Below, piece by piece: positions 1 through 64,000 of a stretch of 64,000 bases of DNA; the stretch's first letter is position 1, and each line of letters opens with the position of its first letter. A program made the translations under genes and the position numbers. This DNA is from Populus alba. Taxonomy: Eukaryota; Streptophyta; Magnoliopsida; Malpighiales; Salicaceae. The DNA is taken from assembly GCF_005239225.2 (NCBI RefSeq), contig NC_133297.1:22171882-22235881 (forward strand). The letters are read 5' to 3'. A model generated the notes under the pieces. The model saw nothing but the letters and a program-made list of their open reading frames with translations. It was not told the origin of the DNA and did not search any database.

Positions 1-39
1 CCCACCAGCACTTCCATTTCCTCATGCCATAACCAAAAA

Positions 40-475
40 GGAAGAAATCAAGGATGAAAAAGGCACCGAAAATGTTCTCGCGGATTGTTTATCAAAATTG
101 ATAATAGATTTCACATCCGACATCACACCAATCAATGATTACTTTCCTGATGAATCTTTACTTTCTCTTAGTTCAATGCCTTGGTTTGCTAAAAATATCA
201 ATTTTCTTGCTTTAGGATTTTTGCCAACTCATTTGGATAACCAAGACAAAAGAAAGTTTTTGAGCAAAGTGCAAAACTTTTATTGGGATGACCCTTACTT
301 ATTCAAATATTGTCCTGATCAAATATTTCAAAGATGCATTCCTGACAATAAGGTAAGTAGTGTCATTTCTCATAAAAAAAGATGAATGTAAAAATCTTAC
401 AAAGTGGATTTTACTAGCCCACCTTGTTCAAGGACTCATATGCATTCTACAAAACCTATGAAAATTGTCAAAAGG
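40..475 (+). pseudogene. Remnant of RNase H C-terminus and integrase N-terminus (copy A)
   Basis: Translation from about 40 gives the RNase H tail (DEKGTENVLADCLS), the RNase H-integrase linker ([26 protein letters not shown]) and the integrase N-terminal segment ([25 protein letters not shown]). The zinc-binding part of integrase is mostly deleted after KVSSVIS, and what remains (MFKDSYAFYKTYENCQK, from 424) is frame-shifted relative to it. No DDE core is present. The segment is a broken pol relic with no catalytic capacity. Confidence 0.8.
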
Positions 476-680
476 TGCGATTTATTTCAAAACATAGAGA
501 GTCTTTTGATATTCTTCTATTGACTCTTAAGTCTCATCATAGTGGAGATGTGCATTGTGCAATTCATGATTTATGGCCCTATTTTCATAAAAAACATGCT
601 CATCATAGTCTTGGGAATTTGACTATAAAAAGACCATGTTTGCTAGTTTTTTAAAAAACTAGATGGGAAGCCCCGTTCTT
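424..680 (+). pseudogene. Integrase fragment fused by deletion to the 3' part of the accessory cysteine-rich ORF (copy A)
   Basis: A 76-codon open stretch begins in the integrase zinc region (MFKDSYAFYKTYENCQK), passes a junction near SKHRES and continues as the C-terminal third of the accessory ORF of copy C (LLLTLKSHHSGDVHCAIHDL, then LGNLT). The integrase core and the cysteine motif of the accessory ORF are both missing. Copy B has the same junction on the minus strand near 9,207-9,410. The fusion is therefore inherited within a subfamily and is not a local accident. It is probably non-functional. Confidence 0.7.
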
Positions 681-907
681 GGATGTAAAACCAAGGGAAG
701 ATGTGAGCCATAATCACAACTACCTGTACATACACATGCTTTTTAAAAAAAAATAAAAAAACAAAAAAAAGGAAGAAAGAGAGAGAGACTCTAGCTGGCT
801 TCCATATAGGTGATATGATTGCATTTCTTTTTCTCATCTATAAGACCTTCTTCTTCCCTTTATTTTTACTCAACCCATACATTCTAGAAGCATAAACAAG
901 TCTTAAA

Positions 908-1561
908 ATGGTAGAATCCTCAGCTTTTAAAATAAAAAATATTTGTGTTTTTTGTGGATCCAGTCCGGGGAAAGAAAACGAGTTTATAGAATTCGCAAAT
1001 CATCTTGATTAGATACTAGCTAAGAGAAAGATTCATTTAGTATATGAGGGAGGCACCCTTGGGTTAATGGAGAGTGTGTCAATAGCTGCATTCTTAGAAG
1101 GCAGTCAAGTTTTAGGTATCATTCCAAAAGCTTTAGTAAAAGGGGACATCATTGGAAAAACAATTGGAGAGGAACTACAGGTCTCCATAATGTCTGATCG
1201 AATGAATACAATGTTTAACCATGTTGACTCCTTCATTGCCTTACCAGGTGGTCTACGCATATTAGAAGAGATCTTTCATATTTCCTCTTGGGCCAAATTG
1301 CACATTCACCATAAATCGATAGGTTTGTTAAATGTTAATGGTTTTTATGATAATTTGTTGTCTTTTCTTGATCAGGTTGTGGAACATGAATTTCTAACAT
1401 CTTTGGCATGACAAATCATAATCTCTGCTGCTTTTGATGAACAATTGATTGACTAACTACAATCTTTCATCCTTGTAATTAATCCCTTCATGAGTCGCAT
1501 AAATTGGTCAACTACGAAAAGCCGTAAAAAACTTAGATTGGATTTGAGTAAGTCTGTTTCA
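908..1561 (+). pseudogene. LOG-like cytokinin riboside 5'-monophosphate phosphoribohydrolase, broken copy (element A)
   Basis: The frame from the ATG at 908 aligns with the intact LOG ORF of copy C over its whole length. It starts MVESSAFKIKNICVFCGSSPGKE and keeps GEELQVSIMSDRMNTMFNHVDSFIALPGG and SWAKLHIHHKSIGLLNVNGFYD. Three in-frame stops interrupt it, at 1,010, 1,409 and 1,454. The nucleotide-binding glycine loop is damaged (VYEGGTLGLME in place of VYGGGSLGLMG), and the family signature PGGxGTxxE reads PGGLRILEE. An active enzyme is not expected. The CVFCGSS start is closer to ordinary plant LOG proteins than the CVFGGSS of copies B and C. Confidence 0.85.
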
Positions 1562-2710
1562 AGTTTATCAGTGTTCGTTGTTTCAGGTGATGTCTTCTAT
1601 ACTCCATATTTCTACCTTAGGACATTGAGGACAATGTCTCGTTTCGGTTAGGGGGAGAGGGTAATAGTTGACATTAAAAAAAAACTTACTAACTATTTTT
1701 GCTATTATTAAAACCATTTGACAAAACTGTTATTACTAGGACAATAGAGTAAGGGAGAATTTTATTGACTATTGAGACCCATCTTAGTAAACATTTGCCA
1801 ATGGTCATTTGCAATATTCATAAAAACGTCTATCACATACTTCTCTTGAAATATTTAGGTTCACAAACTCTTGCATTATTATCAATTGATTCTGCTCATA
1901 TACTTATTTAACAAGTATTTTTAAACCTTCATTTTCACACATACACTTTAATATATGATTGTAGGTTGCACATTGAATTATTACATTATTTATATTCTTT
2001 TGTTAAAGGTAACAACTAAGGGAAAGGGATAGTATATAATTTGTCAAAAACAAAAAAACAAAAAAAATGATAATAAATGTAAATAAATAAAAAAAAATGT
2101 AGATAAGTTTGGTTTCATAGCTTCCCTAACCTATGCAATTAAGCCTGAATGGGTGTTTTAACAACTAATACCCTAAAGTCAACTGACTTGGGAGCTATTG
2201 GCCTAATGCTTGTTACTTGAGTTAAGAAGAAAAGCTTAAGGAAATCAAATATTGCACTATCTACATATCAGTATCTGCAACCCAAGTTACTACGCTTATA
2301 GAGGTGTCTTAACACCTAATGCCCTAAGATTAATTGGTCTTGGAGTTATTAACCAAAAGCTCATTACATGGGTTAAAGATGCACTGTGTTTTAATTTATA
2401 TGTATATATATTCAAAAAAAAAAAAAGATATCCCAACCCAAGAAAGTTAACCTTAAACATTAGAACATAATATTGTTTTTTTTTTTCCAAATAAAAGCCA
2501 CATTATCTATGTTTTCATACATTGAGCACATAAAAAGGAAGGTTTATTAATATTTTTTTTAAAAGGTATTGAGTAGATATATATAAATTTAATGAGAGTT
2601 TGTTTATCTGAATAGATTAATGGAAGTTGAATGATGAATGCCTTGCTTTGTGGAATTTGCAAATTATTTTTCTATTTAACGCATTGATTACCAGGGACTA
2701 GTAATAAACT
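1562..2710 (+). other. Noncoding 3' region between LOG ORF and polypurine tract (copy A)
   Basis: No credible gene is present. At 1,610-1,665 is a motif shared by all four copies: a TTGAGGACAATG core followed by a G-rich purine run, which resembles an internal polypurine tract. A pair of imperfect ~100-bp direct repeats lies at 2,125-2,225 and 2,275-2,375. The rest is A/T-rich with homopolymer runs. Confidence 0.6.
2125..2375 (+). repeat. Two-copy ~100-bp direct repeat downstream of LOG (copy A)
   Basis: Two related blocks each carry a version of 'acaCCtAatrCCCTAArrtyAAytGryYTtGGAGyTATT' followed by a TTAC-containing end, about 150 bp apart. The same pair is present in copies B, C and D, so it is an ancestral part of the element. 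Confidence 0.65.
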
Positions 2711-2722
2711 AGTTAGGGGGTG
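2711..2722 (+). promoter_or_regulatory. Polypurine tract of copy A
   Basis: AGTTAGGGGGTG lies directly before the LTR start TGAGTAGTGCTT. It corresponds to GGTTGGGGGGTG before TGATTAGTACTT in copies C and D. It would prime plus-strand DNA synthesis. Confidence 0.75.
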
Positions 2723-3993
2723 TGAGTAGTGCTTAAAAGTGCATTTTTATTAAGGTTTTATATCATCATTTTGCACTTGAAGTATCAATAACTTCTTGAT
2801 GAAAGCATGTTTTATAATAACAAGTCTGATACTATAAGATACTTTTAATTTATAGTAAATGTTCATCTTAAATACAGGCCTATCACATAAATCAAATGAT
2901 TGATTGATAGTTTAACTATGGAAATTTAAAAGACAAAGAGAAGGCCAAACTTAAAAAAAAAATGCTGGTTTAGTCCAAACTGGAACACTATTCGGTCATT
3001 GACCCATGCTGGTTTAGTCAAACTGGAACACTATTCGGTCATTGGGTCATATCTGGAGTTGTAGATCTTGGATTTAGGTCTGCTCTATATGGATGGAAAG
3101 CTAAGACATAGGCCTAAAACTTTCATGGGAGTCCAAGATTTAAAAAGCCTGTTTTCAGGTCCAAATTATAGCAACAACGGAGAAGTCTGAATTTATCCTG
3201 CAGCCCAAACATTGTTTAGTCTTCAGCCCATATCTCGAGTTCTAAAAGTCCAAATGACCTCAATTGTTTTTGTTGGAAAGCTGAGACAATTTTCTAAAAC
3301 TTTCATGAGTTAAGTATGTTCAAATTCTGACGTTATCAATGACGTTTTGTTTAGACAAGAAAATAATGATAGTCACCAAGTTAAGATGTGGCCACCCACT
3401 CAATAATTAGTCATCAAATCAATAGTGCTAAATTTTGGCCTATAAAAGGAGGTATTTGCCATGCATTTAGTCTTCTTGATCTTCAGATTAAGATCATGCT
3501 CTTTATTTGTTTCTTTATATTTTTGTAATGTTTATGTTTTATTTTATGTTATATTTTCCTTAATCTTTTGTTTAGGCTTTTCATTTCCCTTACTATACTT
3601 ATGTTCTTATGGTGTTTATTTATGTTTCTATTCTTCATTATGTTTAGCTAAGTTTATTATGTTAAGGCGAAAAGGTTTCACTAATGGTGTTAAAATAAGT
3701 ATAATATAAACTCAACATGGACTTCAATGTTTATATCCAAGAAAGTTTGTTATTAACATGTCTTATCTTTTTATCTTATTAATTCTTAATACCTTGCTTG
3801 TTAAATGATTAATCTAGATTAGTGTTGTATAACACTTGGTACAACAAATGCTTGGCACTTTCATAGCCAACTGTATGGTATAACCTACACTTGTGCTATG
3901 AAAGGAACTTGTTTTGTTATTAACATAAGTTAACATCATGAATTCCTTACAATCTTTAAAAGTATGGTGTACTTAGATAAGATAATTAATATG
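2723..3993 (+). repeat. LTR of copy A, truncated in R/U5
   Basis: It starts TG directly after the polypurine tract and follows the copy C LTR in reverse complement. It contains the two U3 half-repeats with the AGATCTT and CTCGAGTTC-type blocks, a TATA box at 3,441, and the CTTTCATAGC/GCTATGAAAG-type hairpin near 3,862-3,905. Similarity stops near 3,993, inside what is AACATGATCATATTAATTAT in the other LTRs on the opposite strand. The U5 end and flanking duplication are missing. Confidence 0.8.
3441..3450 (+). promoter_or_regulatory. LTR TATA box (copy A)
   Basis: TATAAAAGGA preceded by GGCC occurs at the same place in every LTR of this family. It marks the likely U3/R promoter. Confidence 0.65.
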
Positions 3994-5631
3994 ATCAGTT
4001 TTACGACACTGTACTACCTTTTGTTTTGACACAAACTACACAGCCCCTTCGTAAAGATATAATTAACATAACACTGTCCATTGTCATTTTGAGAACAACC
4101 CCTCCCCCTGTATGATTTCTTTCCTACACAAACCTTCCTGGTTGAGTTCTTTCCTTTTTCTCTCTGTAATTTCCTGTTGCTTCCATGTTTCTCTTGTTGG
4201 ATTTGAGAGCTGCAAACCATGTTTTTATTGCCTCATTTTAAAGGAAACAGCTGGTGCCTTACCCAAGATTACACCCTAGATTTAATGTAATATTTGTTTC
4301 CTAAATAGAGTTGCATTTTAGGTTATATAAGCCTGGGAGAAGAGAGGGATGGAAAAAAGAACAGAGAGAAAGAGGACAAAAAGGAGAGGAACGAAAGGAA
4401 AAAAAGAGAGCAAAACTACACTATTGAAAGAAAAAAAAACACAAAGGCAGGGGCGTGAACTCAACCAGCATAACACGCTTTCATTGCCATCTCCCTCATC
4501 ATCTCCATGGAGAGGTAGGAAATAGAAGAAGGAAAAGAGGGAGCAGTAGAAAAAAATGAAAAGAGAACAAAGGGAGTAAAGATAAAATGTAAAGAACAGA
4601 AGGAGTTTTTGTTCGTTACTGTGAAAAGTGAAAGAAAGGAAAAGGAAAGCAAAATAGAGAAGGAGGGAAAGAGAAAAGAAGAAAACAGGAAGAAGCAAGG
4701 GAAAAAAGGCCAAAACCAACATGGCCATTTTTTTTTGCTAGAATTAGCAACCATCGATCGTGTGTAGAAGCTGTCGTGCCATCTCCTTCGCTTGTTTCAG
4801 CGCCAGGATCTGCAGAACAGAAGAGAGGATAGAATAGTTAAATCCAGTAGAGAAAGTGGAATGAAGACACGAAGATTAAGCTTAAAAGATGGGATGCCAA
4901 CAGAGAATAGAGGGGAAAGAGCCGAAATAGAAGACAACACTAATAGACTAGCCGTCGCGCCTTCAACATCACCATCGTCCCTTCAGTTCTGCCTACAGGT
5001 TTGTTCTTCTAATCTCTTTGCATGAATTCATATTTGTGTTTTGTATTGTTCAAGTGAATTGTAATTCACTTGAATAGTAACTAGGCATGAACATGATTTT
5101 GACTAGTATTGGTCCAATTCTTTTGCAACAACAACTTCGTGAGGTTTGGTTAATCAATAATCTAGGGTTAGTTTACATCAATAACTATTTTTTAGTTTTA
5201 ATATTAGGGTTTTGTTTTTACACTAAAACCTATTTTGATCAAATAATGATTACTAGTTGATAATCATTGATGTTTATGTCTTTGGTTTGTTCGTGTTTGG
5301 TATGGATCTTGATTAATGTTGTTGGGCATGTTCTTAGTTTTTTTTTCCAGGTCAAATCAGTGTTTTTTATTCGATTTATGGTTTAACCAAAGATTTTAGG
5401 TCAACATGATCAGGTCAAATTCAGGTCATTTGGGCAAGGCTTTGTTTGGTTTTTCAACTTTTTTGATAAGGGATTTTTGGCTTATTTTGACAGTTTTATT
5501 AAAAGAAAAAATTAGTTTTTGTCAAACAAAGCCTTAAAGAATAACAATAAAAAGTAAAACTATTATTTTTTAAAAAAAATAAAAAGGTTTCCTTGCATAT
5601 GACTAAAAATCCTAAAAACATATTTTTGCAT
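3994..5631. other. Spacer between inverted Athila LTR halves; possible fragment of another LTR
   Basis: No protein family is recognisable. A plus-strand TATATAAGCCTGGGAG at about 4,324 is followed by a ~400-bp purine-rich tract (4,335-4,720) and then a mixed leader with a splice-donor-like CAGGTTTGT near 4,995. A 26-bp palindrome is at 5,049-5,074. This order (TATA box, biased leader, CAG/GT site, GTGAATT palindrome) resembles the Tat-type LTR at 54,019 onward, so this may be a diverged LTR piece. Predicted short ORFs on the minus strand at 4,318-4,754 are low-complexity Phe/Ser/Leu strings. Confidence 0.4.
5049..5074. repeat. 26-bp palindrome
   Basis: TTCAAGTGAATT and AATTCACTTGAA are perfect 12-bp arms around a GT loop. 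A similar palindrome with the GTGAATT/AATTCAC core lies at 55,854-55,883, also shortly after a CAG/GT splice-donor-like site. Confidence 0.8.
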
Positions 5632-6962
5632 GTTTAAACTCTTTTTATTAATCAACTGGAAACCACACACAAAGAAGATTCCAATCGGATGATTTATCCT
5701 TAATAGTTCATTATAAATTTTTAACATGATCATATTAATTATCTTATTTTAGTAACACCATACTTTTAAATATTATCAGGAATTCATGATGTTAACTTCT
5801 GTTAACAACAAATCAAGTTCCTTTCATAGCACAAGTATAGGTCATACCATACGGTTGGCTATGAAAGTGTCAAGCATTTGTTGTACCAAGTGTTATATAA
5901 CACAAATCTAGATTAACCATTTAACAAACATGGTATTAAGAATTGGTGAGGTAAAAAGATAAGACATGTTAATAACAAACTTTCTTAGATATAAACATTA
6001 AATTTCATGTTGAGTTTATATTATACATATTCTAATATCATTAGTGAAACCTTTTCACCTTGACATAATAAACTTAGCTAAACATAATGAAGAAGAGAAA
6101 CATAAATAGACAACATAAGAACATAAGTATAGTAAAGGAAATGAAAAACATAAACAAGAGATTAAGGAAAATATAACATGAAATAAAACTTAAACATTAC
6201 AAAAATATAAAGAAAATATAAAGAGCATGATCTTAATCTAAACAATCAAGATGCCTAAATGCATGGCAAATGCCTTCTTTTATAGGCCAAAATTTGGAAC
6301 TATTGATTTGATGACTAATTGTTGAGTGGGTGACCAACTCTTGACGACGTGAAAATCCTTATCTTCTTGTCTAAATAAAACATCATTGCTAGAATCAAAA
6401 CTGGAACCACCTGCACTCATGAAAGTTATAGTGAACTGTCCTATCTTTCCATGAAAAAAATGATTGACGTCATTTGAGCTTCTAGAACTTGAGATATGGG
6501 TTGAACACTGAATAGTGTCTGGGCTGTAGGACAGATTTGGACTTCTCCGTTGTTACTATAATTTGGACTTGAAAACGACCTTTTTAAATCTTGGACTCCA
6601 CATGAAAGTTGTAGGCCTGTGTCTTATCAAATCTATCCAAAACATTGAGGTCATTTGGACATCTAGAACTCGAGATATGACCCAATTACCAAACAGTGTT
6701 CTAGTTTGGACTACACCAACATCTCTTTTCTAAGTTTGGCCCTCTCTTTGTCCTTTTAATTTCAGTACTTAAACTCATCAATCAATCCTTTCATTTATGT
6801 GGTAGACCTGTATTTAAGATGAACATTTACCATAAATTAAAGGTATCTTATATTATTAGGTATGTTATTATAAAACATGCTTTAGTTAAGGAGTTATTGA
6901 TACTTCAAGTACACAATGATGATAGAAAACCTTGATAAAAATACACTTTTAAGTATTAATCA
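5632..6962 (-). repeat. 3' LTR of copy B, truncated at its R/U5 end
   Basis: It ends at 6,962 with the family terminus (AAGTATTAATCA on the plus strand), directly before the polypurine complement CACACCTCAACC. It runs down to the block AAACTC...AACTGGAAACCACAC at about 5,632, where similarity stops. A minus-strand TATAAAAG is at 6,277-6,284. The hairpin arms TTTCATAGC and GCTATGAAA lie near 5,822-5,870. Confidence 0.8.
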
Positions 6963-6977
6963 CACACCTCAACCATG
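6963..6977 (-). promoter_or_regulatory. Polypurine tract of copy B
   Basis: On the minus strand CATGGTTGAGGTGTG lies directly before the LTR TGATTAATACTT. It is degraded compared with the unbroken G run of copies C and D. Confidence 0.6.
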
Positions 6978-8187
6978 TTATTACTAGTCCTTAGTAATCA
7001 AAGTGTTAAAATAGAAAAACAATTTTAAAATTCCACAAAGCAAGGCCTTCATCATTCAACTTCCATTAATCTATCCAGATAAACAAAATCTCATTAAATT
7101 CATATATCTACTCAATATCTCTTAAACAATATATTAATAAACCTTTCTTTTGTGCTCAAAATATCAACATATAGTTATAGGGCTTTACTTGGAAAAAAAT
7201 AAAATTTTGTTCTAATGTTTAAGGTTAACTTCCTTGGGTTAAGATTATTATCTTCTTCTTTTTTATTTTAATATACACATATAACTTAAAACACAATGCA
7301 TCTTTAACCCATGTAACGAGTTTTCGACTAATGACTCGCAGACTAGTTGATCTTAGGGCATTAGGTGTTGAGAAACCCCTACGAGCTTAGTAACTTGGGT
7401 TGCAGATACTGATACGTAGATAGTGCAATGTTTGATTCCTTTAAGCTTTTCTCCTCAACCCATGCAACAAGTGTTAGGCCAATAGCTCCCGAGTCAGTTG
7501 GCTTTAGGGTATTAAGTGTTAAAACACCTTTTTGGGCTTAATTGCTTAGGTTAGGGAGGCTACGAAACCAAACTTATCTACATTTTTTATTTATTTATTT
7601 ATTTATTTTTTGTTTTGTTTTTTGTTTTGTTTTTTTTTTTTTGCAAATTATATACTATCCCTTTCCCTTAGTTGTTACCTTTAACAAAAAAACATGAATA
7701 ATATAATAATCCAATGTGTAACCCATAATCATATGTTAAAGTGTGTGTGTGAAAATGAAGATTTAAGAATACTTGTTAAATGAGCTTATGAGCAGAATCA
7801 AGTAATAACAATGCGAGAGTTTGTAAACCTTAATATTTCAAGAAGTATTCTGATAGACCTTGTTAAGAATGTTTACTAAGATGCGTCTCAAAAGTCACTT
7901 TAACAAAAAAAAAAAAACTCATTTACTCTGTCATCCTAGTAACAACAATTTTGCAAATAGTTTATGAAATAGAAAAACAGTTAGTTTTTATAAAAAAAAA
8001 AATATCAACCACTACCCTTTGCCCCTAACTAAAATGAGACATTGTCCTCAATGTCTTAAGGTAGAAAGATAGAGTATAGAAGACATCACCTGAAATAGCA
8101 AACACTGACAAACTTGAAACACACTTAAACAAATATAAGAAACAACAAAACACAATAATAAAACCAAAAGACACAGTTTTTACAAAC
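6978..8187 (-). other. Noncoding 3' region of copy B
   Basis: No gene. It contains the conserved two-copy repeat (about 7,310-7,412 and 7,457-7,560), a T-rich stretch near 7,585-7,645 and the internal purine-rich motif complement at 8,012-8,066 (GAGACATTGTCCTCAATGTC). Confidence 0.6.
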
Positions 8188-8841
8188 GAAGGCTCTAATC
8201 CAATCTAAGCTTTTTACAGCTTTCCTTAGTTGACCAATTTATGCAACTCATAGAGGGATCGATTACAAGGATGAAAGATTGTAGTTGGTCAATCAAATGT
8301 TCAGCAGTAGTAGCAGTAGCAGCAGAGATTATGATTTGTCAAGTCGAAGATGTTAGAAATTCCTGTTCCACAACATAATCAAGAAAAGACAACGACTTAT
8401 CATAAAACCATTAACAATTAATAGACATATGGGTTTATGATGAATGTGCAGTTGGGCCTAAGAGGAAATATGAAAGATCTCTTCCAATGTGCCCAGACCA
8501 CCTAGTAAGGCAATGAAGGCATCAACGTGTTTAAATATTGTATTAATTTGATCACACATTGTGGAGACCTGTAGTTCCTCTCCAATTGTTTTTCGAATGA
8601 TGCCCCCTTGTGCTAAAGCTTTGGGGAAAACCCCCAAAACTTGACTACCTCTTAAAAATGCAGCTATTGACACTCCCCCCATTAACCCAAGGTTGCCTCC
8701 CCCATACACTAAACAAATCTTTCTCTCAGCTAGTACCTGATCAAGATGATTTGCTGATTCTAAAAACTCTATTTGCTTCCCAAAACTGGATCCACCAAAA
8801 ACACAAATATTTTTTATGTGATGACTTGAGTAACTTGTCAT
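8188..8841 (-). pseudogene. LOG-like enzyme, broken copy (element B)
   Basis: The frame from 8,841 reads MTSYSSHHIKNICVFGGSS, keeps LVYGGGNLGLMGG and GKTIGEELQV, and stops after EIFHISS at 8,458-8,460. The stop is at the codon for the conserved Trp (SSW in copy C), consistent with TGG to TAG. The signature reads LGGLGTLEE, so the first Pro is lost. Homology to the LOG C-terminus continues past the stop to about 8,188. A protein cut at 127 residues would lack the C-terminal half of the Rossmann-like fold and should be inactive. Confidence 0.85.
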
Positions 8842-9049
8842 TTCTACACACTTCTATATTTGATAAATGTATGGGTTGAGTAGAAATAAATGGAAGTAAA
8901 AGAAGAATTTATAGATGAGAAATTGAAAATACAATCATACCACCTATATGTAGGCCAACTAAAGTCTCACACACTCTCTCTCTTTCTCTCTTTATTTATT
9001 TACTTATTTTAAAAAAGCATGTGTATGTACAAGTAGTTGTGATTATGGC

Positions 9050-9790
9050 TTACATCTTCCCTTGGTTTTAAATCCAAGAACGGCTTAAACGCCCTCTATG
9101 GGTTCGGGATAGGCTTCCCATCCAGATTTCTTAAAAACTGGCAAATAGGGTCCTTTTTAGTCAAATTCCCAAGACTATGTCGAGCATGTTATTTATGAAA
9201 ATGGGGTCATAAGTGATGAAAAGCACAATGCACATCTCCATCAGGATATGTCTCAAAAGTCAATAGAAGATTATTTAATGATTCCTTATGTTTTGAAATA
9301 ACTACTGACTTTTGACAGTTTTCATAAGCATTGCAAAATACATGTGTCTTTGAACATGGTGGGCCAATAAAATCTACATTGTAAGATTTTACAGTCATCT
9401 TTTTTGACAAAAAATGACTCCCACATGCCTTATAATGACAAAATTTAATGACACTACTTACTTAGTGTCAGGAATGTTTTTTTTGAAATATTTGATCAGG
9501 ACAATATTTGAATAAGTATGAGTCATCCCAACAAAAGTTTTGCACGTCGCTCAAAAGCTTTCTTTTGTCTTCGATACTCTAGTGAGCTGGCAAAAATCCT
9601 GAAGCAAGAAAATTGATATTTTTAGCAAATCAAGGCATTGAACTAAGAGAAAGTAAGGATTCATTAGGAAAGTAATCATCGATTGGTGTGATGTCAGATG
9701 TCAAATCTGTTGTCACTCTTGACAAAAGATCTACATCAACATTTTCGGTGCCTTTTTCACCCATGATTTCTTCCCGAGAATAAATCATTT
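9050..9790 (-). pseudogene. RNase H tail, integrase N-terminus and accessory-ORF tail of copy B, fused by deletions
   Basis: Reading the minus strand from 9,790: RNase H tail (GEKGTENVDVD-like), the linker [21 protein letters not shown] with a TGA at the conserved Trp, the start of integrase ([15 protein letters not shown]) and a frameshift. The open stretch 9,410-9,207 follows ([26 protein letters not shown]... then YENCQK). That stretch crosses the same junction as in copy A (ISKHKESLNNLLLTFE) into the accessory ORF C-terminus. The integrase core is absent. Confidence 0.75.
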
Positions 9791-9839
9791 ACAAATCTTA
9801 TGATTCATCAAACTTAGTTTTACTTAAAGTAGATTCAAG

Positions 9840-10380
9840 TTAATCATGAACTAATTCTTCAATAAAATCTACTTCTTGTAAATCATTATCATCTCCAGGT
9901 TGCTTGCAGATATTGATAACATTCATCTCCAATGTCATGTTTCCAAATAATAGCTTCATTAGTCTATTCCTACAATTAATCAATGCATTAGAAGTTGCAA
10001 GAAATAGACGTCCTAAAATAACAGGAATTGAATTACATGCTTCAACAAGTTCTGTATCCAAGACAACAAAATCTACAGGGTAAATGAATTTATCAACTTG
10101 TACTAACACATCCTCAACTATTCCTCTAGGCACTTTCACAGATCTATCAGCAAGTAAAAGAATTACAGAGGTTGGTTTTAACTCACCTAGATTGAGACTT
10201 TGAAAGACTAAATATGAAAGTAAATTCACACTAGCTCCAAGATCAAGTAAGGCTCTTTCAATTTTATGTTCTCCAATAAAGCAAGAAATTGTAGGACAAC
10301 CAGGGTCTTTATATTTCAAAGCATTATTTTTCTTAAGAATAGCACTTACTTACCATTCTTTTTCACATTTAGTTTTCTCT
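9840..10380 (-). pseudogene. Athila protease region (copy B)
   Basis: The 159-codon open stretch 10,319-9,840 holds the aspartic protease motif LLDLGASVNLLSY followed by the flap-side strand KPTSVILLLADRSVKVPRGIVEDVLVQV and VILGRLFLATSNALI. The motif is DLGA, as in copy C, in place of the usual DSGA/DTGA. Upstream residues to about 10,380 are out of frame. RT, which should follow, is deleted. Confidence 0.75.
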
Positions 10381-12086
10381 TCAAAGTGCATAGATCTTTC
10401 AAAAATTTAGCATAGAAAGGTACTTGTTTAATAGCATCCAACAAAGGTATATTGATCCTTACATGTTTGAAAGTTTCAAAGATTTCAGAGTTGTGATTGA
10501 CTTTCCTTTGTTTGGTCATGGCATGAGGAAAATGAAGTGTTGGCGGAGAATCAGTCTTTTCTTTACAATGTTCAAATACAACCCCTTCCTTACCCTTAAA
10601 GATTGACTCATCATTTTTTTCACAAGGTTCAAGAGTGGGTTTTTCAATAACCTTACCACTACGAAGAGTGATGACTGATTTGACTTGATCCTTGTGTTGG
10701 CTTCCAGAACTACTTGCATTTGCATTGTATTGCCCTTTTGAATTTTGTTGTGGTTGAGATGGAAACTTACCTTTCTCTTATAAACTGAGAGTAGACGTTA
10801 AATTTGCAAGAGTATCTTTAAAATTTGTCATGCCTTGAGCAAGTTGAGTGTTGATTGCCTCTTGCTTTTCAATGCATGCAATGTTTCCTTAAGATTTCTT
10901 CTAAGAGGTGGAGCATAAGGAGGTGCATATCCATGAGAATTTTGGAAGTTATGGTGTGCTTGAAATGGTGGTTGTGAAGTTTGTGAATTATTGTTATCAC
11001 TCTTTCAACTGAAATTTGGGTGATTTCTCCAACCAGGGTTGTATGTTTGCAAGTATGGGTTATGATTAGGCCTTTGAAAACTGTTTAAAGCATGAGCTTG
11101 TTCATGAAGGCATTCCTTGAAAGAAGGCAAAGTTGGACTGACATTGGTTGCATGCTTATTTGTTTCACATATTTGACACCTAATGTCTTGAATAGATTTT
11201 AATTGACCACTATTTTTCAATTCTAGTGCCTCGACTTTTCTAGCTAAAGATGCAAACTTGGCTTGGAGGTCGTGATCTTCCCTAAGGTTATACATACCTC
11301 TACCATATGTATGAGGTTGGGTTTTACTTGGTGCCTCATAAGTGCCCGCAGTGTCCCAATTTTGCGCATTTTCAGCTAGCAAGTCTAGGTACTCCATTGC
11401 TTCATTAGGGTCTTTATCTTCAAAAGTTCCATTGCACATCAATTCAACCATTTGCCTATCTTTAGGTGTTAACCCTTCATAAAATTGTGAAACCAATCTC
11501 CATGTTTCAAAACCATGATGAGGGCAAGTATTAAGCAAGTCTTGATACCTATCCCAACATTGGTAAAATGTTTCACCTGGTTTTTGAGCAAAAATGGTGA
11601 TTTGTCTTTTAAAAGAGTTAGTTCTATGAGATGGAAAAAACTTTTTTTTAATTGTTGTTGCATTTCATCCTAAACACGAATGGATCCTGACCTAAGATTT
11701 TGTAGCCATGTTTTAGCTTTATCTTTTAATGAAAAAGGAAAAAGCTTTAATCTAATGGTTTTCATACTACAATTTAAGTCATTATAGGTGTTAAATTCAA
11801 ATTCTCTCAAATGCAAGTATGGATTTTCTAGATCTAAGCCATGAAAAGAACGTAAAAGTTGAATAATATCTGGCTTAAAATTAAAATGAGATGCATCAGG
11901 AGGGAAAACTATGCATGAGGGTGCACTTGTTCTTGTGGGATTCATATGGTCTCTAAGTGTTCTAACACAGTTATTCTCATTATTATTATTATGAAGTGAT
12001 TGGTTATCTTCTTCGGTCATATTTTCTGAAAATGATAAGGATACCCTACAAAGTCTACCATTTAATGTACGTGACCAAACACTCAT
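10381..12086 (-). pseudogene. Gag, frameshifted (copy B)
   Basis: The start MSVWSRTLNGRLCRVS is at 12,086. The capsid-like Retrotrans_gag core follows (LKLFPFSLKDKAKTWLQNL, then FYEGLTPKDRQMVELMCNGTFEDKDPNEAMEYLDLLAENAQNWDT). The frame breaks near 11,660 and 11,530 and again downstream. The zinc-knuckle reads CQICETNKHATN followed by V-S, so the last Cys is lost. At the gag-protease boundary this copy has CAA where copies C and D have TAG. Confidence 0.8.
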
Positions 12087-12186
12087 GCACGTGTAGAAAG
12101 AGAATAAAAGGAAGAAGAAAACAATAGAAAAGGAAACAAAATTAGATACAAGTGAAAAGCGAAAATAAAATAAATACTATAACTTT

Positions 12187-12846
12187 TGTAACACCATACT
12201 TTTAAATATTGTCAAGAATTTATGATGTTAACTTTTGTTAACAACAAATCAAGTTCCTTTCATAGCACAAGTGTAGGTTATACCATACGGTTGGCTATGA
12301 AAGTGCCAAGCATTTGTTGTACCAAGTGTTATACAACACAAATCTAGATGAACCATCTAACAAACAAGGTATTAAGAATTAGTGAGATAAAAAGATAAGA
12401 CATGTTAATAACAAACTTTCTTGGATATAAACAGTGAAGTTCATGTTGAGTTTATATTATACATATTCTAACATCATTAATGAAACTTTTTCACCTTGAC
12501 ATAATAAACTGTGCTAAACATATTGAAGAAGAGAAACATAAATAAACAACATAAGAACATAAGTATAGTAAAGGAAATGAAAAGCATAAACAAGAGATTA
12601 AGGAAAATATAACATGAAATAAAACTTAAACATTACAAAAATATAAAGAAAATATAAAGAGCATGATCTTGATCTGAACAATAAAGATGCCTAAATGCAT
12701 GGCAAATGCCTTCTTTTATAGGCCAAAATTTGAAACTATTGATTTGATGACTAATTGTTGAGTGAGTGGCCAACTCTTGACTTGGTGAAAATCTTGACTT
12801 AATGGAAATCCTTATCTTCTTGTCTAAAACAAATGTCATTGCTAGC
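12187..12846 (-). repeat. 5' LTR of copy B, part 1 (inner part)
   Basis: It begins abruptly at TAACACCATACTTTTAAATATT, the same internal block seen at 5,754 in the 3' LTR, with no PBS or U5 between it and the gag leader. It carries the hairpin (12,258-12,304) and a TATA box complement (12,713-12,720), and is cut at 12,846 by copy C. Confidence 0.75.
12842..12846. repeat. Target site duplication of copy C, left
   Basis: CTAGC directly before TGACACGACC. The identical CTAGC follows the other LTR at 24,777-24,781. Confidence 0.9.
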
Positions 12847-13150
12847 TGACACGACCAAAAGCTTGATGTCTTCTCCCAAGTGCAGGAGTGTCGAAGTAAT
12901 AAATAACCCGGCAAGACCGGGGTCGAACCACAGAGAGGTTAATTGTATAAATTATAAATAACAAGACAACAACAACAATAACATCAATAACAACAACAAC
13001 AATAATAACAATAATTATTATTATTATACTCAGTACGTGGCGTTGTTATACCTGAGAATGATCTAAAAGATCGGGTCATAGGTTTCCAGCCTATATACTG
13101 AGTTTATGAAAAGATCAAAGATATATATTATATAATATAAACAGAATGTA

Positions 13151-13187
<37 letters not shown>

Positions 13188-14597
13188 GAAGAAGATGAAG
13201 AAATTAATGAGAACTTTGAGTTGGAAGATTAACGTAAGGATTAAGCAACGATAAAAACAAATGTCAAGGTTAGAGGATCCACTAATGGTACTTCAAACAA
13301 GTATAATATAAACTCTTATTACTCAATTGAAAACCACACATAAAGGAGGTTCCAATCAGATTATAAATTGTTAACATGATTGCATTAGTTATCTTATTCG
13401 AATAAAGCTAATACTTGTAAATGTTGGCAGGCATTCATGATTATAACTTATGTTAACAACAAATCAAGTCCCTTTCATAGCTCAGGTGTCGGTTATACCA
13501 TACAGTATGGGCTATGAAAGTACCAAGTATTTGTTGTACCAAGTGTTATACAACATAAATCTAGATTAACCATTTAACAAGCAAAGTATTAAAAGTGAAC
13601 AAGATAACAAATATAAAACATGTTAGTATCCAACATTAAGGTCCATGTTAAGTTTATATTATACTTATTCTTACACCATTAATGTACCCTTTTCGTCTTG
13701 ACATAATTAACTTAGCTAAACATAATGAAAGAAAGAAACATAAATAAACAAGATAAGAACATAAATGAGAAAGAAGTTAACTAAGTAAAGGAAAGGAAAT
13801 GAAGTGCATAAACTTGATATTAATGAAAGCAAAACATAAGCAATACAAAGAGAGAAAGCAAGAGCATGATCTTGATCTGGAAACCAAGATTCCTCAATAC
13901 ATGGTAAGTGCCTCCTTTTATAGGCCAAAATTTGGAACTATTGATTTGTTGACTAATTGATGAGTGGGTGGCCATATCTTGACTTGATAACAATCCTTAT
14001 CTTCTTGTCTGAACAAGACGTCATTGCTAACATCATCATTTGCCCAGAATCCTCAGGAATGTTCTAGGAAATTGTCTCAGCTTTCCAACAAAAAAAAGAT
14101 GAGGTCATTTGGACTTCTAGAACTCAAGATATGGGCTGAACACTAAATAGTGTCTGGGCTGCAGGACAGCTTCGGACTTCTTCGTTGTTCCTATATTTTG
14201 GACTTGAAAACGGCCTTATTAGATCTTGGTGTCCAAATGAAAGTTGTAGGCCTATGTTTTACCTTTCCATACATATAAAATGGACCTAAATCTGAAATCT
14301 AGAGCTCCAGATATGATCCAATTACCGAGCAATGTTCCGGTTTGGACTGCACCGACATCTCTTTTCTAAGTTTGGCCATCTCTTTGTCCTTTAACTTTCA
14401 ATGCTTAAACTCATCAATCAATCCTTTTATTTATGTGATAGTCCTGCATTTAAAATGAGCATTTACCATAAATTAAGGTATCTTATAATATCAAACTTGT
14501 TATTATAAAACATACTTTAGTTAAGGAGTTATTGATACTTCAAGTGCAAAATGATGATATAAAACCTTGATAAACATGCACTTTTAAGTACTAATCA
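12847..14597 (-). repeat. 3' LTR of copy C
   Basis: On the minus strand it runs from TGATTAGTACTT (14,597) to GGTCGTGTCA (12,847), 1,751 bp. It contains two related U3 units, a TATA box at 13,914-13,922, the hairpin at about 13,471-13,520, an (AAT)n tract near 13,150 and the CCCGG...CCGGGG stem near 12,909. Confidence 0.92.
13914..13922 (-). promoter_or_regulatory. TATA box in the 3' LTR of copy C
   Basis: TATAAAAGG on the minus strand, at the same LTR position as in the other copies. Confidence 0.65.
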
Positions 14598-14612
14598 CAC
14601 CCCCCAACCAGC
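14598..14612 (-). promoter_or_regulatory. Polypurine tract of copy C
   Basis: Minus-strand TGGTTGGGGGGTG lies immediately before the LTR TGATTAG. Confidence 0.85.
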
Positions 14613-15876
14613 TTATTACTAGTCCCTAGTAATCTAAAGCGTTAAAATAAAGAAACAATTTGCAAGTTTCACAAAGCAAGGCATTCATCATTCAACTTCC
14701 ATTAATCTATCCAGATAAACAAACTCTCATTAAATTTATATTTCTGCTTCATACTTCTTAAACAAGATATTAATAAACCTTCTTTTTGTGTGCTCAATGA
14801 AAACATAGATGATGAGGCTTTTGTTGGAAGAAAACAATATTATGTTCAAATGTTTAAGGTGAACTTCCTTGGGTTGGGATTATAATTATTATTATTAATT
14901 TCTTTTTTTCTTTTCTTTTTCATTTTTTTTCTTTTTATTTATGTACACATACAACTTAAAACACAATGTATCTTTAACCCATGTAACGAGTTTTAGGCTA
15001 ATGACTCCCAAACCAGTTGGTCTTAGGGCATTAAGTGTTGAGACACTCCTACGAGCTTAACAACTCAGGTTGCAGATACTGATACGTAGATAGTGCAATG
15101 TTTGATTCCCTTAAGCTTTTCTTCTTAACCCATGTAACAAGCTTTGGGCCAATAACTCCCAAGTCAGTTGACTTTAGGGTATTAGGTGTTAAAACACCCC
15201 TTCGGGCTTAATTGCTTAGGTTAGGGAGGCTACGAAACCAAACTTATCCACATTTTATTATAATCAATACTATCTTTTTTTTTCTTTTTTTCTTTTTTTT
15301 TCTTTTTTTTTTGAAAATTATATACTATCATTTTCCCTTAGTTGTTACCTTCAACAAAAGAACATAATTAATGTAATAATCCAATGTGCAACCCACAATC
15401 ATATGTTAAAGTGTGTGTGTGTGAAAATGAAGGTTTAATAATACTTGTTAAATGAGTATAGGAGCAGAATCAAGTGATAACAATGTGAGAGTTTGTAAAC
15501 CTGAATATTTCAAGAAGTATTCTAATAGGCCTTGTTATGAATATTGCAAATAACCATTAGAAAATTTTTACTAAGATGCGTCTCAAGAATAATTCCTCTT
15601 TACTCTGCCATCCTAGTAATAACAGTTTTGCCAAATGGTTTTTTTAAAAACAAACACAGTTAGTTGGTTAGTTTTTTTTTTTTTTTTTTTAACTACTACT
15701 CTCTCCCCCCAAACCAAAACGAGACATTGTCCTCAATGTCCTAAGGTAGAAAGATAGAGTATAGAAGACATCACCTGAAACAACCAACAATGATAAACCT
15801 GAAACACACTTAAACAAATATAAGAAGTAACAAAACAAAATAATATGCTATTAATAAAACCAAAAGACACAAGGTT
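14613..15876 (-). other. Noncoding 3' region between LOG ORF and PPT (copy C)
   Basis: About 1.26 kb without a gene. It contains the conserved two-copy repeat (14,977-15,078 and 15,128-15,230), T-rich runs near 14,900 and 15,280, and the purine-rich motif (minus strand GACATTGAGGACAATGTCTC followed by a TTTGGGGGGAGAGAG run) at 15,689-15,755. The long retained spacing in all copies suggests packaging, termination or priming signals, but none can be proved here. Confidence 0.6.
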
Positions 15877-16530
15877 TCACAGATGAAGGCTCAAATCTAA
15901 TCTAAGCTTTTTACGGCTTTCCTTAGCTGACCAATCTAGGCGACTCATGCAAGGATCAATGACATGGATGAAAGATTGTAGTTGGTCAATCAATTGTTCA
16001 GCAGTAGCAGCAGAGATTATGATTTGTCGTGCTGAAGATGTTAGAAATTCCTGTTCCACAGCTTGATCAAGGAAAGATAGCAACTTATCATAAAAACCAT
16101 TAACATTTAACAAACCTATAGGTTTATGGTGAATGTGCAGTTGGGCCCAAGATGAAATATGAAAGATCTCTTCCAATGTGCCCAGACCACCTGGTAAGGC
16201 AATGAAGGCATCAGCATGGTTAAACATGGTATTCAGTCGGTCAGACATTGTTGGGACCTGTAGTTCCTCTCCAATTGTTTTTCCAATGATGTCCCCATTT
16301 GCTAAAGCTTTGGGGACAACCCCCAAAACTTGACTACCTCCCAAAAATGCAGCCATTGACACTCCTCCCATTAACCCAAGGCTACCTCCCCCATATACTA
16401 AATGAATCTTTCTCTCAGCTAGTACCCGACCAAGATGATTTGCTGATTCTAAAAACTCTTTTTCTTTCCCAGGACTAGATCCACCGAAAACACAAATATT
16501 TTTTATGTGATGACTTGAGGAACCTGCCAT
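15877..16530 (-). CDS. Retrotransposon-borne LONELY GUY (LOG) protein: cytokinin riboside 5'-monophosphate phosphoribohydrolase
   Basis: An intact 217-residue frame. LOG enzymes split cytokinin riboside 5'-monophosphate into the free active base and ribose 5-phosphate in cytosol/nucleus. All core marks are visible: Rossmann-like start KNICVFGGSSPGK (10-22), phosphate loop VYGGGSLGLMGG (45-56), conserved Arg98 in MSDRLNTMFNHADAFI, the signature PGGLGTLEE (113-121) with the catalytic-type Glu, and HHKPIGLLNVNGFYD (134-148). Length fits plant LOG proteins (about 210-230). The first Cys of the usual CVFCGSS is Gly here. Host LOG genes have several introns and this frame has none, which points to capture from mRNA. 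It lies 265 bp after the cysteine-rich ORF and before the PPT. Family assignment is firm; activity and expression are unknown. Confidence 0.9.
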   Translation of the reverse strand: MAGSSSHHIKNICVFGGSSPGKEKEFLESANHLGRVLAERKIHLVYGGGSLGLMGGVSMAAFLGGSQVLGVVPKALANGDIIGKTIGEELQVPTMSDRLNTMFNHADAFIALPGGLGTLEEIFHISSWAQLHIHHKPIGLLNVNGFYDKLLSFLDQAVEQEFLTSSARQIIISAATAEQLIDQLQSFIHVIDPCMSRLDWSAKESRKKLRLDLSLHL

Positions 16531-16654
16531 TTCTACACACTTCTATATTTGATGAATGTATGGGATGAGTAGAAATGAAGGGAAGGAAGAGAAGAATTTA
16601 TAGATGAAAAATGGAAAATGCAATCATACCACCTATATGTAGGCCAGCTGTAGT

Positions 16655-16658
16655 CTCA

Positions 16659-16694
<36 letters not shown>
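16655..16694. repeat. (CT)n microsatellite between the two accessory ORFs
   Basis: A pure CT run of about 40 bp between the cysteine-rich ORF and LOG. It is much shorter in copies B and D. On the minus strand it is a GA tract in the untranslated space upstream of LOG. Confidence 0.8.
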
Positions 16695-16696
<2 letters not shown>

Positions 16697-16795
16697 ATTA
16701 ATTATTTATTTTGAAAAAGCATGTATGTACAGGTAGTTGTGATTGTGGCTCACATCTTCCCTTGGTTTTACGTCCAAGAACGGCTTAAACGCCCT

Positions 16796-17344
16796 CTATG
16801 GGTCGGGGATAGGCTTCCTATCCAGTTTTCTTAAAAACTGGCAAACAGGGTCTTTTTTAGTCAGTTTCCCAAGACTAAGTCGATCACGTTCTTTATGGAA
16901 TTGTGGCCATAAATCATGAATTACACGATGCACATCTCCACTAGGATGCGTCTCAAGGGTCAACAAAAGATTATCTAAAGACCCCTTACTCAGGCCATCC
17001 TTAATGAATTGTATCTTATCTTCACGGTTTACAGATACCATTCCTAAAGAACGACATGTCGCATTACAAGTCCATCTGGCACATCTGTGACAGACTTTCA
17101 GTCGTTTTGCACGACGTTTCTTTGCAAAAGTGCTTTTACCTGTTCCAGGCATGTGTGAAATGAAAGAATTGGAGGACTCACCTGATAATCGGACCTTTGC
17201 TTCAATCAGCCAACGAATATCTTCAGGAATTCCATGATTCATTAACAACCTCAATCTTGCACACCTAGCACGGTAAATTTTTGTAATCGCATTTGAAGGT
17301 AGAGCGGGAAAATACCTTTTCAACTTTTCAAGAGTGGTGTCCAT
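16796..17344 (-). CDS. Accessory basic cysteine-rich protein, resembling carlavirus nucleic-acid-binding proteins
   Basis: 182 residues from the ATG at 17,344. An upstream in-frame ATG at 17,404 gives 202, but copy D has a stop between the two, so the inner start is preferred. Residues 25-60 are a helical, Arg-rich region (RARCARLRLLMNHGIPEDIR). Residues 67-83 read GTGKSTFAKKRRAKRLK, a partial P-loop-like string running into a basic stretch. The cysteine motif C85-x2-C88-x4-C93-x3-C97 follows. A basic stretch just before a four-Cys finger, with the VNREDKIQFIKDG tail, resembles the Carla_C4 family, whose members bind nucleic acid and can act as silencing suppressors. This is recognition by eye. 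It sits where env-like ORFs occur in Athila relatives; no signal peptide or membrane segment is seen. Confidence 0.7.
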   Translation of the reverse strand: MDTTLEKLKRYFPALPSNAITKIYRARCARLRLLMNHGIPEDIRWLIEAKVRLSGESSNSFISHMPGTGKSTFAKKRRAKRLKVCHRCARWTCNATCRSLGMVSVNREDKIQFIKDGLSKGSLDNLLLTLETHPSGDVHRVIHDLWPQFHKERDRLSLGKLTKKDPVCQFLRKLDRKPIPDP

Positions 17345-17404
17345 TTTCAAAAGAGAATTGGAGACGAGATTCAAAGAAGGGAGAAAGAGCACAGAATTGT
17401 ACAA

Positions 17405-17555
17405 ATATATATAGATATCAGTTATTTGGGAAACTGAAAGAACCGACTTAAGTCACGGAGTACCGTTATCCGCCATTTGACCGGGGTGAAAGAGACTAGC
17501 AAAACAAAAGTCACACTAAAAAGCAACAAAAAAAAAAGTGAGAAAAACAAAATAA
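17405..17555 (-). other. Spacer between integrase stop and accessory ORF
   Basis: About 150 bp without a gene. A similar stretch in copy D (33,277-33,493) carries the same block GAACCGACTTAAG...CACGGAGTACCGTTATCCGCCATT on the plus strand. That conservation suggests a cis signal such as a splice acceptor or subgenomic leader. Confidence 0.45.
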
Positions 17556-18809
17556 TCAACCTTTATCAATAAGATTATTCAAACCAATGGATTCACTTTC
17601 ACTAGGAAACTCATCAAAGTAAGCTTTTAAACGATGTTCATTTACCTTCAAAACATTGTCATTCTTTGGATTCTCAATATCAAAGGCCCTATAAGGATAC
17701 ACATGTTTCAAAATAAATGGACCGCTCCATCTTGATCTTAGTTTTTCATGAAATAAATGGAGTTGAGAATTATAAAGCAAAACTTTTTGACCAATATTGA
17801 ATGTTTTTCTCAGTATTTTCTTGTCATGAAACTCTTTGATTCTTGCTTTATGAATTCTTGAATTGTCATATGCATCATTTCTAATTTCGTCAAGCTCATT
17901 TATTTGCAATTTTCGCAGCTGACTAGCATCATCAATGTTTGAATTGAAAGCTTTAATAGCCCAATAAGCTTTATGTTCAATTTCCACAGGCAAGTGACAA
18001 GGTTTTCCATAGACTAGTCTATAAGGTGACATACCTAATGATGTTTTATATGCAGTTCGATAAGCCCAAAGTGCATCATTAAGTCTTAAAGACCAGTCTT
18101 TCCGATTAGGGTTCACCGTTTTCTCCAAGATCTGTTTGATCTCCCTATTAGCAAGCTCTACTTGTCCACTTGTTTGAGGGTGATAAGGGGTGGCAACTTT
18201 GTGTGTGATTCCATATTTCTTCATTAAAGAAGCAAATGGCTTGTTGCAGAAATGTGTTCCACCATCACTTATTATGGCTCGAGGAATTCCAAATCGACTC
18301 AAAATATTGTCTTTCAAAAACTTTATCACTGTTTTGTGATCATTGTTTCGACTTGGAATTGCCTCTATCCATTTTGAAACATAATCTACTGCGACTAATA
18401 TGTACACGAAACCAAATGATGGAGGAAATGGACCCATGAAATCTATACCCCAACAGTCAAAGATCTCAATGACAAGAATAGGATTTAAAGGCATCATGTG
18501 ACGTTTTGAAATAGATCCCAACTTTTGACAATTTTCACAAGTCTTGCAGAATGCATGTGAATCTTTGAACATGGTGGGCCAATAAAATCCACTTTGTAAG
18601 ATTTTTGCAGTTGTCTTTCTTGATGAGAAATGACCCCCACATGCCTCAGAATGACAAAATTTAATGACACTACTTACCTCATTGTCAGGAATGCGTCTTC
18701 GAAATATTTGATCAGGACAATATTTGAATAAATAAGGGTCATCCCAATAAAAGTTCTTCATTTCGTTCAAGAACTTTCTTTTGTCTTGGGTACTCCAATG
18801 AGTTGGCAA
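17556..18809 (-). pseudogene. Integrase of copy C (in a broken pol)
   Basis: A 417-codon open stretch, in frame with the upstream pol frame after a TAG. The zinc-binding N-terminus ([30 protein letters not shown]) is followed by the DDE core: Asp in [11 protein letters not shown], Asp in [12 protein letters not shown], Glu in [15 protein letters not shown]. It continues to [28 protein letters not shown] and a C-terminal SH3-like part ([21 protein letters not shown]). All catalytic residues are present. It is called pseudogene because it would be made only by reading through four TAG codons upstream. It would insert the cDNA, giving the 5-bp duplication. Confidence 0.85.
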
Positions 18810-18845
18810 TTGTCCTGAAACAAGAAAATTAACAATATTAGCAAA

Positions 18846-20252
18846 CTAAGGCATCATAGAAACGGAAAATAAAGATTCATCGGGAAAGTAGTCATCGATT
18901 GGTGTGATGTCAGATTTCGAATATGTTGTCAATCTTGACAAATGATCTGCAACAACATTTTCGGTGCCTTTCTTATCTTTGATTGTGATATCAAATTCTT
19001 GAAGTAACAAAATCCACCGCACCAATCTAGCCTTAGAATCTTTCTTAGAAAGAAGATATTTTAATGTTGCATGATCACTAAAAACAACAACAGGTGAGCC
19101 AACAAGATAAGGTCTGAACTTGTCACATGCAAATACTACTGCAAGTAATTCTTTTTCAGTGGTAGTGTAATTCATTTGAGCACTATTTAAAGTTTTACTT
19201 GCATAGTAAATCACATAAGGTTTCTTATCCTTTCTTTGTCCCAAGACAGCACCTACGACATAATCACTAGCGTCACACATTATTTCAAAAGGTAATGACC
19301 AATCAGGAGGTTGAATGACAGGAGCAGAAGTAAGCAAGTTTTTAAGTTTAACAAAGGCTTCTTCACAACGTTCAGTCCATTCAAAAATATTATCCTTTGT
19401 TAGAAGGTTACTCAAGGGCTTAGATATTACACTAAAATCTTTGATGAACCTTCTGTAAAAACCAGCATGTCCTAAGAATGATCTAACATCTTTAACAGAT
19501 TTTGGTGTTGGTAAGTTGGCAATTAACTCAATTTTAGATTTGTCAACCTCAATTCCTTTTGATGAAACAATGTGACCAAGTACAATGCCGTTTGTTACCA
19601 TAAAGTGACATTTTTCCCAATTCAGTACAAGATTCTTCTCTTCACACCTACTCAAAACCTTTTCTAAGTTAGTCAAACAATCATCAAATGAATCACCAAA
19701 AACAGAAAAATCATCCATAAAAATTTCAAGAAAACGTTCAACCATATCACTAAATATGCTAAGCATGCATCTTTGAAACGTGGCTGGTGCATTACATAAT
19801 CCAAAAGGCATCCTTCGATATGCAAAAGTACCAAATGGACATGTGAAAGTAGTCTTCTATTGATCTTGCAATGCAATTTCAATTTGATTGTAACCGGAAT
19901 AGCCATCTAGGAAACAATAAAATTCATGACCTGCAACTCTTTCTAGGATTTGGTCCATGAAAGGTAAAGGGAAATGATCTTTTCTAGTCATTGAATTAAG
20001 TTTCCTATAGTCAATGCACATGCGCCAACCCGTAACAGTCCTAGTTGGAATTAACTCATTTTTCTCATTCGTTATCACAGTGACTCCAGACTTTTTGGGT
20101 ACAACTTGGGTAGGACTTACCCATTTGCTGTCAGAAATAGGATAAATGATTCCATTATCTAGAAGCTTAATGACTTCATTTTTCACTACTTCTTTCATAT
20201 TAGGATTAAGCCTTCGTTGCATTTCTCTAGAAGGTTTAGCATTTTCCTCCAA
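18846..20252 (-). pseudogene. Reverse transcriptase and RNase H of copy C, with an internal TAG
   Basis: RT starts in MEENAKPSREMQRRLNPNMKE, has the RT fingers (KWVSPTQVVPKK, MCIDYRKLN) and FYCFLDGYSGYNQIEIA, and meets a TAG at 19,857-19,859. It resumes with [16 protein letters not shown] and the catalytic box FMDDFSVFG. RNase H follows with all acidic residues in place ([50 protein letters not shown]). A second TAG replaces the conserved Trp at 18,846-18,848 (TGG in copies A and D). The core enzymes are otherwise well preserved. Confidence 0.88.
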
Positions 20253-21209
20253 CTAAATCTTGTGTGTGCAAATCAAAGGGCTAATTCCTTTTATGTCAGC
20301 TATGGTCCATCCTAATACATTTTTGTGCATTTTTAGAGTCTGTAATAACTTACCTTCTTGATGCGCATTAAGTTTGGAAGAGATTATTACCAGAAAAGTT
20401 TCATTTTCTCCCAAAAATGAGTATTTGAGATTAAATGGTAACGGCTTCAATTCAGGTTTTGGTGGTTGAACACTTGAAGGTATGGGTTCAATTGATCGTG
20501 GTGGCAATTCTTCAATTTGTGGCCTCCAATTGCATGCCTTTGATTCCTGAAAGTAGACCATTTGCAAATCATCGGATTCATCAATCTCAGTTTCAATAGA
20601 AGTGGTTTGAAATTGATCATGTACTAATTTTTCAATAAAATCCACTTCCTGTAAATCATTATCATCTCCAGGTTGCTTGTAAATGTTGAAAATATTCATC
20701 TCCAATGTCATGTTTCCAAATGATAGCTTCATCAGTCCATTCCTACAATTAATCAATGCATTAGAAGTGACAAAAAATGGACGTCCTAAAATGACAGGAA
20801 TTGAATTACATGCTTCAACAGGTTGTGTATCCAAGACAACAAAATCTACAGGGTAAATGAATTTATCAACTTGTACTAACACATCCTCAACTATTCCTCT
20901 AGGCACTTTTACAGATCTATCAGCAAGTAAAAGAGTTACAGAGGTTGGTTTTAACTCACCTAGATTGAGACTCTGAAAAACTGAATATGGAAGTAAATTC
21001 ACACTAGCTCCAAGATCAAGTAAGGCTCTTTCAATTTTATGTTCTCCAATAAAGCAAGAAATTGTAGGACAACCAGGGTCTTTATATTTCAAAGCATTAT
21101 TGTTTTGAAGAATGGCACTTACTTGTTCGGCTAAAAAGGCTTTCTTTTTCACATTCAGTTTTCTCTTCACAGTGCACAGATCTTTCAAAAATTTAGCATA
21201 GGAAGGAGC
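20253..21209 (-). pseudogene. Protease region of copy C
   Basis: The open stretch starts inside KDLCTVKRKLNVKKKAFL. It has the aspartic protease core ALLDLGASVNLLPYSVFQSL and VEACNSIPVILGRPFFVTSNALI, then a linker to RT ending LICTHKI before a TAG at 20,253-20,255. The upstream boundary is the TAG at 21,210-21,212 between gag and protease, shared with copy D but CAA in copy B. Confidence 0.85.
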
Positions 21210-22882
21210 CTATTTAATAGCATCCAACAAAGGTATATTGATCCTTACCTGTTTGAAAATTTTAAAGATTTCAGAGTTGTGATTGACTTTCCTTTGTTTG
21301 GTCATGGCATGAGGAAATTGGAGTGCTGGCGGGGAATCAGGCTTCTCTTTGCAATGTTCAGGTTCAACCCCTTTCTTACCCTTAGAGATAGACTCATTAT
21401 CTTTCTCACAAGGTTCAAGAATAGGTTTTTCAATAACCTTACCACTACGAATAGTGATGACTGATTTGACTTGATCCATGTGTTGGCTTCCAGAACTACT
21501 CGCATTTGCATTGTATTGCCCCTTTGGATTTTGCTGTGGTTGAGAAGGAAACTTACCTTTCTCTTGGAAATTGAGAGCAATTGTTAATTTTGCAAGAGCA
21601 TCTTTAAAATCTGTCATGCTTTGAGCAAGTTGAGTGTTGATTGTCTCCTGCTTTTCAATGAATGCATGCAATGTTTCCTCAAGATTTCTTCTAGGAGGTG
21701 GAGCATAAGGAGGTGCATATCCATGAGAATTTTGAAAATTATGGTGTGCTTGAAACGGTGGCTGTGAAGTTTGTGCATTGTTGCTATCACTCTTCCAACT
21801 AAAATTTGGGTGATTTCTCCAACCAGGGTTATCGTTTGTGAGTATGGGTTATGGTTGGGTCTTTGGAAACTGTTTAAAGCATGGGCTTGTTCATGGAGGC
21901 ATTCCCTAAAAGAAGGCAAAGTTGAACAATCATTTGTTGAATGTTCATTGATTTCACAGATTTGACACACAATATCTTGAACAAATTTTAATTGACCACT
22001 CTTTTTCAATTCTAGTGCCTCGACTTTTCTAGCTAAAGATGCAAACTTGGCTTGGAGGTCATGATCTTCCCTAAGGTTGTGCATACCTCCACTAGATGTA
22101 TGAGGTTGAGTTTTATTTGGTGCCTCATAAGTACCTGTGGTATCCCAATTTTGAGCATTTTCGGCTAGCAAGTCTAGGTACTCCATTGCTTCATTAGGGT
22201 CTTTATCTTCGAAAGTTCCATTGCACATCAATTCAACCATTTGTCTATCTCTAGGTGTTAAACCTTCATAAAAATGTGAAACCAATCTCCATGTTTCAAA
22301 ACCATGATGTGGGCAAGTATTAAGCAAATCTCGATACCTATCCCAACATTGGTAAAATGTTTCTCCTGGCTTTTGAGTGAAAGTGATGATTTGTCTTTTG
22401 AAAGAGTTTGTTCTGTGAGACGGAAAAAACTTCTTTAAAAATTGTTGTTGCATTTCATCCCAAGCACGAATGGATCCTGGTCTCAAATTTTGTAGCCATG
22501 TTTTAGCTTTATCTTTTAATGAAAAAGGAAAAAGCTTTAATCTAATGGTGCTCATGCTACAATTTGAGTTATTATATGTATTACAGACCTCCTCAAATTC
22601 CCTTAAATGCAAGTATGGATTTTCTAGGTCTAAGCCATGAAAAGAAGGTAAAAGTTGAATAATGCCTGGCTTAAAATTAAAATGAGATGCATCAGGAGGG
22701 AAAACTATGCATGAGGGTGCACTTTTTCTTGTGGGATTCATGTGGTCTCTTAGTGTTCTCATACGGTTATTCTCATTATTCTCATTATGAAGTGATTGAT
22801 TATCTTCTTCAGCCATATTTTCTAAAAATGATGAAGATACCCTACAAAGTCGACCACTTAATGTATGTGACCAAACTCTCAT
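21210..22882 (-). pseudogene. Gag of copy C, with one frameshift
   Basis: Starts MRVWSHTLSGRLCRVS at 22,882. The capsid-like core spans LHLREFEEVCNTYNN to AMEYLDLLAENAQNWDT. The zinc knuckle CQICEINEHSTNDC (C-x2-C-x4-H-x4-C) lies near 21,960. A base is missing near 21,830 compared with copies B and D (GTTATCGTTTG against GTTGTATGTTTG on the plus strand), shifting the frame. The correct frame continues in the 153-codon stretch 21,671-21,210 and ends NIPLLDAIK at a TAG. Gag would form the virus-like particle and bind the element RNA. Confidence 0.87.
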
Positions 22883-23014
22883 GCACGTGTAAAAAGAGAA
22901 TAAAAGGAAGAAAAGAAGAAAGAAGAAAAAGAAACAAAAGAAACAAAAGTTAAATAAAATGAAAAGTGAAAAGAGAAAATAAAATAAATATTATAATTTA
23001 TACAAGAATTTACC

Positions 23015-23032
23015 TCCCCGGCAACGGCGCCA
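23015..23032 (-). promoter_or_regulatory. Primer binding site of copy C
   Basis: Minus-strand TGGCGCCGTTGCCGGGGA, 6 nt from the end of the 5' LTR (GGTCGTGTCA). This tRNA-derived PBS is typical of Athila-like elements and primes minus-strand DNA synthesis. Confidence 0.9.
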
Positions 23033-23038
23033 AAAACT

Positions 23039-24776
23039 TGACACGACCAAAAGCTTGATGTCTTCTCCCAAGTGCAGGAGTGTCGAAGTAATAAATAACC
23101 CGGCAAGACCGGGGTCGAACCACAGAGAGGTTAATTGTATAAATTATAAATAACAAGACAACAACAACAATAACATCAATAAAAACAACAACAATAATAA
23201 CAATAATTATTATTATTATACTCAGTATGTGGCGTTGTTATACCTGAGAATGATCTAAAAGATCGGGTCATAGGTTTCCAGCCTATATACTGAGTTTATG
23301 AAAAAGATCAAAGATATATATTATAATATAAACAGAATGTAAATAATAATAATAATAATAATAACAGAAGAAGATGAAGAAATTAATGAGAACTTTGAGT
23401 TGGAAGATTAACGTAAGGATTAAGCAACGATAAAAACAAATGTCAAGGTTAGAGGATCCACTAATGGTACTTCAAACAAGTATAATATAAACTCTTATTA
23501 CTCAATTGGAAACCACACATAAAGGAGGTTCCAATCAGATTATAAATTGTTAACATGATTACATTAGTTATCTTATTCGAATAAAGCTAATACTTGTAAA
23601 TGTTCGCAGGCATTCATGATTATAACTTATGTTAACAACAAATCAAGTCCCTTTCATAGCTCAGGTGTCGGTTATACCATACAGTATGGGCTATGAAAGT
23701 ACCAAGTATTTGTTGTACCAAGTGTTATACAACATAAATCTAGATTAACCATTTAACAAGCAAAGTATTAAAAGTGAACAAGATAACAAATATAAAACAT
23801 GTTAGTATCCAACATTAAGGTCCATGTTAAGTTTATATTATACTTATTCTTACACCATTAGTGTACCCTTTTCGACTTGACATAATTAACTTAGCTAAAC
23901 ATAATGAAAGAAAGAAACATAAATAAACAAGATAAGAACATAAATGAGAAAGAAGTTAACTAAGTAAAGAAAATGAAATGAAGTGCATAAACTTGATATT
24001 AATGAAAGCAAAACATAAGCAATACAAAGAGAGAAAGCAAGAGCATGATCTTGATCTGGAAACCAAGATGCCTCAATACATGATAAGTGCCTCCTTTTAT
24101 AGGCCAAAATTTGAAACTATTGATTTGTTGACTAATTGATGAGTGGGTGGTCATATCTTGACTTGATAACAATCCTTATCTTCTTGTCTGAACAAGACGT
24201 CATTGTTAACATCATAATTTGCCCAGAATCCTCAGGAATGTTCTAGGAAATTGTCTCAGCTTTCCAACAAAAAAAAGATGAGGTCATTTGGACTTCTAGA
24301 ACTCAAGATATGGGCTGAACACTAAATAGTGTCTGGGCTGCAGGACAGCTTCGGACTTCTTCGTTGTTTCTATATTTTGGACTTGAAAACGGCCTTATTA
24401 GATCTTGGTGTCCAAATGAAAGTTGTAGGCCTATGTTTTACCTTTCCATCCATATAAAATGGACCTAAATCTGAAATCTAGAGCTCCAGATATCATCCAA
24501 TTACCAAGAAATGTTCCGGTTTGGACTGCACCGACATCTCTTTTCTAAGTTTGGCCATCTCTTTGTCCTTTAACTTTCAATGATTAAACTCGTCAATCAA
24601 TCCTTTTATTTATGTGATAGTCCTGCATTTAAAATGAGCATTTACCATAAATTAAGGTATCTTATAATATCAAACTTATTATTATAAAACATACTTTAGT
24701 TAAGGAGTTATTGATACTTCAAGTGCAAAATGATGATATAAAACCTTGATAAACATGCACTTTTAAGTACTAATCA
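23039..24776 (-). repeat. 5' LTR of copy C
   Basis: 1,738 bp, TGATTAGTACTT to GGTCGTGTCA on the minus strand. It is nearly identical to the 3' LTR; its (AAT)n tract is shorter (about 7 against 13 units). TATA box complement is at 24,093-24,101. Confidence 0.92.
24093..24101 (-). promoter_or_regulatory. Promoter TATA box of copy C (5' LTR)
   Basis: TATAAAAGG on the minus strand in the upstream LTR, so this is the copy that would drive the element transcript. Confidence 0.7.
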
Positions 24777-24781
24777 CTAGC
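24777..24781. repeat. Target site duplication of copy C, right
   Basis: CTAGC, identical to 12,842-12,846. Copy B LTR sequence resumes right after it. Confidence 0.9.
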
Positions 24782-25349
24782 ATTAGAATTGGAACCACCT
24801 GTACTCATGAAAGTTATAGTAAACTGTCTTATCTTTCCACGAAAAAATTATTGAGGTCATTTGGACTTCTAGAACTCGAGATATGGGTTGAACACTGAAT
24901 AGTGTCTCGGCTGCAGGACAGATTCGGACTTCTTCGTTGTTGCTATAATTTGGACTTGAAAATAGCCTTTTTAAATCTTGGACTCCACATGAAAGTTGTA
25001 GGCCTATGTCTTACCAAATCTATCCAAAACATTGAGGTCATTTGGACATCTAGAACACGAGATATGACCAAATTACCAAACAGTGTTCCAGTTTGGACTG
25101 CACCAACATCTCTTTTCTAAATTTGGCCCTCTCTTTGTCCTTTTAATTTCAGTATTTAAACTCATCAATCAATCCTTTCATTTATGCAGTAGACCTGTAT
25201 TTAAGATGAACATTTACTACAAATTAAAGGTATCTTATATTATTAGGTATGTTATTATAAAACATACTTTAGTTAAAGAGTTATTGATACTTCAAGTGCA
25301 AAATGATGATATAAAACCTTGATAAAAATGCACTTTTAAATACTAATCA
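24782..25349 (-). repeat. 5' LTR of copy B, part 2 (outer U3 end)
   Basis: Continues the LTR broken at 12,846 and ends at the family terminus (CTTTTAAATACTAATCA). It includes one U3 unit with GACTTCTAGAACTCGAGATATGGG and one with GACATCTAGAACACGAGATATGAC. Confidence 0.8.
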
Positions 25350-25504
25350 GTATGGTGATGAGTCATATGATTTTAGAATACAAATGTGTTGATTTATGAC
25401 CATTGATGTGTTAGGTGGTGTGATTGGGATTGAACCTTCAATTGGGAAAAGACACCCCATAGGAGGAACAAATAGGTGATTTTTACCCCCTTCTAGCATA
25501 ACAT

Positions 25505-26140
25505 GAGTTTCTAAAGTGAATTTATTACAAATGATCTATTGTTGTGCCATATGGAATGCTAAACTATCACGAATGATTGTATGAGTACTACGAAGGATCT
25601 ATTCTTGTATTGTACTAAATATTAACTATCACGAATAGTTGTATGAGTACTACAAAGGTTCTATCATTGTATCATACTGAATTAAAATTATCACGAATGT
25701 TTATATGAATATTGTGAAGGAGTTGTTGTTGTGTTATACAAAATGCTAAATTATTACAAATATTTGTATGAGTATTACAAAGAATCTATTATTATATTGT
25801 ACTGAATATTAACTATCATGAATAGTCATATAAGTATTACAAAGGATCTATCGTTGTATTATACTGAATGTTAATTTTCATGAATATTTGTATGAGTATT
25901 GTGAAGGATGTAATGTTGTGTTATGCAGAATGCTAAATTGTTATGAAATGCTTGTTTGAGTTTTACAAGGGATCTATTATTGTGTTGTACTAGACATTAA
26001 ACGATTACGGAATGTCTGTATGAGTATTATGAAGGGTCTACTATTATGTTATAGTGAATGTCAAATTGTTATGAATTGTTTGAATGAGCATTACAAAGGA
26101 TATATTATCATGTTATAATGATTTCATAAACCACTTATGG
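25505..26140 (+). repeat. ~62-bp degenerate tandem array
   Basis: About ten units built on TATCACGAATGNTTGTATGA then a TACGAAGGATCTATT block; unit starts at 25,563, 25,625 and 25,687 fix the period. Later units are more decayed. Confidence 0.75.
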
Positions 26141-26159
26141 AACGTTTGATTGGTTAATG

Positions 26160-26585
26160 TTATAATGGCATCTTAAGAGAATGACCAGGATGAATAAATG
26201 ATTAGCTTTGGCTAATGGCATCCTAAATGGATGACAGGGATGAACAAATGATTAGCTTTAGCTAATAGCATCCTAAGTGGATGACCGAGGTGAATAAATG
26301 ATTAGCTTCGATTAATTGCAACATAAGAGGATGACTAGGATGAATAAGCTTCATCCTAAATGGATGACCAAGATGAACAAATGATTAGCTTTGGCTAATA
26401 GCATCCTCAAAGGATGACCAGGATGAATAAATGATATAAATGATTAGCTTCGGCTAATAGCATCCTAAGTGGATGATCGAGGTGAATAAATGATTAACTT
26501 TGGTTAATTACATCCTAAGGGGATGACTGGGATGAATAAATGATTAGCTTTGGCTAATGGCATCTTAAATGGATAGCCAGATTTG
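26160..26585 (+). repeat. ~50-bp tandem array (GATTAGCTTTGGCTAAT type)
   Basis: About eight to nine units: GATTAGCTTTGGCTAATGGC, then ATCCTAAATGGATGACCAGG, then ATGAATAAAT. The inner CTTTGGCTAA and ATCC..GGAT parts can pair. It is homologous in inverted orientation to 46,450-46,700. Confidence 0.8.
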
Positions 26586-27136
26586 GGAGTTATGAGTTAG
26601 TTTCTAGAATTGATGCGTTCATGTGTACTATGTTTTGTATATACCAAGTATGAACAGACGAGTTAATCGCTCAATTAGTTGTCTGACCCTTTTTGTAAAG
26701 ACTTGTAATGAAAAATTGAAATGGAACATGGATGTGTATGTGTATGTGCAAACATGTAGATGTGATATGTATGAATATACATATGTGGTACTTTTCTTAC
26801 AAGGATGTTATGTTGTGAAATTACATTAGGTCAGGAAAAATGAAAGTACTAGTTATGTAACTTCGTTCGATACTCTTGAATGAACTCATGATGATAACGA
26901 GACTAGAACAAAAATGTGAATTTATAAGTATGTTAATACGATGTAATGTAAATCTATGAGTATGAAAATATAGTATTATGAGCATGTGTATTGAGAATTC
27001 ATTTTATGGGAATGTTGATTTTTTTTATCCTGTGTGCATTATGCCTTGTTAATGAATGAAATGTAATTATAAATATGCAGAATGATACGATGAAAAACAT
27101 ATCATTAGGTTACGGAATGTTTTTCACCATATCATT

Positions 27137-27142
<6 letters not shown>

Positions 27143-27218
<76 letters not shown>

Positions 27219-27226
27219 TATATATT
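27143..27226. repeat. (CA)n(TA)n microsatellite
   Basis: An uninterrupted CA run followed by a TA run, about 80 bp, near the end of the LTR-like fragment. Confidence 0.95.
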
Positions 27227-27263
27227 CCAATGATTTTGGCTTTGAAAAAGCCAGGTCATTACA

Positions 27264-28215
27264 TGAAAATTTACCTAGAGTTTCCTTGAATATTTTTCTA
27301 TGTTGGGATACATGTTTAGCTCAATCGGAGTTCGAGAAGGCCTTATTATATAGATCAGAACAGGTTATATGAATTTTGTTATTACTTTATTTTGACTTGT
27401 GGACTTCCTATTTGGTAAGGATCATTTTTCTACAAGGATGTTGTGGCTTGTTTTGAGAATTTCCTAATTCTACAAGGATCTTTAATCGACTGAAATATAA
27501 TTTCTAAGTGTAGTAAAGATTCATTAATGTTCCAAAATCCTTTTCTTACAGAGATTCCTTATTTATCATAATTACACAAGGAAAGAAGGGTTGGTGATAT
27601 TTAATGACAGATTGATTTCTAGGATAATATGGCAGCATTGTAGGCTATAAATAAGACTTATATCAGATTTGTATTGTTTTCTTTTCTTTTTCTCTTCCCA
27701 TAACAACATAGGGAATTAACTTATGAGTTTTATTTTTACTATCTCATTTATAGCCTAAGGCTTGTTTAGGCTTAATTAATACTTTATTTTAAGCTAGGAT
27801 CCAAGGCTTAATCAGATTAGGGTTTGGACTTATTAGTATAGGTTTTGAGTCGGTTTTATAAGTGTGTTAATTATGCCCATAATGATAGATTCATTATGGT
27901 TAATTTTTTCAAAAATACTTAAACTCTTGTAAGCCTAAGTTTTAGAAAACTTTTTTGATCAATAATACTTCTGAACTTTTTAAGTTTAACATGTGAGAAA
28001 GATTATTGCATTTTTTGGTTCTTGAACAAACTAAATTTAACTTATCAAAGATTAACTGACTTCGTGATGTCATTCAACTTTATTCCAATAGTGATGGTGC
28101 CTTATGAAAAGTTTTCCATGTGTCACACTCCTATCAGATCTCTTTTGACTTTCAAGGATCATATCTCAATCTTCATGGTGGGTTGTATGACTATGTGATG
28201 ATGAGGTTCACGTCA
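27264..28215 (+). repeat. Possible LTR followed by a methionine-tRNA-like primer binding site
   Basis: Starts TGAAAATTTACC and ends TTCACGTCA. A TATA box (GCTATAAATAAG) lies near 27,643. Two bases after the end is TGATATCAGAGC, one base from the common plant retrotransposon PBS TGGTATCAGAGC. No gag or pol follows, so this would be an isolated LTR with leader, perhaps of a Ty1/copia element. The left border is only a TG next to another LTR end. Confidence 0.35.
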
Positions 28216-28217
28216 GT

Positions 28218-28229
28218 TGATATCAGAGC
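28218..28229 (+). promoter_or_regulatory. Possible primer binding site
   Basis: TGATATCAGAGC, one mismatch from the initiator-Met type PBS. Confidence 0.35.
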
Positions 28230-28499
28230 TAGGCTCCAAAAACATGTCATATCTTTCTAAATTTTTTGTTTTCCTAGTGTTCTTTAAGTTTTCAGTGTTT
28301 GTGTCAATCTTCCTCTTCTTTGTGTCAGCAATATCTTAGTATAAACAACTAAGTTTGGCTTAATGGCCTTATCTAAAATGATATACATTTCTTTTTTTCT
28401 ATTTTCTTCCTCCCAAATGTTCCCAAATCTATTATTTTAAACATCTCATGATCATTCCATCACAACCTATAAACACCTAAAATAAAGAGGGGTAAAGCC
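28230..28499. other. Stretch without recognisable features
   Basis: A/T-rich sequence after the possible PBS. No reading frame or repeat that I can support. Confidence 0.5.
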
Positions 28500-28790
28500 A
28501 GAAATGACTCCATCATCATTGTTGATTTAAAAATAAGTAGTGACACAATTTTCATTGTGGATTTTTGAATCAACAGCGACACAAATTTCGTTGTCGATTT
28601 CTGAATCGACAACATAGTTTCATTGTTAATTTTTTAATCGACAGTGACATAATTTTCATTGATGATTTCTGAGTCAACATGGGCTGAGTGAGTTGATGAA
28701 TCTATGCGTCAGTTGTGGAAGCAGTTTCATTGATGATTTTTTAGTCAACAACGACTCAGTTTTCTTGATGATTTCTGAGTCAACGGTACA
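28500..28790. repeat. Degenerate hairpin-forming tandem array
   Basis: Six to seven units of about 40 bp, each with a palindromic core such as GTCGATTTCTGAATCGAC separated by a CAACGACACAATTTTCATT-type spacer. The layout resembles the GCTGCCGATTTCTGTATCGG hairpin arrays of the element F LTR. Confidence 0.6.
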
Positions 28791-28933
28791 AACCCGAAAA
28801 ATCTTGTCTTTGGCTGAACCATACTAGGAAGAATATTAATATTACATTTCAAGTTTTAGGATATAAGTCTATTAATTTACAAATAATTACATGGCTGAAG
28901 GCAAAAGGTAACTAAATTAAGATAACTCTTGAT
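28791..28933. other. Stretch without recognisable features (left flank of copy D)
   Basis: No gene. It ends at the GCGAT duplication and resumes after copy D at 38,514 as CCTGATGGACC. Confidence 0.5.
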
Positions 28934-28938
28934 GCGAT
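28934..28938. repeat. Target site duplication of copy D, left
   Basis: GCGAT before TGACACGACC; the right copy at 38,509-38,513 is GCGAC. The single difference is compatible with C-to-T change at a former CpG-type or other C. Confidence 0.75.
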
Positions 28939-29114
28939 TGACACGACCAAAAGATTGATGTCTTCTTCTAAGTGCAGGAGTGTCGAAGTAATAAATAACC
29001 CGGCAAAACCGGGGTCGAAACCACAAAGAGGTTAATTGTACAAATTATAAATAACAATAATATAATAACAACAACAACAATAATAACGACAATAATAATA
29101 ATAATTGTAATGTA

Positions 29115-29176
<62 letters not shown>

Positions 29177-29177
29177 C

Positions 29178-29217
<40 letters not shown>

Positions 29218-30853
29218 CAGTATGTGGCGTTGTTATACTTGAGAATGATCTAAAATATCGGATCACAGGTTTCCAGCCTATATACTGAGTTTATGAAAAA
29301 GATCAAAGAGATATATTATATAATATAAACAAAATGTAAATAATAAAAATAATAATAGTAATAATATTAATAGTAATAGTAATAATAATAGTAATAATAA
29401 TAATAATAAAAGAAGAAAAAGATGAAGAAATTAATGAGAACTTTGGGATGAAAGATTAATGTAAGGATTAAACAATGATAAAAACAAATGTCAAGGTTAG
29501 AGGATCCACTAATAGCATTTCAAACAAGTATAGTATAAACTCTTATTACTCAATTTGGAAACCACACATGAAGGAGGTTCCAATCGGATGATTTGTCATT
29601 AATAGCTCATTATAAATTATTAACATGATCATATTAATTATCTTATTTACATAACACCAAACTTTTAAATATTGTCATGAATTCATGATGTTAACTGATG
29701 TTAACAACAAATCAAGTTCCTTTCTAGCCTAGGTGTAGGTAATACCATACGGTTAGGTTATGAGAGTGCCAAACATTTGTTGTACCAAGTGTTATACAAC
29801 ACAAATCTAGATTAACCATTTAACAAGCAAGGTATTAAGAATTAGTAAGATAAAAAGATAAGACATGTTAATATTAAACATTAAGGTCCATGTTGAGTTT
29901 ACACTATACTTATACTTACACCATTAGTGTAATCTTTTCACCTTGACATAATAAACTTAGCTAAACATAATGAAGAAGAGAAACATAAATAAACAAAACA
30001 AGAACATAAATAAGATACAAGTTAACTAAGGAAAGGAAAAGGAAATTGTAAAAGCATAAACAAGATATTAATGAAAGCAAAACTTAAGAATTACACAAAA
30101 TATAAAGAGAGAAATAAAGAGCATGAACTTGATCTAAACAACCAAGCTCCCTAATGCATGGCAAACCTCCTTTTATAGGCCAAACTTCGGAATTATTGAT
30201 TTGATGACTAATTGTTGAGTGGGTGGCCAACTTTTGACTTGGTGAAAATCCTTTTCTTGTTGTCTGAATAAAAAAAAAATGCTACCATCTGAACTGGGTC
30301 CACTGGAAAACATGAAAGTTGTAGGAAATTGACTCAGCTTTCCAGGAAAAAAAATGGAGGTAATTTGGACTTCTAGAACTCCAGATATGGGCCAAACACT
30401 GAACAGTGTTTGGGCTACAAGACAGATTCGGACTTCTCCGTTGTTGCTATAATTTGGACTTGAAAACGGCCTTCTTAGATCTTGATGAAAACATGAAAGT
30501 TGTAGGCCAATGTCTTACTGAATCTCTGTAAAACTTTGAGGTCATTTGAACATCTAGAACTCGAGATATGACCCAATTACAGAACAGTATTCGAGTTTGG
30601 ACTGCACCAACATCTCTTTTCTAAGTTTCACCCTCTCTTTATCTTCACAAATTTCAGTAGTTGAATTCATCAATCAATCCTTTGATTTATGTGATAGGCC
30701 TGCATTTAAGATGAACATTTACCATATATTAGGGCATTTTATAGTATTAGACTTGTTATTATAAAACATGCTTTAGTTAAGGAGTTATTGATACTTTAAG
30801 TGCAAAATAATGATATAAAACCTTGATAAATATGCACTTTTAAGTACTAATCA
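28939..30853 (-). repeat. 3' LTR of copy D
   Basis: 1,915 bp, same termini as copy C. It contains long (GTA)n and (AAT)n runs near 29,115-29,215 and 29,340-29,410, the hairpin at 29,719-29,765, a TATA complement at 30,169-30,177 and two 181-bp-spaced U3 units (AAACATGAAAGTTGTAGG at 30,308 and 30,489). Confidence 0.9.
29115..29216. repeat. (AGT)n(AAT)n trinucleotide microsatellite
   Basis: About 20 AGT repeats followed by about 13 AAT repeats inside the R/U5 part of the LTR. The other D LTR has a similar tract at 36,955-37,050 with the order reversed and mixed ACT units. Confidence 0.9.
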
Positions 30854-30868
30854 CACCCCCCAACCAGC
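30854..30868 (-). promoter_or_regulatory. Polypurine tract of copy D
   Basis: Minus-strand GGTTGGGGGGTGTG-type tract abutting the LTR start, the same as copy C. Confidence 0.85.
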
Positions 30869-31851
30869 TTATTACTAGTCCCTAGTAATCAAAGCGTTAA
30901 AATAGAAAAATAATTTGCAAATTCCATAAAGCAAGACATTCATCATTCAACTTACTTTAATTTATCCAGATAAACAAACTCTCATTAAATTCATATATCT
31001 GCTCAATACCTCTTAAACAAGATATTACTAAACCTTTCTTTTGTGCTCAAAATATCAACATATAGTTATGGGGCTTTACTTGGAAGAAAAACAAATTTTA
31101 TTTTGTTCTAATGTTTAAGGCTAACTACATTAGGTTGGGATATTATTTTTTTTCTTTTTATTTATTTATTTATTTATATACACATACAACTTGAAACATA
31201 ATGTATCTTTAACCCATATAACGAGTTTTAGGCTAATGACTCCTAGACTTGTTGGTCTTAGGGCATTAGGTGTTGAGACACCCCTACGAGCTTAGCAACT
31301 CGGGTTGCAGATACTGATACGTAGATAGTGCAATGTTTGATTCCCTTAAGCTTTTCTCCTCAACCCATATAATAAGCGTTGGGCCAATAGCTTCCAAGTC
31401 AGTTGACTTTAGGGTATTAAGTGTTAAAACACCCCTTCAGGCTTAATTGCTTAGGTTAGGGAGGCTACGAAACCAAACTTATCTACCTTTTTATTATCAT
31501 TGTTTTTTTTTTGTTTTTTTTTTGTAAATTATATAGCTCTTAGTTGTTACCTTTAACAAAAGAACATAAATAATATAATAATCCAATGTGCAACCCACAA
31601 TCAACAGTTTTGCAAATAGTTTATCAAATAGAAAACACAATTTTATTTTTTTATATAAATATCAACTACTACCCTTTCCCCCCAACCAAAATGAGACATT
31701 GTCCTCAATGTCTTAAGGTAGAAAGATAGAGTACAGAAGACATCACTTGAAATAGCGAACACTGACAAACCTAAAACACACTTAAACAAATATAAGAAAC
31801 AACAAAACACAATAATAAAACCAAAAGACACAGTTTTTTACAAACAAATGC
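30869..31851 (-). other. Noncoding 3' region of copy D
   Basis: No gene. It contains the two-copy repeat (31,211-31,310 and 31,362-31,470) and the purine-rich motif at 31,668-31,720. It is about 280 bp shorter than in copy C, partly by loss of sequence near 31,540-31,610. Confidence 0.6.
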
Positions 31852-32489
31852 TCAAATTCAATCTAAGCTTTTTATGGCTTTCCTTAGTTGACCAATTTAT
31901 GCGACTCATAGAGGGATTAATTACAGGGATGAAATATTGTAATTGGTCAATCAATTGTTCAGCAGTAGCAGTAGAGATTATGATTTGTCGTGCTGAATGT
32001 TAGAAATTCTTGTTCCACACCATGTTCAAAAAAAGACAACAACTTATCATAAAAACCATTAACATTTAACAAACCTATGGGTTTATGGTGAATGTGCAGT
32101 TGGGCCCAAGAGAAAATATGAAAGATCTCTTCTAATGTGCCCAGACCACCTGGTAAGGCAATGAAGGCATCAGCATGGTTAAACATTGCATTCAGTCGAT
32201 TAGACATTGTGGGGACCTGTAATTCCTCTCCAATTATTTTTCCAATAATGCCCCCTTGTGCTAAAGCTTTGGGGACAACCCCCAAAACTTGACTACCTCC
32301 TAAAAATGCAGCTATTGGCACTCCCCCCATTAACCCAAAGATGCCTCCTCCATACACTAAATGAATCTTTCGCTTAGCTAGTACCTGACCAAGATGATTT
32401 GCTGATTCTAAAAACTCTTTTTCTTTCCCAGGACTGGATCCACTGAAAACACAAATATTGTTTATGTGATTACTTGAGGAACCTGTCAT
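31852..32489 (-). pseudogene. LOG-like enzyme, late frameshift (element D)
   Basis: Open for 176 codons from MTGSSSNHINNICVFSGSSPGK. It keeps VYGGGIFGLMGG, NRLNAMFNHADAFIALPGG with the full signature PGGLGTLEE, and HHKPIGLLNVNGFYD. A 2-base loss near 31,998 (CTGAATGTTAG against CTGAAGATGTTAG on the plus strand) shifts the frame after VEQEFLTFS. The last 40 residues are replaced by a short unrelated tail and the C-terminal helix is lost. Everything containing known active-site residues survives, so residual activity cannot be excluded, but I treat it as a pseudogene. Confidence 0.82.
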
Positions 32490-32727
32490 TTCTACACACG
32501 TCTGTATTTTATGAATGTATGGGTTGAGTAGAAATGAAGGGAAGGAAGAGAAGAATTTATAGATGAGAAATTAAAAATGCAATCATACAACCTATATGTA
32601 GGCCATCTATTGTCTCACACTCTCTCTCTTTATTTATTTATTTTGACAAAGCATGTATGTACAAGTAGTTGTGATTATGGCTTACGTCTTCCCTTGGTTT
32701 TACATCCAAGAACAGCTTAAACGCCCT

Positions 32728-33276
32728 CTATGGGTCGGGGATAGGTTTCCCATCCAGTTTTCTTAAAAACTGGTAAATAGGGTCTTTTTTAGGCAGATTC
32801 CCAAGACTAAGTCGAGCATGTTCTTTATGGAATTGTGGCCCTAAATCATAAATTGCACGATGCACATCTCCACTAGGGTGCGTCTCAAGAGTCAATAGAA
32901 GATTATCTAAAGACCCCTTACTCAAGCTATCTTTAATGAATTGTATTTTATCTTCACGGTTTACAGATACCATTCCTAAAGAACGACATGTCGCATTACA
33001 AGTCCATCTAGCACATCTGTGATAGACTTTCAGTCATTTTGCATGACGTTTATTCGCAAAAGTGCTTTTACCTGTTTCAGGCATGTATGAAATGAAAGAA
33101 TTGGAGGACTCACCTGATAATCAGACCTTTGCTTCAATTAGCCAACGAATATCTTCAGGAATTCCTAGGTTCATTAACAGCCTCAATCTTTCACATTTAG
33201 CACAGTAAATTTTTGTAATCGCATTTTGAGGCAGAGCGGGAAAATACTTTTTCAATTTTTCAAGAGTGGTGTCCAT
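32728..33276 (-). pseudogene. Accessory cysteine-rich ORF, two stops (element D)
   Basis: Exactly the same length as the intact ORF of copy C (549 nt), with no net insertions or deletions. It starts MDTTLEKLKKYFPALP. Two CGA codons have become TGA: AKV-stop-LSGE and AK-stop-LKV. The first Cys of the finger is Tyr (VYHRCARWTCNATC). The three changes are all transitions of the C-to-T type on one or the other strand. The open 81-codon tail 32,973-32,728 starts at MVSVNREDKIQFIKD. Confidence 0.78.
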
Positions 33277-33493
33277 TTTCAAATAAGAATTGGATTAGAG
33301 ATTCAAAGAAAGAAGAAAGAGTAGAGAATTGCATAATTATATACACAGATATCAGTTGTCATGGGAAACTAAAAGAACCGACTTAAGAGTCACGGAGTAC
33401 CGTTATCCGCCATTAGACTGGAGTGAGAGAAACTAGCAAAACAAAAGTCACACCAAAAAGGAACACAAAAAAAATGTGAGAAAAACAAAATAA

Positions 33494-34222
33494 TCAACCT
33501 TTATCTAAAAGATCATTCAAACCAATGGATTCATTTTCACCAGGAAACTCATCAAAGTAAGCTTTCAAACGATGTCCATTTACCTTCAAAACATTGTCAT
33601 TCTTTGAATTCTCAATATCAAGGGCCCCATAAGGATACACATGTTTCAAAATAAATGGACAGCTCCATCTTGATCTTATTTTTTGAGGAAATAAATGGAG
33701 TTGAGAATTATAAAGCCAAATGTTTTGACTAGTATCAACTTCTTGACAATTTTCACAAGTTTTGCAGAATGCATGGGTGTCCTTGAACATGGTGGGCCAA
33801 TAAAATCCTTTTTGTAAGATTTTTGCAGTTGTCTTTCTTGATGAGAATTGACTTCCACATGCTTCAGAATGACAAAGTTTAATGACACTACTTACCTCAT
33901 TGTCAAGAATGCATCTTTGAAATTTTTTATCAGGACAATATTTGAATATGTTAGGGTCATCCCAAAAAAAGTTCTTCACTTCGTTCAAAAACTTTCATTT
34001 GTCTTCAGTACTCCAATGAGCTGGCAAATCTCCTAAAGTAAGAAAGTTGATATTTTTAGTAAACCAAGGCATTGAACTAAGAGAAAGTAAGGATTCGTCA
34101 GGAGAGTAATCATCGATTGGTGGGATGTCAGATGTCAAATCTGTTGTCACTCTTGATAAAAGATCGGCATCAACATTTTTGGTGCCTTTTTCATCCGTGA
34201 TTTCTTCCTCAGAATAAATCAT
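33494..34222 (-). pseudogene. RNase H tail and core-deleted integrase (element D)
   Basis: Reads EEEITDEKGTKNVDADLLSR, then the linker DIPPIDDYSPDESLLSLSSMPW. After a frame break near 33,990 it continues MNEVKNFFWDDPNIFKYCPD and the zinc region through CKTCENCQE. It then jumps from VDTSQN to the C-terminal part [31 protein letters not shown]. The DDE core is deleted. The deletion site differs from that of copies A and B. Confidence 0.82.
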
Positions 34223-34249
34223 TTACAAATCTTCAGAGTCATCCAACTC

Positions 34250-34859
34250 AATTTTACTCAGTAGATTCAAGTTGATCATGAACTAATTCTTCAATATGAT
34301 CTACTTCTTGTAAATCATTATCATCTCCAAGTTATTTGCAAATGTTAAAAATATTCATCTCCAATGTCATGTTTCCAAAAGATAACTTCATGAGTCCATT
34401 CCTACAATTAATCAATACATTAGAAGTTGCAAGAAACAGACATCCTAAAATAACAAGAAATGAATTACATGCTTCAACAGGTTGCGTGTTCAAGACAATA
34501 AAATCCACAAGATAAATGAATTTATCGACTTGTACTAACACATCCTCAACTATTCCTTTAGGCACTTTTACAGATCTATCAGCAAGTAAAAGAGTTATAG
34601 AAGTTGGTTTTAACTCACTTATATTGAGACTCTAAAAAACTGAATATGGAAGTAAATTCACACTAGCTCCAAGATCAAGTAAGGCTCTTTCAATTTTATG
34701 TTCTCCAATAAAGCAAGAAATGGTAGGACAACCAGGGTCTTTATATTTCAAAGCATTATTTTTCTGAAGAATAACACTTGTTCAGCTAAAAAGGCTTTAT
34801 TTTCACATTCAGTTTTCTCTTCACAGTGCATAGATCTTTCAAAAATTTATCATAGGAAG
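34250..34859 (-). pseudogene. Protease region (element D)
   Basis: The protease core LLDLGASVNLLPYSVF is recognisable at about 34,640-34,700. A stop follows in the strand after it, and the open part 34,565-34,332 reads MPKGIVEDVLVQVDKFIYLVDFIVLNTQPVEACNS. RT is missing downstream. Confidence 0.75.
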
Positions 34860-36530
34860 GTACCTATTTAATAGCATCCAATAAAGGTATATTGATCCTT
34901 ACCTGTTTGAAAGTTTCAAGGATTTCAGAATTGTGATTGACTTTCCTTTGTTTGGTCATGACATAAGGAAATGGAAGTGCTGGCGGAGAATTGGTATTTT
35001 CTTTACAATGTTCAATTCAACCTCTTCCTTACCCTCAGAGATTGACTCATCATCTTTCTCACAAGGTTCAAGAGTGGGTTTTTCAATAACCTTACCACTA
35101 CGAAGAGTGATGACTGATTTGACTTGATCCATATGTTGACTTCTAGAACTACTTGCATTTGCATTGTATTGCCCTTTTGGATTTTGCTGTGGTTGAGATG
35201 GAAACTTACCTTTCTCTTGGAAACTGAGAGCAGATGTTAACTTTGCAAGAGTATCTTTAAAATCTGTCATGCCTTGAGCAAGTTGAGTGTTGATTGTCTC
35301 TTGCTTTTCAATGAATGCATGCAATGTTTCCTTAAGATTTCTTCTAGGAGGTGGAGCATAAGGAGGTGCATATCCATGAGAATTTTGGAAATTATAGTGT
35401 GCTTGAAACAATGGCTGTGAAGTTTGTGGATTGTTGTTATCACTTTTCCAACTAAAGTTCGAGTGATTTCTCCAACCAGGGTTGTATGTTTGTGAGTATG
35501 GGTTATGATTGGGCTTTTGGAAACTATTTAAAGCATGAGCTTGTTCATGGAGGCATTCCTTGAAAGAAGGCAAAGTTGTACAATCATTGGTTGCATGTTT
35601 ATTTGTTTCACAGATTTGACACCTAATGTCTTGAACAGATTTTAATTGACCATTCTTTTTCAATTCTAGTGCCTCGACTTTTCTAGCTAAAGATGCAAAC
35701 TTGGCTTGGACGTCATGATCTTCCCTAAGGTTATACATACCTCCACTAGATGTATGAGATTGGGTTTTACTTGGTGCCTCATAAGTACCCGTAGTGTCCC
35801 AATTTTGTGCATTTTCAGCTAGCAAGTCTAGGTACTCCATTGCTTCATTAGGGTTTTTATCTTCGAAAGTTCCATTGCACATCAATTCAACCATTTACCT
35901 ATCCTTAGGTGTTAACCCTTCATAAAATTGTGAAACCAATCTCTATGTTTCAAAACCATGATGAGGGCAAGTATTAAACAAGTCTCAATACCTATCCCAA
36001 CATTGGTAAAATGTTTCACCTGGTTTTTGAGTGAAAGTGGTGATTTGTCTTTTGAAAGAGTTTGTTCTGTGAGATGGAAAAAACTTCTTTAAAAATTGTT
36101 GTTGCATTTCATCCCAAGCACGACTAGATCCTGACCTAAGATTTTGTAGCCATGTTTTAGCTTTATCTTTTAATGAAAAAGGAAAAAGCTTTAATCTAAT
36201 GCTATTCATGCTACAATTTAAGTCATTATAGGTGTTACAAACTTCTTCAAATTCTCTCAAATGCAAGTATAGATTTTCTAGATCTAAGCCATGAAAAGAA
36301 GGTAAAAGTTGAATAATGCCTGGTTTATAATTAAAATGGGATGCATCAAGAGGGAAAACTATGCATGAGGGTGCACTTGTTTTTATGGGATTCATGTGGT
36401 CTCTAAGTGTCCTAATATGATTATTCTCATTATGAAATGACTGGTTATCTTCTTCGGCTATATTTTCTAAAAATGATGAGGATACCCTACAAAATCTACC
36501 ACTTAATGTACATGACCAACCACTTATGCA
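34860..36530 (-). pseudogene. Gag (element D)
   Basis: The gag core 36,395-35,985 (DHMNPIKTSAPSCIVFP through FYQCWDRY) and 35,894-34,956 are almost colinear, separated by stop codons near 35,895-35,985. The zinc knuckle CQICETNKHATNDC is intact. At the end, the codon between gag and protease is TAG (AIK-stop-VPS), as in copy C. Confidence 0.83.
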
Positions 36531-36651
36531 CGTGTAGAAAGAGAATAAAAAGAAGAAGAAAACAAAAGAAAAAGAAAAGAAACAAAGTTAGATACAAGAA
36601 AAGTGAAAAGAGAAAACAAAATAAATACTATAATTTGTACAAGAATTTACC

Positions 36652-36669
36652 TCCTCGGCAATGGCACCA
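36652..36669 (-). promoter_or_regulatory. Primer binding site of copy D, mutated
   Basis: TGGTGCCATTGCCGAGGA on the minus strand. It has three differences from the copy C PBS, all transitions, two of them at former CpG positions. Confidence 0.8.
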
Positions 36670-36675
36670 AAAACT

Positions 36676-36951
36676 TGACACGACCAAAAGATTGATGTCT
36701 TCTCCCAAGTGCAGGAATGTCGAAGTAATAAATAACCCGGCAAGATCGGGGTCGAACCATAGAAAGGTTAATTGTATAAATTATAAATAACAAGACGACG
36801 ACAACAACAACAACAATAATAATAATAATACTTAGTATGTGCGTTGTTATACTGAGAATGATCTAAAAAGATCGGGTCACAGGTTTCCAGCCTATATACT
36901 GAGTTTATGAAAAGATCAAAGATATATATTATATAATATAAACAGAATGTA

Positions 36952-37008
<57 letters not shown>

Positions 37009-38508
37009 AGTAGTAGTAGTAGTAGTAGTACTACTAATAATAATAATAAAAAGAAGAGAAGGAAGAAATTAATGAGAACTTTGAGATGGAAGATTAATGT
37101 AAGGATTAAACAATGATAAAAACAAATGTCAAGGTTAGAGGATCCACTAATGGTATTTCAAACAAGTATAGTATAAACTCTTATTATTCAATTGGAAACC
37201 ACACACAAAGGAGGTTCTAATCGGATGATTTCTCATTAATAGCTCATTATAAATTATTAACATGATCATATTAATTATCTTATTTACATAACACCAAACT
37301 TTTAAATATTATCAGGAATTCATGATATTAACTTATGTTAATAACAAATCAAGTTCCTTTCATAGCCTAGGTGTAGGTAATACCATACGGTTGGGCTATG
37401 AGAGTGCCAAATATTTGTTGTACCAAGTGTTATACAACACAAATCTAAATTAACCATTTAACAAGCAAGGTATTAAGAATTAACAAGATAAAAAGATAAG
37501 ACATGTTAATATTAAATTAAGGTCCATGTTGAGTTTACACTATACTTGTTTTTACAACATTAGTGTAACCATTTCACCTTGACATAATAAATTTAGCTAA
37601 ACATAATGAAGAAGAGAAACATAAATAAACAAAACAAGAACATAAATAAGATACAAGTTAACTAAGGAAAAGGAAAGAAAGGAAAAGCATAAACAAGATA
37701 TTAATGAAAGCCAAAACTTAAAAATTACAAAAAAAAAATATAAAGAGAGGAAATAAAAGAGCATGAACTTAGATCTGAACAACCAAAGCTCCCTAATGCA
37801 TGGCAAATGCCTCCTTTTATAGGCCAAAATTCAAAATTATTGATTTGATGACTAATTGTTGAGTGGGTGGCCAACTTTTGACTTGTTGAAAATCCTTCTC
37901 TTCTTGTCTGAATAAAACAAAAATGCTACCATCCGAACTGGGTCCACTGGAAAACATCAAAGTTGTAGGAAATTGACTCAACTTTCCAGAAAAAAAAAAT
38001 GGAGGTCATTTGGACTTCTAGAACTCCAGATATAGGCCAAACACTGAACAATGTTTGGGCTGTAGAACAGATTCGGACTTCTCCATTATTGCTATAATTT
38101 GGACTTGAAAAAGGTATTCTTAGATCTTGATGAAAACATGAAAGTTGTAGGCCTATGTCTTACTGAATCTGTGTAAAAATTTGAGGTCATTTGGACATCC
38201 AGAACTCGAGATATGACCCAATTATCCGAACAAATATTCCAGTTTGAACTGCCACCAACATCTCTTTTCTAAGTTTCACCCTCTCTTTATCTTCACAAAT
38301 TTCAGTAGTTGAATTCATCAATCAATCCTTTGATTTATGTGATAGGCCTGCATTTAAGATAAAATATTTACCATTATATTAGGGCATTTTTATAGTATTA
38401 AACTTGTTATTATAAAACATGCTTTAGTTAAGGAGTTATTGATACATTTTAAGTACAAAAATAATGATATAAAACCTTGATAAAATATACACTTTTAGGT
38501 ACTAATCA
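36676..38508 (-). repeat. 5' LTR of copy D
   Basis: 1,833 bp, TGATTAGTACCT... to GGTCGTGTCA on the minus strand. TATA complement 37,813-37,821. Trinucleotide runs at 36,955-37,050. It is more diverged from its partner LTR than the C pair, so D is older than C. Confidence 0.88.
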
Positions 38509-38513
38509 GCGAC

Positions 38514-38732
38514 CCTGATGGACCTGAAAATAGAAATTAACATGTTCATATAAATATAAAAAGGTAACAAACAATAACAATGACAAGTAATAATTTCCAT
38601 TAATTTCATTAGATACATAAAATTAGGCATACACGTCTTTTACAACATACATTTTCCATTTATTACTAATATCCTATCCCATTTGCCAAGAATAATTTTC
38701 ATCTTGGAAATCTTAACACAATTCAATTTTAA
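38514..38732. other. Stretch without recognisable features (right flank of copy D)
   Basis: A/T-rich sequence continuing the pre-insertion locus from 28,933. No gene or repeat that I can support. Confidence 0.5.
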
Positions 38733-39351
38733 AGGACAAAGAGAGGGTCAAACTTAGAAAAGAGATGTTGGGTGCAGTTCAAACTAGAAAACACTGTCAA
38801 TAATTGGGTCATATTTGGAGCTGTAGATCTCAAATTTAGGTCTGCTTTATATGGATGGAAATGCAAGACATAGGCCTACAACTTTCATGGGAGTCCAAAA
38901 TTTAAAAAGGCTGCTTTCAAGTCCAAATTATAGCAACAACGGAGAAGTTTGAATTTGTCTTACAACTCAGACACTGTTCGTGTTTAGCCCATATCTCGAG
39001 TTCTAAAAGTTCAAATGACCTCAATTTTTTTTCCTGAAAAAGATAAGACAAATTTCCTAGAAACTTTCGTGAGTACAGTGTTCCACTTATAGATGTTTAA
39101 GCAATACAGTGTTCAAATAAGAAATAAGGATTTTTCACACAATCAAGAGCTTGGCCACCCACTCAACAATTAGTTCATCAAATCAATAGATTCCAAATTT
39201 TTGGTTCTGATAAAATGAGGCTTTGCCATGCATTAGTCTTGGTGTTCAGATCAAGAACTTTCTTGCTTCTTTCTCTTTATATTTTTTTTTTGTAATTCTT
39301 AAGTTTTGCTTTCATTAATATCTTGGTTATGCTTTTCATTCCTTTCCTTAA
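38733..39351 (+). repeat. Athila LTR fragment E, cut by the gap
   Basis: Plus-strand sequence matching the copy A LTR from about 2,931 (AAAGGACAAAGAGAGGGTC) through the U3 units and a decayed TATA region (39,205-39,220, GATAAAATGAGGC). The LTR start is missing and the other end runs into the Ns. Confidence 0.75.
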
Positions 39352-39851
39352 NNNNNNNNNNNNNNNNNNNNNNNNNNNNNNNNNNNNNNNNNNNNNNNNN
39401 NNNNNNNNNNNNNNNNNNNNNNNNNNNNNNNNNNNNNNNNNNNNNNNNNNNNNNNNNNNNNNNNNNNNNNNNNNNNNNNNNNNNNNNNNNNNNNNNNNNN
39501 NNNNNNNNNNNNNNNNNNNNNNNNNNNNNNNNNNNNNNNNNNNNNNNNNNNNNNNNNNNNNNNNNNNNNNNNNNNNNNNNNNNNNNNNNNNNNNNNNNNN
39601 NNNNNNNNNNNNNNNNNNNNNNNNNNNNNNNNNNNNNNNNNNNNNNNNNNNNNNNNNNNNNNNNNNNNNNNNNNNNNNNNNNNNNNNNNNNNNNNNNNNN
39701 NNNNNNNNNNNNNNNNNNNNNNNNNNNNNNNNNNNNNNNNNNNNNNNNNNNNNNNNNNNNNNNNNNNNNNNNNNNNNNNNNNNNNNNNNNNNNNNNNNNN
39801 NNNNNNNNNNNNNNNNNNNNNNNNNNNNNNNNNNNNNNNNNNNNNNNNNNN
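39352..39851. other. Assembly gap of exactly 500 N
   Basis: The round number indicates a placeholder of unknown true size. It hides the rest of the 3' LTR of element F (about 3.3 kb if the two LTRs are equal) and the other half of the relic G target. Confidence 0.95.
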
Positions 39852-40219
39852 CCCATCAAATGAATTGGGTTGTTTGGGGTGGGTTTAGGTGTGTCCCTTA
39901 TCCTTGTTTGGTTTATCTAAAACCAGTTTTACCCCTCCCTCCCAGCTGTGCGTCACTGTTGAGTGAGAAATCGGCAGCCCGAAAACTCGCCCGTCGCTGC
40001 CCAATCCAGAATCGGCAGCGAAAACTGGCGTCGCTGCCAAAACCAGAATCGGCAGCGAAAACTGCGTCGCTGCCGATTTCAGCATCGACAGCGAAAACTG
40101 CGTCGCTGCCCAATCCAGAATCGGCAGCGAAAACTTGCGGTTGCTGCCGATTTTCAGCATCGACAGCGAAATCTGCGTTCATCACCATCTTTCTCTCTCT
40201 TTCTTTCTCTTTAAATATA

Positions 40220-40288
<69 letters not shown>

Positions 40289-40315
40289 TATATATATTTT
40301 CGTTTGGTGTTTACA
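39852..40315 (-). repeat. 3' LTR of element F, first 464 bp
   Basis: Matches 48,742-49,176 (CCCATCAAATGAATTGGG through the hairpin array to TTTACA). The hairpin array at 39,968-40,182 and a long (TA)n run at 40,215-40,285 are included. The remainder is in the Ns. Confidence 0.88.
40215..40298. repeat. (TA)n microsatellite in F 3' LTR
   Basis: About 80 bp of TA repeats; only ~25 bp at the matching place of the 5' LTR (49,130-49,158), so it expanded after insertion. Confidence 0.9.
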
Positions 40316-40328
40316 TTCTCCCCTCCTA
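40316..40328 (-). promoter_or_regulatory. Polypurine tract of element F
   Basis: Minus-strand TTTAGGAGGGGAGAA lies directly before the LTR TGTAAACACC. Confidence 0.8.
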
Positions 40329-40640
40329 AATATGAATTTCGTCCTCGAAATTTTAAAAGTTTCACACTCCATACTTGGTAGTTCAAATAAATTGGGGTAC
40401 TTTTTCCTCATCTCAGCCTCCCTCTCCCAAGTTTCCTCTTCTACTTGAAGCATTTCGCCATAAGATTCTGACGATGGGGATCTTTTTGCTCCGTAACTCC
40501 TTTACTTCTTGATCTTAGTATCCTTATGGGTCTCAATTCCAGTGTTAAGTCTTCCTTGACTTCTACTGGAAACCTGGGGTAGAACTCGGGCGGGTCTACG
40601 TTAGCCTTCCTTAACAAGGAGACATGGGAACACATCATGG
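40326..40640 (-). pseudogene. Chromodomain end of F pol
   Basis: The minus strand shows FPVEVKEDLTLELRPIRIL, RSRSKGVTEQKDPHR, then EEETWEREAEMRKKYPNLFEL. This is the usual chromodomain order with its Trp-Glu (TWERE) strand, followed by the NFEDEIHI ending and a TAG at 40,326-40,328. Chromodomains steer integration toward heterochromatin. Frameshifts near 40,450 and 40,500 break it. Confidence 0.7.
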
Positions 40641-41572
40641 ACCCTGGCTAACTGTGGGGGCAAATCCACCTTGTAGGCTACTGGTCCAACTCGTTGTAAG
40701 ATTTTGAAGGGTCCGATTGAAACGGGGAGTTAACTTCCCTTTCAACCCAAACCGTAACATGTTCTTCCATGGGGCTACCTTCAGGAACACCTGGTCCCCC
40801 ATACTGAACTCGAGAGGTCTTCTCCTTACATCGGCATACTTCTTCTGTCTATCCTGCGCGGCTTTGATGCGATCCCTGATAGTTCTCACTTTCTCTGTGG
40901 TGACTTGGACCAACTCTGCGCCATATAACTTCCGGTCCCCAATTTCCTCCCAACACAAAGGAGTTCTGCACCTCCTACCATACAAAGCTTCATACGGGGC
41001 CATCCCTATTGTGGCTTGATGACTATTGTTATACGTGAACTCCACCAATGCCATGTGTTTCCTCCCAGTTTCCTCCAAATTTCTAGCACACAGGCCCGTA
41101 ATAGGTCTTCCAAGACTGGATGACTCTTTTCCGATTGGCCATCCGTTTGAGGGTGAAAACGCAGTGCTCATGTCCAACCTTGTCCCCAAGGCATGTTGTA
41201 TGCTCGGCCAAAGTCGAGAGGTGAACCTGGGATCTCGATCCGATTACAATAGACACCGGAATCCCATGAAGTCGTACCACCTCATTTATGTAGATCTTGG
41301 CAAGCTTGTCGCGCCACCGAGTCGGTCATCTTTACGGGCAAGAATAGTGCGGATTTCGTCAACCGATCTACAATGACCCATATCGCATCATTTCCCTTTT
41401 CTCCTTTGGGAAATCCTGACACGAAATCCATGGTGATCATCTCCCACTTCCATTCTGGAATTTGTAATGGTTGTAATGGTCCCGCAGGCCTTTGGTGTTC
41501 AACCTTGACTTGTTGACATATCCCACACTTTGACACATACTCAGCTATGTCCCTTTTCATATTAGCCACCAA
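40640..41572 (-). pseudogene. Integrase of element F
   Basis: 41,572-41,282 holds the zinc region KRDIAEYVSKCGICQQVKVEHQRPAGPLQPL and the first catalytic Asp in WEMITMDFVSGFP. The central DDE part is frameshifted (41,280-41,080). The frame returns with ARNLEETGRKHMALVEFTYNNSHQATIGMAPYEALYGRRCRTPLCW and the C-terminal GDQVFLKVAPWKNMLRFG. Non-functional as sequenced. Confidence 0.82.
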
Positions 41573-41581
41573 TAGAGTGTT

Positions 41582-43390
41582 TCAGTCTCGATACATCTTA
41601 GTGCTGCCAGGATGTATGGAGAATTTGGACTCATGAGCTTCTTGTAGAATCATTCGTTTGACTGTTTCATCATCAGGCACGTACAACCGTTGTCCCATCA
41701 TCAAGGATCCATCATCCGCTACTCGGAATTTCATTTCTACCCCGGCCTCCACATTCTTCCTAATCTTGGACCCCACCTTGTCATGGAATTGAGCATGTAG
41801 TATATGTTCTCGATACGTTGGTCGCACCAATAATTGGGCTACTAACCTACCTCTTGCATCAATTCCCAAATCTGCATCCAACTCTTTTAATTCTGCCAAT
41901 TGCCGCTCCTTTCCCACTGTTAAGCTTCCCAAGGAGGCTTTACCTTTGCGACCGAGGGCATCTGCCACCACGTTTGCTTTCCCCGGGTGGTATTCTATGG
42001 TGCAATCATAATCCTTAATGAGCTCTATCCACTTTCTTTGCCGCATGTTCAACTCCTTTTGCGACATCAGATACTTCAGGCTCTTATGATCAGTAAAAAT
42101 TTGGGTTCGAGACCCATACAAATAGTGTCTCCATATCCTCAAGGCAAATACTACAGCTGCCAACTCCAGGTCGTGCACCGGGTAGTTCACCTCATGAGTC
42201 TTTAATTGCCTTGATGCATAGGCGATCACCCTTCCCATGTTGCATCAAAACACACCCCAAATCCCTTCCCCGAGGCATCACTATTATACCACAAAAACCC
42301 TCGGTCCCTGAGGGAAGAGTTAAGACTGGAGCAGTGGTGAGCCTCCTCTTCAATTCTTGGAAGCTTGCCTCACATTCTTCTGACCACACCCATTTCTTAT
42401 CCTTCCTAGTTAGCTGGGTCAAAAGGGGTTGCAATCAGGGAAAACCTTCGATAAAATCTCCGATAGTATCCTGCAAGTCCCAGGAAACTACGTATTTCAG
42501 TGACCGAAGTCGGTCTTTCCCATTTCACGACTGCTTCGACTTTTTGAGGGTCGACAAAAACACCTTCGCTGATATGACATGTCCCAAAAACATCACTCTT
42601 TTCAGCCAAAATTCACATTTACTCAGTTTTGCATATTGCTGGTGATCTCTCAAGGTTTGTAAGGTTTGTCTCAAGTGTTCTTCGTGCTCCTTGAAAGAAT
42701 TCGAGTACACCAGTATATCATCAATGGAAATACCACCACAAACTTATCCAGGTTATGGTTGGAAAACCCGATTCATCAAATCCATGAAGAGAGCTGGGGC
42801 GTTCGTCAACCCGAACGTAACACCAAAAATTCATAGTGTCCGTAACGAGTTCTAAATGCGGTCTTTGCTACATCCGCTTCTTTAATCTTCATCTGATAGT
42901 ACCCTGATCTCAGATCTATCTTCGAGAATGCCCTCGCTCCCTTTAATTGGTCGAACAAATCAATCTATCCGAGGTAACGGATACTTCTTTTTCATTGTTA
43001 CTTTGTTCAAAACTGTCGATAGTCAATACAAAGCCTATGGGTTCCATCTTTCTTTCTTACAAATAGGACCGATGCTCCCCAAGGAGAATTACTGGGCCGT
43101 ATGAACCCTTTGTCTAATAATTCCTGTAATTGAGTCTTTAACTCGTTCAGTTCTGCTGGAGCCATCCGATACGGTTGTTGGGCTATAGGTGGAACTCCAG
43201 GAAAAGTGTCTATAGACACCTCTACCTCTCGCTCCGGGGGTAGTCCTGGTAGTTCTTCTGGAAACACATCTGGGAAATCCTTCACCACAGGAATATCCTT
43301 CAATCGTGGGACCTCATCATTAGAGTTTAAGATGTATGCGAGGTAACCCATACATCCCTTTCTTAAAAGTTTTTGGGCTGTTACCACCGA
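41582..43390 (-). pseudogene. Reverse transcriptase and RNase H of element F
   Basis: RT begins after [21 protein letters not shown], with [20 protein letters not shown] and [20 protein letters not shown] (43,387-43,007). A frameshifted middle contains the catalytic [19 protein letters not shown] near 42,710 and GLAGYYRRF. RNase H follows at 42,238-41,582: [55 protein letters not shown], ending [12 protein letters not shown]. At least four frame changes. Confidence 0.85.
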
Positions 43391-43429
43391 TATTAAAGCA
43401 TTCAGTTTGGGAAGTCTCTCTCCTTCAAA

Positions 43430-43800
43430 AGTTATTTCTCGCCCTTAGGTGTTTGGAAAGTGACAGTTTTTGCATAACAATCTATTAGTGCTTTTGTATT
43501 TACTCAACCAATCCATGCTAGTATTATATCAAAATCATGCAGCTCTAAGGGAATCAAAATCTACTTCTGTTTCATACCCGGATAAACTTAACCCCCACAT
43601 CCACATATACAATATTTTGTTTCAACCATGTTTCCCATTGGAGTTCCAATTACAAACCCCTTCTCTACCATTTTTACTTCCTTTCTCAATTTAGTGACAA
43701 TTCTCTTAGCAATGAATGAGTGGGTGGCACCCGGATCAAACAACACATGCACATTAAAACCATTCAATAGAAGTGTACCTGCCACCACATCTGATGCAGC
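43430..43800 (-). pseudogene. Protease of element F
   Basis: The stretch 43,788-43,588 reads MVAGTLLLNGFNVHVLFDPGATHSFIAKRI. The aspartic protease triad is DPGA in place of DSGA/DTGA. The following strands are out of frame. Confidence 0.75.
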
Positions 43801-43817
43801 CCTGGCCTCCTCCTGTG

Positions 43818-45333
43818 TCAGGTGGAAGACCCTCCCCGAGTTCCGATCATTTTTTGCCCTCGTCTTCCCTCGACTGGAGTTGGCCCCCTGATTGAGAAAG
43901 ATCTCACTGGCCTATTAACGGTGACTGACGCTGGTGGCTCTGACTCGGCTGTCTGTAGCTCTGTACTTGTCCGTCCGTGTTTCTCTTGGGCAGTCCCTCT
44001 TGTAATGACCTCTTCCACCACAGTAATGACACCCCTGATTAAGATACTGACAATTCCTCCACCTATGGCCCTCTCCTCTGCACACACAAAACATCGCCCG
44101 GGGAAACTGAGCAATCCCCAGGGTGTTTTTGTCCACACTTTACACCAAAAAGGATAGTCAACACCCTTGCGGTCACCGATCCCAGTAGAAAGAGTTTGCC
44201 TCGAGTGCGACTGTCCAACCATTACTCTCCCACTTGATTGCTGGTGAGGCGGTAATATCAAACTCCCCTTTTTTCCGTGCTGCTCAAACACTCCACTTTT
44301 TCCTTTCTTCGGGTGCGGTGGTCTGCCGCTGAAAATAGTCCCCATCTCTCTTTTTTGCTTATACTCTGATTTACCCCCCCTTGGCTTTCTCCAATACATG
44401 CCTCCAGAGCTTGTGCAGCCTCAATCAACTCCCTCACCGATTTAAATCGTTCTAAGGCGATCAATCCTTGTCTCAAATCTTGTCGTAACCCATCTCTTAA
44501 CTTTTCAATCATATGTTCCTCTGACGGCACATAATGTGGGGCGAACAATGAAAGGTCATGAAATCTCCTTTCGTACTCCAATACTGACATATCACCCTGT
44601 CTCAATGCCAAGAACTTCTTGTTTCTTTCACCTTTGCGATGATACTTGGAATTAAAACTGATTCTCAAACTCTGTCTTGAAATCACTCCAATTTAGTGTC
44701 TCAGTCGCACGCCTCAGCTGAACTGTTTCCCACCATGTCATGGCCCTATCAGACAGTAACTGGGATGCACAATTTACCCTCAAACCCTCGGGTATGCTTA
44801 TTTGAATCATTGTCTTTTCTACCTTCCTGATCCATCTTCCAGCTATCTCTGCATCTTGTTCCCCCATGTACGGTTCACAGCCCATTTCCCTCATACTCTT
44901 AACCAGTCGCACCAGTGGTACCACATTATCCATGGTCATGCTAGTCGTAGGGGCTGCTGGTGGAATCTGCGTGGTGGGAGTTGTTTGTGCCGATTGAACT
45001 AGCCATGCCTTCCATCGCTGCTTTAACTATTTGTGCCAGGAGTCCTGCATCTACATATTGTGGGGGCACACCAGTTGGAACAGTAGATGGTTGTGCTTCT
45101 GATCTTTCTCGCTGCTCCGTTGCGACTGGGGGTGTTCCCTCTGTCTGATGAGGCCTCGGGCCTTCCCCTGCCACCGTATCTTCCCCCTGCAAGGTTTCGG
45201 GTGGTATTATCGGAGCATGAGATGCCGTATCATCTAAGGGATCTTCATCTTGCCAACCTTGGGCACCTCGGTTCATGCCCCTCCTTTCTAAGGAGGGCGG
45301 CTCAGTTCGTGTCCCTTGTCGGGTGCGTACCAT
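43818..45333 (-). pseudogene. Gag of element F
   Basis: Starts MVRTRQGTRTEPPSLE at 45,333. A Pro/Glu/Thr-rich N-terminus runs to a stop near 44,941, then the capsid-like core (WIRKVEKTMIQISIPEGLRVNCASQLLSDRAMTWWETV; then NKKFLALRQGDMSVLEYERRFHDLSLFAPHYVPSEEHMIEKLRDGLR). A zinc knuckle CHYCGGRGHYKRDC is near 44,010, with a second imperfect one upstream of it. Frameshifts occur near 44,660 and 44,260. Confidence 0.85.
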
Positions 45334-45389
45334 CCTGAAATTCATCACAACAACACATTTATTAATGATCCTCAGGATCCATACCAAGT

Positions 45390-45401
45390 GCTCTGATACC
45401 A
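45390..45401 (-). promoter_or_regulatory. Primer binding site of element F
   Basis: TGGTATCAGAGC on the minus strand, two bases from the LTR end TGTTACA. This is the initiator-methionine tRNA type. Confidence 0.88.
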
Positions 45402-46016
45402 ACTGTAACAACCCGGCTTTCCAAGCCCAACACAACAGTAATTTTTTTTTTTTTTTTATGCATTCAATCCACATGGTGCCGGCAATCAATGAATCTAAAA
45501 TCCTCACATCATCGAATACAATCCATACAATCAACATTTCATTTTCAAAGTGAATCTTACACAAACACGTAATATTAAGGTTGCTTGATTTGAAGTTCAT
45601 ATTAAAATATATACATAGACATGAGTTTACAGTCTTCTCCTACTAATAGTCACCACAATTTTAAACAAAAAGGATCTAATAAAAGTTATACATTCAGTAC
45701 ATTGATCCATACAAAATACATTGTGATTTAAGATACATCTACATAATTCCTTGCAAAATAGGTTCCCGTGTATCAGGTTTCCTAGACATCTCGTTGGTGT
45801 GAAGTCCCTGCAGCAGTACAAACATTTTAAGAGAATGCAAATATTTAATAATAATAAGAATGGTAACTCACGGTTTGGCAATTAAATAAAACATTAACAA
45901 TTATAATTTCTTCATGTATTTGCTACAACAACTAGTAGTACATATAGATACACAAGTTTTCGGATGCCATTCGCCAAAACTACTCATTCATTTGTGTCGG
46001 CCATCCATGGTGAAAG

Positions 46017-46441
46017 CTGCGTTGTTGCCGATCAAGGAATCGGCAGCGAAAACTGTGTTGCTGCCGATCCAGAATCGGCAGCGGAATCTGCGTCGCTGCC
46101 GATTTCTGTATCGGCAGCGGAATCTGGGTCGCTGCCGATCCAGAATCAGCAGTGGAAATCTACGTCGCTGCCGATCCAGAATCGGCAGCGGAATCTGCGT
46201 CGCTGCCGATTTCTGTATCGGCAGCGGAATCTGGGTCGCTGTCGATCCAGAATCAGCAGCGGAAATCTGCGTCGCTGCCGATCCAGAATCGGCAGTGGAA
46301 TCTGCGTCGCTGCCGATTTCTGTATCGGCAGCGGAATCTGGGTCGCTGCCGATCCAGAATCAACAGCGGAAATCTGCGTCGCTGCCGATCCAGAATCGGC
46401 AGCGGAATCTGCGTCGCTGCCGATCCAGAATCGGCAGCGAA
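46017..46441. repeat. ~35-bp hairpin array I in F LTR
   Basis: About 12 units. Each is GCTGCCGAT-CCAGA-ATCGGCAGC (or with TTCTGT as loop) followed by GGAATCTGCGTC. Each unit can fold into a 9-bp stem. Confidence 0.9.
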
Positions 46442-46449
46442 GTCACTCT

Positions 46450-46700
46450 TTTATCCCGGCCATCCATCCGTTTGGATGCCATTAGCCGAAGCTAATCAGT
46501 CCTTCATCCCGGCCATCCATTCGGACGCCATTAGCCAAAGCTAATCATTCTTTGTCCCGGCCATCCGTTTGGATGCCATTAGCCGAAGCTAATCATTCTT
46601 TGTCTCGGCCATCCTTTCGGACGCCATTAGCCGAAGCTAATCACTCTTTTGTCCCGGCCATCCATTCGGATGCCATTAGCCGAAGCTAATCAATCTTTAA
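46450..46700. repeat. ~50-bp array II in F LTR
   Basis: Five units of CCGGCCATCCATTCGGATGC followed by CATTAGCCGAAGCTAATCA. A single unit at 45,961-46,010 flanks array I on its other side, so array I appears to have expanded within array II. Homologous to 26,160-26,585. Confidence 0.88.
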
Positions 46701-47049
46701 TCAACATTTAAGCGTTCAACAATCTAATATCGGTTCTAACAATATGATAGTACTCAAGTTAAAATATTTCAAGATTCAACGTAAGAAAAAAGAAGGTGCA
46801 AGTCACCTACCTGCTCCACCTGTGGGTCGATCCTGTCTTGATGATGGTCCAATCCCGACCGCACCACCTAAGACATCAATGGTCACAAATCAGCACAATT
46901 GTATTTATTTTATTTTTGAATCATACTCATCATCACACTTATTTCAAGAGTTCATATGTTCACATTCAAGTGTTCCATATTTTACACCATCATAACATGA
47001 GATTGTTACTAGCATTTAAGTCATTCCTGCCTAGGAGGCTTATTGTAGG
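46701..47049. other. Linker inside the F LTR
   Basis: No repeats or gene seen; a G/C-richer block near 46,800-46,880 and A/T-rich remainder. Confidence 0.5.
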
Positions 47050-47838
47050 AATTCGGCAGCGACAACTGTTTCGCTGGCGGCAGCCAGTTCGGCAGTGAAA
47101 ATTGCATCGCTGTTGGTGCCCCAGTTTCGCTGCACAACGCACAACTCGGCAGCGAATATCAATTCGCTGCAGTAGGTTCAGTTGCGGCAGCGAAACAGAA
47201 TTTCGCTGCTCAACACACAAATCGGCAGCGAATATCAATTCGCTGCAGTAGGTTCAGTTGCTCGGCAGCGAAAACAGAATTTCGCGCTGCGGAACACACA
47301 AATCAGGCAGCGAATATTCAATTCGCTGCAGGAGGTTCCGTTGCGGCAGCGAAACAGAATTCGCCTGCGCAACACACAAATCGGCAGCGAATATCAATTC
47401 GCTGCAGAGAATTCAGTTGCGGCAGCGAAACAGAATTTCGCTGCGCAACACACAAATCGGTAGCGAAATATCAATTCGCTTGCATGAGATTCAGTTGCGG
47501 CAGCGAAACAAAAATTTCGCTGCACAACACACAAATCCAGCGAAATCAATTCGCATGCAGGAGGTTCCGTTGCGGCAGCGAAACAGAATTTCGCTGCGCA
47601 ACACACAAATCGGCAGCGAATATCAATTCACTGCAGGAGGTTCAGTTGCGGCAGCGAAACAGAATTTCGCTGCGCAACACACAAATCGGCAGCGAATATC
47701 AATTCGCTGCATGAGATTCAGTTGCGGCAGCGAAACAGAATTTCGCTGCGCAACACACAAATCGGCAGCGAATATCAATTCGCTGCAGGAGGTTCCGTTG
47801 CGGCAGCGAAACAGAATTTCGCTGCGCAACACACAACT
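47050..47838. repeat. 76-bp double-hairpin array III in F LTR
   Basis: About ten units. Each has two inverted pairs: GCAGCGAA-TATCAA-TTCGCTGC and GCAGCGAAA-CAGAA-TTTCGCTGC, joined by AGGAGGTTCCGTTGCG and GCAACACACAAATCG. Some units have small insertions in one arm. Confidence 0.92.
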
Positions 47839-47849
47839 CGGAACCATCA

Positions 47850-48225
47850 ATTTCAGCACATAGTTCTTCAACAAAATTCCAGCAATAACATCACAGCAGA
47901 ACACATTAAATTCCAGCACTAACATCATAGCAGAACACATTAAATTCCAGCAAGAATATCACAGCAGAACACATTAAATTCCAGCACTAACATCACAGCA
48001 GAACACATTAAATTCCAGCAAGAACATCATAGCAGAACACATTAAATTCCAGCACTAACATCACAACAGAACACATTAAATTCTAGCAAGAATATCACAG
48101 CAGAACACATTAATTGCAGCAACAATCATCACAACAAAACACATTAATTCCAGCAGCAACATCACAACAGAACACATTTAATTTCAGCACCAACATCACA
48201 GCAGAACACATTCATTCCAGCAGAA
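47850..48225. repeat. ~34-bp array IV in F LTR
   Basis: About ten units of CAGCAGAACACATTAAATTC followed by CAGCACTAACATCA. No hairpin. Confidence 0.9.
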
Positions 48226-48741
48226 CACACACACATGCATGCTGGCCTACCCCATAGTTAAAGCCAGCTTCTACCATAATTGTTAGATGTTCTGAAATTG
48301 ACTTTATTTCACTTATGTTTGCTAGATCTCCTAGTTAATTTCAGTTTCCCCCATAGTTGGCTTAGGTCTTAGATCAATTTTTCTTAGGGTTTTTCTTCTT
48401 CATTTTCGTTTTGATCTTAAGGGGAGAGGGAAAGGGAGTTCCATGACCCATTACCTTCTGATTTTAACCAAGTTTGAGAAGGTTTGACACTATTATTTTC
48501 TCTTCAGCTGCTGGTTCTCCTCCTTCTTCTTCCTCTCACGTTTTCCAGCTCTCTTTTTCCTCTCCTCTATGCAGCTGCCCACTCCTCTCTCAAGGTCTCA
48601 TCTCTCCCTCACAAGCTCACAAGACACTCTACTAGTTTGATTCACGTTTTTGATGTGAAAGGGGAAGGGAAGAATGACATGCAGCTGCTGGTTTGGGAAG
48701 AAGATGGGTCATTCTCTCTCCCCTCTTTGTATTTATAGTAC
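48226..48741. other. Linker inside the F LTR
   Basis: CT-rich leader-like sequence around 48,500-48,620. A TATTTATAGTACCC element at 48,729 reads on the plus strand. No gene supported. Confidence 0.5.
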
Positions 48742-48859
48742 CCATCAAATGAATTGGGTTGTTTGGGGGTGGGTTTAGGTGTGTCCTTATCCTTGTTTGG
48801 TTTATCTAAAACCAGTTTTACCCCTCCCTCCCAGTTGTGCGTCACTGTTGATTGAGAAA

Positions 48860-49096
48860 TCGGCAGCCGAAAACTGCGTCGCTGCCCAATCCAGAATCGG
48901 CAGCGAAAACTGCGTCGCTGCCGATTTCAGCATCGACAGCGAAAACTGCGTCGCTGCCCAATCCAGAATCGGCAGCGAAAACTGCGTCGCTGCCCAATCC
49001 AGAATCGGCAGCGAAAACTGCGTCGCTGCCGATTTCAGCATCGACAGCGAAATCTGCGTCGCTGCCGATTTCTGCATCGGCAACGAAAACTGCGTT
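48860..49096. repeat. ~36-bp hairpin array V in F LTR
   Basis: Six to seven units alternating CGTCGCTGCCCAATCCAGAA-TCGGCAGCGAAAACTG and a form with CGATTTCAGCATCGACAGCG. Also present in the 3' LTR at 39,968-40,182 with four to five units and small indels. Confidence 0.9.
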
Positions 49097-49664
49097 CATC
49101 ACCATCTTTCTCTCTCTCTTTCTCTTTAAATATATATATATAGACATATATATATATTTTCGTTTGGGTGTTTACAGTCAAAATACATAGCAATTGAAAG
49201 GTTGTGTTGTGCCCTGCTTTGGAGTGCGAAAAGACTCAGGCACTATATGTTATACTACACAACCTAGTTGATTTTAAAATTAGATCCACTCAAGTATATT
49301 TGTGAAAAACCTTACCTGTCAAGTATTGTTGGCAGAATATGACATTGTCTTTATGATAAGAAAAGCTGTAAAAGAAAGTGTAATTGCCGATCATCTTGCA
49401 GATCAAGCCATGAAAAACTATGAGTCTAAACTTTGACCTCCCAGATGAAGATGTGATAGTAATCGAGGATGGAGGTGGGGAAAGCGATACATGGACCCTT
49501 TACTTTGATGGTGTAGTAAATGTATCAGGAAATGGGGCAGGAGCGATAGTAATTTCCCCATAAAATAAGCAGTATCCTATTTCAGCAAGGTTATTGTTTG
49601 AATGTACCAATAATACAGCCAAGTATGAAGCCTGCATTATTGGCCTAGAAAGCTACTTTAGAAC

Positions 49665-49667
49665 TTA
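49665..49667. repeat. TTA target duplication of MITE, left
   Basis: TTA, matching 50,662-50,664; TTA/TAA is the target of PIF/Harbinger elements. Confidence 0.85.
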
Positions 49668-50661
49668 GGCCATGTTTGTTTCCCGGAAAGTAGTTTTCGT
49701 GAAACTATTTTCCAAACTTTCCTGTGTTTGTTTGTCATTAGGAAAGTTGGTCAACAAAAAATACTTTTTGGTCAACGAAAAACATTTTCCAGTCAATTTT
49801 AGTCAAAGAAAAATTTGACTTGGTTTTCAGGAAAGTGTTTTCCCTTTAGCTGTGTTTGTTTTCCGGAAAGTGGTTTCTAGGAAATCACTTTCCAAACTTT
49901 CTTGTGTTTGTTTGTCATTAGGAAAGTTAGTCAATGGAAAACACTTTCCAGTAAAAGAAAATTTTGACTTGGTTTTCAGGAAAGTGTTTTCTTGAAAATT
50001 TTGGGGGGAAAACACTTTCCGCAAGTTGTGAAAAATTTAGAAATATCATTATTTGCTGATTATATCAAATTTAATCCTAAAACTTTTGATTGTTATATAT
50101 ATTTTGTTTTGAATATTTATTTTTCAATTTCATCTTTTAAAATTTTATTTTTATATTAACTTTGGTCCTTATTTTATAATTGCTATTTGCTTTTTTTCTT
50201 ATCATTTTTTTATTAAAATTTTTTATCTATCAAATTTGGTCCTCATTCTTTTGTAGTTACTTATTTTATTTGAAATAATTTATGAAATGTTGATTATTAT
50301 TATTTTAATTTCTTCATCTTTCATTTTTTTTTAATTTTTTAAATTTGATCTCTATTATTTTGATTATTATTTATTTATTTGAGATAATTTATGAAATTAT
50401 ATTTTTTTTTTTCAATTTCATTCTCATTCAACTTTTTAATTTGTAAGATTTGTTCGTCATTATTTTAATAAACTTGAGAAAAATAAAATATTAATAAGTT
50501 ATTTTCCATCTTATTTTCCATGACATAACCAAACACTGGAAAGTGTTTTCCAACTGATTTTTCATTACACTACCAAACATCAGAAAATACTTTCTTGAAT
50601 TTCACTTTTCCTGGAATTCACTTTCCAAAAGGAAACTACTTTCTAGCAAACAAACGGGGCC
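49668..50661. mobile_element. Tourist-type MITE (PIF/Harbinger-derived), 994 bp
   Basis: Terminal inverted repeats GGCCATGTTTGTTTCCCGGA and, from the other end, GGCCCCGTTTGTTTGCTAGA, continuing into AAAGTAGTTT. TTA duplications flank it. No coding capacity. An internal direct duplication of the left ~170 bp is visible (TGTGTTTGTTTTCCGGAAAG at 49,851 repeats the left end). It splits the second RNase H of relic G between an Leu codon and KAKKLEVF. It would need a PIF/Harbinger transposase in trans. Confidence 0.88.
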
Positions 50662-50664
50662 TTA
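50662..50664. repeat. TTA target duplication of MITE, right
   Basis: Second TTA; pol sequence resumes with AAGCTAAAAAGCTTGAG. Confidence 0.85.
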
Positions 50665-51770
50665 AAGCTAAAAAGCTTGAGGTCTTTAGGGATTCCTTAC
50701 TAATCATTTGCCAAGTCAAAGGTGAGTGGCAAACCAAGGATGAGAATTAAAGTTGTACCAAAATTATCTCTTGAGGCTAGCCAATGAATTTAAAGAGATC
50801 AAATTCACTCATATAAGCAGAGAAAATGCCATAAGTGTAAGATATATGGTGATAGGATAAATGCGCCTCTAACACCTCTATTTAATATGATCTCACCTTG
50901 GCCTTTTGATATGTGGGGTTTGGATGTTATAGGGCCAATCAACCCTAAAGCAAGCAATGGGCATAGATTCATTTTGGTGGCCATCGACTACTTCACTAAA
51001 TGGGTAGAAGCCAATTCTTATACTCATGTAACACATAAAGTAATCAAGAGATTCATTGAAAAAGATTTGGTCTATCGTTATGGTTTGCCAGCAAAATTGG
51101 TAACTGATAACGCTCAAAATTTTAATGGGAAGCTGATTGGCGAACTATGCACCAAGTGGAAGATTAAACACCTCAACTCTTCCCCTTATAGACCGAAGAT
51201 GAATGGGACAGTTGAAGCAACTAATAAGAATCTCAAGAAGATCATCCAAAAAATGGTGGTCACTTACAAAGATTAGCATGAGATGTTCCCATACGCACTT
51301 TATGCATACCACACCACAGTTAGAACATCTACAAATGCAACCCCATATTCTTTAATATATGGAATGGAGGCGGTTATGCCCCTGGAAGTATAAATCCCAT
51401 CACTGCATATCCTAAAAGATGCAGAACTAGATGAATCAGAACGGACAAGGTCAAGATTTGAGCAGCTAAACTTGATCGATGAAAGAAGACTAGCAGCTAT
51501 TTGCCATCACCAGTTATACCAGAGCAAGATAGCAAAGGCTTACAATAAGAAGGTCAAACCAAGTGTGTTTAAGGAGGGGGATTAGGTGTTAAAGAAAATC
51601 TTGCTAGCATCAGGATAAGATCAAAGTAAGTGGGCACCAAACTATGAAGGGTCATATATGGTGAAAAAGGCTTTTTCTAAAGGGGCCTTAATTCTGACTA
51701 ATATGGATAGAAAGGATCTACCTAGACCTGTAAACTAAGATATTGTAAAGAAGTACTATGCCTAATGTAT

Positions 51771-53280
51771 CCTTTATCAATCAATAAAATTGAAGTTTGG
51801 CCAAGATTTCTTTAGTGTTTTCCCCTAAAAACTATGCATGATCTCATGTTTTCACAATGATTTTTAGGAAATCAAAGTTTTAATAAAAGAAAATCAAATT
51901 GGTGCTTGTTTTAGCAAATAAATTATGAAAGTTCAAGTTATATCCCGACACAGAAAATCGAAGAATAACCCAAACACCATGATATGACTTGAAAGTTGAG
52001 TTATGGTTACATGAATAATAAGAAACCACTTTGCATATTTGCATGAGAGAAAGCAAAGTTTGCCGATTCTGAATGCATGCGGTTGAAATGAAGAAATGCC
52101 ATCTTTGATCATCCTTTCACAAAGTCTAAAAATTCCTTGCAGTCCCTTTTTGAGCCTAATATATATTTCTTGAAAAATATCCCTTGCAGTCCCTAGCTAG
52201 GATCACACCCTACATTGGGGGCAAGTGCAAAATCCATAATGACTAAAAGTGCCCAAACAATCCTGGGGGGCATAAAAAGTGCCCAAACGACACTGGGGGG
52301 GCATGAAACAAAATCCTCATTAATCAAAAGTGCCTAAACAAAGCTGGGGCCATATAAGAGTTCCAAAAAGATTTGATTGTGCCATAATAATCACTAATAT
52401 AATGATGCTCAAAACCAAAAGAAGAAAAAGCCCAACATTGGAGGGCACCATGAACCATTTTGCAAATCAATTCCAAAGTCCAGAAATTAAAAAAGAGAGT
52501 TTGGGATATAAGCACTTGTGATCCTTAGTCTTCAAATCCCTTAAACACTTTTGAGCCTATAAATATCCTATTTATTCATAGCTAAGAGCCTAAACCTACG
52601 TTACATGCCCAACTAAGCCCTTTCTGATTAAAGGCAAGCAATCTGGATCGGTGAGCAATGCTTTCCTATGTGAAACAAGTCATTATTCATGCAATCAAAA
52701 CGAATGCTTTGAAAATTGGTTCTTTGAAACCCACAGATTGGATCTTGAAACCTTATTAACCAACAAAACATCACTTCACATTTTCACCAAAAGCAGCACT
52801 TATGTAAACCTATCCATAAGAATTGCTTTAATTTTTCAGAACAAGTTTGTTTCAAACAAACATCAAAATGATTTTTGTTCGGAATATCTTCAAAATTCCA
52901 AAAGTTCTTTGTGAAAACAACTCCTTGTAAATAACCAAATCTTTTTTTTTTCACATAACCTTGTCCCTAAAGAAAACCCCAAGCAAAATACTCGCAGGCA
53001 TGATCAAATCGAGGGGTAATTTTGCAAAACACATAGGTTTGGCTCCATGATTCCCAGAGATATGGTGATCCTTCAGATGAAGATTTGTGGGCAAGAAGGT
53101 ATGCTCATGTCATACCCTTCCCAGAGGTTAAGATCACAAGATATGACTCGAGTAAGCAAGAGTGGAAAGAGCCATCAAAGCTTACTATCAGAGACCCAGA
53201 CTTTGAGAAAAGGAAAACTCCATGAAGAAAAGGGGACCTATATTTCTCAAGTAAGTATACATGCATATTGATCATAATGC
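51771..53280 (+). other. 3' untranslated region of relic G, first part
   Basis: No supported gene. A short tandem unit AAAAGTGCCCAAACRAYNCTGGGG recurs two to three times at 52,240-52,350. The rest is non-repetitive. Short ORFs here lack family resemblance. Confidence 0.5.
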
Positions 53281-53289
53281 ATTACTTTC

Positions 53290-53600
53290 ATCCCTAATAG
53301 ATCGGTGACTCATCGTCACCTCTTTTTGAGCGGGTTGTTGATCCCTCATCATTCAGATAGTGTGCTTTCGAGCCTTATCTCCCTTTTGAATGCGCCTTTG
53401 AGCCATTATCTCCTGAGTATTGTGTTTTCCAACCATACCTTTTTTCGAGTACGCCTTTGAGCCCTTACCTTTTAGGTAGTGCGTTTTATGACCCTACCTC
53501 ATATCGAGTGCGCTTTTCAACCCTTTTCCCCTTTCAAGTCCTATCTCTTTTTGAACGCTTCTTTGAGTTTCCATCTTTTGAATAATGCACCTTTGAGCCT
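53290..53600 (+). repeat. ~60-bp degenerate array in relic G 3' region
   Basis: Units with GAGTGCGCCTTTGAGCCCTT-ATCTCC..TTTTGA and TAGTGCGTTTTC; about five decayed copies. Confidence 0.6.
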
Positions 53601-53609
53601 TATCATATT

Positions 53610-53990
53610 GTCTCTTCAAGATATTTCACCTTGGTAGGTCACCCATTACAATCAGACCTCTTTGGAAACTCTTTTCATCTTCCATTTGGGCCGGTTGCCC
53701 ATTACACTGAAACCATTCTTTAAGAAATCCTTGCATTTCTCACCACCTTCAAAATCTTCCATTTTGGGTCGGTTGCCCATTACAATAAAATCATTTTGAG
53801 AAATTCTCGCATTTCTCACCTCCTTCAAAATTTTCATCTAGGCAGGTCGCCCATTACAACAAGACCACATTGAAAAATCATTGTATTCTTCACCATGTTA
53901 AAAAATCCTTGCATTTTTCATCACTTTGAAAAATCTTCGTGTTTTTCACCTGGGTAGGTCACCCATTATAATAACACTACCCTTATCATA
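53610..53990 (+). repeat. ~55-100-bp degenerate array (GGTCGCCCATTACAA type)
   Basis: TTGGGYSGGTYRCCCATTAC recurs at about 53,635, 53,690, 53,768, 53,840 and 53,945, each followed by CTTGCATTTCTCACCWYCTT-type segments. Confidence 0.65.
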
Positions 53991-54003
53991 TCGTAAGCAT
54001 TGT

Positions 54004-54018
54004 AAAGAGAGGAGCGAC
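54004..54018 (+). promoter_or_regulatory. Probable polypurine tract of relic G
   Basis: AAAGAGAGGAGCGAC directly before TATCATAACCCATTTC, which reads like a TG-start LTR with one G-to-A change. Confidence 0.5.
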
Positions 54019-55288
54019 TATCATAACCCATTTCTAGGTTATTCCCCAAAAAAATCATTTTCTTTTTTCAAAAATAAAAATCAAAAAATAAAATAAAGGC
54101 TGGCAACGTGGAGAAAGCAAATCAAAGAGGGCTACAAAAATAGAAAAAAAAATCAAGCTATAATTTTTGAAGGAAACTCAAGGCCTAATTGTTCCCCATT
54201 ATGCCCGAAAATGGAAAAAAAATGCAAATTGAAGGTTAAATTAAATTATTGTTGGATGAATTTGCATAAAACTTAAGTCCAAGGACATAATTAAATTTTT
54301 AATAGGCTAATTTGATTTAATCATGGGCCAAATTAAATTTTAATTATGTTTAAGAAATAATTTGGGTCCAATTGAAGGATTTAATTAAGTGCAAGGACTT
54401 AATTATACTTTAAATGGGTGAAATTAACTTTATTTGGGGCTTAATTGGTGAAAAATTAAGTTTGGGAGCTTAATTTGGGCTTAATTGAGAAGATTGGAAT
54501 TTTAAGAGATCAAATTTATTTTTTACCAGGTTAATTGATTGTAATCAGGGGCAAAATTGCAAGAAAATTGAAGTTTTGGGGTCAATTAGGGGTTAAATTG
54601 ACAAAATTCATAGCCAAAAACCAATCTGCAAGAGGCGCCACACTTTAGGAGCTTAATTGACAAAAACCGGGGGCTAAATTGAAGAAATTGAAAGTTAATG
54701 GTCAATTAAGGGTTAAATTGCATAATTCCGAGACCAAGGACCATATTGTAAAAGGCACGTAACTTCAGGGTTTCAATTAAAGTTCATGAGGGGTTTAATT
54801 GCATTAAATCGAAAGTTTTGGATCAATTAGGGATTCCATTGAATGAAATTGAAAGATCAGGGATTAAATTAAAAATGAGTAAAAATCCCTAATTTAAACC
54901 TAAAACGGCACCGTTTTGCGTAAAACAAAAAGGACCAGACGACGCGTCGTGTGGTCACTATTCATTATCCCTTTCATTTTTTTCAAAAAAACTGGTTCTG
55001 TCACCTTCTTTATAGGTGCATTTAATGGACCTAATGTCCACCAAATCTGCTAAACCTTGCATGAAACTACTCACCAGACATCCCTCTACACCTAGGTATG
55101 GTCGTCGTCGAGTCACTAGCAAATAAACGGACGTGGCACCACTCCAAAGAGGCCACCTCAGGCAGCCTACAACTGCAGATTAGACAGTGCACCATGCCTA
55201 CTTTGAGCCAATGGTTGGGATCCTTCCCAACCGAATGAAGGGCTCAAAATTGTTCCCCTATAAAGACAAGATTGCCCTCTTCCACCCC

Positions 55289-55296
55289 TATAAATA
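55289..55296 (+). promoter_or_regulatory. LTR TATA box (relic G)
   Basis: TATAAATA followed about 30 bp later by the start of the CT-rich leader. Confidence 0.55.
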
Positions 55297-55853
55297 GGAG
55301 CAGATTTCACGTTCGGAGGGGGAAGAAAATCAAACTTAAAGTCGGCCGAAAACCAGCCTTTCCTGCTCATTTTTCCTGCAATCGATCATTTCTCTACTTT
55401 CTCTCTCCACCGTGGCCCTCAACCATCAACACCTTCATCAACTATCTGCTCACCATCATGCCCACCTCAATTAGCCATCAAACCACCTCACGTGGTGGTT
55501 GCACCACTTCTCTCTCTCTCCTTTGTAAAAATCTTCTTCTCTATCACTGTGACCCCGGCAGCAGCGGCAACAATAGAAGCGGCGACCACCACCTCGCCTA
55601 GAAGCTATTTTCCTTCCCAAAGGCAGCTAGGGTAGCAGCTCTCTCCTCATCCACTCCAACTGCCCCAACCGCGAGCTTCCCTTCTCCTTCTCAGGCCTGC
55701 ACCTTTTCTTCTTCTTTCAACGGCGACCAGAGCTAGCAATCGGCCTCAACACTTCCAGCCACACCGTGCACCGCCAATCAGGCCACCAACTCCCTCAACA
55801 CCAGGTAAGCCTCCCTTCTCCCTCCCTTTTTTTTCCTGCTGATGTATAAGCAC

Positions 55854-55883
55854 AGTGCAATGTGAATTAATTCACGTTGCACT
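55854..55883. repeat. 30-bp palindrome
   Basis: AGTGCAATGTGAATT and AATTCACGTTGCACT form 15-bp arms with one mismatch and no loop, 50 bp after a CAG/GTAAG site. Confidence 0.8.
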
Positions 55884-56117
55884 ATGTCATGCAACTTAAT
55901 CACTAGGCTGCCAGTGACTAAGTTGCTGTGGGCTGGACTTGTCTTAGCCCAGCCCAGTCGGCTGGGCTGGGTCCAGCCCATCCCTAGAATTAAAAAAAGA
56001 TATTTTTGGCCGAGTTTGGCTCAACTATTATGGGTCGAGTTCAGCCTATATCTTTCAAGGTCTGTGCTTGGCCCAGTTATCTAGGCCGGCCCAGCCCACA
56101 TGTTTAAATAATATTTT

Positions 56118-56157
56118 ATTAATTAATATATATATATATATATGCATATATAATTAT

Positions 56158-56202
<45 letters not shown>
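56118..56202. repeat. (TA)n microsatellite, two blocks
   Basis: TA runs at about 56,128-56,142 and 56,160-56,200. Confidence 0.9.
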
Positions 56203-58525
56203 CAAAAATCCTTTTTCATAAACAATTGTGATTTTCAAATATATATATATTTTTGGTTCTCAGGTTCTATTTTTTGTCAAGGGAAGGGCGAAGCTTTGGC
56301 TTGTTTTTGGCAGAGGTCCGAGCAGTGGCTGGTGGCTAAGGGGAGAAGGGTGATGGCTGCTAGAGGAGAAGAAGATAGGGGAGCTTTTGATGGTTTTGGG
56401 AAAGAACTCTGAGGAAGAGAACTTTGGTTTTTTTTTTTCTTCAAAGGGAGGGGCCCTTCAAGTGAAAGGGAATAAAGGAAGTCGACTGCTTTGGCTGTTG
56501 TAGCGGGAAAAGGAGCTGGAGACGGTGCTGGAAATGGCTATGTGGAAGAGAGTTAGGGGTTGTCTTATGCTCTCTAGTTTGTTTTGCAAAAGTCAAGGGA
56601 AAGGGGGGGAGATCTAGCAAGGGAGGGAGATGGTGGCGGCCTCGATTCTCTTTGTTTTTTGCCAAGGAAGGTGACAATGACTCTGGTTTTCTTTGGCAAA
56701 GGTTTGGGAGGCGGCCCCCATCCCTAGAGATAAATGTAGGTTTTGTTTTTAGGGTTTTTTTTGTCCAAAATTTTCCTCCCCTCTCCCCATAAATTTCCCC
56801 CCCTTTTGTTTTACTGTAGACTGTATTTATAAAAGAAGTATGGCTTGGCCACAATCGCATTGATCCCTCAACTCATTTTTTTTGTCAATTTTGATTTTTT
56901 ATTTATTTATTTTTGAAAGCGAGCAATATCAACGTCGACTTAACAAAGAAAATCGGTGATCATAAATTTTACGCGTTAAAAGTTGAACACATTCCAAATA
57001 CCTTTGAAAATTGAAATTCTTTTGAGATGACGTTGAAAATGCAAAAAACGATGCAAATATATCAAAAATGCATTTTTTGGAGTTTTCATTGTTTTTTTTG
57101 CTTTTTTTATTTTTTATGAAAAATTATCAAAAAACATGGGTCAAATGAAGAAGGTTCTTCATTTGGTTTTCATTATCAAGACAAAAGCCGCCACGCCCCC
57201 CCCCCCCATTTGGGCCTTGGCAAAGCAAACGAAAGAGCTTTGTTTGCTCTTGAATTTTTCCTCTTCGACACCGTCTGACCTTCCTTTCTCCCCCAGCCGC
57301 TCAAGCCCCTCTCCATCCTCCCTGCAGAAAAATGAGAGAAAACCCATTGCACATAAAACACTCCTATCCTCTCATCTCTAAGCCACCGCCCCTTTCCCTC
57401 TGCGCAAAGACCTTCCCCTTCCCTCAGCTAGTTCTCTCTCAAACAATCCCTCACCCTCCTCTCTCAACTTGTCCTTATCGAAGATCTAGCCTATCCACGA
57501 TCTCCCTCTACTCTCCCAGCCTTCTCTCAGCCTCACCCCGTAGCAACTCCTCCCCACGCACATTAGTGGCCACAGACGACCTATGGATGAGCCACTGAAC
57601 CGCTCTCTCATCTTGCAGCAGTGGTCAGTCCCTTGATTCGATTCCCCCTGAGTCCCATTGTCAGGTGTGCAGACACGCCACCAGCCACGACAGCTTCTTC
57701 ACCAATCTACAACCATCCAAACGGCAACAAGCAACGACGACATTGAACCCGGAAGAAGAAAGGATTAACGGAGGGAGATAATGGCGGATCTAAAAGAAAA
57801 GGGGAAAAAAGTGAAATCTACTGCTTGTGTTTGTTGGGTTGCCTTGCAGGTGACTGGGAGATCCACCGCCGACGAGAAAGGGAGAGGAGGAGAAAACATC
57901 CTTGATCACCCTGCCTCTTGGGTTTTTCCTGCGGCAGCGCGTGAACCCACACGCCACCAGTGTCAGCCGCATGTGGAGAAGACGTGGCACCAGTCTCCAA
58001 CACTGTTCCTGTGACTTGGGGCTTTCGGCATTGTTCATGATTTTAGTTTCTTTGTAAAATTTTAATTTGTTTAATGTGTTTATCCGAATTGGTTTGAATA
58101 TTGACTATTTTGTAATATTTAGTTATAGGTGTGTGAGTATATTATAGTAAAAAAAAGCGTGATACTAGTGTGGTTTTTTTTTTAATGTATGTTATTAATT
58201 ATAAAATAAAAAAATGAAATTAAGCGTTTAATTTGAATATAGGTAAATATCTCAAGGACAAATAAAATCATGTTTTATTTTTCATGAAAATGTAAGAACA
58301 TATTTCTACATATATTTTGGAATTTAATAACTGATTTATCAAAGCCTTAGAATGTTACTAATATTTTAAAGTTTTAAATCACATCAAACCACAAAGCAGC
58401 TTACCTTAAGTAAGGTGCACTAAAGGTGCTAATACCTTTCCTAGCCACAACTAGTCCCTTACCCTCGAATCTTTGACAAAGATCAGTACATCTGGATTTC
58501 CTAGTAACCCTCAATCAAAATACTG

Positions 58526-59761
58526 GTAGCGACTCCCAAAAACCAATCAAGCAAGACAATGAAAAATCACCAAACAATCGTCGCGCGAGTGACGTGCGAC
58601 AATTCTTATTTGGATATTCATGTGTGATTTTTAAAAAAATATTATGCTTGTTAATTTTATATACAATTATTAAAACAAAATTGCAAATATAACTACAATA
58701 ATCCCTAATTTTATTTAAAAAATATAGCAAAATTGAATGATTTTTAAAACATCATTGTAATTATTTATATAAAATGAATCTTATTTTAAAAAATATATAA
58801 AAAAGTAAAATAAAAAAACAAAGAGGATCAACAGATGTCAGGTGGTCGTAGGCCTACACTACCAAGCCTACGTGCATGGTTCAATGTTTTTTTTTAAAAA
58901 ACTCAAGCAGATGACACGTCGTCCACTGCAACAAATTCCAACCATGTTTAGTGACCAAAAAAATCAGGTCACGGGATATTCATTTTTTTTTCTAAAAACT
59001 TCATAAGAATCTCAATAACTCAATTTACAACTTGAAGACCCTCTAATAATTCTAGAAACTAAATATCAAACCAGACAAAAAAAAAATTAAGCCCTGATCT
59101 ATTTTTCTAGCATGATTAGAGATCCAGATCACCTTCATTTAATACATCGTTCAAGATAAATCTATCAATGCCAAGTTTGGTATTTTTTTATCGTCGGAAT
59201 GTGACCAATCAAAAACATTCTCTCTTCTTCTTATTTTCAACAGGTTCATCTCTCTTCTCTTAACAATCAGGGATTAAAGCATAACAAAAATGAAGTTTAA
59301 GATAGAAATGTAAATATCTAAAATTATAAGGACCAAATAAATAAAAAAATAAATTAAGATACCAATATAATATTTTATTTTTGTAATGCAGACGCATTGT
59401 AACAAGTTTAAGTGCAATTTCAACCGTAACTATGACAATGAAGAACCTTCTTCTTTTAGAGTGTGTTGCTATGGTAATTATTGTAGTTGTGGTTTGATAA
59501 AAGTGATCTTGATGTTGTGGTTGATTCATATAAAATGTGTGTTTGGTTAAAATTGTGGTTTGAGTTTTTTTTTTTTTTTTTGCTAAACATCATGTCATGA
59601 TATGTATGGTTAAAATTTATGGTTGGGATTGATGTGGTACATAAAATGACTAAAAATGACATAAAATAATTTATTTTGTTTTTAAATAGGAAAAATAACA
59701 TTTAGTATAAACAATAATCAGCATAAAAATAAAATTGTTCATTTTTATTAAAAAAAAAATA
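58526..59761. other. Stretch without supported genes
   Basis: A possible decayed PBS at 58,526-58,536, then A/T-rich sequence. Near 59,530-59,570 GTGTGTTTGGTTAAAATTGTGGTTTG and a T run might mark the left end of the Harbinger element, but a matching inverted repeat was not found in the window. Confidence 0.5.
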
Positions 59762-61330
59762 TTATTGCCCCACCAAACTTGTTGCAATGCCATTATGAAC
59801 ATAATCCATACGCGAAGCCCTCTGGTGCCCACGTGTTTGTGATAATGGAACCACATTGATTAAAATATCATCAGGAACAAAATCAGGATAGCGATCAAAC
59901 TCGTTAAATGCAACATCTTGGATCGACTTCCTTTAAATGTAGTTATGTAGTACCATTGATACGACAACAATTTAAACTTGTGTTTTGGAAGGAAACACAC
60001 GCATGTTTTGCAAGATTCTCCACTTTTTCTTTCAAACTCCAAAAGTATGTTTTATTACATATCGTAACGATGAATGGACACGATTAAATATTTCTTCCCA
60101 ACTTTGCAATTGTCCTCGTTGATTAAATTCTGGAAGATGATATCACTCATCTCTATATGGCCCCAAGTAACCGTACTCATTTAGATATCTTGAATCAATA
60201 AGATAATACTTTTTTGCATCAAGATAATGTTCGTTCAAATCTTAATTCATATTGCATACAAAAAATAAAATTATTCAAATTTAACAACACCCCATTTTTA
60301 ATTTCTCAATACCTTCTGATGGCTTTGGAAATATTATATTTGGATTTCCAATCACTTTAAGAAATATTTTTTTATCGTGTGCACTACCTTCCCACCTAGC
60401 CCAAACAAATGTAAATTACATGTCAAAGCTACATGCCGCCATCATATTTTGAGTGGTACACCTTTTCTGCCAATAAATGTTATTTGATTTTCTTGTGATA
60501 CACAAGTACGCACACATGTCCATCAATTGCTCCAATACAATTTAAAAATAAAAACAGTTTACCAATAAATTAAAATGTAAAAATATTTCTTTGTAACCCT
60601 TTCAATTATTTAATAACTTAGAAAAATTATTTTCACCTTAAAATGTGGCATATATCTTGGATTTATTGCGATTTCCGTTTGTGTGGTGGAGAATTCTAGA
60701 TCTACCGATTTGAATCACTCAACAACTAGCAAGCACACTGACTTGAGAACTTTGTTGAGATATCAGTTTACGGTTTCACCTAAATGTTGAAATCTCTTCT
60801 GAACTTTCTTGTTTGAAGCTTCTAGAGCTAAAGTATAGAGAAACATGCCTATATTATCAATAACACTCATCTTCCTAAAATGTTTTAGCTTATATAATGT
60901 TTCCAAATCAACACACAAACTCTGCAATGTCTCTGCATCCATCCAAAATATGTTAACACAACGTACCTAATGCCCATTTAAAATTTCATTCAACCATCTC
61001 ATTCCTGTGTTGTATGAAACCATACATGGTTCCTTATAAATATAATTATTATAATAAAAAGAAGTTCCCCAGCCATGCATAACAATAGTTTATTGCAATT
61101 ACACTCTCTAAGCCAAAAAAAACATCTTCCTCATCATCATCGTGTTTATTTTCATCATCGTCACCGTCATCGTCATCGTCATCTATATTGTCCATTACCA
61201 GAACCGCTACTGCATCAAAAACCATTACTAGTACTTGTACCACCAAAACCATTTGAAGCATACTGAATAACAATTCATAACATTGTCACACTCGTCATTA
61301 AATAGATCATTAAACCACTTCACATCCATA
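59762..61330 (-). pseudogene. PIF/Harbinger (HARBI1-like) DDE transposase relic
   Basis: Minus-strand order: acidic run (DDDDDDGDDDENKHDDDEEDVFFGLES) near 61,130-61,190; helix region RWLNEILNGH...DAETLQSLCVDLETLYKLKH, MSVIDNIGMFLYTLAL, KVQKRFQHLGETVN; first catalytic Asp in CIGAIDGHVCAY (60,515-60,540); TTQNMMAACSFDM; second Asp in FTFVWARWEGSAHDKKIF; YYLIDSRYLNEYGYLGPYR; and FGV-stop-KKKWRIL near 60,030. The third acidic residue expected in the ERTFG box is Lys (VIKHTFGV). At least five stops and several frame changes. It would have cut and pasted the element at TTA/TAA targets, and is dead now. Confidence 0.85.
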
Positions 61331-63359
61331 TCTACAAAACAACAAATTTTTTTCACTGATGAAATTGCCATAAATACAGTTAGATGGTGGAATTTGTTTT
61401 GAATATTAAAATTTCATGTCAACCTGAAACTGAAAACCAAAACAAAAAATTATAAAGCATTCCTAAAATTATCGTAGATCTTTTTAGTAATAATTAATGA
61501 ATACAATATTGCGGGCATCACAAACATATTTATATTGTGAGCTTTTAATTATATAAATGGTTTTAATTAAACATATCTTATGGTATCTAAGATTTACTAT
61601 GAATTCAGTGAAAATGAGATCAATTAATTAAGATGGAATGAGGATGTAAAAAGGACTTGAAGAATATAAGGTCATCATTGTACATAAAAAAGATTTTATA
61701 TATAACTTGAAAACCAGCAATTAACCTTCTTAAAAGCATGCAATTCAAGTACAAATTTGTTATATGTTGGTAGCTTAAATGAATGTGTTGTAATTGATAG
61801 TGTGCTTAAATAGTAACCAATGACATGAAGAAATCAATGTAAACATACTGACCTTTAACAACATTTTTAACCAACTTTTACATGTACAATTCCAAACTCC
61901 AAAAGCAAACAGTCAATGTGTTAACTATTCAAACTAAAATTCTCAACATCCAATTCTAGATTGCAATAGGAAAGAGAATAAATGTTAACAGTCATTCAAA
62001 CCACATTCAACGCCTAAAAATCCAGCTTCCAACACGAAGCATTCCCATATAATTTTCCACTTTCCAACAAGAACCATTATCCAATAGACACTAAGAAAAT
62101 GCAATACATCAACATAGTATACGTTACAACATATTATTTGAAAAAAAAAAACATCAATGACCAATCCTGTACATTGAATCTCATACCTAGTAGCAAACAT
62201 TACATTTAAAAAGTAACCATATTATATCAAACATAATAGAAGCAGTATTGACGTGCAGATCAGCATATCAAAGCAAAGTTTTGCTTTTATAACTGTCAAA
62301 ACACATAACACCAAAATATATTCATGATAGTTTAATAGGAAAACTATATTCATGGAGTATTAAAATACAATGACAAAATTAGTGTAATATCCTATCCAAC
62401 AACTTCTTGACTTTAAATATGAAATTCATATAATACTGCAAAAACACATATGACAACACAATAAGCTCCGCTCAATTGCTAAGAAATAGTATAGAAATAA
62501 TTTTAAGTTACATAATAATAAATTATTACATTTACATAAAGGTTTACATTTGATCTCCTCTTGAACATTAATTTCAGCAATTGAAATTTTCTTTCTTATC
62601 TCCAAATTGCTGCCCATATTTCCCTCCTGCTTCTAACCATGAAAAACTCAGTTGCAAAACAATAAAGTTCACTACCAAAAACCCACTTCCTCAATGGAGT
62701 GAAAATCCTTAATGACCTCTTCTATGCTACACTCTTTTTTTACTTTCTCCTTCCCAACCACTTGATGTGCATTCACTCCTATAGATACACTATCAACCAA
62801 TCACGTCTAAAATGCGAAAACAATTGCGTGGAGCTCCCATTCCTGAACCCTTTTTTTTCACTCTTTTGTGTACTTTATTTGAACACTTTTTTTTTTTCTC
62901 TCATTAGTAACTACTAGAATTGCTACTACTACTGCCAAATACGCTGTACACCAGCAATCATATATTTGGCATCCTCTATAACTTTTGGCTGAGTAAAGTA
63001 TCATTCTTTGATCACCAACTACCTTCTCTAGATGTGGGGATCCTTATTAGATGCATTCTTTTTCTCTTTTCACCCTAAACCATCATCACTCAACAAATTG
63101 AAAACCCTAATGATAGAGCCCAAGTATAACTGACTAGTAGCCATAATGGTTTATAAATATGATATCATATTTACAGCACAACGTGATATCGATACCAGAA
63201 TGCTAAACTTTCAAGCTACTTGTATCTCCACAACAAGGGAAAATGAAGATATAAAATGAATCATAATGATTGTAAGAAACAAACAATGAAAATAGTACGT
63301 GTATAGTAATTGTACACGATCCTCACTGGCAAAAAAAACAAACCTTAATTATAGATTTC
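61331..63359. other. Spacer between the two Harbinger gene remnants
   Basis: About 2 kb of A/T-rich sequence. Short ORFs at 61,985-62,200 and 62,426-62,617 (minus) and 62,699-62,917 (plus) show no family features. It may contain introns or leader of the transposase gene. Confidence 0.5.
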
Positions 63360-63690
63360 CATACTCGTTGTTGCCAAAATTGTTTCAAGATTTTAGTACT
63401 TCAGTCTACTCCCATTTCAGAAAATTCAAATTTTTTTTATATTCTCCATCATTTTATTCCATCCCACATATTCTTTAATTGTGCTTTCATTAATGGGATG
63501 GCCAATCATACTTCTTAAAACAATTCATAACATATTTCCAACGAGCTTTTGTCGAAATGTGTTTTGTCGCATACCTTTTCTCAATTTGTTTTGATACAAA
63601 TGTCACAAATGTGTTCAACATCTCTCTAGTCCAACGAAAGCCTTATCTTGTGACTTTCAAAATCTCTCCATGTCTCAGTTAAAATCAATT
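63360..63690 (-). pseudogene. Myb/SANT-like DNA-binding protein of the Harbinger element, relic
   Basis: Minus-strand frame near 63,640: RWTREMLNTFVTFVSKQIEKRYATKHISTKARWKYVMNCFKK. After a frame change it continues QLKNMWDGIK-stop-WRI, FSEMGVD. The WT...W...QLKNxWDxxKxxW order is that of the plant Myb/SANT-like (Myb_DNA-bind_3) domain encoded by the second gene of PIF/Harbinger elements. It helps the transposase bind DNA and enter the nucleus. Stops make it a pseudogene. Confidence 0.7.
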
Positions 63691-64000
63691 TTCTAACGTA
63701 AAATAGAAATATGCAGAATTAATAGGTTAATTTTCCTAGAGGTAATGGTAACAAACAAATGAACAGAACAAAGTTTCTTAAAACAAATAATTAAAAGAAA
63801 TCATGCAAAGTTAAGAAAAGAGAGAGTTATAGAATGAGAAAACCAAAATCCTTTAAGCATCATATCATTAAGTTCAGTTATGTCAAGATGAAGATTGATT
63901 GATCGAGTCCCAATATATAAAGCAACACACAATTCATAAATATTACAAAAAAAAATAATCTAAACCTTAAGGACATGTCTGTTGTGTAACCCAAGTTTTG
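63691..64000. other. Window end without supported features
   Basis: A/T-rich sequence, probably still inside the Harbinger element upstream of its Myb-like gene. No terminal repeat recognised. Confidence 0.5.

Follow-up and report, generated by a model that had tools for sequence, protein, structure and literature searches.

In Populus alba, an Athila-like retrotransposon family of high copy number carries a LOG-family gene beside a second gene resembling the viral NABP family

The genome of Populus alba contains a highly amplified family of Athila-like LTR retrotransposons with two accessory genes between integrase and the 3′ LTR, first a gene whose product resembles the NABP proteins of carlaviruses and betaflexiviruses and then a homologue of the LOG family. 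The reading that we favour, with slightly less than even confidence, is that NABP and LOG form a two-gene accessory module that benefits the element. The evolution of this module is well supported; its mode of action we infer.

Structure of element A

The window is the whole 64,000-nucleotide stretch of P. alba DNA that was analysed (22171882-22235881 of its contig), and all coordinates below are positions within it. One copy of the family, element A, has the following features.

12847..24776, minus strand: element A, an Athila-like Ty3/gypsy LTR retrotransposon, flanked by the CTAGC duplication at 12842-12846 and 24777-24781
23039..24776, minus strand: 5′ LTR of element A, from the LTR comparison
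23015..23032, minus strand: primer-binding site, TGGCGCCGTTGCCGGGGA
21614..22882, minus strand: gag ORF (PF03732)
20253..21188, minus strand: protease ORF (PF13650)
18846..20252, minus strand: reverse transcriptase (RT)-RNase H region, in two ORFs
19857-20252, minus strand: putative RT ORF, assigned by position and outside the Pfam scan
18846-19811, minus strand: RT-RNase H ORF (PF00078, PF17917)
17556..18809, minus strand: integrase ORF (PF00665, PF17921)
16796..17344, minus strand: NABP ORF, 182 aa from its ATG, with the frame open to 17404 (PF05515, PF01623)
16596..16602, minus strand: TATAAAT, a promoter-like motif at -72 from the LOG ATG
15877..16530, minus strand: LOG-family ORF, 217 aa, no intron (PF03641, E=1.4e-38)
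14598..14609, minus strand: polypurine tract, GGTTGGGGGGTG, abutting the 3′ LTR
12847..14597, minus strand: 3′ LTR of element A, from the LTR comparison

The two LTRs differ by 23 substitutions over 1737 aligned bases (K2P 0.0134) and the 5-bp CTAGC duplication is perfect, so that the matching LTRs, target duplication and polypurine tract of a preliminary description of this DNA are all borne out. Gag-pol is broken up over several ORFs, although its domains are still recognised by Pfam, and the word "intact" used in that description holds for LOG, and for NABP as well, but not for the element as a whole. LOG does lie between integrase and the polypurine tract, as had been described, but the NABP ORF that sits between integrase and LOG had been overlooked.

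Athila elements are marked by the order gag-PR-RT-RH-IN followed by a 3′ accessory region, by long LTRs and by a primer site of the tRNA-Asp type. Element A has this order with a 3′ accessory region, long LTRs and a primer-binding site that we take to be of the tRNA-Asp type. PF03078 (ATHILA ORF1/env-like) was absent from the six element A proteins scanned, a set that excluded the ORFs at 19857-20252 and 21210-21671. The earlier assignment to Athila is thus upheld by domain order, LTRs and primer site and softened here to "Athila-like", because PF03078 was not found among the scanned proteins.

The window also holds the RNase H of another LTR element (41582-42238, minus strand; PF17917, 2.2e-25). 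Tandem arrays with periods of 62 to 192 lie at 25523-26539, about 0.7 kb beyond the 5′ LTR of element A, and others, with units around GGCAGCG and periods of 36, 71, 76, 107, 108 and 229, at 46017-46439, 47125-47841 and 48858-49095. A run of N at about 39310-39860, where the ORFs consist of X only, falls within a window total of 500 N.

Other copies in the window

Three further copies of the family are present.

1..4000, plus strand: copy D, inverted and cut by the window edge, with the same NABP truncation as copy B
908-1548, plus strand: LOG of copy D, three stops
5645..12846, minus strand: copy B, without RT and integrase cores
8182-8841, minus strand: LOG of copy B, three stops
28938..38508, minus strand: copy C, without RT and integrase cores, with its own LTRs at 28938-30853 and 36676-38508 (K2P 0.061)
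31959-32489, minus strand: LOG ORF of copy C, shortened by a 2-base frameshift
32728-33276, minus strand: NABP of copy C, two stops

The RT core is missing from copies B and C at one common junction, which joins element A positions 18984 and about 20550, and in copy D only nine bases separate sequence matching A 18984 from sequence matching A 21297. Copy C has also lost the integrase core, between A 17791 and 18503, and so have copies B and D, between A 16988 and 18503; in the latter two the N-terminal two thirds of NABP went with it. Copies B, C and D look like non-autonomous derivatives that retained LOG. Comparison of element A with the remaining copies in the window gives dN/dS values of 0.37-0.42 (LOG), 0.34-0.54 (NABP), 0.37-0.58 (integrase), 0.33-0.39 (protease) and 0.75 (a stretch of RNase H of 39 codons).

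A LOG homologue with an altered active site

The preliminary description reported an open LOG-family ORF at 15877-16530, and this is confirmed, on the minus strand, by the PF03641 match (1.4e-38) and by a PDB sequence search in which At2g37210/LOG3 is the nearest solved structure (E=5.7e-59). Foldseek gave 2a33 as the best match (E 3.9e-12) to a predicted model with a pLDDT of 61.8. The motifs claimed for the ORF, VYGGGSLGLMGG, R98 and PGGLGTLEE, are all present, and it shows the profile and fold, the catalytic Arg and the PGGxGTxEE motif by which PF03641 family members are recognised. PGGLGTLEE is kept in 14 of the 15 intact LOG copies at NABP-chosen loci (defined below), and R98 in 177 of 187 related proteins, by pairwise alignment.

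The residue that follows the catalytic Arg is different. All five solved relatives that were aligned have at this position a Lys, perhaps a defining residue of the family, which the LOG of element A lacks. Among the 187 related proteins the residue is L, M or I in 183, H in one and K in three. The three proteins with Lys all come from Xanthoceras (P0242, P0243 and P0290), which alone keep it; they are annotated proteins of 290-359 aa with two LOG stretches, possibly joined across neighbouring copies. By its sequence the ORF is a LOG homologue, and cytokinin activation by it is unproven because the Lys is replaced in 184 of the 187.

Upstream of LOG, the TATAAAT at -72 occurs at the same position in 52 of 58 upstream sequences, two loci being entered twice. 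This is only suggestive of a separate LOG transcript, because most of the surrounding 130 bases are equally conserved. For NABP there is no conserved TATA-like box, the motif of copy A being found in 2 of 57 sequences.

A second accessory gene resembling viral NABP

The element A NABP has a basic KKRRAKR stretch and a C4 motif, and scores above the gathering cut-offs of two viral Pfam families, with 31.6 bits for PF05515 (Viral_NABP; cut-off 23) and 26.9 bits for PF01623 (Carla_C4; cut-off 20.9). The matched stretches are short, at residues 36-120 and 61-94. We aligned the element A protein with 26 of the 120 listed homologues, from 600 found, and each of the 27 sequences hits both viral models (E<=0.01). 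The basic stretch is common to the aligned proteins, as are a C-x2-C-x4-C-x3-C pattern and much of the rest of their length. In precomputed Pfam assignments for the 120 listed homologues, PF01623 is present in 116, PF05515 in 43 and neither in 4. On this sequence evidence the element NABP is best described as resembling the carla-/betaflexivirus NABP family.

The predicted structure of NABP is poor (pLDDT 55.7), and a BFVD search with it returned 69 matches, every one with E of 0.2 or more and none significant. Named silencing suppressors of plant viruses, together with the 15-kDa protein of cherry mottle leaf virus, take five of the six top places, and the viruses behind these rows are presumably betaflexiviruses. 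As none of these matches is significant, the ranking counts as weak support for viral kinship. Viral contigs scanned with LOG, with NABP and with both alignments gave no relative. The passages of PMC7588395 that concern p12, the NABP of the carlavirus chrysanthemum virus B (CVB), describe it as a silencing suppressor and a transcription activator.

LOG and NABP are linked throughout the genome sample

A genome search for the LOG ORF, as the preliminary description had proposed, makes it a regular part of the element family. Against the 416-Mb P. alba genome the LOG protein gave 1781 candidates; the best 150 were scored, and all 150 span residues 1-217 at 96-100% identity, 140 of them without a stop. 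Each is a single uninterrupted alignment, which, like the single 217-aa frame of element A, agrees with the intronless state described earlier. The NABP protein gave 1696 candidates, the best 150 of which were scored, at 94-100% identity. All loci examined further come from these two sets of 150 top-scoring hits, out of some 1,700 candidates apiece, so that old copies are missing. LOG was assessed at loci picked for their similarity to NABP (NABP-chosen), and NABP at loci picked for their similarity to LOG (LOG-chosen); two loci belong to both sets.

LOG or its 38-nt remnant is found at all 40 NABP-chosen loci, where it is intact at 15, full-length but broken at 14, partial at one and reduced by deletion of its body at 10 (L031, L034, L039, L044, L052, L053, L054, L055, L059 and L068). 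Conversely, NABP is present at all 30 LOG-chosen loci, nearly full length at 25 and partial at 5. Chance association is excluded, because all 30 LOG-chosen and all 40 NABP-chosen loci have LOG or its remnant in one and the same location next to NABP.

The ten deletions of the LOG body leave a 38-nt LOG tail 91 nt after NABP. Because their breakpoints are identical, they most likely derive, judging from these junctions, from one event that multiplied. The LOG-deleted locus L052/L075 has RT and integrase sequence, not in one frame. With 10 of 40 NABP-chosen loci deleted for LOG, the gene is therefore dispensable in cis, and a strict need for it in cis is ruled out.

Many copies have also lost pol sequence. 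The integrase core is absent from 21 and present in 14 of the 35 NABP-chosen loci, out of 40, that could be classified, and among the 30 LOG-chosen loci it is absent from 19, present in 10 and ambiguous in one. Upstream of this, the RT core is absent from 11 and present in three (one of them LOG-deleted) of 14 loci read further, a hand-picked set of six of the 10 LOG-deleted and eight of the 15 LOG-intact loci.

Selection on LOG and NABP

Mean pairwise pN/pS is 0.328 for LOG across 29 NABP-chosen loci and 0.280 for NABP across 25 LOG-chosen loci, values that, among young copies, can mirror selection on a few source elements. For LOG the ratio is 0.337 where the integrase core is absent (16 copies) and 0.322 where it is present (13 copies); for NABP the corresponding values are 0.305 (15 copies) and 0.344 (10 copies). 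Purifying selection on both genes, with pN/pS at about 0.3 also in copies that lack the integrase core, is well supported as far as such sequence comparisons go.

Variants shared between copies include fewer amino-acid changes than the expected fraction of 0.70, with 33 of 63 for LOG (P=0.0024) and 15 of 35 for NABP (P=0.0008), in binomial tests that treat variants as independent; the expectation is the share given by the genetic code with an assumed, not estimated, transition weight of 4. Against an expectation of 0.674 (weight 8), the P values are 0.0093 for LOG and 0.0024 for NABP. When only integrase-less copies are considered, the deficit holds for shared NABP variants (7 of 20, P=0.0013) and is not significant for shared LOG variants (13 of 24, P=0.074). 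Private NABP variants look neutral, with 39 amino-acid changes in 51, and private LOG variants, with 40 in 66 (P=0.065), are not clearly different from neutral. We read these patterns as constraint on LOG and NABP while source elements multiplied, which would have been followed by decay after insertion.

Relatives in other plants

Among the 120 listed matches, LOGs of the element type occur in Reevesia pubescens (24, which their locus tags place on 13 chromosomes), Diplodiscus (3), Paulownia (4), Parasponia (1) and Populus, with three from Xanthoceras besides. The presence of many copies in one genome hints that LOGs from other plant orders may, too, lie inside retrotransposons. In a tree of 47 hand-picked rows with many unresolved forks, the Populus rows form one clade (100/99) inside a clade of 43 (100/99, stem 0.37) that unites Malvaceae, Paulownia, Parasponia and Populus, apart from Arabidopsis LOG3/LOG8 and with Xanthoceras outside it. 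The element-type Populus clade also includes the proteins that carry the annotation "LOGL10" in P. trichocarpa and P. nigra.

The preliminary description held that the element had captured a host LOG mRNA. As a recent event in poplar this is unlikely, and recent capture from a poplar LOG was rejected on account of the multi-order clade (100/99), which sits on a long stem and apart from LOG3/LOG8. Searches of P. alba for host LOG exons, with queries of 194 and 81 aa, gave matches at 49-53% and 57-59% identity that are of the element type, since a complete copy without introns scores higher than any one exon.

The LOG and NABP protein lists share three contig sizes, 3394, 4511 and 8723 nt (0.2 expected by chance; P about 0.0007-0.0009, and 0.00085 for lists of 46 and 38 sizes). 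This coincidence, by identical size only, suggests that LOG and NABP stand together on these contigs, and in all three pairs NABP is conserved more than LOG.

Discussion

In the reading that we favour, the NABP-LOG module would act for the element in two ways. NABP may behave like the carlavirus protein, by analogy with which it would dampen small-RNA silencing, activate transcription or do both. LOG, possibly transcribed as its own short transcript from the TATA-like box at -72, would act on nucleoside monophosphates, perhaps releasing cytokinin, with the effect that the cell becomes more permissive. Of the two genes NABP would be the more conserved, and LOG a beneficial extra that an individual copy can do without; the LOG of other copies could serve LOG-deleted copies in trans. 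The proposal of the preliminary description, that LOG alters cytokinin locally in favour of the element, is weakened by the replacement of Lys in 184 of 187 relatives and by the multiplication of a LOG-deleted form (10 of 40 loci), and is not refuted.

A wider reading, which we offer tentatively, is that an LTR lineage spanning several eudicot orders has long carried a virus-like module, comprising a betaflexivirus-type suppressor or transactivator and a hormone-type nucleotide hydrolase. The module would reprogram host silencing and cell division as viruses do and would be retained even by copies without an integrase of their own, with NABP having moved between RNA viruses and retrotransposons in either direction.

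A minority possibility that deserves weight is that LOG is a dispensable passenger, acquired in one old capture, open only through the youth of the copies and their descent from few source elements, and now without benefit. The multiplied LOG-deleted form (10 of 40), found once alongside RT and integrase sequence, would fit this, as would the replaced Lys and the 14 of 29 full-length LOG copies at NABP-chosen loci that are broken. A gene without benefit is harder to reconcile with the single clade formed by related LOGs of several plant orders, with a catalytic Arg kept in 177 of 187, and with shared LOG variants that are poor in amino-acid changes.

Loss of the Lys could also mean that the LOG homologue acts on nucleotides other than cytokinin precursors, as another nucleotide hydrolase or binder that serves, for example, purine pools for reverse transcription. 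We consider this unlikely, although the common nature of the active-site change (L, M or I in 183 of 187), with the Arg and the PGG motif kept, is what such a shift in activity might leave behind.

For the second ORF, convergence is similarly improbable; NABP would then be a basic C4 zinc-finger nucleic-acid-binding protein unrelated to the viral genes. The short Pfam match (residues 36-120 and 61-94), the poor predicted model and the presence of PF05515 in only 43 of the 120 listed homologues by precomputed assignment are compatible with such an origin, but both viral models are hit at E<=0.01 by every one of the 27 sequences in the alignment, the basic stretch and the finger come in the same order, and plant-virus silencing suppressors head the BFVD list, albeit not significantly. 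A local event that placed a host LOG gene in a single element has a negligible probability; it is refuted by the identical location of LOG in each of the four window copies and in the loci sampled from the genome.

The preferred reading, of a module that favours the element, concerns two conserved extra ORFs for which silencing suppression and nucleotide hydrolysis are predictions open to test, in a tree whose genome holds very many young copies. Its lasting interest lies in the virus-type partner gene, in the active site that has changed, and in the constraint on both genes and their retention by non-autonomous copies. Should the NABP link hold, it would imply gene flow between plant RNA viruses and retrotransposons. 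At a practical level, the element-type proteins named "LOGL10" in P. trichocarpa and P. nigra can skew the tally of cytokinin genes; 13 LOGs are counted in a survey of such genes in Populus, and the string "transpos" appears nowhere in its main text (PMC3866579).

Comparison with known systems

The preliminary description knew of no plant LTR element with a LOG cargo. Steinbauerova et al. 2011 reportedly found two Athila-like elements similar to LOGL4. A YgdH/LOG domain is, moreover, already published for Gypsy elements, in consensus sequences of LTR elements from Citrus sinensis, C. clementina and P. trichocarpa, a finding presented as "in line with" Steinbauerova et al. 2011 in the section of PMC9289625 on these elements. 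LOG in such retrotransposons is therefore known, and NABP next to LOG is without an earlier report that we found. No report of NABP in a retrotransposon was found in the open-access literature, as judged by titles and the start of abstracts, and the available portions of PMC7264820, PMC6317226, PMC11728184 and PMC6338049 do not mention it. For most extra ORFs of plant LTR elements, origin and role are described as unknown in the relevant part of PMC7264820.

The P. alba element shares with the LOG/YgdH elements of Citrus and P. trichocarpa a LOG-family domain in Gypsy LTR elements, Populus included. To what the section on these elements in PMC9289625 contains, it adds NABP, the copy count, the selection test, the LOG-deleted and integrase-less forms and the active-site change. 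With Arabidopsis LOG3 and LOG8 the element LOG shares the fold, PGGxGTxEE, the catalytic Arg and about 50% identity, whereas it forms a separate clade, has no intron, has the Lys after the Arg replaced and lies inside a retrotransposon.

The likeness of the element NABP to the carlavirus/betaflexivirus NABP (CVB p12) consists in a basic stretch followed by a C4 motif, with PF05515 and PF01623 above gathering. In contrast to p12, it is a retrotransposon-encoded protein of 182 aa, in which no counterpart is seen outside the matched stretch. Ty3/gypsy elements of orchids with a captured m6A demethylase domain, as treated in that part of PMC9289625, are alike in having acquired an enzyme gene, but the enzyme is another one, and the capture is recent and reported from two Phalaenopsis species. 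Insect LINEs with a tobamovirus-type helicase, in the account available from PMC6338049, differ in being non-LTR elements with another gene, and offer the parallel of a plant RNA virus-related gene in a transposable element, for which silencing suppression has likewise been proposed.
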